NCBI RefSeq assembly: GCF_001663175.1
Contig: NZ_CP016033.1
Span: forward strand, 2,046,001-2,110,000
Reading direction: 5' to 3'
DNA from: Erythrobacter neustonensis
GTDB lineage: Bacteria; Pseudomonadota; Alphaproteobacteria; Sphingomonadales; Sphingomonadaceae
DNA: 64,000 nucleotides
The notes under the pieces were generated by a model that was not told the DNA's origin, made no database searches, and worked only from the letters and a program-made list of their open reading frames with translations. Below, piece after piece: positions 1 through 64,000 of the stretch. The first letter of the stretch is position 1; every line of letters begins with the position of its first letter. A program made the translations under genes and the position numbers.

Positions 1-3
1 GGG

Positions 4-1292
<1,289 letters not shown>

Positions 1293-1300
1293 CGGTCGCG

Positions 1301-2413
1301 ATGTCGGCGCGCGTCTATCTCCACCCGCTGACGCTGGTTTCCGGGCCGCAGGCGGTCGACGGCGCAGCGGTGCGGCTGGGCGGGTCGATGGCCTACGCCC
1401 GCGAATTTGCGCTGGTGGTGCGCAAAGGCGGCACAGTGACCGAGCGCATGGTCGGCACGCCGCGCGAGATCAAGGCGGCGATTGCGCGGCTTTCGGGAGC
1501 GCTGGCGGATGATGCGGCGGCGCAATGGGCCAACCTCGCCAAGGCGCACGCACCGCTCGAACTGGGCGCACGCACGGTCCGGCTCGACCAGCCGCAGGTG
1601 GTGGGCATCCTCAACGTCACCCCCGACAGTTTCTCCGATGGCGGCCGGCATGACGCCGCCGAGGCAGGCCGTGCGCATGCCGCCGCGATGCTTGAGGCAG
1701 GCGCGGCGATGATCGACATCGGCGGGGAAAGCACGCGGCCCGGCGCTGCGGCGACCTTCGAGGACGAGGAGATCGGGCGGGTCCGCCCGGCGGTCGAATA
1801 CTGCGCCGCGATGGGCGCTGCGATCAGCCTCGACACGCGGCGTGCCGGGGTGCTGATGGCGGGCCTCGCGGCGGGCGCGCACATGGCCAACGATGTCTCG
1901 GCAATGCGCTATGACCCGCGCATGATCGAGGTGGTCGCGAGCCAGGCCTGCCCCGTCATCCTGATGCACGCACCCGGCGCAGGCGAGGATCTGCACGCGG
2001 GTGCAAGCTATACCGATGTGGTGAGCGACGTCTTCGATTTCCTCGCCGCCGCACGCGACCGGGCGCTGGCCGCAGGCATCGCACCAGGGCGGATCGTGCT
2101 CGACCCCGGGATCGGCTTCGGCAAGTCGCTCGCCGAAAACCTTGCGCTGATGAACGCGCTGCCGCTGTTTCATGCGCTGGGCTGCCCGCTGATGCTGGGG
2201 GCGAGCCGCAAGCGGATGATCGGGGCCCTGTCGCGCGAGGAAGCGGCGGACGCACGACTGGCGGGATCGCTGGCGCTCGCGCTCAGGGGCATGGAGGCGG
2301 GCGTCCACCTGCTGCGCGTCCACGACGTGGCCGAGACGGTGCAGGCGCGCAATGTCTGGCGGGGCCTGCGCGATACCGGGCTTACCGATTTCAGCCAGTT
2401 GCTTCCGCTCTGA
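1301..2413 (+). CDS. folP: Dihydropteroate synthase
   Basis: Joins p-aminobenzoate to the dihydropterin pyrophosphate in folate synthesis; cytoplasmic. The TIM-barrel signatures are present: GILNVTPDSFSDGG near residue 101, IDIGGESTRPGA, and LGASRKRMIG near the C terminus. I place the start at the ATG 8 bp after the ccrM stop, giving 370 aa. An open frame extends further upstream but only inside ccrM. The ~100-residue N-terminal extension before the first motif makes it longer than the ~280-aa enterobacterial enzyme. Probably co-transcribed with ccrM. Confidence 0.93.
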   Translation: MSARVYLHPLTLVSGPQAVDGAAVRLGGSMAYAREFALVVRKGGTVTERMVGTPREIKAAIARLSGALADDAAAQWANLAKAHAPLELGARTVRLDQPQVVGILNVTPDSFSDGGRHDAAEAGRAHAAAMLEAGAAMIDIGGESTRPGAAATFEDEEIGRVRPAVEYCAAMGAAISLDTRRAGVLMAGLAAGAHMANDVSAMRYDPRMIEVVASQACPVILMHAPGAGEDLHAGASYTDVVSDVFDFLAAARDRALAAGIAPGRIVLDPGIGFGKSLAENLALMNALPLFHALGCPLMLGASRKRMIGALSREEAADARLAGSLALALRGMEAGVHLLRVHDVAETVQARNVWRGLRDTGLTDFSQLLPL

Positions 2414-2458
2414 TTTCGTCAGTGCGGGCAGTCGCGGCTTGTGCGACCTCGCGTTTCG

Positions 2459-2470
2459 TGAAATATTTCA
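2459..2470. promoter_or_regulatory. 12-bp perfect palindrome TGAAATATTTCA
   Basis: An AT-rich perfect palindrome lies 21 bp before the start codon of the small secreted-protein gene in otherwise GC-rich DNA. It could be an operator or simply part of a promoter. No matching regulator is recognised. Confidence 0.3.
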
Positions 2471-2491
2471 GTCCATTGGGGAGAGGGCGAA

Positions 2492-2926
2492 ATGGCGAGG
2501 AATCCGGTGATCTGTGCGGTGGCAGCGGCGCTTTCGCTCGGTCTGGCGGGCGGGCTGGCGGTGCCCGGGGCTGCGCAGGACGCGGTCGATATCTTCGGTT
2601 TCAAGGCGCCGGGCGGCAAGGCGCTTGAAAAGCTGGTCGCGGACGCTCAGGCTCATCCGCTCGGCAGCAAGGAAAACCCGGTGCGCGCCGACATGCCCAA
2701 GGGCCAGCGTGCCTATCTTGCGCGCCTGCGCTGCGCCGATGGCAAGCGCCCGGCCTTCGAGCGGGCTGGCAGCATGGGGATCGGGGTTTTCGGTCGGATC
2801 ATCGACGGTTATGACGTGCGCTGCGAAGGCAGCACGCCCGAGACGACGATGATCTACATGGACATGTATCACCCCGGCCACCGCGAGGCCGCAGCGGTCG
2901 AAGGGTTCACGATCACGCCAGCCTGA
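2492..2926 (+). CDS. Small secreted hypothetical protein
   Basis: A 144-aa protein with a clear Sec signal peptide: basic start, hydrophobic stretch to about residue 25, and a probable cleavage after the Ala-rich AxA-like GAAQ segment near residues 26-29. The mature part has two cysteines (RLRCADGK and DVRCEGS) that could form a periplasmic disulfide. A good ribosome-binding site (GGGGAGAGGG) precedes the ATG. I do not recognise a named family. It follows folP by 78 bp, and the parS site lies just after it. Confidence 0.75.
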   Translation: MARNPVICAVAAALSLGLAGGLAVPGAAQDAVDIFGFKAPGGKALEKLVADAQAHPLGSKENPVRADMPKGQRAYLARLRCADGKRPAFERAGSMGIGVFGRIIDGYDVRCEGSTPETTMIYMDMYHPGHREAAAVEGFTITPA

Positions 2927-2949
2927 AGCGGGCGTTTCCGGCGGCAAAA

Positions 2950-2965
2950 TGTTTCACGTGAAACA
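2950..2965. promoter_or_regulatory. parS site 1 (ParB/Spo0J binding)
   Basis: TGTTTCACGTGAAACA is a perfect 16-bp palindrome identical to the consensus chromosomal parS. It lies between the convergent secreted-protein gene and the SDR gene. Known role: nucleation of ParB for chromosome segregation and SMC loading, usually near the origin. Two further identical copies occur in this window. Confidence 0.9.
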
Positions 2966-3005
2966 TTTCAATGGCTTGCGGTAGGATTCCCGCAGTAGCA
3001 ATCCG

Positions 3006-3767
3006 TCAGAGCGTGAACCCGCCATCGGTGACCATCACGTGTCCGGTGATATTCGCCGCCCCGTCGCCGAGCAGGTAGCAGATCGTGTCCGCCATTTCGT
3101 CGGAGGAGGCAAAGCGGCGCAGGGGCGTGGTCTTGGCCATCCGCGCAATCGCGGCTTCGCGTCCGACCGCGGCGACCAGCGCCTTGAAATCTTCGCCTTC
3201 GTCCCAGATCGCCGTGTCCACGCCGCCGGGCGCTATCGCATTGACACGAATGCCCTTTTCGGCGTTTTCGGCGGCGGCGATCCGCGCCATGTGGGCAACA
3301 GCGGCCTTGGACACGCCATAAGGCCCGATCCCCGGCACCGGCTTCAACCCCGTGGTCGAGGCGACCACCACCACGCTGCCGGGCCCATCCGCCATTGCGC
3401 GCAGCGAATGGGCCAAGGTCAGAAATGCGCCGTCGAGATTGACCGCCATCACGCGGCGCCATTCGGCGAGCGAAATCGACGAAATCTGCCCCCCCGAACC
3501 GATGCCTGCGTTGACCACGGCATGGTCTAAACCGGCCAAGAGGGGGTCTAGACCCACCCAAAGCGCCTCGTCCGCGACGCTGCCGACGATGCGATGCACC
3601 TCGCAAGGCCCAAGATCGAGCGCGTCCATCCCGGCCGCATCGACATCGACCAGCACTAGCTTACCCGCGCCGCGTGCGGCCAGCATGCGCGCGCAGGCCG
3701 CTCCGATCCCCGATGCGGCCCCTGTGACCAGTGCGCTGCGCCCGCTGAATTCCTGAATATGTGTCAT
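3006..3767 (-). CDS. SDR-family NAD(P)-dependent oxidoreductase
   Basis: Classical short-chain dehydrogenase/reductase, 253 aa. It has the cofactor-binding TGAASGIG near the N terminus, NAG (VVNAGIG), the catalytic YxxxK (YGVSK) with an upstream serine segment (VVASTTG), and a C-terminal DGG. The start is the ATG giving MTHIQEF; an earlier in-frame start adds 12 unrelated residues. The substrate cannot be deduced. Oddity: residues around LDPLLAGLD use the rare leucine codons CTA and TTA, creating TCTAGACCC and TTTAGACC motifs on the coding strand. Confidence 0.88.
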   Translation of the reverse strand: MTHIQEFSGRSALVTGAASGIGAACARMLAARGAGKLVLVDVDAAGMDALDLGPCEVHRIVGSVADEALWVGLDPLLAGLDHAVVNAGIGSGGQISSISLAEWRRVMAVNLDGAFLTLAHSLRAMADGPGSVVVVASTTGLKPVPGIGPYGVSKAAVAHMARIAAAENAEKGIRVNAIAPGGVDTAIWDEGEDFKALVAAVGREAAIARMAKTTPLRRFASSDEMADTICYLLGDGAANITGHVMVTDGGFTL

Positions 3768-3825
3768 GGCCCAAGGGCTAGGCCCGCAAGCAAGCGCAAT
3801 CAAGCCGTGTGATTGCGGCGCGCGG

Positions 3826-5271
3826 TCATGCCGCGTTGTCGATCCCCAGATCGCTGAGCTTGCGGTAAAGCGTCGAGCGCCCGATCCCCAGCCTGCGCGC
3901 CACTTCGGTCATCCGCCCGCGATAGTGCCCGATGGCGAGCCGGATCACGTCGGCCTCGATTTCTTCCAATGGGCGCAGATTGCCATCGGGGGTGTAGAGC
4001 ATGATGCCAACGCCCTCGTGCGTGCTCGCCGCGGTCACGCTGCCCTGTTCGCCGAGCATTTCGGACAATTGCGGGAAGCTGTCGGCGGTAAGCGAATTGC
4101 CTTCGCAATAGACTGCCGCGCGGAACAGGACCGATTGCAGCTGGCGGACATTGCCCGGCCAGTCATAGGCGGCCAGCAGCGCGAGCGCGCTGTCCGACAC
4201 CGACAGGTGGTTGAGCCCCGGCTGTTCGCCGATCCGGGCGAGGAAATGGCGGGTGAGCGCGGGAATATCGCCGCTGCGATCGCGCAAGGGCGGCAGCACG
4301 ATCCGCGTCGCACCAAGTTTCGCAGCAAGCGCGGCATCGAACTTGCCCGCCGCCACCATCCGGTCGAGCCCGATATTGCTGGTGACGAGCAGGCGCACAT
4401 CGACACGGAAACCATAGCTTGCACCCACCGGGCGGATGATCCCGCTGCCCAGCGCCTCGGCCAGCCGCTGCTGCATGGCGGGGGTCAGGCGGTCGACCTC
4501 GTCGAGGATCAGCGTCCCGCCGTCGCAATGCTGGAACGCGCCGATCTGGCGGTCGAAGGCGCCGGGGAAGCTGCCGGGTTCATGCCCGAACAACACCGAA
4601 TCGATCGATCCTGCGGGGATCGAGGCCAAGCTGATGATCCGCAGCGGGTCTTTCGCCCGCGGCGATGCGCCGTGCATCGCGCGCATCAGCATTTCCTTGC
4701 CCGTGCCGCTTTCGCCTTCGATCAGCACGTGGCCATGCCCGCGCGCGGCCTTCGCGGCCTGCGCCAGCGCGGTGCGGAAACTGGGGGCGGTGCCGATCAT
4801 CGCATCGAAATCGAGCGTGGCGGACATCTTCTCGGTGAGCGGTGCCAGTTCGTCGCGCGGCGAGGCGCGCATCGTGACCGTGCGCAGCGCTTCCATCAAC
4901 CGGTCGGGGGAGACAGGCTTGACCAGATAATCCGAAGCGCCGGCGCGCATCGCCTCGACCGCGAGCAAGGGCGAGGCGCTGGTGGTGAGCATCAGGATCG
5001 GCAGGGCGGGACGGCGCGATTTCAATTCGGCGATCAGCGCGCAGGCATCGTCGCCCGGCACCCACTGGTCGAGCAGGATCGCGGACAATTGCATCCCCTC
5101 GCGCGTGCCGAGCATCGCGATCGCGGTTTCGGCATCGGGCGCGACGATCGTGCGCCAGCCATCGCGCGCGGCGATTGCGGTGATGAGACGGCCCTGTGCC
5201 GGCTCGTCATCGATCAGCATGACGATTCGCGCATCGTCCTGTGCCTGGGGGAGGCAATCCATCTCTGCCAT
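3826..5271 (-). CDS. NtrC-family response regulator with atypical GAFTGA loop
   Basis: A 481-aa regulator. The receiver domain is at about residues 10-125, with acidic pocket DDE, phospho-acceptor Asp in LLDQWVPGDD and conserved Lys in LVKPVSP. The AAA+ domain is at about 150-385 (Walker A GESGTGKE, Walker B GGTLILDEVD). A Fis-type helix-turn-helix (TEVARRLGIGRSTLYRKL) lies at the C terminus. The sigma-54 contact loop, normally GAFTGA, reads GSFPGA near residue 232; the threonine thought essential for sigma-54 contact is lost. It may be a repressor, or activate another sigma factor. Start chosen at MAEMD after GAGAG; longer frames run into non-coding sequence. No partner histidine kinase is adjacent. 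Confidence 0.85.
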   Translation of the reverse strand: MAEMDCLPQAQDDARIVMLIDDEPAQGRLITAIAARDGWRTIVAPDAETAIAMLGTREGMQLSAILLDQWVPGDDACALIAELKSRRPALPILMLTTSASPLLAVEAMRAGASDYLVKPVSPDRLMEALRTVTMRASPRDELAPLTEKMSATLDFDAMIGTAPSFRTALAQAAKAARGHGHVLIEGESGTGKEMLMRAMHGASPRAKDPLRIISLASIPAGSIDSVLFGHEPGSFPGAFDRQIGAFQHCDGGTLILDEVDRLTPAMQQRLAEALGSGIIRPVGASYGFRVDVRLLVTSNIGLDRMVAAGKFDAALAAKLGATRIVLPPLRDRSGDIPALTRHFLARIGEQPGLNHLSVSDSALALLAAYDWPGNVRQLQSVLFRAAVYCEGNSLTADSFPQLSEMLGEQGSVTAASTHEGVGIMLYTPDGNLRPLEEIEADVIRLAIGHYRGRMTEVARRLGIGRSTLYRKLSDLGIDNAA

Positions 5272-5559
5272 CTCTCGTGCCGCTCGGCTCCCTTGGCGCT
5301 GCAACAAGGGGCTGCGCGCCATCAGCGGCCTGCAATAATCGCGGGAGGTAAAAACGTGATTAAGGCTGTGCCGGGGCGGGACAGGTCCTGGCGGTGGGCG
5401 CACCCGGGCCAAAGCCGCAAGCCTGATATTAAAGTTGGCTTGAGATAGGCGCGAGGGCGCGATACGTGGATTGGCATGGGCCGTCCGGCCCGATTTTCGA
5501 AGACCATGCGGCAACCAAACGCTCGCCCGAGCGTTCGGAGGCCAAGGGGAGACCAAAGA
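5272..5559. other. Divergent intergenic region before the cox/pnt genes
   Basis: This 288-bp gap separates the NtrC-like gene from the oxidase subunit IV gene. It holds two hairpin-forming repeats, GGGCC-gtcc-GGCCC at 5478-5491 and the longer palindrome listed separately. Promoters for both directions are expected here, but no clear -35/-10 pair stands out. No gene is supported. Confidence 0.5.
5518..5535. promoter_or_regulatory. Palindromic operator-like site AACGCTCG-CC-CGAGCGTT
   Basis: A perfect 8-bp inverted repeat with a 2-bp centre lies 24 bp before the start of the oxidase subunit IV gene, overlapping where a promoter or leader would be. The arrangement resembles TetR-type operators. 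It could instead act as an RNA hairpin. No matching regulator is encoded next to it. Confidence 0.35.
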
Positions 5560-5682
5560 ATGACTGTTCACGACATGGAAAAGGCCGAAGCCACCTACAC
5601 CGGCTTCATGGCGACGCTCAAATGGGCGGTGCCGCTGATCGCGGTCATCGCGGCCGTCGTCGTCATCACGATCGCAAGCTAA
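5560..5682 (+). CDS. aa3-type cytochrome c oxidase subunit IV (small)
   Basis: A 40-aa single-membrane-span protein. It has a short N-terminal helix with the family-typical segment YTGFMATLKW, then a hydrophobic span (AVPLIAVIAAVVVITI). This matches the alphaproteobacterial COX4_pro_2 subunit, which sits at the edge of the aa3 oxidase and is not catalytic. The start follows a good ribosome-binding site (AAGGGGAG). The main oxidase genes are not in the window. pntAA begins 11 bp later, so the two are probably co-transcribed. Confidence 0.85.
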   Translation: MTVHDMEKAEATYTGFMATLKWAVPLIAVIAAVVVITIAS

Positions 5683-5693
5683 GCCTCGCGCAC

Positions 5694-6815
5694 GTGAAAA
5701 TCGCCATCCTGAAGGAGCGCGCCTCGGGCGAGACGCGCGTCGCCGCGACGCCGGAAACGGTCAAGAAATTCGCCAGCCTCGGCTGCGATGTCGCCGTCGA
5801 AACGGGGGCGGGAGAGACCGCTTCCTGCCCCGATGCGGCCTATGCCGAAGCAGGTGCAAGCGTCGGCGATGCGGCGGCGACGGTGAAGGATGCCGACATC
5901 GTGCTCGGCATTCAGGCGCCCGATGTGGCGCTGCTTCAGGGGGCACGGCCTGGTGCGTGGGTGGCGGCCTTGTTCGATCCGTTCACGCGGCGCGACGTGG
6001 TCGATGCCTATGCGGGCGCGGGCTTTGAAGCGCTCTCGATGGAATTCATGCCGCGCATCACCCGCGCGCAGTCGATGGACGTGTTGTCCTCGCAATCGAA
6101 CCTTGCGGGGTACAAGGCGGTGCTGGCAGCCGCCGATGCCTATGGCCGCGCCTTCCCGATGATGATGACTGCGGCCGGCACGGTGCAGGCCGCGCGCGTC
6201 TTCATCATGGGTGTGGGCGTCGCGGGCCTTCAGGCGATTGCCACCGCGCGGCGTCTGGGTGCGCAGGTTTCGGCGACCGATGTGCGCAGCGCCACCAAAG
6301 AACAGATCCAGTCTTTGGGTGCAAAGGCGATCTTCGTCGAGAATGTCGCGGGGATCGAAGGCGAAGGCTCGGGCGGCTATGCCACCGAAATGAGCGAGGA
6401 ATACCAGCGCGCGCAGGCCGAACTGGTGAGCGGCCACATCGCCAAGCAGGACATCGTCATCACCACGGCGCTGATCCCGGGCCGCGCCGCCCCGCGCCTG
6501 ATCACCGACGTGCAGATCGCGACGATGAAGCCCGGCAGCGTGATCTATGACCTGGCGGTCGCCCAAGGCGGCAATGTCGAAGGGTCGGTCGCCGATCAGG
6601 TCGTGGAAAAGCACGGCGTCAAGATCATCGGCTATTCGAACACCCCCGCCACGCTTCCCGCCGACGCCTCGGCGCTGTTTGCGAGGAACCACTACAATTT
6701 CCTCAGCGCTTTCTGGGACAAGGAAAGCGGCAAGCCTGTGCTCGACGAGGAAATCGGCAATGCCATCCGGCTGACGCAGGGCGGCAAGGTCGTCAGCGAA
6801 CGGCTGCTCGGCTGA
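5694..6815 (+). CDS. pntAA: NAD(P) transhydrogenase alpha subunit, part 1 (NAD(H)-binding)
   Basis: Soluble domain I of the proton-translocating transhydrogenase, 373 aa. It binds NAD(H) and passes hydride to NADP in PntB. The N terminus after a GTG start (KIAILKERASGETRVAATPET) aligns with canonical PntA, which fixes the start despite a weak ribosome-binding site. The dinucleotide fold (GVGVAGLQAIATARRLGA), the AQSMDVLSSQSNLAGYKAV segment and the IPGRAAPRLI segment are all present. In this split form the membrane part is encoded separately by pntAB, here displaced by two unrelated genes. Confidence 0.95.
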   Translation: MKIAILKERASGETRVAATPETVKKFASLGCDVAVETGAGETASCPDAAYAEAGASVGDAAATVKDADIVLGIQAPDVALLQGARPGAWVAALFDPFTRRDVVDAYAGAGFEALSMEFMPRITRAQSMDVLSSQSNLAGYKAVLAAADAYGRAFPMMMTAAGTVQAARVFIMGVGVAGLQAIATARRLGAQVSATDVRSATKEQIQSLGAKAIFVENVAGIEGEGSGGYATEMSEEYQRAQAELVSGHIAKQDIVITTALIPGRAAPRLITDVQIATMKPGSVIYDLAVAQGGNVEGSVADQVVEKHGVKIIGYSNTPATLPADASALFARNHYNFLSAFWDKESGKPVLDEEIGNAIRLTQGGKVVSERLLG

Positions 6816-6819
6816 GCCG

Positions 6820-7185
6820 ATGGGCCTGATCAACGCCACCGTCTGGGACACCGCCGACGCTGCCGAAGACCTCGCCTATGCGCTCGGGCGCGGCGAGGTG
6901 ATGCGGATGGCGTTCAAGCTGGTGCGCGATTCGATCATCTTCACCGATCGCCGCATCCTGATGATCGACGTGCAGGGCCTGACAGGATCGAAGAAGCGCT
7001 TTGTGACCATCCCCTACCGCGCGATCACGACCTTTACGCTCGAAAGCGCAGGCCATTTCGATCTCGATACCGAGGTCACGCTGACCGTTTCGGGGTCGCC
7101 GCCGATTGCCTTCAACGTCAGCCGCGGGGCGGACGTGCCGGGGCTGGTGACGCTGCTGACCGAATATCTCGCGCCGGGGAAATAG
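6820..7185 (+). CDS. Bacterial PH-domain protein
   Basis: A 121-aa soluble protein consisting almost wholly of a bacterial pleckstrin-homology fold (bPH_1-like): FTDRRILMIDVQGLTGSKKRFVTIPYRAITTF followed by alternating beta strands and a C-terminal helix. The biochemical role of this family is unknown. It begins 4 bp after the pntAA stop and lies inside the pnt cluster, so it is almost certainly co-expressed with the transhydrogenase. Confidence 0.85.
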   Translation: MGLINATVWDTADAAEDLAYALGRGEVMRMAFKLVRDSIIFTDRRILMIDVQGLTGSKKRFVTIPYRAITTFTLESAGHFDLDTEVTLTVSGSPPIAFNVSRGADVPGLVTLLTEYLAPGK

Positions 7186-7195
7186 GGGAACGCGC

Positions 7196-7585
7196 ATGGG
7201 CAGGCTTTCACATCACGTCGCGCGGCTTGCCATTCTTCCGCTAGCCGCTTTGCTCGCCGCCGCAACGCCTGCCGAAGAGCGCGCTGCCGCACTGTCGGGC
7301 ACGTGGACCGTCGATCTCAGGGTCGATCTGGCTGACGAGCCCTATTCGCAGCCGATGGTTCTGAGCATTGCCGCAGACGGCGCGATCACCGGCAGCTTCT
7401 ACAACAGTGAAATCCTCGCCGGGCGGGCCGGGTCGGCACAGGGGCGCACCTGCGTCGCCTTCCGCACGACTGACGGGCAGGGCCTCTATCACACCTCGGC
7501 CTGCCTCGTGGATGGCAAGATGGTCGGCCAGACCTGGGCCGAGGGCCGCAATTTCGTTCTGCCATGGACCGCAACAAGGGGCTGA
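7196..7585 (+). CDS. Secreted hypothetical protein within the pnt cluster
   Basis: A 129-aa protein with a signal peptide (hydrophobic RLAILPLAALLAAATPA, likely cleaved near residue 26). The mature part begins LSGTWTVDLRVDL and reads as a small beta-rich domain with a repeated strand/turn pattern (MVLSIAADGAITGSFYNSEI). It has two cysteines that could pair in the periplasm. No named family recognised. The stop is 1 bp from the pntAB start, suggesting translational coupling to the transhydrogenase membrane subunit. Confidence 0.75.
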   Translation: MGRLSHHVARLAILPLAALLAAATPAEERAAALSGTWTVDLRVDLADEPYSQPMVLSIAADGAITGSFYNSEILAGRAGSAQGRTCVAFRTTDGQGLYHTSACLVDGKMVGQTWAEGRNFVLPWTATRG

Positions 7586-7586
7586 C

Positions 7587-7868
7587 ATGGACTTTATTTC
7601 GATTCTTTCGATCTTCGTGTTGGCCTGCTTCGTGGGCTACTACGTCGTTTGGTCGGTGACCCCGGCGCTGCACACCCCGCTGATGGCGGTGACCAATGCG
7701 ATTTCGTCCGTCATCATCGTCGGCGCGCTGATCGCGGCGGCTGAGGCAAACAGCCCGATTGCCAAGTATCTCGGCCTGTTCGGCGTGGTGCTGGCCAGCA
7801 TCAACATCTTCGGCGGCTTTGCGGTGACGCAGCGCATGCTCGCGATGTACAAGAAGAAGGGGAAGTAA
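7587..7868 (+). CDS. pntAB: NAD(P) transhydrogenase alpha subunit, part 2 (membrane)
   Basis: A 93-aa membrane protein with three hydrophobic segments (ISILSIFVLACFVGYYVVW; AISSVIIVGALIAAA; LGLFGVVLASINIFGGF) and the conserved tail FAVTQRMLAMYKKK. It corresponds to the alpha-subunit membrane helices of split transhydrogenases, forming the proton channel with PntB. The start lies 1 bp after the preceding stop. pntB follows after 3 bp. Confidence 0.94.
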   Translation: MDFISILSIFVLACFVGYYVVWSVTPALHTPLMAVTNAISSVIIVGALIAAAEANSPIAKYLGLFGVVLASINIFGGFAVTQRMLAMYKKKGK

Positions 7869-7871
7869 GAG

Positions 7872-9332
7872 ATGAGCTTCTCTATTCTTGCCGCAGGCGC
7901 GGCGCATGGCGGCGGAACCCCGGCTTGGGCGATGCTCGCCTATCTCGTGTCGGGCGTGTTCTTCATCCTCGCACTGCGCGGGCTTTCGAGCCCGGCGACC
8001 AGCCAAGCGGGCAATCGCAACGGCATGATCGGGATGGGCATCGCGCTCATCACGACGCTGGTGACGCATGACCTTGCCAATATCTTCGAGATCGCCGCAG
8101 CGCTGGCGATTGGCGGCGTGATCGGCGTTGTGATCGCGCGCCGCATCGCGATGACCGCGATGCCCGAACTGGTTGCAGGCTTCCACAGCCTTGTCGGCTT
8201 GGCGGCCGTGGTGGTGGGCTTTGGCGCGTGGCTCGATCCGCAGTCCTTCGGGATCGTCGATGGCGCCGGGCAGATCCTCGCCGTGAGCCGCATTGAACTC
8301 GGCCTCGGCATTGCCATCGGGGCGATCACCTTCTCGGGCTCGGTCATCGCCTTCCTCAAGCTGTCGGGCCGGATGAGCGGTTCGCCGATCATGCTGCCGG
8401 GGCGCCATGTCATCAACCTCGGCACGCTGGCTGCGATCCTCGGCCTGATCGCGCTCTACACCATTTCGCCGCAGGGCGGGGCGGGCGAGGGCTGGATGGT
8501 GATCGCGATCGCGATCCTCGCCTTCATCATCGGCTTCCTGCTGATCATCCCGATTGGCGGCGCGGACATGCCGGTCGTGGTGTCGATGCTGAACAGCTAT
8601 TCGGGCTGGGCGGCGGCGGCGATGGGCTTCACGCTGGGCAACAGCGCGATGATCATCACCGGCGCGCTGGTGGGTTCGTCAGGGGCGATCCTCAGCTACA
8701 TCATGTGCCGCGCGATGAACCGCAGCTTCATCTCAGTGATCGCGGGCGGCTTCGGTGCCGATGCGGGCGCGGGCGGCGGCGGCGGCGGGGCGCGCGAGCA
8801 GCGGCCCTACAAGCAGGGCAGCGCGGAAGACGCGGCCTATATGCTCGAACAAGCCGAGAAGGTCATCATCATCCCCGGCTACGGGATGGCGGTGGCCCAG
8901 GCGCAGCATGCGCTGCGCGAAATGGGCGACAAGCTGAAGGAAAAGGGCGTGGAGGTGAAATATGCCATCCACCCCGTTGCCGGCCGCATGCCGGGGCACA
9001 TGAACGTGCTGTTGGCCGAAGCCTCGGTGCCCTACGATGAAGTCTTCGAACTTGAGGACATCAACTCGGAATTCGCGCAGTGCGATGTCGCCTTCATCAT
9101 CGGCGCGAACGACGTGGTGAACCCGGCGGCCAAGACCGACAAGTCCAGCCCCATCTACGGGATGCCGGTGTTCGATGTCGACAAGGCCAAGCAGGTGTTC
9201 TTCATCAAGCGCTCGATGGGAGGTGTGGGCTATGCCGGGGTCGACAACGACGTGTTCTACATGAACCAGACCGTGATGCTGCTGGCGGACGCGAAGAAGA
9301 TGGTCGAGGAAATCGTCAAGTCGCTGGACTAA
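7872..9332 (+). CDS. pntB: NAD(P) transhydrogenase beta subunit
   Basis: A 486-aa protein with about nine membrane helices (residues ~10-290) followed by the NADP(H)-binding domain III (residues ~310-486). The nucleotide site shows IIPGYGMAVAQAQHALREM, VKYAIHPVAGRMPGHMNVLLAEA and FIIGANDVVNPAA. The two domains are joined by a glycine-rich linker (seven Gly in a row near residue 300). Using the proton gradient, the complex makes NADPH from NADH. A ribosome-binding site precedes the ATG closely. Confidence 0.96.
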   Translation: MSFSILAAGAAHGGGTPAWAMLAYLVSGVFFILALRGLSSPATSQAGNRNGMIGMGIALITTLVTHDLANIFEIAAALAIGGVIGVVIARRIAMTAMPELVAGFHSLVGLAAVVVGFGAWLDPQSFGIVDGAGQILAVSRIELGLGIAIGAITFSGSVIAFLKLSGRMSGSPIMLPGRHVINLGTLAAILGLIALYTISPQGGAGEGWMVIAIAILAFIIGFLLIIPIGGADMPVVVSMLNSYSGWAAAAMGFTLGNSAMIITGALVGSSGAILSYIMCRAMNRSFISVIAGGFGADAGAGGGGGGAREQRPYKQGSAEDAAYMLEQAEKVIIIPGYGMAVAQAQHALREMGDKLKEKGVEVKYAIHPVAGRMPGHMNVLLAEASVPYDEVFELEDINSEFAQCDVAFIIGANDVVNPAAKTDKSSPIYGMPVFDVDKAKQVFFIKRSMGGVGYAGVDNDVFYMNQTVMLLADAKKMVEEIVKSLD

Positions 9333-9381
9333 TGGCGGATTATCGTTCTTGATTGCGGCCATGGCCACGAAGGACGATCAG

Positions 9382-9738
9382 ATGCAGGTTCGGTTTTTCC
9401 AGTGTGCGCGCGGGCATTCTGCATCTCTTGCAGCACTGGGCCTAGGCGCAGTGATGCTGGCGGGCTGCGTGCAGACCATTGCCGAAAGCCGGGTGCAATC
9501 CGCGCTGGTGGACGCCGGGCTCGACCGCGCCAATGCCGATTGCATGGCGACCCGGATGGTCGACCGGCTGACGATCGACCAGTTGCGCAAGCTCGAAGCG
9601 TTGAAACCGCAGGGCAATGAACCGGCGCGGCCAACGACGCTGCAAGGCTATGTCGATCGCGTTGCGCGCGTTGGCGATGCCGAAGTGCTGGCGGTGACCA
9701 GCAGTTCGGCGGCGCTGTGCGTGGCGGGTCTGGGCTGA
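9382..9738 (+). CDS. Small lipoprotein, first of two tandem paralogues
   Basis: A 118-aa protein with a lipoprotein signal: hydrophobic segment then LAGC, acylated Cys at residue 29. I choose the ATG giving MQVRFF because AAGGA sits at good spacing before it; upstream in-frame starts (TTG 9349, ATG 9361) lack this. The mature part (ESRVQSALVDAGL, CMATRMVDRLTIDQLRKLE, AVTSSSAALCVAGLG) is paralogous to the next gene. The two conserved mature cysteines may form a disulfide. Function unknown. Confidence 0.75.
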   Translation: MQVRFFQCARGHSASLAALGLGAVMLAGCVQTIAESRVQSALVDAGLDRANADCMATRMVDRLTIDQLRKLEALKPQGNEPARPTTLQGYVDRVARVGDAEVLAVTSSSAALCVAGLG

Positions 9739-9757
9739 GCAGGGGAAAGTAGCTGTC

Positions 9758-10099
9758 ATGCGCAGATTGCTGATCGGATTGGTGCTGATTATCGCGCTCG
9801 GTGCAGGCGCGCTGTTCACCGGGCTTGCCGACCCGCTGGTCGAAAGGCAGGTCAAAGCTGCGCTCGTCGATGCCGGGATCGGCGAAGTCCGCGCGGGCTG
9901 CATGGCCGAGCGTATGACAAAGCGCCTCACCATCGGTCAGCTGCTCAACCTGCGCCGTGCGATGGCACCGCTCGAGGGTGAGCCTGCCGAAGGCTACGGG
10001 CTGGGCGAGTTGGTCAAGCGGCTCGACCGGGTGGATGACAGCGAGACCGTGGGCGTGCTCACATCCTCGGCCGGGCTTTGCGCGATCGGGATCGGCTAA
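9758..10099 (+). CDS. Small membrane-anchored paralogue of the preceding lipoprotein
   Basis: A 113-aa protein with an N-terminal hydrophobic anchor or signal (LLIGLVLIIALGAGALF) but no lipobox cysteine. The remainder closely parallels the preceding gene: VKAALVDAGI, CMAERMTKRLTIGQLLNL and a C-terminal TSSAGLCAIGIG, with the same two cysteines. The pair looks like a tandem duplication in which one copy is lipid-anchored and one is signal-anchored. Function unknown. Confidence 0.75.
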   Translation: MRRLLIGLVLIIALGAGALFTGLADPLVERQVKAALVDAGIGEVRAGCMAERMTKRLTIGQLLNLRRAMAPLEGEPAEGYGLGELVKRLDRVDDSETVGVLTSSAGLCAIGIG

Positions 10100-10107
10100 G
10101 GTTCCTC

Positions 10108-10182
10108 TCCGCCTACCGCTCGCGCTGCTTGAGGCGCTTGCGTCCTTGTCCGCCTACCGCTCGCGCTGCTTGAGGCGCTTGC
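10108..10182. repeat. Tandem direct repeat, 34 bp identical, 41-bp period
   Basis: Identical 34-bp copies occupy 10108-10141 and 10149-10182, separated by 7 bp. They lie between the lipoprotein paralogue and the beta-helix operon, in a gap with no gene. The unit is GC-rich and contains CGCTTG/GAGGCGC elements that can pair within the transcript. It may affect the 3' end of the upstream message. No known repeat family recognised. Confidence 0.85.
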
Positions 10183-10230
10183 ATTCTCCCCTCCATGCGC
10201 CACACTCCGCGCCGGGAGAGGGAGTATAAT

Positions 10231-11424
10231 ATGAACCGATTGGCATTGGCCGCCGCGCTGCTGGCATCATCGGCGCCGCTTGCCGCCGAAACGCATCGCG
10301 TCGATCCGGCCCAGGGCGCGGCCGCATTGCAGGAAGCGCTGATTCTGGCAGCGCCGGGCGATGTGATCGAACTGGGCGAGGGGCGCTTCACGCTGACCGA
10401 CGGGCTCAGCCTCGATGTCGCGGGGGTCACCGTGCGCGGGCAGGGGATGGACAAGACGGTCCTCGACTTCACCGGCCAGCAGGGCGCGGGCGAGGGGCTG
10501 CTGGTCACCTCCGACAATGTCACCTTGCAAGGTTTCGCGGTCGAAAACCCCAAGGGCGACGGGATCAAGTCCAAGGGTGCGGACGGGATTGTCTATTCGG
10601 GCATTCGGGTGGAATGGACCGGCGGGCCGAAGGCCTCGAATGGCGCTTACGGCATATACCCGGTCGAAAGCGTGGGCGTGCTGGTCACCAATTCCAAGGT
10701 TTCGGGCGCATCGGACGCCGGGATCTATGTCGGCCAGAGCCGCGACATCACCGTGGCTGAGAACATCGTCACTTTCAACGTCGCCGGGATCGAGATCGAG
10801 AACAGCCGCAATGCTTTGGTCACCAACAACATCGCCAGCCGGAACACCGGCGGATTGCTGGTGTTCGATCTGCCGGGCCTGCCGGTGATGAACGGCGGCA
10901 ACGTGATCCTGCGCGGCAACGTGGTGAAGGACAACGACACCCCGAATTTCGCGCCGCCGGGCAATATCGTCGCCAATGTGCGGCGCGGGACGGGGGTGCT
11001 GGTGATGGCGAATGATGGCGTGCTGATCGAGAACAACGCCTTCCAAGGCAATGCCACCGCGCATGTGATGGTGATCGCCTACACGCAAAGCTACGATGAT
11101 CCGCGCTACAATCCCTATGCGCGAAACGTCATCATCGGGCCCAATGAATTCGGGCGCGGGGGATACGATCCGCAAATCGATGGCAAGGAGATGCTGCTTG
11201 CTGCCTTCGGCGGTGCGCTGCCACCGGTGCTGTGGGACGGGATCGTCGAGGATGATAACGGATTGAAGATTGCCGCAGGCGTGACAGGGTGGAGCCTCAA
11301 CCTGTCGAAACCGGGGCAAAGCCTTGCCGAAGCATCGCCGGGCCCGCTTGACCTGACCCCGCTCGAAAGCTGGGAATTTCCCCATGTCGGCGCGCCCGCC
11401 GCGTTGGAGGCGCGGCTGAAGTGA
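10231..11424 (+). CDS. Secreted parallel beta-helix repeat protein
   Basis: A 397-aa protein with a signal peptide (LALAAALLASSAPLAAE). It then has a right-handed parallel beta-helix: repeated short strand/turn units such as VTVRGQGM, VTLQGFAV, GVLVTNSKVSGASDAGIYV, ITVAENIVTFNVAGIEIENS and GVLIENNAFQGN. The whole resembles the uncharacterised family TIGR03805, usually found with the diheme cytochrome family encoded next. The helix face could bind or cleave a polysaccharide, but no lyase residues can be assigned. The start follows GGGAGAGGGAG. The stop overlaps the next start by 4 bp (GTGA). Confidence 0.85.
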   Translation: MNRLALAAALLASSAPLAAETHRVDPAQGAAALQEALILAAPGDVIELGEGRFTLTDGLSLDVAGVTVRGQGMDKTVLDFTGQQGAGEGLLVTSDNVTLQGFAVENPKGDGIKSKGADGIVYSGIRVEWTGGPKASNGAYGIYPVESVGVLVTNSKVSGASDAGIYVGQSRDITVAENIVTFNVAGIEIENSRNALVTNNIASRNTGGLLVFDLPGLPVMNGGNVILRGNVVKDNDTPNFAPPGNIVANVRRGTGVLVMANDGVLIENNAFQGNATAHVMVIAYTQSYDDPRYNPYARNVIIGPNEFGRGGYDPQIDGKEMLLAAFGGALPPVLWDGIVEDDNGLKIAAGVTGWSLNLSKPGQSLAEASPGPLDLTPLESWEFPHVGAPAALEARLK

Positions 11425-12434
11425 GGCTTACCCGCGCGCTTTTCGGCCTGTCGCTGGCGGCCCTTGGCGGAACCATGGCGGTCCGCGCGGCTGCGCCGGA
11501 CGCCGGGGTCGATGATGCGGTGGTCGCGGGCAAGGGGATGCCGCGGACGCTATCCGAATACGGGTTCTTCACCGATGCCGCGCGCCAGCAGCCGGCGCCG
11601 CGCGTGGTGGCTTACGCGCTCAACACCCCGTTGTGGTCCGACGGGGCGGAGAAGCTGCGCTTCATCTACCTGCCCCAAGGCACGCGGTTGCAGACAGATG
11701 GCGAGGGGCTGCTCCAATTCCCCGTGGGCGCGGCAATCATCAAGACCTTTGCCTTTGGCGAGGGGGCGCAGCGCCGGCTGATCGAAACCCGCGTGCTGCT
11801 GCACCGCGCGGATGGCTGGACGGCGCTGCCCTATCGCTGGAACGACGCACAGACCGATGCCACGCTCGCGCTGACCGGCGGGCGGGTGGATCTGGTCACG
11901 CCCGCCGGCGAAGCATTGTCCTATGCGATCCCGAACAAGAACCAGTGCAAATCGTGCCACGGCAAGGACGGCGCGGTGATCCCGATCGGGCCCAAGGCGC
12001 GCAATCTTTCGGCGCGCTGGCTTGGCGAGATGGCTGCGCGCGGGCTGCTGGCGGGCGATCTTGCGGGCGGGGGCCGGCTGCCCGACTGGCGCACGCATGC
12101 CAGTGGCCCCGCAGCACCTCTGGCGCGCGCCTATCTTGATGTGAACTGCGCGCATTGCCACCAGCCGGGCGGGGCGGCGTCCAATTCTGGCCTCGATCTG
12201 CGCTGGGAGCAGAGCGATCCCCACGCGCTCGGCATCATGAAACGGCCCGTCGCCGCCGGGCGCGGGGCGGGGGACCTGGAATTCTCGGTCCTGCCCGGCC
12301 ATCCCGACAAGTCGATCCTCGTTTACCGGATGAACAGCGCCGAGCCCGGCATCGCGATGCCCGAACTCGGCAAATCGCGGATCGATCCGGCAGGCGTCGC
12401 GGTGGTGCGGCGCTGGATTGCGGAGATGAAATGA
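11421..12434 (+). CDS. Periplasmic diheme c-type cytochrome (SO2930/HNE_0200-like)
   Basis: A 337-aa exported protein starting at a GTG. It has two haem c motifs, CKSCH at about residues 176-180 and CAHCH at about 243-247. The N-terminal half is a conserved beta-rich segment (LSEYGFF, YALNTPLWSDGAEKLRFIYLPQG, FPVGAAIIKTFAF) typical of the TIGR03806 family, which is characteristically paired with a beta-helix protein, as here. A methionine in the C-terminal part (GIAMPELGK) is a possible axial ligand. Electron-transfer partner and substrate unknown. Overlaps both neighbours by 4 bp. Confidence 0.88.
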   Translation: MRLTRALFGLSLAALGGTMAVRAAAPDAGVDDAVVAGKGMPRTLSEYGFFTDAARQQPAPRVVAYALNTPLWSDGAEKLRFIYLPQGTRLQTDGEGLLQFPVGAAIIKTFAFGEGAQRRLIETRVLLHRADGWTALPYRWNDAQTDATLALTGGRVDLVTPAGEALSYAIPNKNQCKSCHGKDGAVIPIGPKARNLSARWLGEMAARGLLAGDLAGGGRLPDWRTHASGPAAPLARAYLDVNCAHCHQPGGAASNSGLDLRWEQSDPHALGIMKRPVAAGRGAGDLEFSVLPGHPDKSILVYRMNSAEPGIAMPELGKSRIDPAGVAVVRRWIAEMK

Positions 12435-13429
12435 CAAAATGGATCGTGCGCGGCTTGCTCGCGCTGGGAATAGTGCTGGTCGCCGCCTTCCTGATCTTCC
12501 GCACGCCCGATACCGATCCTGCGCGGATGCGCGCCAAATACGGCGCGCCGCCGTCGCAATTCGTCGCTATCGGCGGCGGGGTGACGGTGCATCTGCGCGA
12601 CGAGGGGCCGCGCGATGCGCCCGCGATCATCCTGCTGCATGGTTCGAACGCCGATCTGCACACCTGGGACCCGTGGAGTGCAGCGTTGGCGCGAAAGTAT
12701 CGCGTGATCCGGTTCGATCAGGTCGGACACGGATTGACCGGCCCCGATCCGGCAGAGGATTACTCGACCGCGAACTACGTCGCCGATATCGACGCGGTAG
12801 CGGACAGGCTGGGGCTTTCGAACTTCGTGGTCGGAGGCAATTCGATGGGCGGCAAGCACGCGCTCGCCTATGCAATCGCGCATCCGGACCGCGTCGCGGG
12901 GCTGGTGCTGGTCGATGGCAGCGGCGGGCCGATGCCCCGCCGTGAAGCTGGCGCGCCCAAGAAGGACAGTGGCAATCTGGGCTTCACGATCGCGCGGATT
13001 CCCGGCGTCCGCTTGATTGCCGAACAGATCACCCCGCGCTCGCTGATCGCTACCAGCCTGGCCCAATCGGTCAGCGTCAAGTCGGTCGCCAACCCGGCGG
13101 CGGTGGACCGTTACTGGGAGCTTCTGCGCTATCCCGGCAACCGCCGCGCAACGCTCAACCGTTTTGCGATGCCCTATGATCCGATCCCTGCCGCTGCGAT
13201 CGCCGGGCTGACGGTGCCCACCCTGATCCTGTGGGGCGAGGAAGACCGTATCATCCCGGTCGAAGCGGGGCGCTGGCTGGCGAAGACGCTGCCCGACAGC
13301 CGTCTGGTCGTCTATCCGCGGATCGGCCATCTGCCGCAGGAAGAAGCGCCGCAGGCGACGCTCCGCGATCTCGAGCTGTGGCTTGCCGAGCACGCCTCGT
13401 CCGCAAAGCCGCGCGCGGCCGCGCGATAA
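12431..13429 (+). CDS. Membrane-anchored alpha/beta hydrolase
   Basis: A 332-aa protein with an N-terminal hydrophobic anchor (residues ~5-22) followed by an alpha/beta-hydrolase fold. It has the oxyanion HG motif (ILLHGSN), nucleophile elbow GNSMGG near residue 137, acidic residue near WGEEDRIIP and catalytic His in IGHLPQEEAP. It is probably an esterase or lipase facing the periplasm. The start overlaps the cytochrome stop (ATGA), so the beta-helix, cytochrome and hydrolase genes form one translationally coupled operon. Confidence 0.87.
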   Translation: MTKWIVRGLLALGIVLVAAFLIFRTPDTDPARMRAKYGAPPSQFVAIGGGVTVHLRDEGPRDAPAIILLHGSNADLHTWDPWSAALARKYRVIRFDQVGHGLTGPDPAEDYSTANYVADIDAVADRLGLSNFVVGGNSMGGKHALAYAIAHPDRVAGLVLVDGSGGPMPRREAGAPKKDSGNLGFTIARIPGVRLIAEQITPRSLIATSLAQSVSVKSVANPAAVDRYWELLRYPGNRRATLNRFAMPYDPIPAAAIAGLTVPTLILWGEEDRIIPVEAGRWLAKTLPDSRLVVYPRIGHLPQEEAPQATLRDLELWLAEHASSAKPRAAAR

Positions 13430-13523
13430 CCCCAACCGCAACGCCGCCCGGTCTGGACGCGCGCCGCATGTGCGCCCTAGACGGGGCGCGCAGGGGCGTA
13501 TTCTAAAGGAAAGGGCAGCCGCA

Positions 13524-14228
13524 TTGCGTAAACTCGGGATCATCGGCGGCATGAGCTGGGTGTCGACCGCGACCTATTACGACCGGATCAACCGCCTTGT
13601 GCAAAGGCGCACTACCCGAATGACCAGCGCACCCTTGCTGATCGAAAGCCTCGATTTCGCCCATCTCAGCGCGCTCACCGCCGATGCCGACTGGCAGCGT
13701 GCGGCCGGCGTGCTGATCGACAGCGCCAAACGGCTCGAAGGGGCGGGGGCGCAAGGCTTGCTGATCGGCGCCAATTCGATGCACCGCCTGTATGACGAGG
13801 TCGCGGGCGCGGTGAACATCCCGATCCTGCATATCGCCGATTGTGTCGGTCTGGCGATGGCGCGCGCGGGCACCACCAATGCTGCATTGCTGGGCACGCG
13901 CAACGTGATGACCGAAAGCTTCTATCGCAAGCGGCTGGTGGCGCACGGGGTCGATCTGTTGCCGCCCGATCTCGATTATGTCGAACAGCTCGACCGGATC
14001 ATCTACCGCGAGCTGATGGTGGGCAAGGTCACGCGCGAGGCCGAGCGCAGCTTGAAGACGATCATCACCAACATGGCGCAGGACGGCGCGCAGGCGATCG
14101 TTTTGGCCTGCACCGAACTCGACCTCGTCGTCGATGTCGATGCCAATGTCCTGCCAATCTTCGACAGCACACGAATCCACTGCGATGCTGCGGTCGACTG
14201 GATCCTCTCATCGCAGGACGGGGGATAA
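13524..14228 (+). CDS. Aspartate/glutamate racemase-family protein with altered first catalytic site
   Basis: A 234-aa member of the Asp/Glu racemase superfamily (N-terminal KLGIIGGMSWVSTATYY). I use a TTG start because AAAGGAAAGGG lies at good distance before it and the family N terminus begins there. The family needs two acid/base residues. The second is present (ACTELD, Cys ~196). The first, Cys in aspartate racemases or Thr in the YgeA type within (C/T)NTMH, reads A-N-S-M-H at residues 83-87. A one-base racemase, lyase or decarboxylase-like activity, or an inactive protein, is possible. Confidence 0.82.
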   Translation: MRKLGIIGGMSWVSTATYYDRINRLVQRRTTRMTSAPLLIESLDFAHLSALTADADWQRAAGVLIDSAKRLEGAGAQGLLIGANSMHRLYDEVAGAVNIPILHIADCVGLAMARAGTTNAALLGTRNVMTESFYRKRLVAHGVDLLPPDLDYVEQLDRIIYRELMVGKVTREAERSLKTIITNMAQDGAQAIVLACTELDLVVDVDANVLPIFDSTRIHCDAAVDWILSSQDGG

Positions 14229-14548
14229 AACTCGGCTGGTCGATGGCGGAGGGCGCTTCGGCGCTATTGTTGGTTGCATGGGGTGCAACTTGTTAACACT
14301 CTCGCTAGGGCCACCTCAGGATTTTGCCGTGGAAACGCATTGGCATCATCCGGGTCTTCGGGTCGCACCGCAGACCCGTGGGGTCGTTCTCCTCCCCCCC
14401 AATCACCGGAGAGCGGCCCCATATCTGCGATGATGCGCAAGTTTCCCCGATTTCGTTGCGCGCAATATCCTGAATTTCCGGTATTTTCATGCTGTTCTCG
14501 TCCCGTTCCGGTTGAGCGGGCGCGGGCTTGCCCGTAAGCGACCGCGTG
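14229..14548. other. Intergenic gap before dgt
   Basis: This 320-bp stretch has lower GC than its surroundings at 14430-14510. I see no convincing gene in it. It contains a GTTAAC palindrome near 14290, a hairpin-capable repeat (GGGTCT at about 14352 pairing with AGACCC about 20 bp later), and the LexA-like box listed separately. It probably holds the dgt promoter and leader. Confidence 0.45.
14494..14508. promoter_or_regulatory. Candidate LexA (SOS) box GTTC-N7-GTTC
   Basis: GTTC at 14494-14497 and GTTC at 14505-14508 have exactly 7 bp between them, the direct-repeat operator recognised by alphaproteobacterial LexA. It lies 40 bp upstream of the dgt start, where a repressor would act. The spacing is exact but eight defined bases are not unique, so this is a candidate. 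Confidence 0.45.
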
Positions 14549-15712
14549 ATGACCCGCGCCCCCTATGCCGCCGATCCTGCTGCCAACCCCCGCCGCGAAT
14601 TTGCGCGCCGCGATGTGGGCGAACAGCGCGGCCCGCGCAGCCCGTTCCAGCGCGACCGTGACCGGATCGTCCATTCGATGAGCTTCCGCCGGCTGAAATC
14701 GAAGACGCAGGTCTTCATCGCGCCCGACGGCGACCATTACCGCACCCGTCTGACCCATAGCCTGGAAGTCGCGCAGATCGGCCGCGTGATTGCGCGTGCG
14801 CTCCGGCTTGACGAGGATCTGACCGAGGCGCTGTGCCTCGCGCATGATCTGGGTCATCCGCCGTTCGGCCATGCGGGCGAGGATGCGCTGTCCGAGGCGC
14901 TCGCGGCGCATGGCGGGTTCGATCACAACGCGCAGGCGCTGCGCACGGTAATGCGGATCGAATGCCCCTATCCCGAACATGACGGGCTGAACCTGACCTG
15001 GGATCTGCTCGAAGGGCTGGCCAAGCACAATGGGCCGGTCGCAGCGCCCGGCTGGGCGCTGGCAGAACTGGACGCGGCCTTTCCGCTCGATCTCCTGACC
15101 TGGCCCTCGCTCGAAGCACAAGTGGCGGCGGTTGCCGACGATATCGCATACGACAATCACGATATCGACGATGGCCTGCGCGCAGGCTTCCTTTGCCTTG
15201 ACGACTTGCTGACGCTGGATTTCCTCGCAGACCAGTGGCGGAGCGTCGAAAAACGCTTTCCCCACGCGCCGCGGGAGCGTCTGCTGCGCGAGATGATACG
15301 TGATCAGATCGGATTGATGGTGAATGATGTGATCGCGCATACCGCGCAGTCGGCAAGGGACTGCGGATCGGTCGCCGAAGTGCGCGCGGCGGGGCGGCAG
15401 TTGGCAGGGTTCTCGCCCGCGATGGCGGTGCAGGAACGCAGGCTGAAGGCCTTCATGTACGAGCGGCTCTATTACCACCCCGAACAGATTGCCGCCGCTG
15501 AAAGGGCGCGCGGCGTGGTAACGCAGCTTTATGAAGCGTTCGCCGGGGACGCGGCGCTGATGCCCGCCGACTGGCAGGCACGGTTGCCGCAGGAAAACCC
15601 TGCGCGCGCCCGCGCCATCGCCGATTTCATTGCGGGGATGAGCGATCGTTTCGCGATGCAGGCGGTGGGCCGCATCAACGGAACGCAGCCCGAAGGCCTG
15701 ATCAATGTATAG
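14549..15712 (+). CDS. dgt: Deoxyguanosinetriphosphate triphosphohydrolase-like protein
   Basis: An HD-domain dNTP triphosphohydrolase, 387 aa, splitting dGTP (or other dNTPs) to nucleoside and triphosphate. Metal-binding residues are seen in order: the His of RTRLTHSLEV, the HD pair of LAHDLGHPPFGHAGED, and the Asp of VADDIAYDNHD. The N-terminal SPFQRDRDRIVHSMSFRRLKSKTQVF is the family signature. Start is the ATG giving MTRAPYA; an upstream TTG/GTG would add 6-7 residues. It overlaps the next gene by 8 bp. A possible LexA box lies upstream. Confidence 0.92.
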   Translation: MTRAPYAADPAANPRREFARRDVGEQRGPRSPFQRDRDRIVHSMSFRRLKSKTQVFIAPDGDHYRTRLTHSLEVAQIGRVIARALRLDEDLTEALCLAHDLGHPPFGHAGEDALSEALAAHGGFDHNAQALRTVMRIECPYPEHDGLNLTWDLLEGLAKHNGPVAAPGWALAELDAAFPLDLLTWPSLEAQVAAVADDIAYDNHDIDDGLRAGFLCLDDLLTLDFLADQWRSVEKRFPHAPRERLLREMIRDQIGLMVNDVIAHTAQSARDCGSVAEVRAAGRQLAGFSPAMAVQERRLKAFMYERLYYHPEQIAAAERARGVVTQLYEAFAGDAALMPADWQARLPQENPARARAIADFIAGMSDRFAMQAVGRINGTQPEGLINV

Positions 15713-16427
15713 TGCCCCCGGACACGGTCCGACGCGGATCGCGCTGGTCGGCGCGACCGGATTGGTCGGGCGGCGCGTGATCGAAAGCGCCAGTCTGGTC
15801 GACACCGTGCGCGTGCTGGGCATCGCCCGGCGCGAAGCGGCCTTGCCGCCCGGTGCGCGGATGGAGATGTTCGTGGCGCCCCCCGAACAGTGGGGCGAAG
15901 TGCTCGATGCCGTCCGCCCCGCCGCGCTGATCTGTGCGCTGGGCACCACCTGGAAAAAGGCAGGGCGCGACGAAGCGGCGTTCCGCGCGGTCGATCAGGA
16001 ACTGGTGCTGTCCTCGGCGGCAGCCGCGCACCGCGCCGGCGTTGCCAACATGGTGGTGGTCAGCGCCGCGGGGGCCGATCCCTATGCCCGCAACCGCTAT
16101 CTCAAGGTCAAGGGCGAGACCGAGGCGGCGCTGGGGCGGATCGGGTTCAAGCGGCTCGATATCCTCCACCCCGGATTGCTGCGCGGTTCACGGCAGGACG
16201 ATCCGCGGCTGGCCGAACGCGCGGCGATCATCGCGGCACCGCTGATCGATCCCTTGCTGCGCGGATCGTGGGAGCGGTTCCGGTCGATCGATGCGCGCGT
16301 GGTTGCCGAAGCGGCGCTTGGCCTCGCGCTGCGCCGGGGCAGCGGGCGTGCGGTCCACGACAATGCAGCCATGCGCCGCGCCGCGCGCGACTGGCGGCGA
16401 CTTGCCGATGCGGGAGAGGTCTTGTGA
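15705..16427 (+). CDS. NAD(P)H-binding atypical SDR (NmrA/HTATIP2-like)
   Basis: A 240-aa Rossmann protein with the atypical-SDR dinucleotide motif VGATGLVGRRV near residue 15. Its VVVSAAGADPYARNRYLKVKGETE segment contains a YxxxK-like tyrosine/lysine (YLKVK). Homologues include HTATIP2-type reductases and sugar-nucleotide epimerase relatives. Substrate unknown. It overlaps dgt by 8 bp and the next gene by 4 bp (GTGA), forming a coupled trio. Confidence 0.85.
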   Translation: MYSAPGHGPTRIALVGATGLVGRRVIESASLVDTVRVLGIARREAALPPGARMEMFVAPPEQWGEVLDAVRPAALICALGTTWKKAGRDEAAFRAVDQELVLSSAAAAHRAGVANMVVVSAAGADPYARNRYLKVKGETEAALGRIGFKRLDILHPGLLRGSRQDDPRLAERAAIIAAPLIDPLLRGSWERFRSIDARVVAEAALGLALRRGSGRAVHDNAAMRRAARDWRRLADAGEVL

Positions 16428-16873
16428 ACTGGGTCGTGGTGTTCAGCGCGGTCAACATGCTCGCTTTGATCGCGTGGATTGCGCTGGCCGTGCTGCCGCG
16501 CTGGCCGGCGCTTTTGTCGGCGGTGCTCTACCTCGGCGTCGGGCTGCTGTGTTTCATCTATGCCGCGGGGCTGATCGGGGTATTGACCGGGGTGATTGCC
16601 AATACGGGCGGCGGGGGCGCGGATTTCTCGACCATCGCCGGTGTGCGCGCGATCTTTGCGACCGATGCGGGGGTGACCATCGGCTGGACGCATTATCTTG
16701 CTTTCGATCTGTTTGCCGGCCTGTGGATCGCGCGCGATGCCGATGCCAAGGGGATTTCGCGCTTTATCCAGGCGCCGATCCTGCTGGCGACCCTGATGGC
16801 AGGGCCGCTGGGCCTCGGGATCTGGCTCCTGGTGCGCGAACCGGCGGCCCGGCGGCAGGGGCGGTTTCGCTAG
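16424..16873 (+). CDS. ABA4-like (DUF4281) integral membrane protein
   Basis: A 149-aa protein from a GTG start with four predicted membrane helices. The hallmark segment TDAGVTIGWTHYLAFDLFAGLWIARDA matches the ABA4-like family; plant ABA4 is needed for neoxanthin synthesis. The bacterial members are uncharacterised, but a carotenoid link is plausible in a pigmented sphingomonad. It is translationally coupled to the upstream NAD(P)-binding protein, suggesting a joint redox or isomerisation step. Confidence 0.82.
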   Translation: MNWVVVFSAVNMLALIAWIALAVLPRWPALLSAVLYLGVGLLCFIYAAGLIGVLTGVIANTGGGGADFSTIAGVRAIFATDAGVTIGWTHYLAFDLFAGLWIARDADAKGISRFIQAPILLATLMAGPLGLGIWLLVREPAARRQGRFR

Positions 16874-16930
16874 ACCCGCGCGGCGCCATGCGCTTAACTT
16901 GCCCAAACGCTTTTGGGAGAGAGCAGCGCC

Positions 16931-18493
16931 ATGGCCCGCAAAGCCTATCACGACCATCAGACCTTCGACGCGATCCTCGATTTCTGGGCGGCCGCGCGGC
17001 CTGACGGGCCGGCGTTCGATCAGGACGGGCGCGTTACCACCTATGCCGAGGCCGATGTCCTGACCCGCCAGATGATCGCGCTGATGCAGGCGCGCGGGAT
17101 CGCCAAGGGCGACAGGGTGGCGTGGCTGGGCAAGAATCGCGACACCTACTTCCTGCTCTATATTGCAGCTGCGCGGATGGGGGCGGTGATGGTGCCCATC
17201 GGCTGGCGGCTGGCCCCGCGCGAGATCGCCTATATCCTCGGCGATACCGAAGCGCGGCTTGTGTTTGCCGATGCCGGGTTCGTCGACACCGCCAAGGCGG
17301 TGGCCGCCGATCTGCCCGCACATCCCGAGGTGATCGAGGCCGAAGTCGCCCGCGCCGCTGCTGCGGCGATGGCGCCTGCCGATTATACGCCGCCCGGCCT
17401 CAACGATCCGGTGCTCCAGCTTTATACCAGTGGCACCACGGGCAACCCCAAGGGCGCGATGCTGTCGAACGGCAACCTGCTGGGGTTGAGGAATGCCGGC
17501 AATGAAGCGGGGCTCGACTGGCAGTTCTACGATGCCGATGATTGCATGCTGGTGGCGATGCCGTGTGCGCATATCGGCGGGACGGGGCTGGTCAATATCG
17601 CGGTTGCGAACGGTGTGCGCAGTCTGGTGCAGGCGGAATTCACGCCCACAGGTGTGCTCGAAGCAATCGAGGCGGGCGCAACGCACATGTTCATCGTGCC
17701 TGCCGCGTTGCAGATGGTGGTTCAGCACCCGCGCGCGGCGACGACCGATTTTACCAACCTCAAATACCTGATGTATGGCGCAGCGCCGATGCCGCTCGAA
17801 CTGCTCAAGGAGGCGGTGGGCACGATGCCGACGACGCGGTTCCTGCAGGCTTACGGGATGACCGAAACCAGCGGCACGATTTCGATTCTGCCGCCCGAGG
17901 ATCACAGACTTGAAGGCAACCGGCGGATGCGTTCGGCGGGCAAGGCCTGCCCCGGGGTGGAAATCGAAGTGCGCGGGGCCGACAATCTGGAAGTGCCGCG
18001 CGGCGATATCGGCGAGGTGTGTATCCGTTCGCCCAGCAACACCGCAGGCTACTGGAAACTGGCCGATGCGACTGCGCGCACGATCGATCCCGATGGCTGG
18101 CTCCACACCGGCGATGCGGGGGTGATGGACGATGACGGCTATGTCTATATCCAGGACCGGATCAAGGACATGATCATCTCGGGCGGAGAGAACGTCTATC
18201 CCGCCGAGGTCGAAAGCGCGATCTATGGCCACCCCGCAATCGCCGAGGTCGCGGTGATCGGCGTGCCATCGGCCAAGTGGGGCGAGGAGGTGAAGGCCTG
18301 CGTCGTTGCCAAGCCGGGGCATGCGGTCGATGCCGATGACGTGATCGCCTGGGCGCGCGAACGGATTGCGGCTTTCAAAGCCCCCAAGAGCGTCGATATC
18401 ATCCCCGTGATGCCGCGCAATGCCAGCGGCAAGATCCTGCGCCGCGAATTGCGCGCGCCCTATTGGGAAGGGCAGGAGCGGCAAGTCTCATGA
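16931..18493 (+). CDS. Acyl-CoA synthetase (AMP-forming), class I adenylate-forming enzyme
   Basis: A 520-aa ligase activating a carboxylic acid as acyl-AMP and then acyl-CoA. Core motifs: LYTSGTTGNPKGAML near residue 165, the A5-type YGMTETSG, the A7-type DGWLHTGDAG, the hinge QDRIKDMIISGGENVYP, and the catalytic lysine in PRNASGKILRREL. The acid substrate cannot be read from sequence; medium/long-chain fatty or aromatic acids are usual in sphingomonads. A ribosome-binding site (GGGAGAGAG) precedes the ATG. The stop overlaps the next start (ATGA). Confidence 0.93.
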   Translation: MARKAYHDHQTFDAILDFWAAARPDGPAFDQDGRVTTYAEADVLTRQMIALMQARGIAKGDRVAWLGKNRDTYFLLYIAAARMGAVMVPIGWRLAPREIAYILGDTEARLVFADAGFVDTAKAVAADLPAHPEVIEAEVARAAAAAMAPADYTPPGLNDPVLQLYTSGTTGNPKGAMLSNGNLLGLRNAGNEAGLDWQFYDADDCMLVAMPCAHIGGTGLVNIAVANGVRSLVQAEFTPTGVLEAIEAGATHMFIVPAALQMVVQHPRAATTDFTNLKYLMYGAAPMPLELLKEAVGTMPTTRFLQAYGMTETSGTISILPPEDHRLEGNRRMRSAGKACPGVEIEVRGADNLEVPRGDIGEVCIRSPSNTAGYWKLADATARTIDPDGWLHTGDAGVMDDDGYVYIQDRIKDMIISGGENVYPAEVESAIYGHPAIAEVAVIGVPSAKWGEEVKACVVAKPGHAVDADDVIAWARERIAAFKAPKSVDIIPVMPRNASGKILRRELRAPYWEGQERQVS

Positions 18494-19092
18494 GCGCCAA
18501 ACAGCACGCGCCCGCGGCTTTGCGCAATCGCGGGCCGATTGCCGAGGTGTTGGCGGCCGAATTGCCCCCAAGCGGAACCGTGCTCGAAATCGCGGCAGGG
18601 TCGGGCGAACACGCGGTGTTCTTTGCCGGCACGTTCCCCGCGCTGGAATGGCACCCGACCGACCCCTCGCCCGAGGCGGTCGCATCAATCGCGGCTTACC
18701 GCGCGGATTATGTAGGGGCAAACCTTGTCGCCCCGCGTCTCCTCGATGCCGCCATGCCCGACACGTGGGGGACGGATGCGGCTGATGCAATCTTGTGCAT
18801 CAACATGGTTCACATCAGTCCGTGGGACGCGACTCTGGGGCTTTTCCGGGGGGCGGCCGGTTTGTTGGGCAGCGGGGCGCCGCTGATCCTCTACGGTCCC
18901 TATATCGAGGAGGGGATCGAGACGGCACAGTCGAACCGCGAATTCGATGCCAGTCTGAAGCAGCGCGATCCGCGCTGGGGGCTGCGTTCGGCTCAAGCGC
19001 TCGACACGCTTGCCGCGCAGCACAAAATGACCCGCAGCGCGCGATATGCGCTGCCGGCGAACAATATCGTTCTGGTTTTCAGGAAACGCTAG
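18490..19092 (+). CDS. DUF938 SAM-dependent methyltransferase-like protein
   Basis: A 200-aa Rossmann-type protein of the DUF938 family. The SAM-binding motif I is LEIAAGSGEHAVFFA near residue 35, followed by LEWHPTDPS and the conserved CINMVHISPWDAT. The substrate is unknown. It starts inside the stop of the acyl-CoA ligase and ends tail-to-tail with the entericidin gene, the two stop codons overlapping. Confidence 0.88.
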   Translation: MSAKQHAPAALRNRGPIAEVLAAELPPSGTVLEIAAGSGEHAVFFAGTFPALEWHPTDPSPEAVASIAAYRADYVGANLVAPRLLDAAMPDTWGTDAADAILCINMVHISPWDATLGLFRGAAGLLGSGAPLILYGPYIEEGIETAQSNREFDASLKQRDPRWGLRSAQALDTLAAQHKMTRSARYALPANNIVLVFRKR

Positions 19093-19220
19093 TCGATGAC
19101 GCGCTTGCCGGCCTGACCGACCGACTTGATATCGTCGCCAAGCCCGTCGACCGTGTTACAGGCCGACGCGCCCAGCGCGAGAGCGGCAAGGGCGGCGGCT
19201 GTCATCATCGTGCGAGTCAT
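19089..19220 (-). CDS. Entericidin A/B-family lipoprotein (copy 1)
   Basis: A 43-aa small lipoprotein: MTRTMMTAAALAALALGA then lipobox with Cys (SAC), and a short tail NTVDGLGDDIKSVGQAGK typical of the entericidin family. The ATG follows AAAGGA at good spacing. Entericidins are stress-induced, membrane-associated small lipoproteins; in E. coli a toxin/antidote pair has been proposed. A second copy lies 100 bp upstream on the same strand. Confidence 0.85.
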   Translation of the reverse strand: MTRTMMTAAALAALALGASACNTVDGLGDDIKSVGQAGKRVID

Positions 19221-19320
19221 CGTGCAGGTCCTTTGAGAGCGATTAATGAAAATCGCGCGGGCCCTGCCGTGATGATCCTGACACTGCGATGAACTGCCAC
19301 CCTTGCCGTTCAAACGGAGA

Positions 19321-19452
19321 TCAGATCTCTTCGCGAACTTCGCGCGATGCCGACTGCAGGTCTTCGCCGGCGCCTTCAACGGTGTTGCAGGCAGCGGTGG
19401 TCAGCGCAGCAGCGGCGAGGGCGACGGCGGTGACGAGGTTACGGGTGGTCAT
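19321..19452 (-). CDS. Entericidin A/B-family lipoprotein (copy 2)
   Basis: Read directly from the minus strand: a 43-aa frame beginning MTTRNLVTAVALAAAAL, then TTAAC as lipobox with the acylated Cys, then NTVEGAGEDLQSASREVREE. It parallels copy 1 closely (TACNTVEGAGEDLQS versus SACNTVDGLGDDIKS). AAGGAG lies before the ATG. The tail is more acidic than that of copy 1, as in entericidin pairs where the two members differ in charge. Confidence 0.85.
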   Translation of the reverse strand: MTTRNLVTAVALAAAALTTAACNTVEGAGEDLQSASREVREEI

Positions 19453-19491
19453 GACAAGGGGTGCTCCTTCTTGGTTATCCCTGAACATGCC

Positions 19492-19517
19492 AAGCGTGGC
19501 TGAGGCCCGCTTGTTCC
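19492..19517 (-). promoter_or_regulatory. Candidate EcfG (general stress) promoter
   Basis: On the minus strand GGAAC (19517-19513) is followed after exactly 16 bp by CGCTT (19496-19492). The alphaproteobacterial EcfG consensus is GGAAC-N16/17-CGTT. The -10 differs at one base. It lies about 40 bp before the copy-2 entericidin start. Small envelope lipoproteins are common members of this regulon, which supports but does not prove the call. Confidence 0.35.
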
Positions 19518-19519
19518 AT

Positions 19520-20431
19520 CTATTCGCCCGAATGCACGCGCGACCGGGCCAATTGCCGTTCGCGCCACGCGATCAGCAGGCCGGCGCCGATGATCAGCGG
19601 GGCGCCCAGCCACAGGCTGGCAGGGGCCGCGCGGTCGAACACGTAAAACCCGTAAAAGCTTGCCCACAGCAGCGCGGTGTAATCCATCAGCAAGATCACC
19701 GCCGCCGATCCGAAGCGCAGCGATGTGGTCAGCAGCATCTGCGCCGCCGCGCCGACCAGCCCCATCGCAAGGATCAGCCCCCACGTCAGCGGATCATGCG
19801 CGGCCCAGACAAAGGGCAGCGCAAGCGCAGCAGCGGGTGTGGTCAGCGCGGCAAACCAGAAGACGATGCTCCACGGATTTTCGGTGGTGTTGAGGTCCTG
19901 GATCTGGAAACTGATCAGCGCGACCATGAAGGGCGCGACAAGGCCGACCGCAATGCCGGCCCATGTCACGCCAGCATCGAGACCGCCAAACGGTTGCATG
20001 ACCACGATCACCCCGGCAAAACCGATTACGACTGCGCTCCAGCGATAGGGGCCGATCCGCTCGCGCAGCAGCACGATGGCGAGCAGCGTGGCAAAGACCG
20101 GCGCGGTAAAGCCAAGCGTGGTCGCCTCGGCCAGCGGCAGCAGCAGCACCGCGCCATAGGTGAAGATCATCCCGAACAGGCCCGCCGCCGCGCGGCGCGC
20201 GTGGGCTGGCAGACGCCGGGTGCGTAGCAAGGCAAGCCGCCCGGTCAGCGCAAGACCACCGCCCAGCAGAATGACGGTGAGCAGCTGGCGCCAGAAAATC
20301 AGCTCCATCAGATGCGCGCCGCGTGTCCCCGCCAGCTTCACCAGCATGCCCATCGTGGCAAGCGCGCCCGCCGCCAGCAGCCGCACGAACAGCGCCAACA
20401 TCGGGCGGGGGCGGGCGATCGAGCCATCCAT
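19520..20431 (-). CDS. DMT-superfamily (EamA) transporter
   Basis: A 303-aa membrane protein with about ten hydrophobic helices arranged as two EamA repeats. Examples are FVRLLAAGALATMGMLVKLAG, FWRQLLTVILLGGGLALTG and AVVIGFAGVIVVMQPF in the first half, and the second repeat near LILAMGLVGAAAQMLLTTSLRFG. It is probably an inner-membrane exporter of a small metabolite; substrate not predictable. The start is the ATG giving MDGSIARPRP; an alternative is 10 residues further in. Further upstream codons are non-coding in character. Confidence 0.88.
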   Translation of the reverse strand: MDGSIARPRPMLALFVRLLAAGALATMGMLVKLAGTRGAHLMELIFWRQLLTVILLGGGLALTGRLALLRTRRLPAHARRAAAGLFGMIFTYGAVLLLPLAEATTLGFTAPVFATLLAIVLLRERIGPYRWSAVVIGFAGVIVVMQPFGGLDAGVTWAGIAVGLVAPFMVALISFQIQDLNTTENPWSIVFWFAALTTPAAALALPFVWAAHDPLTWGLILAMGLVGAAAQMLLTTSLRFGSAAVILLMDYTALLWASFYGFYVFDRAAPASLWLGAPLIIGAGLLIAWRERQLARSRVHSGE

Positions 20432-20495
20432 GCATCGAGCCTTGGCGCGAGGGCGAGGATTGCGCAACCCGCCGCGCGCCTTACATGGGCGCGCG

Positions 20496-20735
20496 ATGGA
20501 GATGATCCGGCAATTCGAACTGATGAGCGACGCCGCGCAGCTTGTGTGGGCGGGCGCGGGGCTGTGGGTGCTCGCCGCGATCTTCACGCTGATGGAACGC
20601 CGCCGCACCCGCGCGCGCAATCTGGCGAAGCTCGAGAAAGTCGGGTGGGTGCCGTGGACGACGCTGTTCGTGCTGGCCGCAATGTCGGGCGCGGCCCTGA
20701 TGACAGCGGCGCTGCCATCATTGATCAAGGGCTGA
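20496..20735 (+). CDS. Small two-helix membrane protein
   Basis: A 79-aa protein divergent from the transporter. It has two hydrophobic segments (LVWAGAGLWVLAAIFTLM and WTTLFVLAAMSGAALMTAAL) separated by a very basic loop (ERRRTRARNLAKLEK), giving a cytoplasmic loop by the positive-inside rule. No named family recognised. An ATG 6 bp later is an alternative start. Confidence 0.6.
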   Translation: MEMIRQFELMSDAAQLVWAGAGLWVLAAIFTLMERRRTRARNLAKLEKVGWVPWTTLFVLAAMSGAALMTAALPSLIKG

Positions 20736-20752
20736 GCGTAGCCTCATCTTTT

Positions 20753-20887
20753 GCCAACGACGCAGATCGTCGCAAGGCCAACCGGCCGCCGGCCGGTTAG
20801 GCCGAACCGTCGGCGCAAAAGGCAGGCGATGCCAACGACGCAAAGCGTCGCAAGGCCAAATGGCCGCCGGCCGGTCAGGCCGAACCG
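20753..20887. repeat. Pair of 57-bp palindromic intergenic repeats
   Basis: Copies at 20753-20809 and 20831-20887 differ at only about five positions. Each contains two inverted repeats: GACGC-N-GCGTC-like arms around the first 20 bp, and a strong stem such as AACCGGCC-GCC-GGCCGGTT (20780-20798). In the second copy the changes partly keep the stem. This is the form of a REP-like mobile palindromic element. It lies between the convergent small membrane protein and cpaF. Confidence 0.8.
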
Positions 20888-20905
20888 CCTGCCTTAAAGG
20901 CAGGC
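20887..20905. other. Hairpin overlapping the cpaF stop codon
   Basis: GCCTGCC-TTAAA-GGCAGGC forms a 7-bp GC-rich stem whose loop contains the cpaF stop codon. No U-run follows on either strand, so it is not a standard intrinsic terminator, but it may stabilise the 3' end of the message. Confidence 0.4.
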
Positions 20906-22420
20906 CTCCAGATACGCCTGATCGAAGCCGAACTGGCGCGCCTTTTCGAGCGTATAGGGGCGCAGGCCCGAAGCGCGGAATTCGCCGAGGATCTTCCCGT
21001 CGTCGGTCTCGTCCAGGTATTCGAACTTGAACAATTCCTGCGTCACGATCACGTCGCCCTCCATCCCGATCACCTCGGTGATGTTGGTGGTGCGGCGCGA
21101 ACCGTCGCGCAGACGCTTCACCTGCACGATGAGGTCAACCGATTCGGCGATCTGGCGGCTGATGGCTTCCTTGGGGATCTTGATGTCGCCCATCAGGATC
21201 ATGTTTTCCATACGGCCAAGGCATTCGCGTGGGCTATTGGCGTGAAGCGTGCACATCGATCCGTCGTGACCGGTGTTCATCGCCGCGAGGAGATCGAAAC
21301 ACTCCGCGCCGCGAATTTCGCCGAGGATGATGCGGTCAGGCCGCATACGCAGCGCGTTCTTCACAAGGTCACCGATGGTGATCGCGCCCTGGCCTTCGAG
21401 GTTGGGCGGGCGGGTTTCGAGCGGCAGCCAGTGCGGCTGTTGCAGGCGCAATTCGGCCGCGTCTTCGATCGTCAGCACGCGCTCGCCCGGGTCGATCATC
21501 TTCGACAGGGCGTTGAGCATGGTCGTCTTGCCCGAACCCGTACCGCCCGAAATCACGATGTTCATCCGGCACGCACCCGCGATTTTCAGCGCGGTCGCCA
21601 TCTTGTCCGACATCGAGCCGAAATCGCGCAGCATGTCGATGGTGATCGGCTTTTCGGAGAACTTACGAATCGAGATCGCGGTGCCGCGCAAGCTGAGCGG
21701 CGGCACGATCACGTTGACGCGGCTGCCGTCCTTCAAACGGGCGTCGGCCAGCGGCGTGGTCTGGTCGACGCGGCGGCCGACCTGGTTCACGATCCGCTGC
21801 GCGATCTGGAACAGGTGCTGTTCGTCGCGGAACCGGATCGGGGCGAGTTGCAGCTTGCCCTTCTTTTCGATGTAGGTCTGGTCCGGCCCGTTGACCATGA
21901 TGTCGGACACGTCGGGATCGTTCAGCAGCTCTTCCAAAGGACCGAAGCCGAGCAATTCGTCGATCAGCACCTTTTCCAGCGCGAATTGCTCGCGCCGGTT
22001 CAGCGTGACCTTCAGCTCGGCCAGCACTTCCATGATGATCGGCCGGAATTCCTCGGAGAGTTCCTCCTTGGAGAGCGTTGCCGCGGCTTCCGGATCGACC
22101 CGTTCGAGCAGGCGCGGAAGCACCTGTTCCTTGATCTTGTGGACGCTGGCTTCGAAACCGCCGACCTCGGATTCGCCCGAATTGACCGAGGCCATGCGCT
22201 CGTTCAGCCGGTCGATCGCCTCGGATGTGGTGGCGGGGCGGTGCGCTTTGGCTGGCGCCGCGGCGGGGCGCGGCGCAGCGTCCTCGCCCGGGATCGGCGG
22301 AAACTGTTCGCCGCCGCGCGGAGCAATGCCCGCACCCTTCATCGGCCGTGCGACGCCGAAAGCGGGTCTCGCGCCCGGCTTCAGTCCGCCTGCATTGCCC
22401 TTTTTCCCGAATGCGCTCAT
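20894..22420 (-). CDS. cpaF: CpaF/TadA-type secretion ATPase
   Basis: A 508-aa hexameric ATPase that powers assembly of Flp/Tad pili. The ~90-residue N terminus is basic and Pro/Ala-rich. The conserved N-terminal domain follows (LLGFGPLEELLNDPDVSDIMVNGPDQTYIEKKGKL), then Walker A ISGGTGSGKTTML, the Asp box (VLTIEDAAELRL), Walker B (ALRMRPDRIILGEIRG) and the His box (AMNTGHDGSMCTLHAN). Start is MSAFGKKG after GGGGGCTGGGA. No other tad/cpa gene is in the window, so this ATPase is physically separated from the rest of the pilus machinery here. Confidence 0.94.
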   Translation of the reverse strand: MSAFGKKGNAGGLKPGARPAFGVARPMKGAGIAPRGGEQFPPIPGEDAAPRPAAAPAKAHRPATTSEAIDRLNERMASVNSGESEVGGFEASVHKIKEQVLPRLLERVDPEAAATLSKEELSEEFRPIIMEVLAELKVTLNRREQFALEKVLIDELLGFGPLEELLNDPDVSDIMVNGPDQTYIEKKGKLQLAPIRFRDEQHLFQIAQRIVNQVGRRVDQTTPLADARLKDGSRVNVIVPPLSLRGTAISIRKFSEKPITIDMLRDFGSMSDKMATALKIAGACRMNIVISGGTGSGKTTMLNALSKMIDPGERVLTIEDAAELRLQQPHWLPLETRPPNLEGQGAITIGDLVKNALRMRPDRIILGEIRGAECFDLLAAMNTGHDGSMCTLHANSPRECLGRMENMILMGDIKIPKEAISRQIAESVDLIVQVKRLRDGSRRTTNITEVIGMEGDVIVTQELFKFEYLDETDDGKILGEFRASGLRPYTLEKARQFGFDQAYLEACL

Positions 22421-22617
22421 TCCCAGCCCCCGAGGGTCCTTATGTTCTGACGCACCTTCCTGCACCCATGGTCGAAGGGACGTTACGTGGCATGGTGAAT
22501 AGAACGGAATGGTTGTTTTTTTCCTAAGCATTCGCCGCCGCCGCGGTTTGAGGGGCTTGCCGTTAAGGGCCTGCGCGCTAGAGCGGCGCTGACACCAGCA
22601 AAGGAAGAGCCAGCTCT

Positions 22618-24453
22618 ATGTGCGGCATTATCGGTATCGTCGGGACACGCAGCGTCGCAGGGCGCCTGGTCGATGGGCTGCGGCGCATGGAATATCGCGG
22701 TTATGACAGTTCGGGCATCTGCACGCTGCACGATGGCGCGCTGGTGCGCCGCCGCGCCGAAGGGCGACTGGCCAATCTGGTCGCGGTGCTCGAACAGGAC
22801 CCGGCGCCCGGCAATGTCGGGATCGCGCACACCCGCTGGGCCACCCACGGCGCGCCGACCGCGGCGAACGCGCACCCGCACGCGACGGGCGAGGTCGCGA
22901 TCGTCCACAACGGCATCATCGAGAATTACAAGGAACTTCGCAGCGAAATGGCGGCCGCGGGCCGCGTCTTCGAAAGCGAGACCGACAGCGAAGTGGTCGC
23001 GCACCTGATCTCTGCCGAGGTCGAGGGCGGCGCCGACCCGGTCGAAGCGGTGCGCAACGTCCTGCCGCGGCTGCGCGGCGCCTTTGCATTGGCGATCGCG
23101 TTCCGCGCGCATCCCGACATGCTGATCGGCGCACGGCTCGGCTCGCCGCTGGTGCTCGGCTATGGGCCCGAGGGCGAGGAGGCGGAGATGTATCTGGGTT
23201 CGGATGCGCTCGCGCTTGCGCCGCTGACGCAGCGGATCGCCTATCTCGAAGAAGGCGACTGGGTCGTGGTGCGCCGCGACAGTGCCGAGGTGTTCGATGC
23301 GCAGGGCAATCCCGTCACGCGCGAAATCCGCGCCTCGGGCGCTTCGGCCGCCGCGGTGGAGAAGGGCAATTATCGCCACTTCATGCAGAAGGAGATTTAC
23401 GAGCAGCCCACCGTGGTGGCGCAGACGCTTGGCTCCTATCTGCGCCGTTCGGACAATTCGGTCGCGCTGCCGCAGATCGATTTCGACCTCTCGCAAATCC
23501 GCCGGCTGACGATCGTCGCCTGCGGCACCAGTTTCTATGCGGGGCTGGTCGCCAAATACTGGTTCGAACAATTCGCGCGCGTTCCGGTCGATATCGATGT
23601 CGCATCCGAGTTCCGCTATCGCAATCCCGTGCTCGAAGATGGCGGGCTGGCATTGTTCATCTCGCAGAGCGGGGAGACCGCCGACACGCTCGCCGCGCTC
23701 CGGCATTGCAAGGCGCATGGCCAGACCATCGGCGTGATCGTCAACGTGCCCACCAGCACGATGGCGCGCGAGGCCGATCTGTTGCTGCCCACGCACGCAG
23801 GGCCGGAAATCGGCGTCGCCTCGACCAAGGCATTCACCTGCCAGCTGGCCGTGCTCGCCGCACTGGCGGCGCATATGGCGGTCAAGAAGGGGCGGCTTTC
23901 GCGCGAGGAGGAGGCCGAGATCGTGCGGCATCTGCTCGAAACTCCCGCAGCGCTCAATGCAGCGCTTGCGCATGACGACGATATCGCCGCGATGGCGCAC
24001 CTTGTCGCCCCGGCGCGCGATGTGCTGTATCTGGGCCGAGGGCAGGACTATCCGCTCGCGCTCGAAGGTGCGCTCAAGCTCAAGGAAATCAGCTATATTC
24101 ACGCCGAGGGCTATGCCGCGGGCGAAATGAAGCACGGCCCGATCGCGCTTATCGACGATGCCGTGCCGGTGGTGGTGATCGCGCCTTCGGGGCCGTTGTT
24201 CGAAAAGACCGTCTCGAACATGGAAGAAGTCCGCGCGCGCGGCGGGCAGGTGGTGCTGATTTCGGACGCCGAGGGCCTGGCCGCTGCGGGCGAGGGCTGC
24301 ATCGCGACGATCGAAATGCCGGTCGTCCATCCGCTGATCGTGCCGCTGGTCTATGCCGTGCCGGTGCAGTTGCTCGCCTATCACGTGGCGGTGGTAAAGG
24401 GCACCGATGTCGACCAGCCGCGCAATCTGGCCAAATCGGTGACCGTCGAATAG
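22618..24453 (+). CDS. glmS: Glutamine-fructose-6-phosphate aminotransferase (isomerizing)
   Basis: Makes glucosamine-6-phosphate for peptidoglycan and LPS. It is 611 aa, the family's usual length. The glutaminase domain begins at Cys1 after Met removal (CGIIGIVG) with the class II signatures YRGYDSSGI and HTRWATHG. The two SIS sugar-isomerase domains follow (CGTSFYAG, SQSGETADTL, then LGRGQDYPLALEGALKLKEISYIHAE). The C terminus DQPRNLAKSVTVE is canonical. A ribosome-binding site (AAAGGAAGAG) precedes the ATG. No glmS ribozyme is seen upstream, as expected outside Firmicutes. Confidence 0.97.
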   Translation: MCGIIGIVGTRSVAGRLVDGLRRMEYRGYDSSGICTLHDGALVRRRAEGRLANLVAVLEQDPAPGNVGIAHTRWATHGAPTAANAHPHATGEVAIVHNGIIENYKELRSEMAAAGRVFESETDSEVVAHLISAEVEGGADPVEAVRNVLPRLRGAFALAIAFRAHPDMLIGARLGSPLVLGYGPEGEEAEMYLGSDALALAPLTQRIAYLEEGDWVVVRRDSAEVFDAQGNPVTREIRASGASAAAVEKGNYRHFMQKEIYEQPTVVAQTLGSYLRRSDNSVALPQIDFDLSQIRRLTIVACGTSFYAGLVAKYWFEQFARVPVDIDVASEFRYRNPVLEDGGLALFISQSGETADTLAALRHCKAHGQTIGVIVNVPTSTMAREADLLLPTHAGPEIGVASTKAFTCQLAVLAALAAHMAVKKGRLSREEEAEIVRHLLETPAALNAALAHDDDIAAMAHLVAPARDVLYLGRGQDYPLALEGALKLKEISYIHAEGYAAGEMKHGPIALIDDAVPVVVIAPSGPLFEKTVSNMEEVRARGGQVVLISDAEGLAAAGEGCIATIEMPVVHPLIVPLVYAVPVQLLAYHVAVVKGTDVDQPRNLAKSVTVE

Positions 24454-24535
24454 CCGCGTTTCCGGCTTCGCCATGCCCTTTCAATCGTTTGCGGCGGTTT
24501 ACCGGAGCATAACGATTCACGGTTAAGGCGGGTGC

Positions 24536-26893
24536 GTGAGCAAGCAAAACCCGTCACCGCAACCGGCGTCTTCGCCTGAATTGCCGATTGCCGACGTGCT
24601 CGGCCTGTCGCGCAATCCGGCGTTCGATCCGACCCGGCTGCGCAACGACGAATACGCCGAACTGGCGCAGGCCAGTCGCAACCGGATGCTCGCCAGCGCG
24701 ATCGTCGCGGCATTCGTCGGCGTGGTGTTCACGCCGCTGATCGGGCTCGCCTTCGTCGCCCCTTGGGCCGCGGTGCTCGGCATTGTCATGTACATCTCGC
24801 GCCGCACCGATCTGACAATCGCCGATCCTTCGTGCCGCCCCGATCCGGCGCGGCTCGAGCTACTGCAGAACCGCAATGCCTTTGCCGGTGCCGTGTGCTG
24901 GGTCGCGGCCTTGATCGGGTTTCCCTGGCTCGCCGGCGGCGCGCAGGAAATCACGCTGCTGCTGGTGATGCTGGTGCTGATGGTCTCGTCGACCTACGTT
25001 TTCTCGACCTCGCCGCTGAGCGTGATGATCTATGTCGGCACGCTGGGGCTGGGTACGATCGCATCGCTCGCGCTTCAGGGGCAATGGCAGGCAGCGGGCG
25101 GGGCGATCCTGTTCACGATCGCCAGCCTTGTGGCGATCGTGCAGGTGCGCACCGCTTTCGTCAAAGCGCGGCTGGCCGAGGCCGCGGTGACCGAGAAAGA
25201 GGAAGTCGTCTCGCTCCTGCTTCGGGAGTTCGAGGAGAACGAGGCCGACTGGCTGTGGGAGGTCGATCCCTCGCGCCGGCTGCGGGCGGTATCGCCGCGT
25301 TTCGCCTTTGCACTGGGCCGCACGCAGAGCGAGATCGAAGGCCGTTCGCTGTTCGAGATGATTGCCGGAGCCGGCTGGGAAAGCGGACAGTTCCCAGCCA
25401 GCCTTCACGATCTGGCCGAATGCCTCAAGAACCGCGAGAATTTCTCGAGCCTGCTGGTGCAGGTGTCGATCCTCGGCGAGGAACGCTGGTGGGAGCTTTC
25501 GGGCGCGCCGATGCGCGACGAACTGGGCCGGTTTACCGGGTTCCGCGGGGTCGGATCGGACGTCACCGAGCAGCGCAATTCTTCGGAAAAGATCGCCTAT
25601 CTTGCGCGCTACGACACGCTGACCCAACTGCCCAACCGCCTGCAACTGACCGAGGCGATGGGCGAGGCGCTGCGTTATGCCTCGCAATGGCGCGGGCGCT
25701 GTGCGTTGCTGATGGTCGATCTGGACCGGTTCAAGTCGGTCAACGATTCGCTTGGCCACATGACCGGCGACAAGCTGCTCGCGCAGGTTTCGGCGCGGCT
25801 GCAATCGCTGATGGGCGACCATCAGATGGTGGGCCGTCTGGGCGGCGACGAATTTGCGATCGTGATCCGCGATGCGGGCACGCCGGGCGTGATCGGCGAT
25901 CTGGCGAAACGGGTGATCCACCGTCTGTCGGAACCCTACATGGTCGATCATCATACCCTGTATGTGGGGGCCAGCGTCGGTTCGGCCGAAGGTCCTCGCG
26001 ATGGCAGGACGGTCGAGGAAATCATGCGCAACGCCGACCTTGCGCTCTACCAGGCCAAGGATCTGGGCGGCGGGGAGCATTGCCGGTTCGAGCCGGTGCT
26101 GCACGCATCGGCAGAAGAGCGCCGCCAGCTCGAAGTCGCCTTGCGCAAGGCCCTGGGCCGCGACGAGATGGTGCTGCATTACCAGCCCGTGGTCGATGCC
26201 CGCAGCGAGAACGTGGTCAGTTTCGAGGCACTGGTTCGCTGGAACAGCGCCGAGCATGGCTTTGTCAGCCCGGGCAAGTTCATCCCGCTGGCCGAGGACA
26301 CCCGGCTGATCGTGCCGATCGGGCAGTGGGTGATGCGCAGGGCGTGCGAGGAAGCGCGCAACTGGCCCGAGCATATCAAGGTCAATGTCAACGTATCGCC
26401 CGAACAATTGCTCGAACCCGGTTTCCACCGCGAAGTGGTCGAGGCGCTGGCGGCGACCGGCCTGCGGCCCGAACGGCTCGAGATCGAGGTGACCGAGAGC
26501 ATTTTCCTGCGCGATGCGAGCGTTGCCCGCAATGCGCTCGAACAGGTGATGGCGCTGGGCTGTTCGGTCGCGCTTGACGATTTCGGCACGGGCTATTCGT
26601 CGCTCGGCTACCTGCGCAAGCTCAAGTTCTCGACGATCAAGGTCGATCGCACCTTCGTGCAGGGCGCAGCGCAGGGAAGCGCGGAAAGCCTCGCGATTAT
26701 CAACGCTGTGGTGGCGATGGCGAAAAGCCTGAAGATGAGCACGACGGCCGAAGGCGTGGAAACCATCGAGGAAGCCGAACTGATCCGCAACCTCGGCTGC
26801 GACAAGATCCAAGGCTTTTACTTCGGCCGCCCGATGACCGCGCCCGATGCACTGCGGCTGTTCAATGTCGTCGAAGGGCGGCTCGCCTCCTGA
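24536..26893 (+). CDS. Membrane PAS-GGDEF-EAL cyclic-di-GMP protein
   Basis: A 785-aa signalling protein from a GTG start. About four to five membrane helices lie at residues ~50-215, a PAS domain at ~240-345 (WLWEVDPSRRLRAVSPRFAFALG, ending in a PAC-like GFRGVGSDVTEQ), GGDEF at ~355-515 and EAL at ~535-780. The GGDEF active site is intact (GGDEF 436-440), as are EAL (564-566) and DDFGTGYSS near 681, so both synthesis and breakdown of c-di-GMP are possible. A GATTC (GANTC) site lies 18 bp before the start. Probably controls attachment or motility. Confidence 0.93.
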   Translation: MSKQNPSPQPASSPELPIADVLGLSRNPAFDPTRLRNDEYAELAQASRNRMLASAIVAAFVGVVFTPLIGLAFVAPWAAVLGIVMYISRRTDLTIADPSCRPDPARLELLQNRNAFAGAVCWVAALIGFPWLAGGAQEITLLLVMLVLMVSSTYVFSTSPLSVMIYVGTLGLGTIASLALQGQWQAAGGAILFTIASLVAIVQVRTAFVKARLAEAAVTEKEEVVSLLLREFEENEADWLWEVDPSRRLRAVSPRFAFALGRTQSEIEGRSLFEMIAGAGWESGQFPASLHDLAECLKNRENFSSLLVQVSILGEERWWELSGAPMRDELGRFTGFRGVGSDVTEQRNSSEKIAYLARYDTLTQLPNRLQLTEAMGEALRYASQWRGRCALLMVDLDRFKSVNDSLGHMTGDKLLAQVSARLQSLMGDHQMVGRLGGDEFAIVIRDAGTPGVIGDLAKRVIHRLSEPYMVDHHTLYVGASVGSAEGPRDGRTVEEIMRNADLALYQAKDLGGGEHCRFEPVLHASAEERRQLEVALRKALGRDEMVLHYQPVVDARSENVVSFEALVRWNSAEHGFVSPGKFIPLAEDTRLIVPIGQWVMRRACEEARNWPEHIKVNVNVSPEQLLEPGFHREVVEALAATGLRPERLEIEVTESIFLRDASVARNALEQVMALGCSVALDDFGTGYSSLGYLRKLKFSTIKVDRTFVQGAAQGSAESLAIINAVVAMAKSLKMSTTAEGVETIEEAELIRNLGCDKIQGFYFGRPMTAPDALRLFNVVEGRLAS

Positions 26894-26922
26894 TCGCCGC
26901 GCGCCGGCGCGGCGCTTGGCGA

Positions 26923-27612
26923 TCAGGCCGATGCGAGGCTGGCGATCAGGCCTTCGAACAACCGCCGCCCGTCAGCGCCGCCAAGCGATGCATGCGCCGC
27001 CGGGGCGATCGCGCGTTCGGGGTGCGGCATCATTCCCAGCACCCGGCCATTCTTGCTGACCACGCCCGCAATATCGCGCGCCGATCCATTGACCGCCTCG
27101 TTGTAGCGGAAGGCCACCAGCCCTTCGCCTTCGAGCATGTCGAGCGTTTCGCTGTCGGCAAAATAGTTGCCGTCGTGATGCGCGACCGGAATGCGGATCG
27201 TCTCGCCCGCATCATAACCTTGCGTGAAGATCGAAGAGGCGTTCTCGACGGTCAGCGCCGCAGTGCGGCAGATGAACCGCTGGCCGGCATTGCGCAGCAG
27301 CGCACCGGGCAGCAGCCGCGCTTCGGTCAGCACTTGAAAGCCGTTGCACACGCCCAGCACGGGCACGCCGCGTGCGGCGGCATCGATGACCGCGCGCATG
27401 ATCGGGCTGGTCGCCGCCATCGCGCCCGAGCGCAGATAGTCGCCATAGGAAAACCCGCCCGGCAGCGCGATCAGGTCGAGCCGTTCGGGCAGGTCGGCAT
27501 CGCCGTGCCACACCCGGATCGCAGGGGCGCCCGACACCGCTTCCAGCGCGGTTGCCATGTCCCGGTCGCAGTTCGAACCCGGGAAGGTGATCACCGCTGC
27601 CCGGAACGCCAT
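26923..27612 (-). CDS. purQ: Phosphoribosylformylglycinamidine synthase subunit PurQ
   Basis: Glutaminase subunit of the three-part FGAM synthase (PurLQS) in purine synthesis, 229 aa. It is a class I amidotransferase: nucleophile in [11 protein letters not shown], and the His/Glu pair in MMPHPERA. N-terminal [14 protein letters not shown] is typical. Start: minus strand reads ATGATG across the purS stop; I use the second ATG (overlap TGATG), while the first would add one Met. Translationally coupled to purS. purL is not in the window. Confidence 0.95.
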
Positions 27613-27845
27613 CATGCCGCGCCTTCGATAGTGAAGCTTTCGACCACGGTGTTGGCGAGCAGGCGCTCGCACATCGCCTTGATCGTGTCGTGATCGGTGC
27701 CATCGGCGAGATCGAGTTCGATCAGCCGGCCGACCCGCACATCCTCGACGCCTTCGAAACCGAGGCCTTCGAGCGCGTGGTGCACCGCGCGGCCCTGAGG
27801 GTCGAGCACGCCGGGCTTCAATCGGACGAGAACGCGCACTTGCAT
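27612..27845 (-). CDS. purS: Phosphoribosylformylglycinamidine synthase subunit PurS
   Basis: A 77-aa small subunit that bridges PurL and PurQ and helps channel ammonia. Characteristic sequence: [34 protein letters not shown], ending in a short helix/strand. Start follows GGAG at reasonable spacing. Its stop overlaps the purQ start. Confidence 0.94.
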
Positions 27846-28129
27846 GGCCGGATGCTCCGTTGATTGGGGTCTGACGGCACATGGGGGCCGCTTGCGGGGC
27901 CCGCTATAGCGTCCTCGGGCGCAGGTGCAATCGGGCTCGTGACGCCGGCGTTTGAACGCGGGCGTGGCAAGACGTGTCACATCGATGCAACAGGTGTCTC
28001 GGGAACGTCGCGGACAGAGCATTGTGCGCGGGCGCATGCTGCCTCGATCCTCGCGCGAATCGGGCAAAAGTGGCACGGCGCGCGGGCACACGATCTGCAT
28101 CCGAGCAGACGCAACCATGGGGTAATCCG
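27846..28129. other. Divergent promoter region between purS and the TonB receptor gene
   Basis: This 284-bp gap separates two divergent transcripts and should hold both promoters. I see no gene, no recognisable riboswitch core, and no TTGAT-N4-ATCAA site in it. Confidence 0.4.
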
Positions 28130-30391
28130 ATGCCACACCGCTTCTTAGCCATCCGTGCCGCGTGGGCCGGCTCCTCGATCCTCGCCGCTGCCGCCATCGG
28201 CCTTGTCGCAGCGCCTGCCGCCGCGCAGGACAATGCCGGCGACGCCGCCGCCGCCGCCGAGAGCGAAGGCCAGCTCGACACCATCATCGTCACCGCCAAC
28301 CGCCGCGCCGAAAGCCTGCAGGACGTGGCGGTGTCGGCTGACATCCTCGATCAGGAACGCGTCGGCGCGGTGTTCAGCGCGGGCGCGGATATCACCGCGC
28401 TGGCCGGCACGGCGCCCGGCCTCAACGTCGAAAGCTCGAACGGGCGCGTCGCGCCGCGGTTCTATATCCGCGGCCTCGGCAACACCGATTTCGATCTGGC
28501 CGCATCGCAGCCGGTCTCGGTGATTCTCGATGATGTCGTGCTCGAGAACGTCACGCTGAAAAGCTTCCCGATCTTCGATGTCGAACGCGTTGAAGTGCTG
28601 CGCGGGCCACAGGGCACATTGTTCGGGCGCAACACGCCCGCCGGGATCGTGAAGATCGAATCGATCAAGCCAACCCACGACATGCGCGTGGCGGCCTCGG
28701 CCTCCTATGGCAGCTTCGATACGCTCTCGGTCAATGCCGCGATCGGCGGTTCGGTCATCGAGGACCTCGTTGCCGCACGTATTTCGGGCCAGCTGCAAAA
28801 GCGTGGCGACTGGATCGACAACGGCTTTACCGGCCGCGAGAATTCGCTGGGCGGTTACACCGATTTTGCCGCACGCGGGCAGCTTCTGATCACCCCGGCC
28901 GACCGCGTGAGCATCCTCGCCTCGCTCAACTACCGCGATCTTGACGGCTCCTCGACGATCTTCCGCGCCAACGTGCTGGGGGCAACCACCGCGCAGCCGG
29001 GCAACACCAACCAGCTCAACGACAATTACGATCGCGACCGTGTGTTCTACGATGCGGGCGGCGGCAACATCGCGCGCTACGAACAGCTTGGCGCGAGCGT
29101 GACCGGCACGGTCGAGTTCGACGGTGCGACGCTGACCGCGATCAGCAGCTACTGGTCGAGCGAAGGCAGCAGCCGCGGCGATGTCGATGGCGGTTTCGGC
29201 GCGGTGTTCCTGCCGGGTGGCGGCGGTCCGGGCCTGATCCCGTTCCCTTCGGACACGCGCGATTCGCTCGATCTGGAACAGCGCACGCATGAACTGCGGC
29301 TCGCCTCGGACAGCGACGGGCCTTTGAGCTGGCAGGTCGGCGGCTATTATTTCGACAGCGATTTCGATGTCACCACGGTCGGCTTCACCTTCCCGCCGCC
29401 GGTCACCGTCAACCACACCAACGAAGCCTGGGCGGTGTTCGGCCAGCTGGGTTATCAGCTGACCGAAGCCGTGCGCGTCACCGGGGGCTTGCGCTATACC
29501 GACGATCAGAAGAATTTCTTCGTGCGTTCGGGTGCCGCACCGCAGCCGCGCAGCGTGGGCGACAAGAACGTCGACTGGGACATCAGCATCTTTGCCGACG
29601 TGTCGGATGATGCCAGCGTCTATGCCAAGGCCGCCAATTCGTTCCGCGGGCCGACGATCCAGGGCCGCGATGTTGCCTTCTTCAGCCCGCCTTCGGTGGC
29701 GCAGTCGGAAAACATCACGTCCTACGAAATCGGCTTCAAGAGCGAGCTTGCCGACCGGCGCGTTCGCCTGAACGGCGCGACCTATTACTACACCGTCAGC
29801 GATCCGCAGTTCACCGCGGTAGGCGGCGCAGGCAATCTGGTGCAACTGGTCAACGCCAACAAGGGCGAGGGCTGGGGCTTCGAATTCGACGGCGCGTTCC
29901 AGATCACCCCGCGCTTCCTCGTCACGCTGGGCGCGGCTTACAACAACACCGAAATCAAGGATTCCACGCTGGCCGTGGGCACCTGTTTCCAGTGCACCGT
30001 CACCGATCCGACCCGCGTGATCGGCGGCAGCACCCGCGCGCTGATCGACGGCAACCCGTTCCCCAACGCACCCGAATGGAGCGGCGATCTGACCGCGCGC
30101 TATGGCATCCCGGTTGGCAATGACGGCGAATTCTTCGTCTTCACCGACTGGGTCTATCTGGGCGAAACCAACTTCCTGCTTTACGAAAGCAGGGAATTCA
30201 ACGCCAAGAGCCGGTTCGAAGGCGGTCTGAAGGTTGGTTATTCGGGTGGCAACGGCGAATGGGAAGTCGCCGCCTTCGCGCGCAACATCACCGACGAAGA
30301 CAACGTGCTCGGCGTGATCGACTTCAACAACAACACCGCCTTCGTCAACGAACCGCGCGTGATCGGCGCGATGGTGAGCCTGAAGTATTGA
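28130..30391 (+). CDS. TonB-dependent outer-membrane receptor
   Basis: A 753-aa receptor. The signal peptide ends near AAPAAAQ. A TonB-box-like LDTIIVTANRR follows, then the plug (VEVLRGPQGTLFGRNTPAGIV) and a 22-strand-type barrel, ending in the aromatic-terminated VSLKY. The SLQDVAVSADIL start of the plug resembles the sphingomonad receptors for aromatic or secondary-metabolite ligands, but the substrate is not predictable. The start MPHRFLAIR is well placed for the signal peptide. A strong terminator follows the stop at 30485. Confidence 0.93.
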   Translation: MPHRFLAIRAAWAGSSILAAAAIGLVAAPAAAQDNAGDAAAAAESEGQLDTIIVTANRRAESLQDVAVSADILDQERVGAVFSAGADITALAGTAPGLNVESSNGRVAPRFYIRGLGNTDFDLAASQPVSVILDDVVLENVTLKSFPIFDVERVEVLRGPQGTLFGRNTPAGIVKIESIKPTHDMRVAASASYGSFDTLSVNAAIGGSVIEDLVAARISGQLQKRGDWIDNGFTGRENSLGGYTDFAARGQLLITPADRVSILASLNYRDLDGSSTIFRANVLGATTAQPGNTNQLNDNYDRDRVFYDAGGGNIARYEQLGASVTGTVEFDGATLTAISSYWSSEGSSRGDVDGGFGAVFLPGGGGPGLIPFPSDTRDSLDLEQRTHELRLASDSDGPLSWQVGGYYFDSDFDVTTVGFTFPPPVTVNHTNEAWAVFGQLGYQLTEAVRVTGGLRYTDDQKNFFVRSGAAPQPRSVGDKNVDWDISIFADVSDDASVYAKAANSFRGPTIQGRDVAFFSPPSVAQSENITSYEIGFKSELADRRVRLNGATYYYTVSDPQFTAVGGAGNLVQLVNANKGEGWGFEFDGAFQITPRFLVTLGAAYNNTEIKDSTLAVGTCFQCTVTDPTRVIGGSTRALIDGNPFPNAPEWSGDLTARYGIPVGNDGEFFVFTDWVYLGETNFLLYESREFNAKSRFEGGLKVGYSGGNGEWEVAAFARNITDEDNVLGVIDFNNNTAFVNEPRVIGAMVSLKY

Positions 30392-30484
30392 GGCATCCGG
30401 CAGGCTGGCGGGCGGTGCCCGCCGGCCTTGCTGACAAGCTTATGGGAGGGCCCTTCTTTTGCGAAGGGAGAACCATCAGGGGAA

Positions 30485-30515
30485 AGCCGGCAGGAGGCGA
30501 CCTGCCGGCTTTTTT
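30485..30515 (+). terminator. Intrinsic terminator of the TonB receptor gene
   Basis: AGCCGGCAGG, a 6-nt loop (AGGCGA), CCTGCCGGCT and then a run of T. The stem is 10 bp and perfect, with the T-run on the plus strand. It also separates the convergent M16 protease gene, whose stop is 8 bp further on. Confidence 0.92.
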
Positions 30516-30522
30516 CGTGGCT

Positions 30523-33411
30523 TCAGCGCATCGCCGAAGACTTGGCCCCGGCCTCGGGCAGGACGGCAAAGCGCACCGCGGCATCGGGCGCGAGATAGCG
30601 CAGCGCGGTCTGGTGGATGGCTTCGGGCGTGATCGCGCCGACGACCTGCGGCACCGCGAGGAACCGCGCGAGCCGCTCGGGCTGGCTCTGCGCGCGCGCG
30701 GCAAGCGCGATCCAGCCGCCCAGATCCTTGAGCGCATTGGCATGTTCCTCAAGCAGGGGCTTGCGCGCCCGGTCGAGCACGTCGGCGGACAGCGGGCCTT
30801 TGCGCAAGTCGGCGACCAGTGCCGTCATTGCCGCTTGCGTGGCATCCGCCTGATCGGCTGCGACCGAGGCGCTGATCGCGAAGGTGCCGTAACCGGGATA
30901 GATCCGGCTCGGGCTCGATCCCGCGGACGGCGAATAGGCCTGCCCCAGCTCTTCGCGTAGCCGGTCGGTCAGTTCGAGCCGCACGATCCGCGCGAGCATT
31001 TGCAGCCGCAGCGCTTCGGCATGGTCCTTGTCGTCGGTGGTCGGCCAGACCCATTGCAACAGTGCCTGATCGGGTTCGCCCTTGTGCGTCAGCGGTTTTG
31101 CGCCGCGCGCAGGTGTGAAGCTGCGCGTGCGGTTGTCGGTGCGCGGTTCGAACTCCGCCTCGCGCTGCGGCAAGGCGCCGAGCGTCGATGCGACCGTGGC
31201 GATCGCGGCGTCGGGATCGATATCGCCCACCAGCGCCACCTCGATCGCGCCCTTGGCCAGCCGGTCGCCGATGGCATCGCGCAAGGCCGCGAAATCCAGG
31301 CGTTCGAAGGCAGACTTTGGCTGAAGGCTGAACCGCGGGTCATTGTCCGACAGCACGCCCCCGCTTGCGCTCGACAGCGCGCGCGAAGGGGTCGCGTCCA
31401 ATGTGTTGAAGAAATTGTCGATGTTCTTGCGATAGCGTTCGACGCCTTCGGGGCGGTAGCCGGGATCGGTCAGCGTCGCGGCGAGCACCTGCATCTGGAG
31501 CAGCAGATCGCGCGGGGTGGTGGTGCCGCCGCTGGTGAAGGCGTCCGCTTCGCTCGACAGGCCAAAGCCGACGCTGCGCCCGGCCAGCACGCTGTCGAGC
31601 TCGTCCTGACTATGCTTGCCAAGCCCGCCCGCCGCGAGCGAATTGGTCAGATAGGTAGCGAGCGGCGCATCGGCCGTGTTGAGCAGATCGCCGCCATCCA
31701 CCGCCAGCGAGAAGGCCACGCGGTCCTTGCGCACATCGGTCTGCTTCAGCGTCAGCCGCACACCGTTGGCGAAGCGGATCAGCCGCAGGCCAAGCAATGG
31801 CTCGACCGTGTCGGAGACGATCGTGCCCGCAGGGCCGAAATCGGAATAGCCGAAGGCCAGCGCCCCCTGATCGACCGGGGCTGCAATCGCGCGGGCCATG
31901 CCTTGGGCGAAGGCAGCGCGCAAAGCCGCCTCGCCGCCCGCAGGCGCCGTGCGCCCTTCGAACCGGATCAGCGGATCGGCAAGCGGCGCGGCATCGGCCA
32001 GCATGGCCTGCCACACCGCATCGAGCGTGATCTGAGGCGCTAGCCGTTCGAACTCATCGAGCGCGAATTGCGGCGTGGTGGGCACGCGCTCATCGCTCAC
32101 CAGCGCCAGCGCCGCGCCGGCAAACACCGCATTGCCGCGCGTATCGGCCGCCTTCACCGCGTTTTCGCGCGCGGTGCGGATATTGGCGATCTGTTCGTCA
32201 AGTTCGGCGCGGGTGAAACCATAGGTCAGCGCCTGATTGACTTCGCGCACCGCCGCCGCGACGCCCTTGGCCCATTCGCCGTCCGCCGTGCTCACCGAAA
32301 GGCTGGTGATCCGCGCGGCTTCGAAAATGTCGCCGGTGCCGTAGCTCGCGCTGCGGAACGGCGCATCGGCCCCGCGCGCGAGCCGGGCAAGGCGGCGCTC
32401 GACGATCGCGTAACCGATCGCACGCAAGAGATTGGTGCGGCGATTGGCGATGGTGTCGGGTTCGTCGCGCCAGGCTGCGAGGCGGCTGATCGTGACGCTT
32501 TCGGACAAGGCGGGATCGAGATGGATATCGGTTCGGCCCGATGCCGCGACATCGATCGGCCCGGCATCGGGAACCGCGGGGGCAGGGGCGGGTGCCCAAT
32601 TGGAAAAGCGCGCCTTGATCGCGGCTTCGACCACATCGACCGGATAATCGCCCACCACCACCAGCACGGTGTTCGCGGGCGTATAGGTGCGCCGGTAGAG
32701 CGCGCGAAGTTGCGCGGCGGTGGCGTTTTCGAGCACGTCTGCGGTGCCGATCGGCAATCGCCTGCCATAATGCGCCTGCGGGGTGAGGAAAGCGACGTTG
32801 TCCTCGTAATTGCGCAAGGCATAGCCTGCCCGGTCGCGCCGTTCAGCCAGGATCACCCCACGTTCGCGCGCGACCGCGTCGTCGGTGATCGTCAATTCGC
32901 TCGCGGTTTCGCGCATCAGCATCAGTGCCGTGCCCAGCAAGGCATCGTCGTTGCGCGGCAGGTTGAGCATGTAGGTGATGTTCTCGAACCCGGTCGACGC
33001 ATTGGTGTCCGCACCGAAGGCAAGCCCTTCGCGTTCGAGCAGCTTGATCATCTCGCCTTCGGGAATGCCCTTCGATCCGTTGAAGGCCATGTGTTCGAGG
33101 AAATGCGACAGCCCACGTTCCGTATCGGTTTCTTCCAGCGCACCCGAACCGATCCGCATCCTGACCAGCGCGGTGCCCGCAGGCGTCGCATTGCGGCGGA
33201 TGATGTATCGCATGCCGTTGGGCAATTGGCCGAAGGTGTAGCTGCTATCGACCGGCACGTCGCTGGCTGCGAACGGCCAGACGGGGGCGGGCGAAGCGGC
33301 CGGGCGGGTCGCCGCGGCGGGCGCAGGCTGATCCTGCGCGGCAAGGCCGGTTGCAAGCGCGAACGGGGACAGGGCCAGCAGCAGGCTGGCAGTAAAAGCT
33401 GATTTGCGCAT
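30523..33411 (-). CDS. Periplasmic M16 (insulinase/pitrilysin) zinc peptidase
   Basis: A 962-aa exported metallopeptidase. The signal peptide MRKSAFTASLLLALSPFALATGLAAQ is followed by a Pro/Ala linker and the M16 N-terminal domain with the inverted zinc motif HFLEH at residues 103-107 and a downstream Glu (ENVAFL or ERGVILAE). A second, apparently inactive M16 domain occupies the C-terminal half (LRLIRFANGVRLTLKQTDVRKDRVAFS). Single-chain two-domain M16 enzymes of this kind degrade small peptides in the periplasm. It lies between purC and the TonB gene. Confidence 0.93.
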   Translation of the reverse strand: MRKSAFTASLLLALSPFALATGLAAQDQPAPAAATRPAASPAPVWPFAASDVPVDSSYTFGQLPNGMRYIIRRNATPAGTALVRMRIGSGALEETDTERGLSHFLEHMAFNGSKGIPEGEMIKLLEREGLAFGADTNASTGFENITYMLNLPRNDDALLGTALMLMRETASELTITDDAVARERGVILAERRDRAGYALRNYEDNVAFLTPQAHYGRRLPIGTADVLENATAAQLRALYRRTYTPANTVLVVVGDYPVDVVEAAIKARFSNWAPAPAPAVPDAGPIDVAASGRTDIHLDPALSESVTISRLAAWRDEPDTIANRRTNLLRAIGYAIVERRLARLARGADAPFRSASYGTGDIFEAARITSLSVSTADGEWAKGVAAAVREVNQALTYGFTRAELDEQIANIRTARENAVKAADTRGNAVFAGAALALVSDERVPTTPQFALDEFERLAPQITLDAVWQAMLADAAPLADPLIRFEGRTAPAGGEAALRAAFAQGMARAIAAPVDQGALAFGYSDFGPAGTIVSDTVEPLLGLRLIRFANGVRLTLKQTDVRKDRVAFSLAVDGGDLLNTADAPLATYLTNSLAAGGLGKHSQDELDSVLAGRSVGFGLSSEADAFTSGGTTTPRDLLLQMQVLAATLTDPGYRPEGVERYRKNIDNFFNTLDATPSRALSSASGGVLSDNDPRFSLQPKSAFERLDFAALRDAIGDRLAKGAIEVALVGDIDPDAAIATVASTLGALPQREAEFEPRTDNRTRSFTPARGAKPLTHKGEPDQALLQWVWPTTDDKDHAEALRLQMLARIVRLELTDRLREELGQAYSPSAGSSPSRIYPGYGTFAISASVAADQADATQAAMTALVADLRKGPLSADVLDRARKPLLEEHANALKDLGGWIALAARAQSQPERLARFLAVPQVVGAITPEAIHQTALRYLAPDAAVRFAVLPEAGAKSSAMR

Positions 33412-33496
33412 GGATTTCAGGCGTCTCTCGGATCGGGGGTGACCAGACGAGAGACTAGCGCCCGAAACGCGCGTGTCAGCCAGTTTCTTTGCAGGC

Positions 33497-34300
33497 CTAC
33501 TTCTTGAGTGGCGGGGGCCCGCGCAGGCGCGAGCGCGCGTGCGACAAGTCGAACACCTCACCCGGGCCATTGTCCTCGGCGTTCAAAAGGCCGAGCCGGC
33601 GCGCGACTTCGCGGTAGGCTTCTTCCTCGCCGCCCAGATCGCGGCGGAAGCGGTCCTTGTCGAGCTTTTCGCCCGTGGTCATGTCCCACAAACGGCAGCC
33701 GTCGGGGCTGATTTCGTCGGCCAGGATCACGCGGCTGAAATCGCCGTCGTAAAGCCGCCCGAATTCGAGCTTGAAATCGACCAGCCGGATGTCGATCGCG
33801 GCGAACATGCCGCACATGAAATCGTTGATGCGGATCGCCATCGACGAAATGTCGTGCATCTCGTCGTTCGACGCCCAGTTGAAGCAGGCGATATGCTCTT
33901 CGGAGACCAGCGGGTCGCCCAGCGCATCGTCCTTGTAGTAATATTCGATCAGCGTGTGCGGCAGCGGCTCGCCTTCCTCGATCCCGAGGCGCTTGGAGAT
34001 CGAACCCGCCGCGACATTGCGCACCACCACTTCCAGGGGAATGATGTCGACCTGCCGGATCAACTGCTCGCGCATGTTCAGGCGGCGGATGAAGTGGGTG
34101 GGGATGCCGATATGCGCAAGGCGGGTAAAGACGTGCTCGCTGATGCGATTGTTGATCACGCCCTTGCCGTTGATCGTGCCCTTCTTTTCCGCGTTGAAGG
34201 CGGTGGCATCGTCCTTGAAATACTGGATGATCGTGCCCGGTTCGGGGCCTTCATAGAGGATCTTGGCCTTGCCTTCGTAGAGTTTGGTACGACGGGACAT
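33497..34300 (-). CDS. purC: Phosphoribosylaminoimidazole-succinocarboxamide synthase
   Basis: SAICAR synthetase, 267 aa: ATP-dependent ligation of aspartate to CAIR. Motifs: [46 protein letters not shown] and [13 protein letters not shown]. Start MSRRTKL follows AAGGGGAAA; a GTG two codons earlier is less likely. In many relatives purC, purS and purQ are clustered; here the M16 protease and TonB receptor genes lie between purC and purSQ. Confidence 0.96.
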
Positions 34301-34338
34301 CGGCACTTTCCCCTTGGGCCTTGGCCCTTTTCAGCGAA

Positions 34339-34414
34339 TGGTGCCCGAGGGCGGATTTGAACCACCGACACGCGGATTTTCAATCCGCTGCTCTACCCCT
34401 GAGCTACTCGGGCA
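34339..34414 (-). tRNA. tRNA-Phe (anticodon GAA)
   Basis: On the minus strand a complete 76-nt cloverleaf with encoded CCA. The acceptor stem is TGCCCGA/TCGGGCA, the D arm GCTC-AGGGGTA-GAGC, the anticodon arm GCGGA-TTGAAAA-TCCGC with GAA at positions 34-36, and the T arm GGTGG-TTCAAAT-CCGCC. The gene lies between purC and yacG; no integrase or att-like duplication is seen next to it. Confidence 0.97.
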
Positions 34415-34534
34415 TTCGCTGCGAGCGACGGGCTGGATGGCCCGGCGAGCAAATGAGAGCGGCCCTATGGCGAAGCGCGCTGGCCTTGGCAAGAGGCTTT
34501 TGTCCACAGGTGCGCAGGAAAATTGCGCGCGGGC

Positions 34535-34720
34535 TCAATCCTGCTCGCGCCAGCTCTCCTGCGCCAGTTCCTCGGGCTCGGCCGGGCGGCCCGGCACGGC
34601 ATAGGAATCGGAGAACCAGCGTGCCAGATCGCGGTCGCGGCAGCGCTCGGAACAGAAGGGATGGTGCTTTTCCGAACGCGGCTTGCGGCAGATCGGGCAG
34701 GGTTTGGTGGCGGCGGTCAT
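34535..34720 (-). CDS. yacG: DNA gyrase inhibitor / zinc-binding protein YacG
   Basis: A 61-aa zinc-ribbon protein. The four ligands are Cys 8, 11, 23 and 27 (CPIC and FCSERC), followed by the family segment DLARWFSDSYAVPG and an acidic tail. E. coli YacG binds GyrB and inhibits gyrase. The start overlaps the RNase gene's stop (ATGA), so the two are translationally coupled, as is common in alphaproteobacteria. Confidence 0.93.
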   Translation of the reverse strand: MTAATKPCPICRKPRSEKHHPFCSERCRDRDLARWFSDSYAVPGRPAEPEELAQESWREQD

Positions 34721-35682
34721 GCGGTCAGAAGCTGGGCATGCGCGGCCTCGATGGCAAGGGCGGGATCGGTGACAATCCGCAATTCGCGCCCGGTGGCCCT
34801 CGCAAGCTCGGCGAGCCATGCGTCTTTCAGCTTCGCCTTGAGCGCGGGGTGCACCGCCAGTTCCAATATGCGGCCGGTGCCGCCCGATTGCGCGGCCAGT
34901 TCCGCCTGACGCAGCGCCATGCGCGCGGCCATGCCCAGCCTCGCGCGGGCGAAGCGGTGGAGCAGCGAGGGGCCGGTCAACCGCGCTACGATCTGGACAA
35001 AGCCGAAGCCGTTCATGCCCGTGCGTTCGTGCGGCCAGTCCGCCAGCGCGGTGCCGAGCGCGGTGTCGACCGCGCGGCGATCCTCCTTCGCCTGCAACGT
35101 GGGAAAATCGATCCCGATATTCCCGCCAAGATCGAACCACGCCAGCGCCTGCGCAATCGCGGGCACTGCGGATAGCGCCACGTCGCGCGGCGTGCCGATG
35201 CCGTCGATGTCGATCAGGGTCATCGCCGGGGTCACGCTGACGAGAATCTCCCCGCCGGGAAAGGCGAGGCTGCCCGATGATGCCGCGTGCCAGACTTCTT
35301 CCCACAAGCCGGCAGGAAAGCGGCGCACGGTGCGGCCTTGGAGAAAGCCTGCCACTGGCGAGAGTGCATCGGCCCCGGCAGCGCGCGCCTGTGCGCGCTT
35401 CAATCGCCCGCGTTCGGCAATGCTCGCCCGCGTGATGACCAGATCGAGGCTTTGCCCCTCGGTCACATCCGGGCGAAGGTGATCGACCAGCGCCTCGCTG
35501 CCATCGGCGAGCCGTGCCACGCCGCGCCGCGTACCTTTCAATTTCGTCGTCAGCTGCCCGGAAACCTGCGAGCCTGCGGCAAGCTCACCCGGCCAGAGCA
35601 GCCTTGCGCTGCGGACCTGTTCGCCTTCGACCAGCAGCGCCCGGGTTTCCCCGATGCCCTCCTCGATCAGCCACTCAGCCAA
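34717..35682 (-). CDS. Ribonuclease E/G-family protein (short, sphingomonad type)
   Basis: A 321-aa homologue of the RNase E/G catalytic domain. The two metal-binding aspartates are visible in TLIDIDG and GNIGIDFPTL. The N-terminal S1-like part (MAEWLIEEGIGETRALLVEGEQVRSARL) is shortened and the zinc-link and long C-terminal scaffold of RNase E are absent. Start is a TTG overlapping the maf 3' end by 8 bp. Probably a dedicated RNA-processing enzyme; the main RNase E should be encoded elsewhere. Confidence 0.85.
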   Translation of the reverse strand: MAEWLIEEGIGETRALLVEGEQVRSARLLWPGELAAGSQVSGQLTTKLKGTRRGVARLADGSEALVDHLRPDVTEGQSLDLVITRASIAERGRLKRAQARAAGADALSPVAGFLQGRTVRRFPAGLWEEVWHAASSGSLAFPGGEILVSVTPAMTLIDIDGIGTPRDVALSAVPAIAQALAWFDLGGNIGIDFPTLQAKEDRRAVDTALGTALADWPHERTGMNGFGFVQIVARLTGPSLLHRFARARLGMAARMALRQAELAAQSGGTGRILELAVHPALKAKLKDAWLAELARATGRELRIVTDPALAIEAAHAQLLTA

Positions 35683-36247
35683 TTGGGAAACCAGCCGCCT
35701 TGAGCAGCGCGCGGGTGTGATAGAGCGGCAGGCCCATCACGCCCGAATGGCTGCCCCTGATCCACGCGATCAGCCCCTCGGCCGCGCCCTGGATGGCATA
35801 GCCGCCGGCCTTGCCCTGCCATTCGCCGCCCGCCAGATAGGCCCCGATCTCCTCGGCCGAAAGGCGCTTGAAACACACCACGGTTTCATCGAGCCGTTCG
35901 CGTAACGACCCATTGGGACCGCGCAGCACCACGCTGGAGAGCACCTGATGCCGCCGCCCGCTCATCAGTTCGAGGCAGGCGCGCGCTTCGGCCTCGGTCT
36001 CTGTCTTGGGTAGAATGCGCCGCCCTACGGCAACCACCGTGTCGCCCGCCAGCACGAAGCCGGGCGCATCCACAGCCAGCGCCTTTTCGCGGCCCATGCG
36101 CAAGGCATAGGCGCGCGGCAGTTCGCCCTTCAGCGGAGTTTCGTCGATATCGGCGGGCGTCACCGCATCCGCTGCAAGACCCAACCGGCCAAGCAGTTCG
36201 CGCCGCCGGGGCGATGCGGATGCCAATGTCAGGTGAACAGCGCCCAT
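35675..36247 (-). CDS. maf: Maf-family nucleotide pyrophosphatase
   Basis: A 190-aa house-cleaning pyrophosphatase acting on non-canonical or modified nucleotides. Signatures: LASASPRRRELL at the N terminus, VLAGDTVVAVGRRILPKT in the centre, and the C-terminal GKAGGYAIQGAAEGLI...SGVMGLPL. Start MGAVHLT lies 17 bp after the infA stop. It overlaps the next gene by 8 bp. Cluster order infA-maf-RNase-yacG is typical of alphaproteobacteria. Confidence 0.93.
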   Translation of the reverse strand: MGAVHLTLASASPRRRELLGRLGLAADAVTPADIDETPLKGELPRAYALRMGREKALAVDAPGFVLAGDTVVAVGRRILPKTETEAEARACLELMSGRRHQVLSSVVLRGPNGSLRERLDETVVCFKRLSAEEIGAYLAGGEWQGKAGGYAIQGAAEGLIAWIRGSHSGVMGLPLYHTRALLKAAGFPIG

Positions 36248-36264
36248 CGTCTGGGCCACTGGCC

Positions 36265-36510
36265 TTATTGCGGGCCGGGGCCGCCGCGACCCGGCATGAA
36301 GCGATAGGTGATGCGCGCCTTGGTCAGATCGTAGGGGGTGAGTTCGCACAGCACTTCGTCACCCACCAGCACGCGAATGCGGTTCTTGCGCATCTTGCCC
36401 GCCGTGTGGCCGAGCACTTCATGGCCGTTTTCAAGCTCCACCCGGAACATCGCATTGGGCAGCAGTTCTACCACGCGCCCGCGCATTTCGAGGAGTTCTT
36501 CCTTGGCCAT
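36265..36510 (-). CDS. infA: Translation initiation factor IF-1
   Basis: An 81-aa S1-fold protein that binds the ribosomal A site during initiation. Sequence [20 protein letters not shown]...[14 protein letters not shown] is unmistakable. The usual length is 72 aa; here a Gly/Pro-rich tail (GRGGPGPQ) is added after the normal ITYRF end. The ribosome-binding site AAAGGGAA precedes the ATG. First gene of the infA-maf-RNase-yacG run. The very long antisense frame covering it is a shadow. Confidence 0.97.
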
Positions 36511-36729
36511 GTATTCCCTTTGGTTTTGCGTTGCGGCGCACAATGCGCCCGTCGATTGCTGGCCGCGCTTTAGCGATGCGGGAACCAAAAGGGAAGGCTC
36601 GTGCGTTAGTGCCCGAAATGCATGACAATGGCTGCCGGCGGGGAAGAGCAACTTTCTGGTCGGGAAATGCCGCAAGCACGGGCGCCACAATCGGCAATCG
36701 CCAGCGCCCCGATACCGATTCGAAGGACC

Positions 36730-39678
36730 ATGATGACCCTCTCCCCGTTTTCCCGCGCCTTCTTGCGCACCGGCACCTGTCTTGCCGGAGCCGTGCTGGC
36801 CTTTCCGCTGGCCGCCGAAACCGCGCAGCCGCAGCCCGAGCCCGTCGCCGCACAAAGCGAGGATGCCGAGCCCGACAGCGCCAGCGATACCGGCGCGGTG
36901 ACCGAAATCATCGTGCGTTCGGGCCGGGTGCGCGGGCAATTGTTCGTCGAACAGGCGCCCTTGCTCCAACTCGATGAAGCCGCGATCGCTGCCGAGGGCG
37001 TCACTTCGATCACCGATCTTATCGCGCAGATCAGCGCGCGAACGGGGTCTGCCCGCGGGCGCGGGGGCGGCGGGCCGGTGATCCTCGTCAACGGCATCCG
37101 CATCGGCTCGTTCCGCGAGTTCGCCAATTACCCGCCCGAAGCGCTGCTGCGCGTCGAGGTGTTTCCCGAGGAGGTCGCGCAGCGGTTCGGTTTCTCGCCC
37201 GACCGGCGGGTGATCAACCTGATCCTCAAGGACAATTATTCCAACCGGCAGGCCGATCTGGAATTCGAGATGCCCTCGCGCGGTGGCTATTACCGCACCG
37301 AACAGCAGCTCGGCATCCTCAAGATCGCCAATGGTGGGCGGATCAATGCCAATATCGAAGTCAGCGATACCAATCTGCTGACCGAGGACGAGCGCGATGT
37401 GCCGCAGACGCCGGGGTCGGTGTCCGATATCGCGGGCGATCCCGATCAGGCGCGGTTCCGCAGCCTGCTGGCCGATACTTTCGGGCTGGAAGCCAATGTC
37501 TCGTGGGCCAAGGCCTTCACCGACAGCGGCACATCGGTCAGCGCCAACCTCAACTACGCGCGCGACGAAAGCCGCAGTCTCGATGGCCTCAACACGATCG
37601 TCCTGACCGCGCCGGGGCAGGGCGGGGCCAGCGCGCTGCGCACCTTCGGCGAGGACACCCCGCTCGCCCGGCGCAGTTCGACCGATACAATATCGGCCGC
37701 AGGATCGCTGACCCGCCCGCTTGGCGCGTTCCGGCTGACCAGCACCTTCGATGGCTCCTTTGCCGGAAGCGAGACCGAGATCGACCGCCGCTTGAGCGAG
37801 CCGCAATTGCAGGCGCTGCGCGATGCTGCGCTTGCCGGGACACTGGCGATCAATGGCGATCTGCCCGGCAACACCGCAGCCGGGTTCGACACCGCGCGCA
37901 GCCGCAGCATCGTGGCCGGATCGCTGACCACGCTCGAAGGGGGCCTTGCCGAACTGCCCGCAGGCGAAGTGCGCGCGACCTTCGATGTGGGCCTCAACTG
38001 GCAGCGGATCGAAAGCGCGGACACGCGCTCGCTTACCGAGGCCAACCTCACCCGCCGCACGCTCTCGACGGGGGCCAATCTGGTCGTGCCGCTGACCAGC
38101 CGCCGCGACGAATTCTTGGATGCGCTGGGCGATTTCACACTCAACCTGCAGGCGGGGGTCGAGGATCTCAGCGATTTCGGCGTGCTGGGCGACTGGAATG
38201 CCGGGATCACGTGGAAGCCGGTCGACGGGCTCGACCTGTCGGCGACCTATATCTGGCGCGAGGTGGCCCCGGGCCTGTCGGCGCTGGGCAATCCCCAGAT
38301 CACCAACTTCAACGTGCCCGTGTTCGATCTGGTGCGCGGCGAGACCGTGCTGGCGACTGTGCTGACCGGCGGCAATCCCGACCTTCCGGCCGAAACCCAG
38401 CGCGACTGGAAATTTTCGGCCAACTGGGAACTGCCCTTCTGGGAAAATTCGCGCTTTCAGGTTGATTACATCCGCAACCGTTCGGACAATGTGGTCAGCG
38501 CCTTCCCGCAGATCGCGCCGGGAATCGAAGCGGCGTTTCCGGGCCGCGTGACACGCGATGTCGACGGGCGGATCGTGCGTGTCGACCGGCGTTCGGTGAG
38601 CTTTGCCGAAACGAAGGCAGACCGGATCCAGTTCACGCTGTCGACCAACGGCAGCATCGGCGCGCCGCCCGAAGGTCAGGGTGGGCCGGGCGGGGGACGC
38701 TTCGGCGGCGGCGGGCGTTTCGGCGCAATGGCCGCGGCACCGGCGCCGGCTGCGGCTGCATCCGCCCAGCCTGCACCGCCGACGACCGGCGCTGCACCCG
38801 CTCCGCAGGCGGCTGGCGCGCCGCCGGCTGGCGGTTTTGCCCCGACACAGGCGCAGCGCGACCAGTTCATGGCGTTCCGCACGCGGCTCTGCGCCGATGA
38901 CGGGCAGGCCTTCCTTGAAAAGCTCGCCGCTGCGATCGACAGCGGCGCGGACATCTCGGCGGAGTATCCGGGCGTTGACCCGGCGCGCCTTGCACCGATG
39001 CTGTCGCGCCTGCGCGGCGAGGATGGCAAGCTCGACCCCGCCAGGCTCGCGACTTTCCGCACCCGTATCTGCGCGATCGATCCGGCGATGATGGGCGGCG
39101 GCAGTGCGCCCGGTGCAGCGCCGGCACAGGCCGCAGGCGGCGCACCTGCGGCGGCAGGCGGCGGCGCTCCGGCGTTCAACCCGCTGGCGGGCGGGCGGCA
39201 GATGCAGGGCTGGCGTTATTTCGCCAACCTCACGCACACGATCGAGCTCGCCAACGAAATCCTGATCGCGCCGGGTCTCGATCCGCTCGACCAGCTCGAT
39301 GGCGAGGCGACCGGTGCCTTTGGCCAGCCGCGCCATTCGAGCCGTCTGGAAGCGGGCCTGTTCGGCAAGGGCGTGGGCTTCCGCCTGTCGGGGATCTACA
39401 CCGGCGAAACCCGGCTCGACGGCGCGGCGGGCGCGACCGATCTGTTCTTCGACGACATCGTCACTTTCAACCTGCGCGTGTTCGCCAACATGGGCGAAGT
39501 CACCGGCAAGAACGAAGGCCTGTTCAAGGACCTGCGCGTCAGCCTCGTCGCCGACAACCTGTTCGACGCCCAGCGCCGCGTGCGCGATTCGAACGGGGTG
39601 ACGCCGATCAATTATAACGCCTTCGTGATCGACCCGCTGGGGCTTTACCTCGGGCTCGACTTGCGCAAGCTGTTCTAG
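36730..39678 (+). CDS. TonB-dependent receptor with inserted Ala/Pro/Gly-rich module
   Basis: A 982-aa outer-membrane receptor-like protein. The signal peptide is near residues 10-30, a plug follows ([38 protein letters not shown]), then a barrel ending DLRKLF. At about residues 650-815 the barrel is interrupted by a Gly-rich, then Ala/Pro-rich stretch and a helical segment containing two similar units (FRTRLCADD near 716 and FRTRICAID near 775). The plug lacks the usual RGP segment but keeps a degenerate form ([20 protein letters not shown]). Ligand unknown. The stop overlaps the convergent flavoprotein stop. Confidence 0.85.
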
Positions 39679-40868
39679 CCGCGCGCCTGGGCGAGCGCCT
39701 CGGCGCAGGCATGGCCGCTCGCCCAGGCCCACTGGAAGTTGTATCCGCCGAGCCACCCGGTCACATCGACCGCCTCGCCGATGGCATAGAGGCCGGGGAC
39801 CTTGGCGGCTTCCATCGTCCGGCTGGACAGCTCGCCCGTGGCGATTCCGCCGGCGGTGACTTCGGCCTTGGCATAGCCTTCGGTGCCATTGGGCACGAAG
39901 CGCCAGTCGGCCAGCTGGCCCTGTGCGCGGCGAAGATCGCGGTCCGACAGATTGCCAAGCTCGCGGTCCAGCCCCAGCCGGTCCGTCAATGCATCCGCCA
40001 GCCGCGCGGGCAACCGTTCGCGCAGCAGCGTGCGCAGCGTCGCCCTCGGCCGGTCGCGCTTGGCATCGACCAGCCAGTCGGTCGCGGCATCGGGAACGAA
40101 ACTGATCGCGACCGGATCGCCGTGCCGCCAATAGCTCGACACCTGAAGGATCGCCGGGCCCGACAACCCCTTGTGCGTGAACAGCGCGGCTTCCGCGAAT
40201 TCGGCCTTGCCCGCCCGCGCGCGTACCGGGGCGGCGACGCCCGACAATTCGCGAAACAATACGTCCTCGCCCCCCAGCGTCAGCGGGACGAGCGCGGGGC
40301 GCGGTTCGGCGACCTTCAATCCGAACTGCCGCGCCAGCCGATAGGCAAAATCGCTCGCCCCCATCTTGGGGATCGACGGGCCGCCGGTGGCGATCACCAG
40401 CGCGGGCGCGCGCCAGATGCGGCCATCGGATGCGGTGACGGTGAATTGCCCGTCCTCCCCCCGTGCAACGGCAGCGATATCGACCCCGCAGGTCAGCGCC
40501 ACCTGTTCGCGCGGACATTCCTCCAGCAGCATGTCGACGATCTGCCGCGCCGAACCGTCGCAGAACAATTGGCCCAGCGTCTTTTCATGCCACGCGATCC
40601 CGTAGCGTTCCACCAGCGCGATGAAATCGGCGGGCGTGTAGCGCGCCAGCGCGCTCTTGGCGAAGTGTGGGTTGGCGGATAGGTAATTGGCCGGCCCTGC
40701 GCCAAGGTTGGTGAAGTTGCACCGCCCGCCGCCCGAAATCAGGATCTTCTTGCCCGGCGCATCGGCCTTTTCCAGCAAGGCCACGCGCACCCCGCGCTGC
40801 CCGGCCTGGCCCGCGCAGAACAGGCCCGCGGCGCCCGCGCCAAGGATGATGACATCGCTGTGTTCCAT
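39675..40868 (-). CDS. HI0933/YhiN-family FAD-dependent oxidoreductase
   Basis: A 397-aa flavoprotein. The N-terminal dinucleotide motif is [14 protein letters not shown], then [15 protein letters not shown], the family signature, and a C-terminal FAD motif [27 protein letters not shown]. The physiological reaction of this family is not established. Start MEHSDVI; an upstream in-frame ATG adds 12 residues. A 180-bp gap separates it from the divergent next gene. Confidence 0.9.
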
Positions 40869-41049
40869 GCCCTCGCGGATAGGCGAGCGCTGCGCAAATG
40901 CCAATCACCGCCACGCCCTGCCGCATGCGCGCCTTCGATCCGGCGCGTTCGCGTGACTTTTCAGGGAACTTGCCCACGCCCGCGCCCTTGTCTCCCGTCA
41001 CACAGCGCGCAAGCTTTTGCGAAGGCAGCGCGCAAAGAGGAGAAGAACA

Positions 41050-41457
41050 ATGAAGATTTCCGACAACACCCATGTCGCCGTGATCGATGGCGAACGCTTC
41101 GTGTGGCTGCGCAACAGCGGCACTGAAGCCGACCCGCAGCTCGAAGCGGTCGACACCCCCGAAATGGATGGCACCAATCGCAGCCAGGGCGGACAGCGCC
41201 ACTCGATCACCTCGGGCGAACCGGCCGGCAATGATCTGGACGAGGCCGCGCATGTGGCGGCGGTGGCCGAATGGCTCAACCATCAGGCCAAGACCAACAA
41301 AATCGAAAACCTGATCGTGGTCGCCGACAAACGTTCGCTGGGCGAATTGCGCCGCCATTACCATGTCGAACTCGAACAGCGTCTGGTGGGCGAGATCGGC
41401 AAGGAAATGACCAACCAGTCGCTCGGCGACATTACCGCGGCAATCGCGGCGGCCTGA
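41050..41457 (+). CDS. Host-attachment-family (baeRF-like) protein
   Basis: A 135-aa soluble protein matching the Host_attach family, first described for a factor involved in attachment of Agrobacterium/Rhizobium and later related to the archaeo-eukaryotic release-factor (baeRF) fold. Recognisable segments are THVAVIDGERFVWLRN, then the central charged loop (GQRHSITSGEPAGNDLDEAAH), LIVVADKRSLGELRRHY and the C-terminal KEMTNQSLGDITAAI. The ATG follows GAGGAGAAG. It may act on ribosomes or in stress responses; the role is unproven. Confidence 0.8.
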   Translation: MKISDNTHVAVIDGERFVWLRNSGTEADPQLEAVDTPEMDGTNRSQGGQRHSITSGEPAGNDLDEAAHVAAVAEWLNHQAKTNKIENLIVVADKRSLGELRRHYHVELEQRLVGEIGKEMTNQSLGDITAAIAAA

Positions 41458-41514
41458 TCAAAACTGCCCGCAGGGGAATTGCCAAGCGGGTAGCGCAGTC
41501 CCTATCTGCACCCC

Positions 41515-43476
41515 ATGGCCCGAACCCCCGCAGGCACCCCCAACGATCCGCGCGGCGCGGAGCGCTTCAACGAAGCGCGCGCCGCGCAGACCGTGGCCGG
41601 TGCCAAACCCGATCTTCAAGGCGGCGTCGATGCGATCCGCGAAACCGTGCGGGTGCTCAAACCGATCCCCGGCGTTTACCGCATGCTCGATCGGCAGGGC
41701 GAGGTGCTCTATGTCGGCAAGGCGCGCAGCCTGAAGGCGCGGGTGGCCAATTACACGCAGGTTGCCGGGCTTTCGGGGCGGCTCCAGCGGATGGTCAGCC
41801 AGACCCGCAGCATGGAGATCATCACCACCAATTCGGAAGCCGAGGCGCTGCTTCTGGAAGCGCAGCTGATCAAGCGGTTCCGCCCGCCGTTCAACGTGCT
41901 GCTGCGCGACGACAAGAGCTTCCCCTTCATCCTGCTGCGCGCCGATCACACATTTCCGCGCATCCAGAAACACCGCGGCGCGCGCCGGGCCAAGGGCAAT
42001 TATTACGGCCCGTTCGCCAGCGCGGGCAGCGTCAACACCACGCTGAACGCATTGCAGAAACTGTTCCTGCTGCGCTCATGCACCGACAGTTTTTTCAACA
42101 ATCGCGACCGGCCCTGCCTGCTTTACCAGATCAAGCGCTGCTCGGCGCCGTGTGTCGGGCGGATCGATGCCGAAGGCTATGATGCGCTGGTGCGGCAGGC
42201 CAAGGATTTCCTGTCGGGCAAATCGGGTGCGGTGCAGGCCGATCTTGAACGGCAGATGGCCGATGCGGCCAAGAACCTCGATTTCGAAACCGCGGCGATG
42301 CTGCGCGATCGCTTGCGCGCGGCGACCTTCATTCAGGGGTCACAGGCGATCAACGCGGTCGGGCTGGGCGATGCCGATGTCTTCGCGCTGGCGGCGAAGA
42401 ACGGGCAGATGAGCGTGCAGTCCTTCTTCATCCGCGGCGGGCAGAACTGGGGCCACCGCGCGCTGTTTCCGCGCCACACCAGCGATGTCGACGAGGCGCA
42501 GGTGCTCGCCGATGTGATGCTGCAATTCTACGAGGAAGTGCCGCCGCCGCCGACAATCCTCGTCGACCGCGAATTGCCCGAGGCCGAGCTGATCGAGGCC
42601 GCGCTGTCCGAACTTGCCGGGCGCAAGGTCAGGCTGTCGATCCCCGAACGCGGCGACCGGCGCAAGCTGATGGCGCAGGCGCAGCGGAATGCGGTCGAGG
42701 CGCTTGATCGGCGGCTGGCGGAGACTGGCACCAAGGCGCGGCTCAACCGCGAGCTTGCCGAATTTCTCGAACTCGACAGCCCGCCGCAGCGGATCGAGCT
42801 TTACGACAACAGCCATATCCAGGGCACCAAGGCGGTGGGCGCAATGGTCGTCGCCGGGCCGGAAGGCTTCGAGAAGGGCCAGTATCGCAAGTTCAACATC
42901 CGCGAGGCGCAATCGAATGATGACTTTGCGATGATGCGCGAAGTCATGGCGCGGCGCTTCCGCAACTTTGCCGAAAGGCAGGAAAACCCCGCGGCGAAAC
43001 CCGGCGGGCACGAAACCGTGCTGCCCGATCTGATGCTGATCGACGGCGGCAAGGGCCAGCTGTCCAGCGTGATGCGCGTGCTCGAGGAGATCGGCATCGC
43101 GGACGAGGTCGCGGTGATCGGGATCGCCAAGGGCCCGCACCACGGGCGCGAGGGGCGCGAGGTGTTTCATTTTCCCGACGGGCGCGAGAAGATGCTGCCC
43201 GTCAATGCGCCGCTGTTGTTCCACCTGCAGAACCTGCGCGACGAGGTGCACCGCTATGTCATCGGCGCGCACCGGGCCAAGCGGTCGAAGGCGATCACCG
43301 CAAGCCCGCTTGACGAGATCCCGGGCATCGGTCCGGCGCGCAAGCGCGCGCTGCTGCTGCATTTCGGCACCGCGAGCAAGGTGCGGGCCGCGGCGCTCGA
43401 AGATTTGCAGCGTGCGCCCGGGGTGAGCGCGACCGTGGCGCGCAAGGTCTATGATTTCTATCACGCGGGCGGGTGA
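41515..43476 (+). CDS. uvrC: Excinuclease ABC subunit C
   Basis: The 653-aa nuclease of nucleotide-excision repair that cuts on both sides of UvrB-marked damage. The GIY-YIG domain starts at GVYRMLDRQGEVLYVGKA (GIY reads GVY). A UVR motif (LERQMADAAKNLDFETAAMLRDRL) is near residue 245, the RNase H-like endonuclease domain follows (IELYDNSHIQGTKAVGAMVV, LIDGGKGQLSSV), and helix-hairpin-helix motifs close the protein (IPGIGPARKRALLLHF). The N terminus carries about 50 extra residues before the first domain. Confidence 0.96.
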   Translation: MARTPAGTPNDPRGAERFNEARAAQTVAGAKPDLQGGVDAIRETVRVLKPIPGVYRMLDRQGEVLYVGKARSLKARVANYTQVAGLSGRLQRMVSQTRSMEIITTNSEAEALLLEAQLIKRFRPPFNVLLRDDKSFPFILLRADHTFPRIQKHRGARRAKGNYYGPFASAGSVNTTLNALQKLFLLRSCTDSFFNNRDRPCLLYQIKRCSAPCVGRIDAEGYDALVRQAKDFLSGKSGAVQADLERQMADAAKNLDFETAAMLRDRLRAATFIQGSQAINAVGLGDADVFALAAKNGQMSVQSFFIRGGQNWGHRALFPRHTSDVDEAQVLADVMLQFYEEVPPPPTILVDRELPEAELIEAALSELAGRKVRLSIPERGDRRKLMAQAQRNAVEALDRRLAETGTKARLNRELAEFLELDSPPQRIELYDNSHIQGTKAVGAMVVAGPEGFEKGQYRKFNIREAQSNDDFAMMREVMARRFRNFAERQENPAAKPGGHETVLPDLMLIDGGKGQLSSVMRVLEEIGIADEVAVIGIAKGPHHGREGREVFHFPDGREKMLPVNAPLLFHLQNLRDEVHRYVIGAHRAKRSKAITASPLDEIPGIGPARKRALLLHFGTASKVRAAALEDLQRAPGVSATVARKVYDFYHAGG

Positions 43477-43524
43477 TACCCGCAGGCGGCGCGGGCAGGG
43501 TGGTTTTGGTGCGGCCCTGACCCC

Positions 43525-43564
43525 GGTTAGACCCCGTTCAGACCCGCGTTAGAGCCGTTTTGCT
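43525..43564. repeat. parS-associated iteron block (copy A)
   Basis: Three phased units, GTTAGACCCC (43526), GTTCAGACCC (43536) and GTTAGAGCC (43548), lie 11-12 bp apart and are followed by GTTTTGCT (43557-43564). The block ends 15 bp before parS site 2. A matching block in opposite orientation accompanies parS site 3. The repeats lie in the intergenic space after uvrC. Confidence 0.7.
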
Positions 43565-43579
43565 GCCGGTTTGCAGCAC

Positions 43580-43595
43580 TGTTTCACGTGAAACA
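43580..43595. promoter_or_regulatory. parS site 2 (ParB/Spo0J binding)
   Basis: Perfect TGTTTCACGTGAAACA, identical to site 1, between the convergent uvrC and OmpA-family genes. The iteron block lies on its left and a terminator on its right. Confidence 0.92.
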
Positions 43596-43602
43596 CTGCA
43601 AG

Positions 43603-43639
43603 AAAAAAGGGGCGGACCGATGCGGCCCGCCCCCTTTTT
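43603..43639. terminator. Bidirectional intrinsic terminator
   Basis: AAAAAAGGGGCGG, a short loop, then CCGCCCC(C)TTTTT, a GC-rich stem with one bulge flanked by A-run and T-run. It can terminate uvrC on the plus strand and the OmpA-family gene on the minus strand, which converge here. Confidence 0.85.
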
Positions 43640-43643
43640 GCAC

Positions 43644-44549
43644 TTACATCCCGTCGAGCGCCTTGCTCACCAGGATATTGACCGAAACGCGGCGGTTCTG
43701 CGCGCGCCCGGCAGCGGTGGTGTTGTCCGCAGCCGGATCGGCGGTCGCCATGCCGGTCGGGGTCAGCATGCGGTAAGGCTTCCACTTGCAGACCTGCTGC
43801 AGGTGGTTGACCACGGCCGCAGCGCGCTTTTCCGACAGCGTCTGGTTGACCTCCTGCGAGCCGGTGATGTCGGTGTAGCCGAGCACCAGCATCAGCGAGT
43901 TCTCGTCCGCACCGGCGGTCTGCGCAGCGGCGCAAAGTTCGTTCTTCGCCGCCGGGCTCAGGGTCGCACGGCCGGTGTCGAAATAGACGTTGGTCGTGCC
44001 CTTGAGGTTGTACTTGTCGATGTCGCCCAGACGGCCGCGCAGCGCTTCGGTGGCGGCAGCGTTCTGCTGGATCGCCGCGCCCTGTTCGCCGAACTGCTGC
44101 TGCGTCCCGCCGCGGATCATCGCCGCGATCATGCGGTCATCGCTGGTGAAGCGCACCTCGCTGGCGACCAGACCTTCGGCATATTTCGAGGTCTTGATAG
44201 TGACGGGCAGGCCGTTGAGCAGCGCCGACTGGTCGAGCGTCTTGTTGCCGATGCCGAGGAAACCGCCGCGGGTGCGGATTTCGGTTTCGCTGTGCAGCGT
44301 GACCATCGTCACCGTGCCGTCATCCCCGGTGATCTGCAGACGCGAACCCTTGCGCGCCGAAATGATCCCGGAAACGCGCGGGCCTTCCTCCATTTCCGCA
44401 AGCGGGGGGAGGTTGCCGTAGACGGTGGTTTCCATGTCGTAGTTGGCCTGGCCTGCGGGCGCGGTCTGCGCGGCAAGGCCCGATGCCGCGGCGGCGCCCA
44501 AAAGCGCGGCCAGCATGATGCGGCGGGGGGTGTTCATGGCGGTTTTCAC
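43644..44549 (-). CDS. OmpA-family outer-membrane protein
   Basis: A 301-aa exported protein. Signal peptide (RRIMLAALLGAAAASGLAAQ) is followed by a DUF5666-like or OB-like beta domain (VSGIISARKGSRLQITGDDGTVTMVTL). The C-terminal peptidoglycan-binding OmpA domain contains NVYFDTGRATLSPAAKNEL and GRAQNRRVSVNIL. GTG start chosen because GGAGCAACA lies 7 bp before it; the ATG four codons later has no such site. Two cysteines in the OmpA domain may pair. Links outer membrane to cell wall. Confidence 0.88.
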   Translation of the reverse strand: MKTAMNTPRRIMLAALLGAAAASGLAAQTAPAGQANYDMETTVYGNLPPLAEMEEGPRVSGIISARKGSRLQITGDDGTVTMVTLHSETEIRTRGGFLGIGNKTLDQSALLNGLPVTIKTSKYAEGLVASEVRFTSDDRMIAAMIRGGTQQQFGEQGAAIQQNAAATEALRGRLGDIDKYNLKGTTNVYFDTGRATLSPAAKNELCAAAQTAGADENSLMLVLGYTDITGSQEVNQTLSEKRAAAVVNHLQQVCKWKPYRMLTPTGMATADPAADNTTAAGRAQNRRVSVNILVSKALDGM

Positions 44550-44735
44550 TGATTGTTGCTCCTGACATTGGGCCCGCGATCCCGGTCGGGCCCCTATGCG
44601 TCGTGTTGCGCGGCGTCCGGTTGTTGGCCGGCACCTTGCCCGTACATGAACGCGCGTGCAAACACCCCGTCAGGAGCGGGTAACCGGGTTTCCGGTTGCG
44701 GTGAGCCGAAGGTCAAGGCACGCGGCCAAACCCGG

Positions 44736-46562
44736 TCAACGTCCCAATTCTGCCGCAATCCAGCGGTCGATCTTGGATTCGAGCACAACCAGCGGCAGCC
44801 CGCCGGTGTTCAGGATCTGATCGTGGAATTCGCGAATGTCGAACCGCTTGCCAAGCCTCGTTTCCGCCCGCTTGCGCAGTTCCTGGATCTTGAGCGCGCC
44901 GATCTTGTAAGCCAGCGCTTGCCCTGGGATCGCGATGTAGCGGTCGACTTCGGCAACCGCATCGGTGCGCGACATGCCCGAATTGGTCAGCATGTAGGTG
45001 ATCGCCTGATCGCGGGTCCACCCCTTGGTGTGGATCCCGGTGTCGACCACCAGCCGCATCGCGCGCAGCTGTTCGTCCTGCAAGGTGCCGTAACGGTTCC
45101 AGGGGTCCTTGTAGAACCCCATCTCGTAGCCCAGCGTCTCGGCATAGAGCGCCCAGCCTTCGACATAGGCCGTGGTGCCGCCGAACCGCATGAAGGCGGG
45201 CAGCGCCTCGTTTTCTTGAGCCAAGCTGATCTGGAAGTGATGCCCCGGCGCGCCTTCGTGCAGGTAGAGCGTCACGATCCCCGGCGTGGTGCGCGTGGGC
45301 AGATCATAGGCGTTGAAATAGAACACGCCGGGCCGCGTCCCATCGGCCGAGCCCTGCTCATACGATCCGCCCGCTTCGAACTGTTCGGTCGCCGGATCAT
45401 AGGGCCGGATTTCGAGCGGCGTCTTGGGCACCTTCGAAAACAGCGCGCCGATCCGTGCATCGACGTCGCGACCGGTCTGGTAATAGGCCTCGGTCAGCGC
45501 CTCGCGGCTTTTGGGCTGGAACTTGGGGTTGGTGGCGACATAGTCGAAGAACTGCGCCAGCGTGCCCTTGAAGCGCACCTCCTTCTTCAGCTTTTCCATC
45601 TCGCCCCGGATCCGCGCCACCTCGGACAGGCCGAGCTGGTGGATGGTGTCGGGATCGAGCGGGAGCGTGGTCGAATCCTCGGCCAGCAGCGCGTAGAGTT
45701 CCTTGCCGCCCTTCATCTGCGACAGGCCGATGCTGTCGCGCGCGGCGGGCAGATATTCATCGCGCAGGAAATTGCGCAGACGTTCGGTTGCAGCGTAAAG
45801 TTCGGTAGTCTTGGCCTGATAGGCCGCGGTCAGCCGGGTGCGATCCGCGGGGGATACCTCATCGGGGAACGCCTTGCTCGGCGCCATGAAGGGCGAGTCG
45901 GCGAGCGGGGTGTCAAGCTGCGTGGTCAGCTGCGTGACCATGATCCCGACGGTCAACTTGGTTTCGAGCACGCCTGCGCGCATCCCCTGCCGGAACCGCC
46001 CGATCGCGCGGTCGAGGAAGGCGATGTAATCGTCGTGGCGCGAAAGGTTGTCTTCGTAGTTCGCGAGCGTCTTGAACGGCGCGGCCCCCTTGCCACTGGC
46101 AAAGTTGGGGTAGGAATTGTGGAAGCCGAAGAAGTGGTTGAGCGGCCGCACCTCGGTCAGCGCACGCACCGCATCGGTCGTGCCGGCAAGCGCGCGTTCC
46201 TGCGTGTAACGGAACACGTCATAGGCCAGCTGGTCGGTCGCATCGAGGCTGTCGCGGTCGATCTGTGCCAGCAGCGCAAGGTTGAGCTTGGTATCGGTGC
46301 GCGCGGCGATGAAATTCGAGTCGGTCAGAAAATCGCCGAGACGGTCGGCCCCCTCGTCGTCGCCGCGATAAAGGCGGCTGAGCGGATCGAGTGCAAGCGC
46401 GCGCGCATCGGCATCGGCGAACAAGGCAAACAGGCGGTCGTGGCTGCTTTCCGATGCACTGGTCGCGGCAACCGCCTCGGCAGGCGCGGACTGCGCCAGC
46501 GCAGGCGCTGCAGCCGCCAGCAACAGCGCGCTCGAAGTGGCAAGGGCAAGGCGCAGGGTCAT
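44736..46562 (-). CDS. Exported DUF885 metallopeptidase-like protein
   Basis: A 608-aa protein with a signal peptide (LALATSSALLLAAAAPALAQ). The DUF885 signature HEGAPGHHFQ and the downstream YVEGWALYAE resemble a zinc metallopeptidase active site of the M3/M32 clan (HExxH variant with a Glu helix). It is probably a periplasmic peptidase of unknown specificity. The sequence before the stop shows no obvious terminator. Confidence 0.87.
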   Translation of the reverse strand: MTLRLALATSSALLLAAAAPALAQSAPAEAVAATSASESSHDRLFALFADADARALALDPLSRLYRGDDEGADRLGDFLTDSNFIAARTDTKLNLALLAQIDRDSLDATDQLAYDVFRYTQERALAGTTDAVRALTEVRPLNHFFGFHNSYPNFASGKGAAPFKTLANYEDNLSRHDDYIAFLDRAIGRFRQGMRAGVLETKLTVGIMVTQLTTQLDTPLADSPFMAPSKAFPDEVSPADRTRLTAAYQAKTTELYAATERLRNFLRDEYLPAARDSIGLSQMKGGKELYALLAEDSTTLPLDPDTIHQLGLSEVARIRGEMEKLKKEVRFKGTLAQFFDYVATNPKFQPKSREALTEAYYQTGRDVDARIGALFSKVPKTPLEIRPYDPATEQFEAGGSYEQGSADGTRPGVFYFNAYDLPTRTTPGIVTLYLHEGAPGHHFQISLAQENEALPAFMRFGGTTAYVEGWALYAETLGYEMGFYKDPWNRYGTLQDEQLRAMRLVVDTGIHTKGWTRDQAITYMLTNSGMSRTDAVAEVDRYIAIPGQALAYKIGALKIQELRKRAETRLGKRFDIREFHDQILNTGGLPLVVLESKIDRWIAAELGR

Positions 46563-46709
46563 GGGCTGAATTTCCGGTCGCTTGAGGGAATGGCAAGCGC
46601 GGCGCGCTACGTCAGCGATGCGCGCCCTGCAAGCTCTGCGGCGACCAGCGTCATCCCGCCTTCGACCGGCGGCATGGCGGGTAGGCCGCTTGGGAAAAGG
46701 CAGCCCGTA

Positions 46710-48206
46710 TCAGGTGGGCGCGAACCGCGCTGCATGAAAGGCCGCGTCCTTGCGCAATTGGTCATGTTCGACCCAGACGGAATGCGTGCCCGAGCAGATC
46801 TTGTGCGGCAGCGCGAGGCGGCAGATCGGCCCTGCCGCGATATTGCCTGCATCAAGGATCGCGCATTCGGACGTGCCAGAGTTCTCGTCGATCAGGAAGG
46901 TGATCAGATAGCCATCATCCTCGCCGGTAGCGCCTTTCCGGGGGATCATCGGACTTTCGCTCGCATAGACGCCTTCTGGCAGGGACAAGACCTGTTCTTC
47001 GCCGGTCTCGGTGTCGTGGCGGACATAGCCGTTGAACAGGAACCAGCCGGGCCGCGTGGTGGTCGACCAGACATACCGGCTCTTTTGCATCGCATAGGCG
47101 GGATTGATCATCCCGAATTCGACGATGCGCTCGGTTAGCCGTTCTTCGCGGGTTTCGCCGGTCTTGAGGTTGAACCGCCAGCGGTGCAGCCGGCTCTGGA
47201 AGGAGTGTTCGTCGACATAGGCCATCATGTGGCTATAACGTCCCATTTCCTCGAGCGGGTCGGGCATGGGCTTGGCCTGATGATAGCCTTCGAGGATCAC
47301 CTCGTCGCCGTCCTCCCACGCGTTGGTCCAATGGAGCACGTAGGTCGGCGCAGCCTCGAACCAGCGAATGTCCTCGGGCTGACCATGCCGCGGGATCAGT
47401 GCGAAACGCGTGGGCACGCCGTCATGGATGCGGGCGGCGTGGATGTTGCGCTCCAGCAACTCGCCATCCCAGTAAAGCGGCATGTCGTTGAGGATCGACC
47501 AGTTCTTGGTGATCGCCATGTCATGCGGCAGGCGCGGGCCGGGCAGCGGGACGGGGAGATAATGGACCAGCGCGCCGCTGCGATCGACCACGCCGTAGTG
47601 CATGAAGGGGGCATGCTTGGAGTAGTTGAAGAACATCATTTCCCCGGTCGTCTCGTCGACCTTGGGGTGGGCCGAAATGCCATCGAGCGGCACCCAGGGC
47701 GCCTTGCCCCGGCTCGCCAGCGTCACGGGGTCGAGCATCCACGCCTCGCCGCACTGATACAGCGTCGCGTAGGCCGTGCCGGCATGAACGATGATATCTG
47801 TCGAACCGGTGTCCTTGAGGCCCCCGTGCGCGCCGAAACCGGGGCGTACGCTCGTGCCCCACGGGTCCATCAACCCGCCCCACAACGATCGGCCCGCAAT
47901 CTGCTCGGCCTCGAAACAATGCGTGCGCACGAAGCGGTTGCGATAGCTTGCCTTGCCACCCGAAATGTTGACCTGATGGATCATCGCATCGCCATCGAAG
48001 GGGTGATGCCGGCCCAGCGGCTGATGCACCTGATTTTCGGTGTTGCGCAGGTAAATGCCGTCGATATCGGCAGGAATTGCGCCTTCGATCACGCGCAGTT
48101 CGGCCACATCGACCTCTTCGTGGCACGGGGTCCACGGTCCGGTCAGATAGGGGTGGTTCGACGGCTCCAGCGTGGTTTTTACCGGCGGATGGCGCGTGAT
48201 CTGCAT
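46710..48206 (-). CDS. Carotenoid-oxygenase-family dioxygenase (lignostilbene-dioxygenase-like)
   Basis: A 498-aa seven-bladed beta-propeller non-haem iron oxygenase. The four iron-binding histidines are seen at about residues 180 (SAHPK), 227 (LPHDMAI), 292 (VLHWTNAW) and 475 (GTHSVWV), a spacing like that of the Novosphingobium stilbene-cleaving enzymes. Substrate may be a stilbenoid, apocarotenoid or related phenylpropanoid. Start follows GGGAGAGAG. It diverges from the universal stress protein gene, with a perfect FNR-type box between them. Confidence 0.92.
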   Translation of the reverse strand: MQITRHPPVKTTLEPSNHPYLTGPWTPCHEEVDVAELRVIEGAIPADIDGIYLRNTENQVHQPLGRHHPFDGDAMIHQVNISGGKASYRNRFVRTHCFEAEQIAGRSLWGGLMDPWGTSVRPGFGAHGGLKDTGSTDIIVHAGTAYATLYQCGEAWMLDPVTLASRGKAPWVPLDGISAHPKVDETTGEMMFFNYSKHAPFMHYGVVDRSGALVHYLPVPLPGPRLPHDMAITKNWSILNDMPLYWDGELLERNIHAARIHDGVPTRFALIPRHGQPEDIRWFEAAPTYVLHWTNAWEDGDEVILEGYHQAKPMPDPLEEMGRYSHMMAYVDEHSFQSRLHRWRFNLKTGETREERLTERIVEFGMINPAYAMQKSRYVWSTTTRPGWFLFNGYVRHDTETGEEQVLSLPEGVYASESPMIPRKGATGEDDGYLITFLIDENSGTSECAILDAGNIAAGPICRLALPHKICSGTHSVWVEHDQLRKDAAFHAARFAPT

Positions 48207-48267
48207 GTCTCTCTCCCTCGGGTGAGAAGATGCTTGAGCCGCGCCCCGCTGGCAAGCGCACGAAATT

Positions 48268-48281
48268 TTGATCCTGATCAA
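48268..48281. promoter_or_regulatory. Perfect FNR/Anr/FixK box TTGAT-N4-ATCAA
   Basis: TTGATCCTGATCAA matches the consensus exactly. It lies 53 bp before the universal stress protein start and 61 bp before the divergent carotenoid-oxygenase start. Oxygen-responsive control of Usp genes by FNR-type regulators is well known, so activation of the stress protein at low oxygen is the main prediction. An effect on the oxygenase is possible. Confidence 0.8.
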
Positions 48282-48334
48282 GGCGGATGCCCGGGCAGGA
48301 GCGCATAAGCGTGAAGCATATCGGGAGAGCTGCC

Positions 48335-49150
48335 ATGAAAACCATTCTGCTGCACATCGACCACGACCGCGCCATGCCCGCACGCCTGCAGGTCGCGCTT
48401 GATCTGGCGCGGGCCTGCAACGGCCACATCACCTGCCTTCAGGCGGTCAGCTACGATGTTTTCATGCCCGGCGATTTCTATGGCTCGGCGATCGCGGCGG
48501 CGCTGCCGGTGATCAAGGAGAATGCCGAGAAGCTGCGCGCGCAGACCGAAGCCGCACTCGAACATGAAGGCGTGCCGTTCGACTGGCGGTTCGAATACGG
48601 GGTCGCCGCTCAGCGCCTGATCGCTGCCTCGCCGCTGGCAGATATCGCGCTACTCGGCCCGGCCGAGACGGGAGGCGACGGACGCGGGCCTTCGGCGCTG
48701 GTGGGCGATGTGGTGCTGCGGGCGGGCCTGCCGGTGCTGGTGGTGCCGGAAAACGCCAAAAGCTTTGATGTGGGCGCGCCGATGCTGGTCGCCTGGAACG
48801 GTTCGGCCGAAAGCGCCCGCGCGCTGCGGGCAGCGGTGCCGCTGTTGGCCTGCGCGTGCGAAGTCACGCTCGCCTGCGTTACCGAAGATGCGGCGAAGAC
48901 GGGGTTCGATCTGCCATCGACCGAAGGCGCGAAATATCTCGCCCGCCACGGCATCGCCTGCGAAATGGTCGAACTTCCGCGGGGCGAGGGGGATGTCGCG
49001 GCAACCCTGCTGGCCGCCGCCGGAGTGCGCGGCTGCGGGCTGATCGCGATGGGTGCCTATGGCCACACGCGCCTTGCCGAATTGGTGCTTGGCGGCGTCA
49101 CGCGCCGGATGCTGAGCGCGCCCGAAATTCCCGTTCTGCTGGCGCATTAG
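48335..49150 (+). CDS. Tandem-domain universal stress protein (UspA family)
   Basis: A 271-aa protein with two Usp domains. The C-terminal domain carries an ATP-binding Gly motif (GAYGHTRLAELVLGGVTRRML). The N-terminal domain is more divergent but keeps a leading strand (KTILLHIDHDRA). The ATG follows GGGAGAG. With the FNR box upstream it is probably induced under low oxygen. Confidence 0.9.
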   Translation: MKTILLHIDHDRAMPARLQVALDLARACNGHITCLQAVSYDVFMPGDFYGSAIAAALPVIKENAEKLRAQTEAALEHEGVPFDWRFEYGVAAQRLIAASPLADIALLGPAETGGDGRGPSALVGDVVLRAGLPVLVVPENAKSFDVGAPMLVAWNGSAESARALRAAVPLLACACEVTLACVTEDAAKTGFDLPSTEGAKYLARHGIACEMVELPRGEGDVAATLLAAAGVRGCGLIAMGAYGHTRLAELVLGGVTRRMLSAPEIPVLLAH

Positions 49151-49200
49151 TTTGTCCGCACGCCATCCGGCGGGCAAAATCCTCGCTCACACGCCCTGTG

Positions 49201-49246
49201 GGCGCGTCGCTGCGGGCGGCCGGTCGGCCGTGCGGCGCTGCGCGCC
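49201..49246. repeat. Imperfect inverted repeat between convergent genes
   Basis: The core CGGCCG-GT-CGGCCG (49217-49230) is enclosed by outer arms GGCGCG (49201) and CGCGCC (49241). It lies between the stops of the Usp and tesB genes and could form a long hairpin in either transcript, but no T-run follows, so a terminator role is uncertain. Confidence 0.5.
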
Positions 49247-49256
49247 GACACGGTCC

Positions 49257-50183
49257 TTATGATTTCGGAACCCGTTTGCGCATCATGCCTTCCTGCGCGA
49301 CGCTGGCGACAAGTTCTCCGGCGAGGTTGAAGATCCGCCCGCGGTTGAACCCGCGCCCGCCGCCCGACCACGGCGCATCGGTCGCGTAAAGCAGCCATTC
49401 GTCCGCCCGCGCATCGCGGTGGAACCACAGTGCATGGTCGAGGCTCGCGCCGACAAGTTCGTTGCGCATCCACGACAGGCCATGCGGCAGCGCGCTGGTG
49501 CCGAGCAGCGTGTAGTCACTGGCATAGGTGATGATCGCGCGGTGCAGTTCGGGCGTGTCGTCTGCACCGGTGATCGGCGCGCAGATCCGGAACCAGCTGT
49601 GCGCGCGCGGCTCTTTCGGCTCGCGGCTCATCCAGTGCAGCGCGTCGCAGGTGCGCATCTCGATCGGTCGCGCGCGCAGCATCATCCGGCGCTGCTGGTC
49701 GGACAGCCTGTCGCCCCATGCCGCGGCAAGGTCGCGGCGCTGGTCCATGTCGGTGCGCAGGGTGTCGGGCAGCGGCACATCGGGCATCGGCGAATCGCTG
49801 TGTTCCAGTCCCTCCTCGGGAAGCTGGAAACTGGCGGTGAGGTTGAGGATAGGGACCGCGATCCCGTCCTCGTTCTCCTGCGCTGCCACCACCCGGCGAT
49901 TGGCAAAGCTGCGCCCGTCGAAATCGCGCTCGATGCGGTATTCGATCGGCGCGCCCTCGCGTCCGCCGCGCAGGAAATAGGCGTGGAGCGAATGCGCGCG
50001 CTTGCCGTCGGTCACGCTGGCTTGTGCGGCCTGAAGCGCCTGCGCGAGCACCTGCCCGCCGAACACCCGCCCGATCCCGTCGGTCTGCGGCGGTCCGGCA
50101 AAGACATCGGCGGCGCGTTTTTCGACCGTCAGCAACCGGATCAGACCGGCGGCAAGCTGCGCAGGGGTGGGTTCCTCACTCAT
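49257..50183 (-). CDS. tesB: Acyl-CoA thioesterase II
   Basis: A double hot-dog thioesterase, 308 aa, hydrolysing acyl-CoA. Characteristic segments: GRVFGGQVLAQALQAA, HSLHAYFLRGG, the second hot-dog with SLDHALWFHRD, and the terminal GRGFNRGRIFNLAGELVASVAQEG. Catalytic Asp (ASDYTLLGTS) and the Gln/Thr pair region are present. No operon partner is obvious. Confidence 0.95.
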   Translation of the reverse strand: MSEEPTPAQLAAGLIRLLTVEKRAADVFAGPPQTDGIGRVFGGQVLAQALQAAQASVTDGKRAHSLHAYFLRGGREGAPIEYRIERDFDGRSFANRRVVAAQENEDGIAVPILNLTASFQLPEEGLEHSDSPMPDVPLPDTLRTDMDQRRDLAAAWGDRLSDQQRRMMLRARPIEMRTCDALHWMSREPKEPRAHSWFRICAPITGADDTPELHRAIITYASDYTLLGTSALPHGLSWMRNELVGASLDHALWFHRDARADEWLLYATDAPWSGGGRGFNRGRIFNLAGELVASVAQEGMMRKRVPKS

Positions 50184-50205
50184 CGCGCAAGGCCATGCGT
50201 GCCGG

Positions 50206-51096
50206 TCAGGATCGCGTCAAGCCGAGCTTGCGCATTGCGCGGAATGCATAGGCCTTGGCGTAATTCTGCTGCGGGAAGCGGCCGGGTGCGCGCGGGCGAA
50301 ACCCGCGTTCGCGCAGGATCGCATTGAAGGTGCGCGCATCGCTTTCGCGGTAGCTCCATTCCGAACGCCACGTGATCGACAGCGAGACCGATGGGGCCGG
50401 GCCATTGCGCACGAAATGCGGTGCCATCACCGGCACGAACAAGGCCTCGCCCGGGCCGATCGCGAACGGAGTGCCGTGGGCCAGCATTGCATCGTCCCAG
50501 CGCAATTCACGCGGGCCGCCGGTGTGATAGGTCTCGTGCGCTTCGTCGGGCACGAACCGCGTGTCGCCGGCGGGAAACTGCGTCATCACCTTGCTGCCGC
50601 GGATCTGGAGCAGGATGTTGTGTTCGGGATCGAAATGGTAGGGCGTCATCGAATTGGGGCTGGAGACGAAGATGAATCCCTGCGGCTTGAGCAACGCGCC
50701 GGTCGCCGCTTCGATTTCGGCGCGGATCTCGCCGAGCAGCCCCATCAGCAAGGCCTCGTAGGCGGGGACCTGTTCGATATTCTTGAGCACCGCCCAGCTT
50801 TCGGCCTCGGCCACGCGGCGGATCGTTTCGGCGATCGTCAGCCCGTTGGGGCCCGGCTTGCCATCGACCCCGATCGGCAGATCGCCGCGGTTGTATTCGA
50901 CCGATGCGGGCGGCAGCCCTTCGGCCAGCTGCGCCAGCGCCTCGATCTCGAGCAGCGGATGGCTGGTGAGCGAATGCTTCAGGATATGCGGGACTTCGGG
51001 ATAGTGCGCGGCAAACTGCGCACGTGCGGAGGGATCGAAGACGGTCACAGGCAGCGCGGTGTCATGGGGCGCGGCAAACCGGGCAGGGGCGTTCAT
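50206..51096 (-). CDS. Cupin-like (JmjC-related) protein
   Basis: A 296-aa protein with a JmjC/cupin_8-like metal site: H-x-D in MTPYHFDPEHNILLQIRGSK and a distal His in APHFVRNG, fitting an Fe(II)/2-oxoglutarate hydroxylase. The N-terminal half is helical and conserved (FAAHYPEVPHILKHSL). The target is unknown; relatives hydroxylate proteins or peptides. It shares ATGA with the upstream GNAT-like gene, so they are translationally coupled and probably act together. Confidence 0.85.
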   Translation of the reverse strand: MNAPARFAAPHDTALPVTVFDPSARAQFAAHYPEVPHILKHSLTSHPLLEIEALAQLAEGLPPASVEYNRGDLPIGVDGKPGPNGLTIAETIRRVAEAESWAVLKNIEQVPAYEALLMGLLGEIRAEIEAATGALLKPQGFIFVSSPNSMTPYHFDPEHNILLQIRGSKVMTQFPAGDTRFVPDEAHETYHTGGPRELRWDDAMLAHGTPFAIGPGEALFVPVMAPHFVRNGPAPSVSLSITWRSEWSYRESDARTFNAILRERGFRPRAPGRFPQQNYAKAYAFRAMRKLGLTRS

Positions 51097-52262
51097 GCGT
51101 GGCTCCTCGGGCGGGTTTCATAGGCCTTGAGCAGGCGGAAAACGGCGCGGCGCACGGGGCCGCCGATTGCAATGTTACGGCTGACCATCGCGCGCCTGGA
51201 GCGCCACAGCCGTTCGATCATCGGGTGGCCCTGGACCGCGCAGCTGTCGGCCCAGCCGAAGCCCGGCTTTTCGAGCAGCGCGAGGTTTTCGAGCTGCAAC
51301 AGCATGCCGGGCGAAAACCGCGCATAGGCTTCGTCGAAAGCGGTCTTGTAACTGTAGACGCCGGGCAGGGTAAGGAAATTGACCAGCATCGCAATCGCGC
51401 GGCCATCGATCCTGAGCGCGAGCCGTTCGAGCCGTCCCGCTGCCGCTGCGCCGGCCAGCGCCTCGATGAACAATGCCCGCGTGTCGGGGGACGAGACCAG
51501 CGCGGAACCCGCCGCGCCTTTCCAGCCCGCCGCCTCGAGCGCCAGAAACTCGGCGGTCCATGCGGCAAGCCCCGCATCGCCCTCCACCCGGTCGAAGGTG
51601 AGCGTGCCTTCTTCGGCAAGCCGGTTGTGCTGGCGGCGAAGCTCCTTGCGCTTCTTCGCGCTCATCGCCGCATCGCAATAGGCGGCGGCCGAAACCTTCC
51701 CTTCGAGCATCGCGCGTTCCTCGCGCGCGGCGACGTAATGCGCGCGCGGTGCGGCGGCGAGCACGCGGGTCAATGCGGCATCGAGCGGACCGCCCTCGGG
51801 CAGCAGCGGCAGATGCAGAAACAGCGCGCTGCCCGGATTGTCGTCAAAATGGGCCAGGACATCGCGCCAGAACGCTGCCTCATGGCCCGCCATCACCAGC
51901 GGCACCCCGCAAAAGGCGTTGGCATGCAGCCAGCCGGCGAGATGCGGCAAAGGGTGGCCATAGTAGCGCGCCGGCCGTTCTACCGGCATCAGCCCCGCCA
52001 GACGCCCGCCGTGATACCACGCCGCGATCCGCACCCCGCGCGCTGTGCCCCATTGGTCCAGCGCGGGGCGCAGGTACCATGCCTCGAAAAAGGGATTGGG
52101 TTCGGCGGCATGGGCGACCAGCCGCTCCCATTCGGCAAGAAAGGCTGCGTCATGGCAATCATCGCGGCCGATCAGGCGCAGCCGTCCGCCCGGAGCCGCG
52201 GCAGGCAGTGCGTCGGTGCTGTCTGCACGGGTGCGAAAACTGATCGCACGGGCCATGTTCAT
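51093..52262 (-). CDS. GNAT-family (CelD/BioF2-like) acetyltransferase
   Basis: A 389-aa protein of the CelD/BioF2 type with two GNAT-like halves: an N-terminal WERLVAHAAEPNPFFEAWYLRPAL, and a C-terminal FLALEAAGWKGAAGSAL and ALRIDGRAIAMLVNFLTLPGVYSYKTAFDEAYARFSPGMLL. Family members transfer acyl or aminoacyl groups to polysaccharides or peptides. Start MNMARAIS; the second Met is an alternative. Coupled to the cupin-like gene downstream. Confidence 0.85.
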   Translation of the reverse strand: MNMARAISFRTRADSTDALPAAAPGGRLRLIGRDDCHDAAFLAEWERLVAHAAEPNPFFEAWYLRPALDQWGTARGVRIAAWYHGGRLAGLMPVERPARYYGHPLPHLAGWLHANAFCGVPLVMAGHEAAFWRDVLAHFDDNPGSALFLHLPLLPEGGPLDAALTRVLAAAPRAHYVAAREERAMLEGKVSAAAYCDAAMSAKKRKELRRQHNRLAEEGTLTFDRVEGDAGLAAWTAEFLALEAAGWKGAAGSALVSSPDTRALFIEALAGAAAAGRLERLALRIDGRAIAMLVNFLTLPGVYSYKTAFDEAYARFSPGMLLQLENLALLEKPGFGWADSCAVQGHPMIERLWRSRRAMVSRNIAIGGPVRRAVFRLLKAYETRPRSHA

Positions 52263-52390
52263 CGCCGGAAAAATTCCCTGCCTTGGCGCAGATATTCCGC
52301 GCCTCCCGGCATGCCTCATCGCACAGCGCGATTAAGAAAGCCTCAGCACGCGCACCTGCTGTCCGAAGCGGGGACAGGCGCTGGCGCACA

Positions 52391-52424
52391 AATAAACCCC
52401 GCCGGACAGATCGGCCGGCGGGGT
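52391..52424 (-). terminator. Intrinsic terminator of hppA
   Basis: On the minus strand, ACCCCGCCGG, a 9-nt loop and CCGGCGGGGT form a 10-bp stem followed by TTTATTTG. It lies about 50 bp after the hppA stop. Confidence 0.85.
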
Positions 52425-52471
52425 GTACGTGCCGCGGCGCGATCGCCGCGTCAGATCAGGGACTTCGGGCT

Positions 52472-54637
52472 TCAGCCAGCACCATGCGCCAGCGCGGCAA
52501 GCAGCAGCAGCGCGACGATGTTGGTGATCTTGATCATCGGGTTGACCGCCGGGCCGGCGGTGTCCTTGTAAGGATCGCCGACCGTATCGCCCGTCACCGC
52601 AGCCTTGTGGGCTTCGGAACCCTTGCCGCCGTGGTGGCCGTCCTCGATATACTTCTTGGCGTTGTCCCATGCGCCGCCGCCGGCGGTCATCGACAATGCG
52701 ACGAAGAGGCCGCCCACGATCACACCCAGCAGCAATGCACCCAGTGCGGCAAAGCCGTTGTCCTGTCCGGCAATCGCGGTGATCACAAAATAGACCACCA
52801 CGGGTGCCAGCACGGGCAGCAGCGAGGGGATGATCATCTCCTTGATCGCCGCCTTGGTGACAAGGTCGACCGTGCGGGCATAGTCGGGCTTGGACGTGCC
52901 CGCCATGATCCCCGGATTGTCGCGAAACTGGTTGCGCACGTCGAGCACCACATCGCCCGCCGCGCGGCCCACCGCGGTCATCCCCATCGCCCCGAACAGG
53001 TAGGGCAACAGCGCGCCGAGCAAGAGGCCGACGATCACGAAGGGATTTTCAAGGCTGAAATCGACATTCGCATCCGGGAAGAAGGTGCGAAGGTCGGTGG
53101 TGTAGGCGGCAAACAGCACCAGCGCGCCAAGGCCCGCGGAACCGATGGCATAGCCCTTGGTCACGGCCTTGGTGGTGTTGCCGACCGCGTCGAGCAGATC
53201 GGTCTTTTCGCGCACGCTGTCGTCCAGACCCGCCATTTCGGCAATGCCGCCGGCATTGTCGGTGACGGGGCCATAGGCATCGAGCGCGACGACCATGCCC
53301 GCCAGCGCCAGCATCGCGGTGGCCGCATAGGCGATGCCCATGAGTCCGGCGAGACCATAGGCGATGATGATGCCCGCGACGATCACCAGTGTCGGCAGCG
53401 CGGTCGACTCCAGACTGATCGCAAGCCCCTGGATCACGTTGGTGCCGTGCCCCGTTTCCGAAGCCTTGGCGATCGAGCGCACCGGGCGATACTTGGTGCC
53501 GGTGTAATATTCGGTGATCCAGATGATCAGCCCGGTGATCGCAAGGCCCAGCAGCGCACAGAGGAACAGGTCCATGCCGGTAAAGCCCAGCGATACGGTT
53601 TCCTGCACCACCGCGCGTCCGGTGACCGGATCGAAGGCTTCGGTGAGGGTTTCGTTCGTGCCGCCGATCACCGCGCCCATGTCGCCCAGCGCATAGGTCA
53701 TCACGGCATAGATCGCCGGGATCGAGGTGACCGCGGTGACGATGAAGCCCTTGTACATCGCCCCCATCACATTGGTTCCGCCGCCAAGGCGCACGAAATA
53801 GGTGCCGAGAATCGAGGTGACGATGCACACGCCCCCGACCAGCAGCGGCAGCGCCATCATCGGCAGCAGCATGTCGCCAAGCCCGGTGAGCAGCAGTGCG
53901 GTCAGCACCATCGTTGCGCCGACGGTGACGACGTAGGTTTCGAACAGGTCGGCGGCCATGCCTGCACAGTCGCCGACATTGTCGCCGACGTTGTCCGCGA
54001 TCACGGCGGGGTTCCTCGGATCATCCTCGGGGATGCCCGCTTCGACCTTGCCGACAAGGTCTGCGCCAACGTCGGCCGCCTTGGTGAAGATCCCGCCGCC
54101 AAGCCGCGCGAAGATCGAGATCAGAGAGGCACCGAAGGCCAGGCCGACAAGCCCGTCGATCACTTCGCGGCTCGCAGCGGTAAGGCCCATCGGCCCGATC
54201 ATGACGGCAAAGAACACCGCGATCGCCAGCAGTGCAAGGCCGGCCACCAGCATGCCGGTGATCGCGCCCGCGCGGAAGGCGAGCGTCAGGCCCGCCTGCA
54301 ACCCGGTGCTGGCGGCTTGGGCGGTGCGCACGTTGGCACGCACCGAGATGTTCATCCCGATATACCCAGCGACGCCCGACAGGATCGCGCCGGTCAGAAA
54401 GCCGATGACTGCCGTGGTGCCGAGCGCAAAGGCGACGATCGCGGCAACGACGACGCCGACGATCGCGATGGTGGTGTATTGGCGGTTGAGGTAGGCCTGC
54501 GCGCCTTCCTGAATCGCGGCGGCGATTTCCTGCATCCGCGCATTGCCCGCGCTTGCGCCGAGCACCTGGCGGCTGGTGACCACGCCATAGACAATGGCGA
54601 GCAGTCCCAGCCCAATCGATATGAGCAATAGATTCAC
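52472..54637 (-). CDS. hppA: K+-independent H+-translocating pyrophosphatase
   Basis: A 721-aa membrane pump that couples pyrophosphate hydrolysis to proton export. It has about 16 helices and conserved acidic motifs: [32 protein letters not shown] and [17 protein letters not shown]. The motif GNTTKA (residues ~485-490) has Lys where K+-dependent enzymes have Ala, which points to the K+-independent type. Start is a GTG (MNLLLISIG) following GAGAGGGGA. The C-terminal [29 protein letters not shown] is typical. Provides membrane energisation alongside the transhydrogenase. Confidence 0.96.
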
Positions 54638-54827
54638 GAGCAATCCCCTCTCGTTATGTTGCGTCCCCCTTCTGCGAGGGGTGCTCGCGCCTCCCATTAT
54701 CCCTCGGGCGCGATGGGGATGTTGTAGGCGCTTGAACCACGCTGGCAAGAGAGCCGGGATAACAGGGCAACAGCCGCGAAAATCCGCCCGCCGTAACGGC
54801 ATCGGGGCGGCAAAAGCAGAGCGTGGG

Positions 54828-55685
54828 TCAGCCGTGCCGGTAGCCGAGGCGATCGCTTGCGCGCAGCATCGTGCTGCCAAGTTGCAAGGGTGCCTCGCCG
54901 CGCGCGGTCACCGTGCCGATGCGGTGTGCGGGCACGGGAAGAGCGGTATCGGCGGGCGCGGTGAACAGCAGTTCGTAATCATCGCCCCAGCGCATGCAAT
55001 CGTCGGCGCGGGCCGGATCGGCGACGGGGATCGCTACCGGATCGAGCGCGAAGGTCACGCCGCTCGCATCGGCCATGCGCCAGGCGTCGAGCAGCAACCC
55101 GTCGGAAATGTCCATCATTGCCGTGACGTGTGGGGCCAGAGCGCGGCCCTCGGCGAGGCGCGGGACGGGGCGGTTGAAAGCGGCGAGATGGTCGGACGCG
55201 CCTTCGAAGCCCAGCATCGCCCGCCCGACGGGGCCGGTGATCCACACCCCCTCGCCCGCCGCAGCGCCGCTGCGCGAGGGCACTTGCGTATGGCTTGCCC
55301 GCCCGATCGCCGTCAGACCGAAGCAGCGCAGGCCCTTGCCCGCCACGGTATCGCCGCCCAGCAGTGGGGTGGCAAAGGCCCGCAATGCCTCGTGCAAGCC
55401 CTTGATAAAAAGCGCATCATCGCTTCCGAGCATGTGGCCGAGGAGCACGCCGACGGGTTCTGCGCCCTTGGCGGCAAGGTCGGACAGGTTGGTCGTGACC
55501 AGTTTCCAGGCGACATCGGCCATGTCGGCACCTTCGCGAAAATGCGTGCCTTCGACCATCATGTCATGGGTGAGGACCAGCGTTTCGCCCCCCACCATCA
55601 GCACCGCGCAATCATCCGCCAATCCCCGCGCGGCAGAGTGCAAGGGGAGGGCGCGCAGCGCGGCGATGAAATCAGCTTCGTTCAT
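54828..55685 (-). CDS. thiL: Thiamine-monophosphate kinase
   Basis: ATP-dependent conversion of thiamine phosphate to thiamine diphosphate, 285 aa. PurM-like fold signatures: [63 protein letters not shown] and [10 protein letters not shown]. Family length is ~320-330, so this copy is somewhat short at its C terminus. It follows hisG-hisD-nusB on the same strand; the 154-bp gap before it carries parS. Confidence 0.94.
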
Positions 55686-55733
55686 GGCACAGCCCGATTA
55701 GCCGATCGCCGCCCACATGCCTATGGCGCGCGA

Positions 55734-55749
55734 TGTTTCACGTGAAACA
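55734..55749. promoter_or_regulatory. parS site 3 (ParB/Spo0J binding)
   Basis: Perfect TGTTTCACGTGAAACA, identical to the other two copies, between nusB and thiL. The iteron block lies on its right side, 25 bp away. Confidence 0.92.
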
Positions 55750-55774
55750 GCGCTTTTAGTGCCCGCTAACTGAT

Positions 55775-55812
55775 AGCAAAACGGGGCTAACGGGGGGCTA
55801 AAGGGGGTCTGG
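55775..55812. repeat. parS-associated iteron block (copy B)
   Basis: Starts with AGCAAAACGG (55775-55784), the reverse complement of the CCGTTTTGCT end of copy A, followed by GCTAACGGGG (55786) and GCTAAAGGGG (55797) 11 bp apart, then GTCTGG. A further GCTAAC at 55765 sits inside the spacer to parS. Orientation relative to parS is the same as in copy A; spacing to parS is 25 bp instead of 15. Confidence 0.7.
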
Positions 55813-55839
55813 CGCGGTGTCGGAGCGCATCAAAACCGG

Positions 55840-56304
55840 TCAGCGCGCGTCTTTCGCCACCGCGTCGAGGATGCCGTTGACGAACTTGGCCTGACCATCA
55901 TCGAAGAACGCTTTGGCGACTTCGACATATTCGTTGATCACTACTGCGGCGGGAATATCGTGGCGCGCCAGCAATTCATAGGTGCCGGCGCGCAGCACCT
56001 GCAGCATCGCCTTGTCGAGCCGCGTCACGCTCCACCCGGCGGCGAGCTTGCCTGCGACCACGCCGTCGATCTCGTCGCGCCGCGCGGCGACCCCGCGCAC
56101 GACATCGTCGAAGAACAGGACGTCGGCGTCGGCATATTCGGCTTCGTCGAAATCATCGTCGTCGATCGTGCGGCCCAGCCGGTGCTGGTGAAATTCGTCG
56201 AGCAGCCGGGCAAGCGCGGTGCCTTCCATGTGCTGCTGATACAGCGCCTGCACGGCGGCGAGACGCGCGGCCGAGCGGGCCTGCGATTTGGCGGGGTGGT
56301 TCAT
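55840..56304 (-). CDS. nusB: Transcription antitermination factor NusB
   Basis: A 154-aa all-helical RNA-binding protein used in rRNA antitermination. Sequence SAARLAAVQALYQQHMEG and the C-terminal AGTYELLARHDIPAAVVINEYVEVAKAFFDDGQAKFVNGILDAV are canonical. It overlaps hisD by 4 bp (ATGA). Confidence 0.95.
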   Translation of the reverse strand: MNHPAKSQARSAARLAAVQALYQQHMEGTALARLLDEFHQHRLGRTIDDDDFDEAEYADADVLFFDDVVRGVAARRDEIDGVVAGKLAAGWSVTRLDKAMLQVLRAGTYELLARHDIPAAVVINEYVEVAKAFFDDGQAKFVNGILDAVAKDAR

Positions 56305-57599
56305 TTGATCCTCAATTCCACGGACTTGGCGTGGGCGGGCAGCCCCTCGGCATGGGCGAGGGTTGCAGCGGCAGGGCCGATCGCGGCAAATGAGCCTGCA
56401 TCGAGCCCCAGAAAACTGGTGCGCTTCATGAAGTCGAGCACCGACAGCCCGCTCGAAAAGCGGGCGCGGCGCCCGGTGGGCAGCACATGGTTCGGCCCGG
56501 CGACATAATCGCCTACCGCCTCGGGCGTCATCCGGCCAAGGAAGATCGAGCCTGCATGGCGGATCGCGGACAGATAGGGTTCGGGATCGTCGACCGCGAT
56601 CTCGACGTGCTCGGCGGCAAGGCGATTGGCCAGCGCCGGCGCCTCGGCCAGCAGATCATCGACCACGATCATCACGCCATGCGCGTCCCACGATGTGCGC
56701 GCGGTTTTCCCTGTGGCAAGCTGGCCGATCTGCAAGTCGATGCAATCTTCGACCTGCCGCGCAAAACCCGCATCGTCGGTGATCAGGATCGATTGCGAGG
56801 TGGGATCGTGTTCGGCCTGCGACAGCAGATCGGCGGCGATCCAGTCGGGATCGTTCTTGCCATCGGCGATCACGAGGATTTCGGAAGGCCCGGCGACCAT
56901 GTCGATCCCCACCACGCCGTAAAGCTGGCGCTTGGCTTCGGCGACCCAGGCATTGCCCGGGCCGGTGATGACATCGACCGGACGGATACGTTCGGTGCCA
57001 TAGGCGAGCGCGCCCACGGCCTGCGCGCCGCCGATACGCCAGATCTCGTCTACGCCCGCGATGTGCGCAGCGGCCAGCACCATCGGGTTGGCCTCGCCCT
57101 TCGGCGTGGGGGTGACCACCACCAGCCGCTCAACGCCCGCAACGCGCGCGGGGATCGCGTTCATCAGCAGCGAGGAGGGATAAGCCGCACGGCCACCGGG
57201 GACATAGAGCCCGGCCGCATCGACCGCGCGCCAGATCGCGCCCAGCCGCACGCCTGCGGCATCGATGTAATCGCGGTTCTGCGGCAGCTGCGCTTCGTGA
57301 TAGGCCCGGATGCGCGCCGCAGCGAGTTCGAGCGCATCGCGAAGATCGGGGGGGAGCGCGTCATACGCCGCTTCGCACGCCTCGCGGGTGATGACCCAGT
57401 CGGCATCGTCGACCAGCGCATAGCCATCGAACCGCTGGCTGTATTCGACGAGCGCATCATCGCCCCGGCCTTTGACCGCCTGCAGGATCGTCTGCACCTG
57501 GCCTGCAACATCGGTGTCGGATTCGCGCCGGGCATCGACCAGCCGTGCGAAAGTGCGTTCGAAATCGGCGTCCCGGGTGGAGAGGAGGCTAACCGTCAT
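56301..57599 (-). CDS. hisD: Histidinol dehydrogenase
   Basis: Last two oxidations of histidine synthesis, 432 aa, zinc enzyme. Motifs: [69 protein letters not shown], catalytic EHVEIAV and [23 protein letters not shown]. Overlaps hisG upstream by 4 bp and nusB downstream by 4 bp, so hisG-hisD-nusB is a coupled operon. Confidence 0.97.
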
Positions 57600-58288
57600 G
57601 CTGGCTCCCGTGCCTCAGCTTCGCGGCGGAAGGCATCGACCAGCGCGGCAACGCGGGCATCGGTCTTCAACGCGGTGCGGTTGACGATCAGGCGCGCGGA
57701 AATGTCGAGGATCACCGAGGTTTCGACGAGGCCGTTTTCGCGCAAGGTGGTGCCGGTCGAAACCAGATCGACGATCTGGCGCGCAAGGCCCAGCGATGGC
57801 GCAAGCTCCATCGCACCGTTCAGCTTGACGCATTCGGCCGCCACGCCTGCGGCTTCGAAATGGCGGCGGGTGAGGCTGGGATACTTGGTCGCCACGCGCA
57901 GGTGGCTGATGCTGGTGGCTTCATCGCTGTCATTTGCCATGCGGGCCACGGAGAGCCGGCACAGGCCGATGCCGAGATCGACCGGCGCGTAAAGATCGGC
58001 GTAGTCGAATTCCTCGATCACGTCGCTGCCCACGATCCCGACCTGCGCTGCGCCATGGGCAACGAAGGTCGCGACATCGAAGGCGCGCACGCGGATGATC
58101 CGCATGTCGGGGCGGAGGCAGCCAAAGGCCAGCGCGCGGCTCTTGGGATCGTGGAATTCCGCGCCCGGTTCGACCCCTGCGCGCGCCATCACGGGCAGCG
58201 CCTCGTCGAGGATGCGGCCCTTGGGCACGGCGAAGGTCAACTGTCCGGGCCGGAAGATGCTATTGTCTGATGTGCCGGTGGTGGTCAT
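57596..58288 (-). CDS. hisG: ATP phosphoribosyltransferase, short form
   Basis: First step of histidine synthesis (ATP + PRPP), 230 aa. Features: [32 protein letters not shown], and the PRPP loop [13 protein letters not shown]. It lacks the C-terminal regulatory domain of the ~300-aa long form, so by family rule it should need a HisZ partner, which is not in this window. Start MTTTGTSDN; longer frames upstream are shadows of the divergent DUF2332 gene. Confidence 0.94.
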
Positions 58289-58327
58289 GATCGCCCGCGC
58301 ACTTAAGGGCGGGGAGGCAAAAGGGCA

Positions 58328-59422
58328 ATGGTGATGGCAGGCGGGGCGCAGGGAATCATGGCGCTCGAAGACTTTGCCGCCGCGCTCGCATGGCAGGCGG
58401 CCCACGCCGAGGAAAACGGCGCGCCGGCGACCGCGCGGGTGATCCGCGCGCTTGCCGGGGTGCGCGACAGCGATACCGCGACGGGGCAGCGGATCGCGCA
58501 CTGGCCGGGGCTGACGCTGAAGGACGCGATGCCGCTGCGCATTGCCGGCGGGCTGCACCACCTGGTGCTGACCGGGGCGGACCGGCGGCTCGCGGCGGTC
58601 TATGCGGGCGCGGTGAGCGATCAGGGCGCGGTCGATGCGCTGGTGCTCGATCTGGTGCACCGGTTCGATGCGCGGCTGGTGGGCTGGCTGGATGGCCCGC
58701 CGCAGACCAACGAGGCGGGCCGCGCGGCGAGCATCATGGCGGGGCTGTTGTGGCTGGCGGCGCGGGTCAGACCGGCGCGCTTCGATCTGTTCGAACTGGG
58801 CGCGAGCGCGGGGGTCAACACGATGCTGGACCGCTATTTCTTCCGGTTGGGCGATACACGGGTGGGGCCGCCGGGTTCGCCGATGCGGATCGTGCCCGAA
58901 TGGCGCGGGGCCTCGCCGCCCGCGCCGCCTGCGGGTTTCGCGATAACGCGGGTGAAGGGCTGCGACATCGCGCCGATCGACCTTACCGATCCCGAAGCGG
59001 CGCTGCGGCTCAAAGCCTATGTCTGGCCCGACGCGGGCGAGCGATTGGCGCGGATCGACGCCGCGATTGCGCTGGCTGGCGCCGAGCCGCCCGATCTGGT
59101 GGCCGGGGACGCGGGCGATTTTGCTGCGGCAATGCTCCCGCGCCCGGCCGAGGCTGGGACAGCACGGGTGATGTTCCATTCGATCATGTGGCAATACCTG
59201 CCCGCCGCCACGCAAGCCCGCATCACCGCCGCCTTTGAGGCTGCTGCTGCTGCGGCCACCCCCGATACGCCACTCGGCTGGATTGCGCTGGAGACAGACC
59301 CCGCCACCTTCCGCCACGAATTGCGCGTGCGATTGTGGGACGGGGAGAGCCACGCTGGCGCGCCGCATCTGCTCGCCCATGCACACCCGCACGGCGCATG
59401 GGTGGAGTGGCTGGCGGATTAG
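58328..59422 (+). CDS. DUF2332-family protein
   Basis: A 364-aa protein of the DUF2332 family, function unknown. Visible features: an Ala-rich helical N terminus ([24 protein letters not shown]), then a methyltransferase-like core ([22 protein letters not shown]) and [10 protein letters not shown]. The core recalls a degenerate SAM-binding fold. Start at the first ATG; a second ATG two codons later is an alternative. Its stop overlaps that of the convergent hydrolase. Confidence 0.82.
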
Positions 59423-60309
59423 TCCGCCAGAAACGCCTCCATCGCCGCGTTGACCGCCTCTGGTGCCTCCCACGGCACGAAATGCCCGCAATCGGGCACG
59501 CGCACGATGGTCAGCGGATCGATGATGTGCTCGAGCCCGTCGAGGTTCTCGGGCGGAAGGGCAAGATCGTCGAGGCCCCAGATCACCAGCGTCGGGATCG
59601 TCAGCTTGGGCAGCGCAGGCGGCGTCCAGCCCTCGGGGATCGCGAAAGGCGCGTCCATCGTCGGCACGTCGATCGGGCTCGCGCGGTAGTAGTTGAGCAT
59701 TCCGAAGGCGGCGTCACGGTTCTGCCAGTCGAGCAGCAACGCGTCGCGTTCCTCGGGCTCCATCTTGCTCGGGCGGTCCCACTTGACCTCTTGCAGCAAG
59801 AGGCCCGTGAGCCCGTGTTCCTTGACCAGCGCATCGTTCGCCGGGTCGCGGAAGCCGCGGATATACTGGCTCGCCGCGCGCTGGCCCTCGTGGGTGTAGA
59901 GCAGACGCTGGAAGGTGACGGGATGCGGCGCATTGGCGATGATCGCGCGGGTGACGCGCGCGTGCTGCCCGCCCAGCGCCACGCCCCAGGCAATCGCGCC
60001 GCCCCAGTCGTGCCCGACGATCGTGAACTGCGCGATGCCCAGCGCGTCCGCCAGCATGAACACGTCCCCGATCAGCTTGTCGGGGGTGTAGGCGGCGACC
60101 GCCTGCGGTTTCGACGATTGCCGATAGCCGCGCTGGTCGGGCGCGACGCAGCGGAACCGATCGCTGAAATGCGCGATCTGATGGCGCCAGGTGCGGTGGC
60201 TTTCGGGAAAGCCGTGAAGGAAGATCAGCACCGGGGCCTCTGTCGGGCCTTCGTCGACGATGTTGAGGTGGATACCATTCGGCAGCGCCACGCGCTTCAG
60301 ATCAAACAT
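59419..60309 (-). CDS. Alpha/beta hydrolase, epoxide-hydrolase-like
   Basis: A 296-aa hydrolase. HGFPES (oxyanion hole), the nucleophile elbow GHDWGG (Asp nucleophile, as in epoxide hydrolases and haloalkane dehalogenases), acidic WGLDD and catalytic His in [10 protein letters not shown]. Start is the ATG sharing its A with the SDR stop (TGATG), so the two genes are translationally coupled. Confidence 0.9.
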
Positions 60310-61121
60310 CACTGCTGCTCCAGCTTGTCCATGTAACCCTTGGCGACCATGCCCGCGACCTGATCGAACAATGCCTCGGGCGTGCGGCGCGCTTCGCCCA
60401 TGGCGAGTTCCATCCCTTCGGCGACGATGATCTCGCGCGTGCCCCTGGCGATCCCGTCGAGCATCTGGCGCGCCGCCTCATCGGCGGGGATGCCCTCGTC
60501 GATTGCCTTGTCGGAGCGTCCGCGCGCGGTGCCTTCGGCGGTCAGCGCATTGCGCGAGACATTGGTGGCGACCGATCCGGGGTAGATCGTATGGACGCTC
60601 ACGCCGTTCACGGTCAGCTCGGCGCGCAGCGCATCGGCATAGCCAGCCAGCCCGAATTTCGCCGCGGAATAGGCCGTGCGCATCGGCACGCCGACCTTGC
60701 CTGCGATCGAGGAAATGAACCCAAGCGCGCCCGAGCCGCGCTCCGCCATGTGGCCGATCAGCCCTTGCGTAAAGGCGATCTGCGCAACCAGATCGACCTC
60801 GATGATGTCGCGGTAGACCTGCATCGCGGTCTTGAGCGCGCGGCTGCGCTGCGAGATGCCGGCATTGGCAAAGGCGATATCGACATGCCCCTTCCAGCCG
60901 ATTGCTTTCGCGGTGGCATCGGCCAGCGCCGTCTCGTCGCGCACATCGAAGGCGAGGATCAGCGTGTCGCCGCCGCAAGCCTGCGCAACCTCGGCGAGCC
61001 GCGCCTCGTCCCGCCCCGACAGAACGACCGACGCGCCCCGCGCCGCCAGTTCGCGCGCCAGCGCCGCGCCGATGCCCGACGATGCCCCGGTGATCCACGC
61101 CACCTTGCCCTGATAATCCAT
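60309..61121 (-). CDS. SDR-family oxidoreductase
   Basis: Classical SDR of 270 aa: TGASSGIG cofactor motif, NAG (FANAGIS), catalytic Ser in FISSIAG and YxxxK (YSAAKFG). Substrate unknown. The ribosome-binding site AAGGGAGAGAG precedes the ATG. Coupled to the epoxide-hydrolase-like gene downstream; the pair may act on one alcohol/ketone/epoxide compound, which is inference. Confidence 0.9.
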   Translation of the reverse strand: MDYQGKVAWITGASSGIGAALARELAARGASVVLSGRDEARLAEVAQACGGDTLILAFDVRDETALADATAKAIGWKGHVDIAFANAGISQRSRALKTAMQVYRDIIEVDLVAQIAFTQGLIGHMAERGSGALGFISSIAGKVGVPMRTAYSAAKFGLAGYADALRAELTVNGVSVHTIYPGSVATNVSRNALTAEGTARGRSDKAIDEGIPADEAARQMLDGIARGTREIIVAEGMELAMGEARRTPEALFDQVAGMVAKGYMDKLEQQ

Positions 61122-61173
61122 CGCTCTCTCCCTTTTTCGGCAAAGGACTAGCGAGGCAGAGCGGGCAGGGCAA

Positions 61174-61641
61174 TCAGGTTGCGATTTGCGACCTTATCAT
61201 TGCGGCCAGTTCCACCGGAAACACCGCTTCTGGCCAAGCCTCCAACTCGCCGAGCGTGAACCAGCGGTGCTGCGTCATCACCCGCTGTTCGAGCGCGGTG
61301 TGGCCGCCGGTATCGACCCTGGCATTGGCGACGCGGACGAGGAAGAACCGCTCGTCGGCCTGCACCGGTTCGCCTTCGACCGTGACAAATTCCGGCGTCA
61401 TCCGCGCGATCTGCGGGCCGGGATCGTCGATCGCGATCCCTGCCTCCTCGAACAATTCGCGCCGCGCCGCATCCTCGAACGTCTCGCCTGCATCGACTTC
61501 GCCGCCGGGCGTGCACCAGAACGGCGCGCGGCCCGGCACGTCGAACCGGAACAACAGCGTTCGCCCCGCAGCATCGACCACGATCAGCCGCGCGGCTTGC
61601 CGCAGGCGCAAGGCGGGGTTGAGGCGCGCGCCGTCGGTCAT
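61174..61641 (-). CDS. NUDIX hydrolase
   Basis: A 155-aa pyrophosphohydrolase with a complete Nudix box, GGEVDAGETFEDAARRELFEEAG, matching GX5EX7REUXEEXGU. Substrate unknown. It overlaps bolA by 4 bp (ATGA). Confidence 0.92.
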   Translation of the reverse strand: MTDGARLNPALRLRQAARLIVVDAAGRTLLFRFDVPGRAPFWCTPGGEVDAGETFEDAARRELFEEAGIAIDDPGPQIARMTPEFVTVEGEPVQADERFFLVRVANARVDTGGHTALEQRVMTQHRWFTLGELEAWPEAVFPVELAAMIRSQIAT

Positions 61642-61904
61642 TCGCCCGGCACGCTCGCCCTGATCGCGACAGCGTGAACGCGCTGGCCGACGATATCGCC
61701 CAGCGTCGCAATCACCGCGCGCTGGCGGGCGAGGCGGGTCATGCCGGCAAAGGCGGCGGCCTCGATCTCAATCGTGAAGTGGCTTTCGCCCGTGCCGTCA
61801 TCGCCCATGTGGCCGACATGGCTGGCGCTGTCGTTGATGATCGCAAGGCGCGCGGGCGCGAAAGCCTCGGTCAGAAGCGTGTGCATTTCCTCGGCGACAC
61901 TCAT
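61638..61904 (-). CDS. BolA-family protein
   Basis: An 88-aa BolA-fold protein. Conserved segments are SHFTIEIEAAAFAGMTRLARQRAV and the C-terminal VHAVAIRASVP; the conserved His is in the SHF and VHA elements. BolA proteins work with monothiol glutaredoxins in iron handling and can act as transcription regulators. Start MSVAEEM follows AAGGAA. Divergent from the J-domain gene, an arrangement common in alphaproteobacteria. Confidence 0.9.
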   Translation of the reverse strand: MSVAEEMHTLLTEAFAPARLAIINDSASHVGHMGDDGTGESHFTIEIEAAAFAGMTRLARQRAVIATLGDIVGQRVHAVAIRASVPGE

Positions 61905-61984
61905 CACGGATTTCCTTCTTTGCAACGGTTCGGCAGGCGTTCGGGCTTGGAACTTGCCGCCGCAATCGCCATTCATGGGGGCTT

Positions 61985-62587
61985 ATGCCTTCACCACGAT
62001 TTCATGGCCGCGTCGAGAGCCCCGGACGCCGGTGCGAAGCGCCCGGTTGCCGCGAGGACGGCGAATTCCGCGCGCCGGGCCGCCGCCCCAACGGGTTCGA
62101 CGGGCCGGGCGAATGGCGCTGGTTCTGCTTGCAGCATGTGCGCGAATTCAACGCCGGATACGACTGGTTCGAGGGGATGAGCGCCGAGGAAATCCTGCAC
62201 GCGCAATCCCCGGTTGCCGGCTGGCAGACCGAAAGCAAGGCCTTCCGCCCCACGGCCGGAATCCACGATGCGCCGCGCTGGGCCGATTATGCCGATCCCT
62301 TGGATGCGATCGGCGCGCGCGCCCGCACTATCCGCTCGCGCGCCGAACGCGAGGCCCGCGCCGCGCAGGATTTTGCGCGCAGCCGTTTCAGCCGCGAAGA
62401 ATCCGCCGCGCTCGAAGTCATGGGGCTGGGCAGCGACACCGACGCTGCGCGCCTGCGCCGCCGCTATTCCGAGCTGGTCAGGCGTTATCACCCCGACCGC
62501 AACGGCGGCGACCGCGCGCACGAGGCCAAGCTGACCGCGGTGGTCGATGCCTATCAGGTGCTAAAGAAAAGCGCGGCGCTCGCCTGA
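61985..62587 (+). CDS. J-domain (DnaJ-like) protein with N-terminal Cys/His motif
   Basis: A 200-aa protein. The C-terminal J domain (residues ~140-195) contains the HPD triad in RRYHPDRNGGD. The N-terminal part carries cysteines (RRCEAPGCREDGEF and FCLQHVREFN) in an arrangement that could bind zinc. Homologues accompany bolA in many alphaproteobacteria, but their client is unknown. Its stop abuts that of the convergent SRPBCC gene. Confidence 0.88.
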   Translation: MPSPRFHGRVESPGRRCEAPGCREDGEFRAPGRRPNGFDGPGEWRWFCLQHVREFNAGYDWFEGMSAEEILHAQSPVAGWQTESKAFRPTAGIHDAPRWADYADPLDAIGARARTIRSRAEREARAAQDFARSRFSREESAALEVMGLGSDTDAARLRRRYSELVRRYHPDRNGGDRAHEAKLTAVVDAYQVLKKSAALA

Positions 62588-63028
62588 TCAGCGCGCTTCG
62601 CACAGCTCGGCAAGCTGCGCGGCGCAGGCTTCCCAGCCTTGCACGAAGCCCATCGCCTCATGCTCGGCGCGCGCCTCGTCCGACCAGTGCCGGGCGCGCG
62701 CGGTGTAGCGTGTGCCTTCACCTTCGGGGGCGATTTCCCAGATTCCGATCATGAACGGGCCGGCCGGCTCCAGATCGCCGACGACCGCATCGGTTGTGGC
62801 AAAGCGGCGGCCTTCGTCCCAAGCGAGCACGATCCCTTCCTGCGGCATTTCCTCGCCATCGGGCCCGCGCATGATCATCGCGCTGCGCCCGCCGACCCGG
62901 CGTTCCTGCGCGACGATCTCGGTGCGCCAGGGCCGCGGGCACCACCATTCTTCCTGCCGGTTGACCATCACTTCCCACACCACTTCGGGCGGGGCGGCGA
63001 TGGTTCGGGTGACACAGAGTTCATTCAT
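62588..63028 (-). CDS. SRPBCC/AHSA1-like lipid-binding-fold protein
   Basis: A 146-aa START-like (SRPBCC) protein: VTRTIAAPPEVVWEVMVNRQEEWW at the N terminus, GGRSAMIMRGPDGEEMPQEG in the centre, and a C-terminal helix ending FVQGWEACAAQLAELCE. Family members bind hydrophobic ligands; this one's ligand is unknown. A short gap separates it from the DUF1428 gene behind. Confidence 0.88.
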   Translation of the reverse strand: MNELCVTRTIAAPPEVVWEVMVNRQEEWWCPRPWRTEIVAQERRVGGRSAMIMRGPDGEEMPQEGIVLAWDEGRRFATTDAVVGDLEPAGPFMIGIWEIAPEGEGTRYTARARHWSDEARAEHEAMGFVQGWEACAAQLAELCEAR

Positions 63029-63074
63029 TGTCTGTCTCCTGCGGCGCGCGGCGTCCCCCGCGCCTTGCGTGTGA

Positions 63075-63446
63075 TTATGCCTGTTTGTTCACGATGGGCT
63101 CGAACCCGCCGACGATCATGCGCTTGCCGTCGAACGGCATGTCGCTGCCATCGGGCGCGCCGAACTGTTCGGCCATGCGCGGGTCGGCCATCAGCTTGTC
63201 ATGGCTGGCATCGGCGGTGGCACGGTCGGGCCAGGTGACCCATGAAAACACGATCTTCTCGCCCGCCTCGGCCTTCACCGCCATGCGGAAATCGGTGGTG
63301 GTGCCGTCCTTGACGTCGGCCTCCCAGCATTCGACCTGCGACAGCGCGCCGTAGTCCTTCATGATTTCCCAGAACCGTTCGGCAATGTCGCGATAGGCAT
63401 CCTTCTTGCCTTCGGGCACGGCGAGCACAAATCCCTGAACATACAT
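63075..63446 (-). CDS. DUF1428 (ferredoxin-fold) protein
   Basis: A 123-aa protein of the DUF1428/alpha-beta-barrel type: MYVQGFVLAVPEGKKDAYRDIAERFW, ECWEADVKDG and VFSWVTWPDRATADASHDKLM. Uncharacterised family. The start follows GGAGGGAGAGAG, so earlier in-frame codons are ignored. Confidence 0.9.
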   Translation of the reverse strand: MYVQGFVLAVPEGKKDAYRDIAERFWEIMKDYGALSQVECWEADVKDGTTTDFRMAVKAEAGEKIVFSWVTWPDRATADASHDKLMADPRMAEQFGAPDGSDMPFDGKRMIVGGFEPIVNKQA

Positions 63447-63496
63447 GATCTCTCTCCCTCCATGCGCATCATAGCAGGGGAGCAGAGCGGTGCGTA

Positions 63497-64000
63497 TCAA
63501 TTCTGCCCGAAGGCCCAACGGAGCGTCCGGCCCATGCCCCATGTCGCCGCACGTGCAGGCAGCGCAGCCAGTCGCGGGCGTTGCAGCCGCAGCATCTGGC
63601 GCGCCCAATCGGGCAGCATCGCGACCGCATCGGCGGTGAGCATCGTCTGCACCGCCGCCGGCGTGCCGGTGGGCCGCTGCGACAGAACCAGCTGCGCAAC
63701 CTCGCGCGCCTCAGTCGAGGCTTTCAGATCATGGCGCAGTTCGCGAAAGATGCGGTCGGCCTCGGCGCGGGTCTCGGGCACGGGATCGGCCCCCAGCATC
63801 CGCGCGATCACGGCAAACTGGCGGTAATATTCGTCCTGTTCGTCCCCCGGCATCGACGGGCGCACATGGCGCAGGTATCCCGCCAGAAAGCTCTGCGCCT
63901 CGGTCACGTGAACCCAGGCGAGTGTGCGCGGATTGGTCGCGGCATAGGGCGTCCCGTCGGGCAGCGTGCCGCCGACGGCGACGTGGATGCGGTTCACGCG
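63497..64000 (-). CDS. DUF2236 (MpaB-like) oxygenase-family protein, partial
   Basis: The C-terminal 168 or so residues of a DUF2236/MpaB-family protein. The visible part begins in HVAVGGTLPDGTPYAATNPRTLAWVHVTEAQSFLAGYLRHV, the family's haem- or substrate-proximal segment. The gene runs off the right edge of the window, so its 5' end is missing; the apparent GTG at 63997 is probably internal. MpaB relatives include oxygenases such as latex-clearing protein. Confidence 0.8.
   Translation of the reverse strand, partial: RVNRIHVAVGGTLPDGTPYAATNPRTLAWVHVTEAQSFLAGYLRHVRPSMPGDEQDEYYRQFAVIARMLGADPVPETRAEADRIFRELRHDLKASTEAREVAQLVLSQRPTGTPAAVQTMLTADAVAMLPDWARQMLRLQRPRLAALPARAATWGMGRTLRWAFGQN

Follow-up and report, generated by a model that had tools for sequence, protein, structure and literature searches.

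The window analyzed here is a 64,000-nucleotide stretch of the Erythrobacter neustonensis chromosome (NZ_CP016033.1, positions 2,046,001 to 2,110,000 of the forward strand). It contains three parS sites, two of which are flanked on one side by an array of short direct repeats (Table 1). A scan of the window that allowed up to three mismatches returned only these three matches, all of them perfect, against 0.05 expected from shuffling.

Table 1. parS sites, arrays and neighboring genes, with coordinates counted within the window.
Feature	Position	Strand	Description	Family match
parS 1	2950..2965		perfect palindrome without an array; periodicity p = 0.985 and 0.400 on its two sides
uvrC	41515..43476	+	array-side neighbor of parS 2; convergent to the following gene	TIGR00194
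parS 2 array	43490..43579	-	one-sided, directed away from parS 2, with ~8 units of ~11 bp; outer end approximate
parS 2	43580..43595		perfect TGTTTCACGTGAAACA palindrome
OmpA-family outer-membrane protein gene	43644..44549	-	other flank of parS 2	OmpA-type; all matches shown fall below curated cut-offs
thiL (thiamine-phosphate kinase)	54828..55685	-	flank of parS 3	TIGR01379
parS 3	55734..55749		perfect palindrome
parS 3 array	55750..55838	+	one-sided, reading away from parS 3; outer end approximate
nusB	55840..56304	-	array-side neighbor of parS 3	TIGR01951

The array units at parS 2 read GTGCTGCAAAC CGGCAGCAAAA CGGCTCTAACG CGGGTCTGAAC GGGGTCTAACC GGGGTCAGGGC and so on along the - strand, and those at parS 3 read GCGCTTTTAGT GCCCGCTAACT GATAGCAAAAC GGGGCTAACGG GGGGCTAAAGG GGGTCTGGCGC and so on along the + strand. 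When compared with 200 shuffles, periodicity was significant on the array side of parS 2 (p = 0.005; opposite side 0.835) and of parS 3 (p < 0.005, 0 of 200 shuffles; opposite side 0.935). The preliminary description of this region had reported a block common to the two sites, and this is correct: the window contains exactly two copies of CCGTTTTGCT (43555-43564, +, and 55775-55784, -), at 15 and 25 bp from parS and in an identical orientation relative to it. The repeat unit given alongside it, GTTAGRCCCC, needs correction. It is present as an exact copy just once (43526), is not significant by itself as written, and with one mismatch finds four matches in the window against 3.2 expected; the parS 3 block carries CAGACCCCC, TTTAGCCCCCC and GTTAGCCCC in place of the literal motif. 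The common block CCGTTTTGCT is itself one of the degenerate units (AGCAAAACGG), being unit 2 at parS 2 and unit 3 at parS 3.

The sites in the window belong to a much larger set. The host genome (3.09 Mb in one contig) holds 52 perfect and 11 one-mismatch parS, where ~0.00008 perfect sites would be expected from base composition. The par locus is canonical (parB-parA-gidB-gidA-trmE), and eight of the 63 sites lie in this parAB-gidAB-trmE cluster; the other 55 are dispersed over the whole chromosome at a flat density, with 11, 10, 7, 9, 10 and 8 sites per successive 257-kb bin of distance from parAB. Origin-proximal clustering, a hallmark of parS that we reckoned as distance from the parAB cluster, is therefore not a property of the host sites as a whole. 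The smallest gap between dispersed sites is 8,265 bp, and none of 5,000 random sets was equally spread, although this holds for the minimum gap only, as the overall regularity of the spacing is not significant (CV 0.83, p = 0.11).

By either of two criteria, arrays accompany 49 of the 55 dispersed host sites, and parS 1 is one of the six that have none. Periodicity alone identifies an array at 43 of the 55, each on one side only, and at none of the eight parAB-cluster sites. The association of parS with the array in the host genome is strong, and the phased block beside parS is confirmed as a real feature that extends far beyond the two sites at which it was noticed. The proposal that the block might be an origin element did not hold up, because the eight parAB-cluster sites show no array. 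Gap-free alignment on parS gave an array of ~90 bp built from units of ~11 bp whose consensus, read outward from parS, is GGGGTCTGNAG. A pattern of two adjacent units, with one mismatch allowed, matched the genome 82 times, versus twice for the reversed pattern; a unit spacing of 10 bp was tried and discarded, as its counts were near chance (20 vs 14 in the control), and the correct spacing is 11. The composition power computed for A around 10.75 bp is 1.0 in the array flank and at most 0.012 in the other, which is flat beyond a few bases and has no common sequence. A KOPS-like role was also dropped, since the orientation of the arrays with respect to the replichore appears by eye to be mixed along the chromosome.

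The arrays are held in a tight helical register with parS. We measured this on 402 exact units in 138 arrays from 16 genomes, the sample being drawn from passing arrays at 80 of at least 120 loci in relatives, 44 strong host arrays and 16 of 20 loci in the relative G021; the loci of the first group were chosen for a perfect parS with two adjacent units at a gap of 8-38 bp, which biases the set toward strong units and intact parS. Within this sample, 392 units fall within 2 bp of 12.4 + 10.87n bp from parS and the remaining 10 are 2.0-3.7 bp off register. Phase coherence is R = 0.89 near a period of 10.9 bp, the SD of position over the first five units is 0.71-0.84 bp, and successive units are spaced by 11 bp in 219 cases, by 10 bp in four and by 12 bp in one. 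The conserved face-of-helix geometry relative to parS that had been proposed from two sites is thus borne out genome-wide and, with CCGTTTTGCT standing as unit 2 in one array and unit 3 in the other, the difference between 15 and 25 bp amounts to one step of this register.

A 10.87-bp period in such a register would also suit a purely structural DNA element, in which a phased flexible or curved array wraps a ParB complex, gyrase, HU or similar and no dedicated binder is needed. In keeping with this, the unit sequence drifts between species (mostly TCTG in the host, mostly TCTA in G021 and some others, with some arrays of the relative G034 resembling AGCGNCAAAGC) but retains a purine-rich and a G/C-rich phase. 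Bendability, however, should be indifferent to which strand bears the GGG or AA. In the arrays, by contrast, A:T and G:C show a strong strand bias (at +36, G in 91% vs C in 5%; at +20, A in 66% vs T in 5%), and the polarity of the array relative to parS is fixed. We consider this reading somewhat unlikely.

Evidence on the reader of the palindrome comes from G021, in which TGTTCCACGTGGAACA occurs 52 times with the parAB-cluster sites included, so that cluster and dispersed sites read alike. This shared palindrome suggests a single reader for both, presumably ParB. The ParB of G021 has a His two residues after the conserved Asn of its HTH that is unique among the 21 ParBs compared, those of the relatives having approximate start codons; the same position is Met in the five other dispersed-site species, host included. 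The ParB tree separates the six dispersed-site species from the 15 without by a 100/100 branch, and the branch leading to the dispersed-site clade is long, at 0.56 changes per column. From the sequences and this one natural site change, it seems likely that ParB acts at the dispersed sites, and the variant site of G021 represents a natural experiment in ParB specificity.

The long branch, together with the usual anchoring of arrays at parS and the presence of a single ParB_N protein in the genome, would be compatible with the array being a landing strip of weak ParB sites, contacted for example by the closed CTP clamp, with no second protein involved. Against this, the units look unlike the parS half-site by eye, and an origin from half-sites is held to be unlikely; the half-site in G021 is GTGGAACA, but its units are GGGGTCTAGAG-like. 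Arrays also exist where parS is missing or broken: inspection by eye gave nine host arrays without an intact parS, comprising two with a split palindrome, two with half palindromes and five with none. We judge the landing strip unlikely. No candidate for an autoregulated binder gene was seen beside the parS-less arrays at the five of ten loci covered.

The genes around the arrays bear on a possible role in RNA. One strand is C-rich with an 11-nt repeat, as in a Rho utilization site (C-rich, with pyrimidine-C every 11 nt), and the element might alternatively be a 3'-end terminator with parS as a roadblock. With gene orientations taken from an in-house caller based on codon usage, convergent genes flank 20 of the 39 intergenic array sites, compared with a window baseline of 8 of 54 adjacent gene pairs, or 4 of 23 pairs at least 80 bp apart, and the array-side gene is in a Rho-compatible orientation at 28 of the 39. 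The other 11 point the wrong way, however, which departs from the orientation of a Rho site, and co-directional pairs divide into eight in the Rho orientation vs seven in the opposite one. Register with a DNA palindrome would be superfluous for an RNA, positions 40000-58000 give no Rfam match at gathering score, and RNA folding shows nothing out of the ordinary (z -0.7 to -1.4). An RNA element seems to us quite improbable. On the G-rich strand, canonical G4 motifs are found in 69 of the 138 arrays vs 0.65% of random 110-mers from the window, raising the prospect of a G-quadruplex or R-loop element. Yet the other half of the arrays have no such motif, those of the AGCGNCAAAGC type have no G runs (by eye), the TCT between G runs would be conserved needlessly, and the phase with parS would be left unexplained. 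We regard this as very improbable.

The position and side of the arrays are conserved among relatives. Both flanking genes are shared with a dispersed host site at 69 of 147 relatives' loci, covering 35 sites, and the array side is kept in 56 of 57 distinct orthologous pairs (30 sites), even though the orthologous arrays have diverged to 27-72% identity with their geometry unchanged. A mobile or REP-like repeat that carries parS by chance could account for the many copies and for a number that varies between species (0-52 perfect parS per genome among 37 genus genomes, host included). There is no likeness between copies beyond the palindrome and units, however, and conserved orthologous positions, together with the constant side, largely refute this reading, which we hold to have scarcely any likelihood.

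Within the genus, dispersed parS occur in 48 of 114 genomes, some of them incomplete, and strict arrays in only 30 of those 48. These counts allow up to one mismatch to TGTTTCACGTGAAACA, and genomes of the low group have at most three further TGTTCCACGTGGAACA; the reversed-pattern control matched in three of the 114 genomes (one, five and two matches), all array-rich. Of 20 dispersed parS examined in the relatives G034 and G066, 11 have both flanks in common with a host site and six have a periodic flank (p <= 0.025), one of these (L273) on both sides. The preliminary description had named parS sites without the block, and the block without parS, as observations that would speak against a link between the two. 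Each is found in part: the array is absent from six of 55 dispersed host sites and from most of the 20 in G034 and G066, and nine host arrays stand without an intact palindrome, yet the composite pattern of parS and array was found in none of 272 genomes of the order outside the genus.

The reading that we favor, at a probability of roughly 0.4, is a two-part dispersed element of ~50 copies, in which parS is joined to an array for a putative second protein beside ParB. The element would consist of the parS palindrome and a polar, one-sided array of weak binding sites of 11 bp in helical phase. ParB would occupy the dispersed palindrome as at the parAB-side cluster, and the second sequence-specific protein may fill the array as a polar oligomer, with one protomer per helix turn on one face, growing outward from the ParB-parS anchor. 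The earlier proposal of a protein that binds with ParB agrees with the geometry, side, position and polarity of the arrays. Labeled in this way, non-centromeric ParB sites might allow ParB to act nucleoid-wide without rival centromeres, in chromosome organization or division control in the manner of Noc in Bacillus; in its simplest form, the array would provide one-sided hindrance of ParB clamp sliding or of condensin loading.

In Caulobacter, good tolerance of a second parS cluster is limited to distances of up to ~500 kb from the native cluster, and a strong pair of ectopic parS placed at +200 kb or close to the terminus is fairly well tolerated (PMC5815017). Given the ~500-kb limit, ~50 dispersed parS would need some special arrangement. 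The dispersed parS of G034 and G066 mostly have no arrays, so the array appears dispensable for tolerating them, and this weakens the insulator step of the proposed mechanism. It is possible, and we put it forward tentatively, that a subclade of Erythrobacter-group bacteria converted ParB-parS into a chromosome-wide two-protein organizer, with the bare parS of the parAB cluster as the true centromere. If true, a two-protein parS-array system would be a new class of bacterial chromosome-organizing element.

Comparison with known systems shows partial likeness to several. The host shares the identical 16-bp palindrome, the canonical par locus and eight clustered parS-like sites with chromosomal ParABS systems, in which parS normally number one to a few, up to 20-23, near the origin (PMC7333895); unlike these, it has 55 of 63 sites all around the chromosome, most with a phased array. 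The confinement of bacterial centromeres to the origin region is attributed to the harm that extra parS elsewhere can do to segregation, as in Caulobacter (PMC5815017). Noc in Bacillus has NBS sites scattered around the chromosome (PMC4331003), and the host likewise has dispersed palindromic sites of the ParB superfamily. Its site is parS rather than NBS, however, and no ParB paralogue was found in the host genome, which gave one ParB_N match. We know of no phased arrays at NBS. ParR/parC, TubR/tubC and the omega heptads are polar arrays of direct repeats of near 11 bp that lie on a single face of the helix, each a single plasmid locus beside its own operon. The host arrays share with them tandem, polar direct repeats of about 11 bp, a trait of ParR/parC-type centromeres, but number ~50 across the chromosome, with most of them anchored at a ParB site, and no parM/parR operon lies beside the two window blocks, whose neighbors are uvrC/ompA and nusB/thiL. 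The low-affinity DnaA arrays of oriC and the RctB iterons with parS2 on Vibrio cholerae chromosome II are origins. They resemble the host element in combining a strong anchor with polar, weak, helically spaced sites and a cooperative oligomer (on these systems see PMC6070618 and PMC3688505), but the parAB-cluster parS of the host have no array and the unit is unlike a DnaA box by eye. A literature search by title and abstract opening, with thin coverage of subscription journals, gave no description of the element among the papers listed. Across the chromosomes of many members of this clade there are tens of parS, and these are often accompanied by an oriented array whose helical register is tight. 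Such a system opens to experiment how cells distinguish a centromere from ParB sites of other kinds, what restricts or steers the sliding of ParB clamps and the loading of condensin, and whether functions like those of Noc can emerge in the absence of a ParB paralogue.

In the host genome (3,090,363 bp, a single contig, with the window at C1:2046001-2110000), a whole-genome search for parS, the 16-bp ParB-binding palindrome, found 52 perfect and 11 one-mismatch sites, where base composition predicts 0.00008 perfect copies. The total of 63 compares with a next highest count of 12 in a phylum sample of 398 genomes. Eight of these (the cluster sites) map to the trmE-gidA-gidB-parA-parB region, between 950 and 955 kb, and the other 55 (the dispersed sites) are evenly spread with distance from the parAB locus. 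The nearest pair of dispersed sites is 8,265 bp apart, a minimum spacing matched by none of 5,000 random sets, and one-mismatch dispersed sites (n = 10) lie farther from parAB than perfect ones (n = 45; Mann-Whitney p = 0.002), as if constraint weakened away from that locus. Taken together, the 8.3 kb minimum spacing and the position of the one-mismatch sites suggest that chromosome-scale placement of dispersed parS is under selection.

The preliminary description had noted a common block beside two of the three parS sites in the window, and this was borne out: the CCGTTTTGCT landmark lies 15 and 25 bp from parS 2 and parS 3, on opposite strands and in identical orientation relative to parS. 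The repeat formula given for it, GTTAGRCCCC, fits exactly only once, although the underlying repeat is real.

Positions of parS sites and neighbouring features
Feature	Position	Remark
parS 1	2950 in window	perfect palindrome
parS 2	43580 in window	perfect palindrome, block alongside
parS 3	55734 in window	perfect palindrome, block alongside
Hairpin	43603-43643 in window	terminator-like by eye, G+C-rich, A and T runs on flanks; lies in the gap from parS 2 to the OmpA gene
Dispersed parS without array	99999, 660775, 782930, 1146005, 1294808, 2048950 in genome	2048950 is parS 1

Reading the flanks of all 63 sites showed that most dispersed parS carry units of about 11 bp on one side only (the array), with the G-rich strand reading away from parS. 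When the 44 strong arrays were aligned without gaps at the parS edge, base composition oscillated with a period near 10.75 bp to about 90 bp, and the opposite side was flat. A periodicity test that ignores the unit, comparing A and G power with that of dinucleotide-shuffled controls (p <= 0.025), found one side periodic at 43 of 55 dispersed sites and both sides at none. Counted by either units or periodicity, 49 of the 55 dispersed sites have an array and six do not; none of the cluster sites (0/8) has a periodic side.

The units keep a tight register with parS. Pooling the 44 strong host arrays with 78 of 14 named relatives and 16 of G021 (a congener with a variant parS sequence) gives 402 exact GGGTCT units, whose mean positions are 12.4, 23.1, 34.0, 44.9, 55.7 and so on from parS, with a standard deviation of 0.71 to 0.84 over the first five units and 0.9-1.3 for the few farther out. 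All but ten (392/402) fall within 2 bp of the register; most of the ten belong to three arrays (L126, L121 and host site 2778802), and none is more than 3.7 bp off. Successive units lie 10-12 bp apart in 224 cases, and the step is exactly 11 bp in 219 of them. Drift by random insertion would widen the spread along the array; the deviation is stable over the first five units. Since A dominates T and G dominates C on a single strand, each at its own phase, the element is polar, a property that mere bendability does not demand.

Gene orientations, taken from a home-made gene caller, place 39 of the 44 strong-array sites between genes: 20 lie between convergent and 4 between divergent genes, and the co-directional cases divide 8 to 7 by orientation. 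Convergent pairs are over-represented (20/39) against the window background (8/54 pairs, or 4/23 when the genes are at least 80 bp apart). A Rho or terminator element acting at the RNA level is opposed by the nearly equal co-directional split, which indicates that transcription does not set the direction of the array, by an Rfam search of window 40000-58000 that found nothing, and by unremarkable RNA folding.

Among 114 congeneric genomes, parS counts (at most one mismatch) were at least 9 in 47 and at most 4 in 67, with none in between. G021 falls in the low group with three such sites, yet carries 52 copies of TGTTCCACGTGGAACA, bringing the dispersed-site genomes to 48. Of the 114, 30 have strict triple-unit arrays; all 30 belong to these 48, and the remaining 18 yielded none. 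In 272 genomes of the order outside the genus there were at most 7 sites of TGTTYCACGTGRAACA type and no composite of parS and array, and array loci from a contig scan belonged, among the matches listed (80 titles), to Erythrobacter, Porphyrobacter, Erythrobacteraceae, Sphingomonadales or unclassified Alphaproteobacteria. In a ParB tree, a branch with 100/100 support separates six dispersed-site species from 15 that lack such sites.

Comparison of the host with 147 loci of relatives, every one picked for containing a perfect parS, found 69 sharing both flanking genes with a host dispersed site (65 distinct places, 35 of 55 host sites). Orthologous arrays are 27-72% identical to those of the host, yet keep unit and register. 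Of the 57 distinct pairs that could be compared, 56 have the array on the same side, the lone exception being host site 139614 against L094. In two relatives, G034 and G066, 7/14 and 4/6 fetched parS share both flanks with a host site. Their dispersed parS mostly lack an array (periodic flank, p <= 0.025, at 6/20), and some G034 arrays (L264, L269, L273, L276) are built of a different unit, for instance AGCGNCAAAGC, with five units like it in L276, and retain the period of about 11 bp. Dispersed parS are therefore not array-dependent in every species, and the unit consensus may be species-specific.

Some host arrays lack an intact parS. Two of these, L224 and L233, have G021 counterparts (L246 and L247, recognised by eye from flanking sequence) that contain the palindrome, so parS was probably lost from the host loci and the array left behind. 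A nearly identical 22-bp insert, which could fold into two tiny hairpins (CTAC-TTC-GTAG and AGC-TTC-GCT), splits parS at L224 (~899.8 kb) and L226 (~1791.8 kb); in L246 parS is unsplit. A further strong array without parS, L228 (~2914.4 kb), has neighbours whose translations look by eye like recA and alaS.

A single ParB_N match was found in the host genome; the protein combines ParB_N, HTH and C-terminal domains. In G021, sites beside parB (419815-423161) and dispersed sites are both TGTTCCACGTGGAACA, and 19 of 20 fetched arrays adjoin this sequence or a one- or two-base variant. We mapped the conserved HTH Asn onto Asn178 of Caulobacter ParB, as numbered in PMC7383237. Two residues after it, G021 alone among 21 ParBs compared has His; Met occupies this position in the host and four further dispersed-site species, and Gln (14) or Gly (1) in the 15 species without dispersed sites. 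Position 180 is outside the four specificity positions of PMC7383237. These sequence comparisons argue that one protein would read both cluster and dispersed sites, as a single-lineage correlation and not as proof. The variant parS (the 52 copies) and the His in the ParB HTH of G021 (L244-L263, L284) may together represent a natural, coordinated specificity switch.

That a composite parS-array element exists is close to certain; the polar array is likely to be protein-bound, and its function is offered as a proposal. The array resembles a series of weak binding sites on which a parS-anchored polar oligomer would assemble. On the favoured reading, a second sequence-specific protein would act with ParB at non-centromeric sites, possibly as a one-sided brake on clamp sliding or condensin loading. 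In Caulobacter, a second parS cluster avoids severe cost only when placed in the roughly 500 kb surrounding the native one, and the study also reports little harm from individual insertions at +200 kb and close to the terminus (PMC5815017); the high examples in a review reach 20-23 parS, near the origin (PMC7333895). With about 50 dispersed parS, the host must use ParB differently. We found no description of the composite element in the open-access literature searched, judged by title or start of abstract, and to our knowledge the combination of parS, dispersal and anchored repeat array has no precedent. Its components are like known kinds: parS itself, Noc-type dispersal, direct-repeat centromeres and anchored oligomer arrays.
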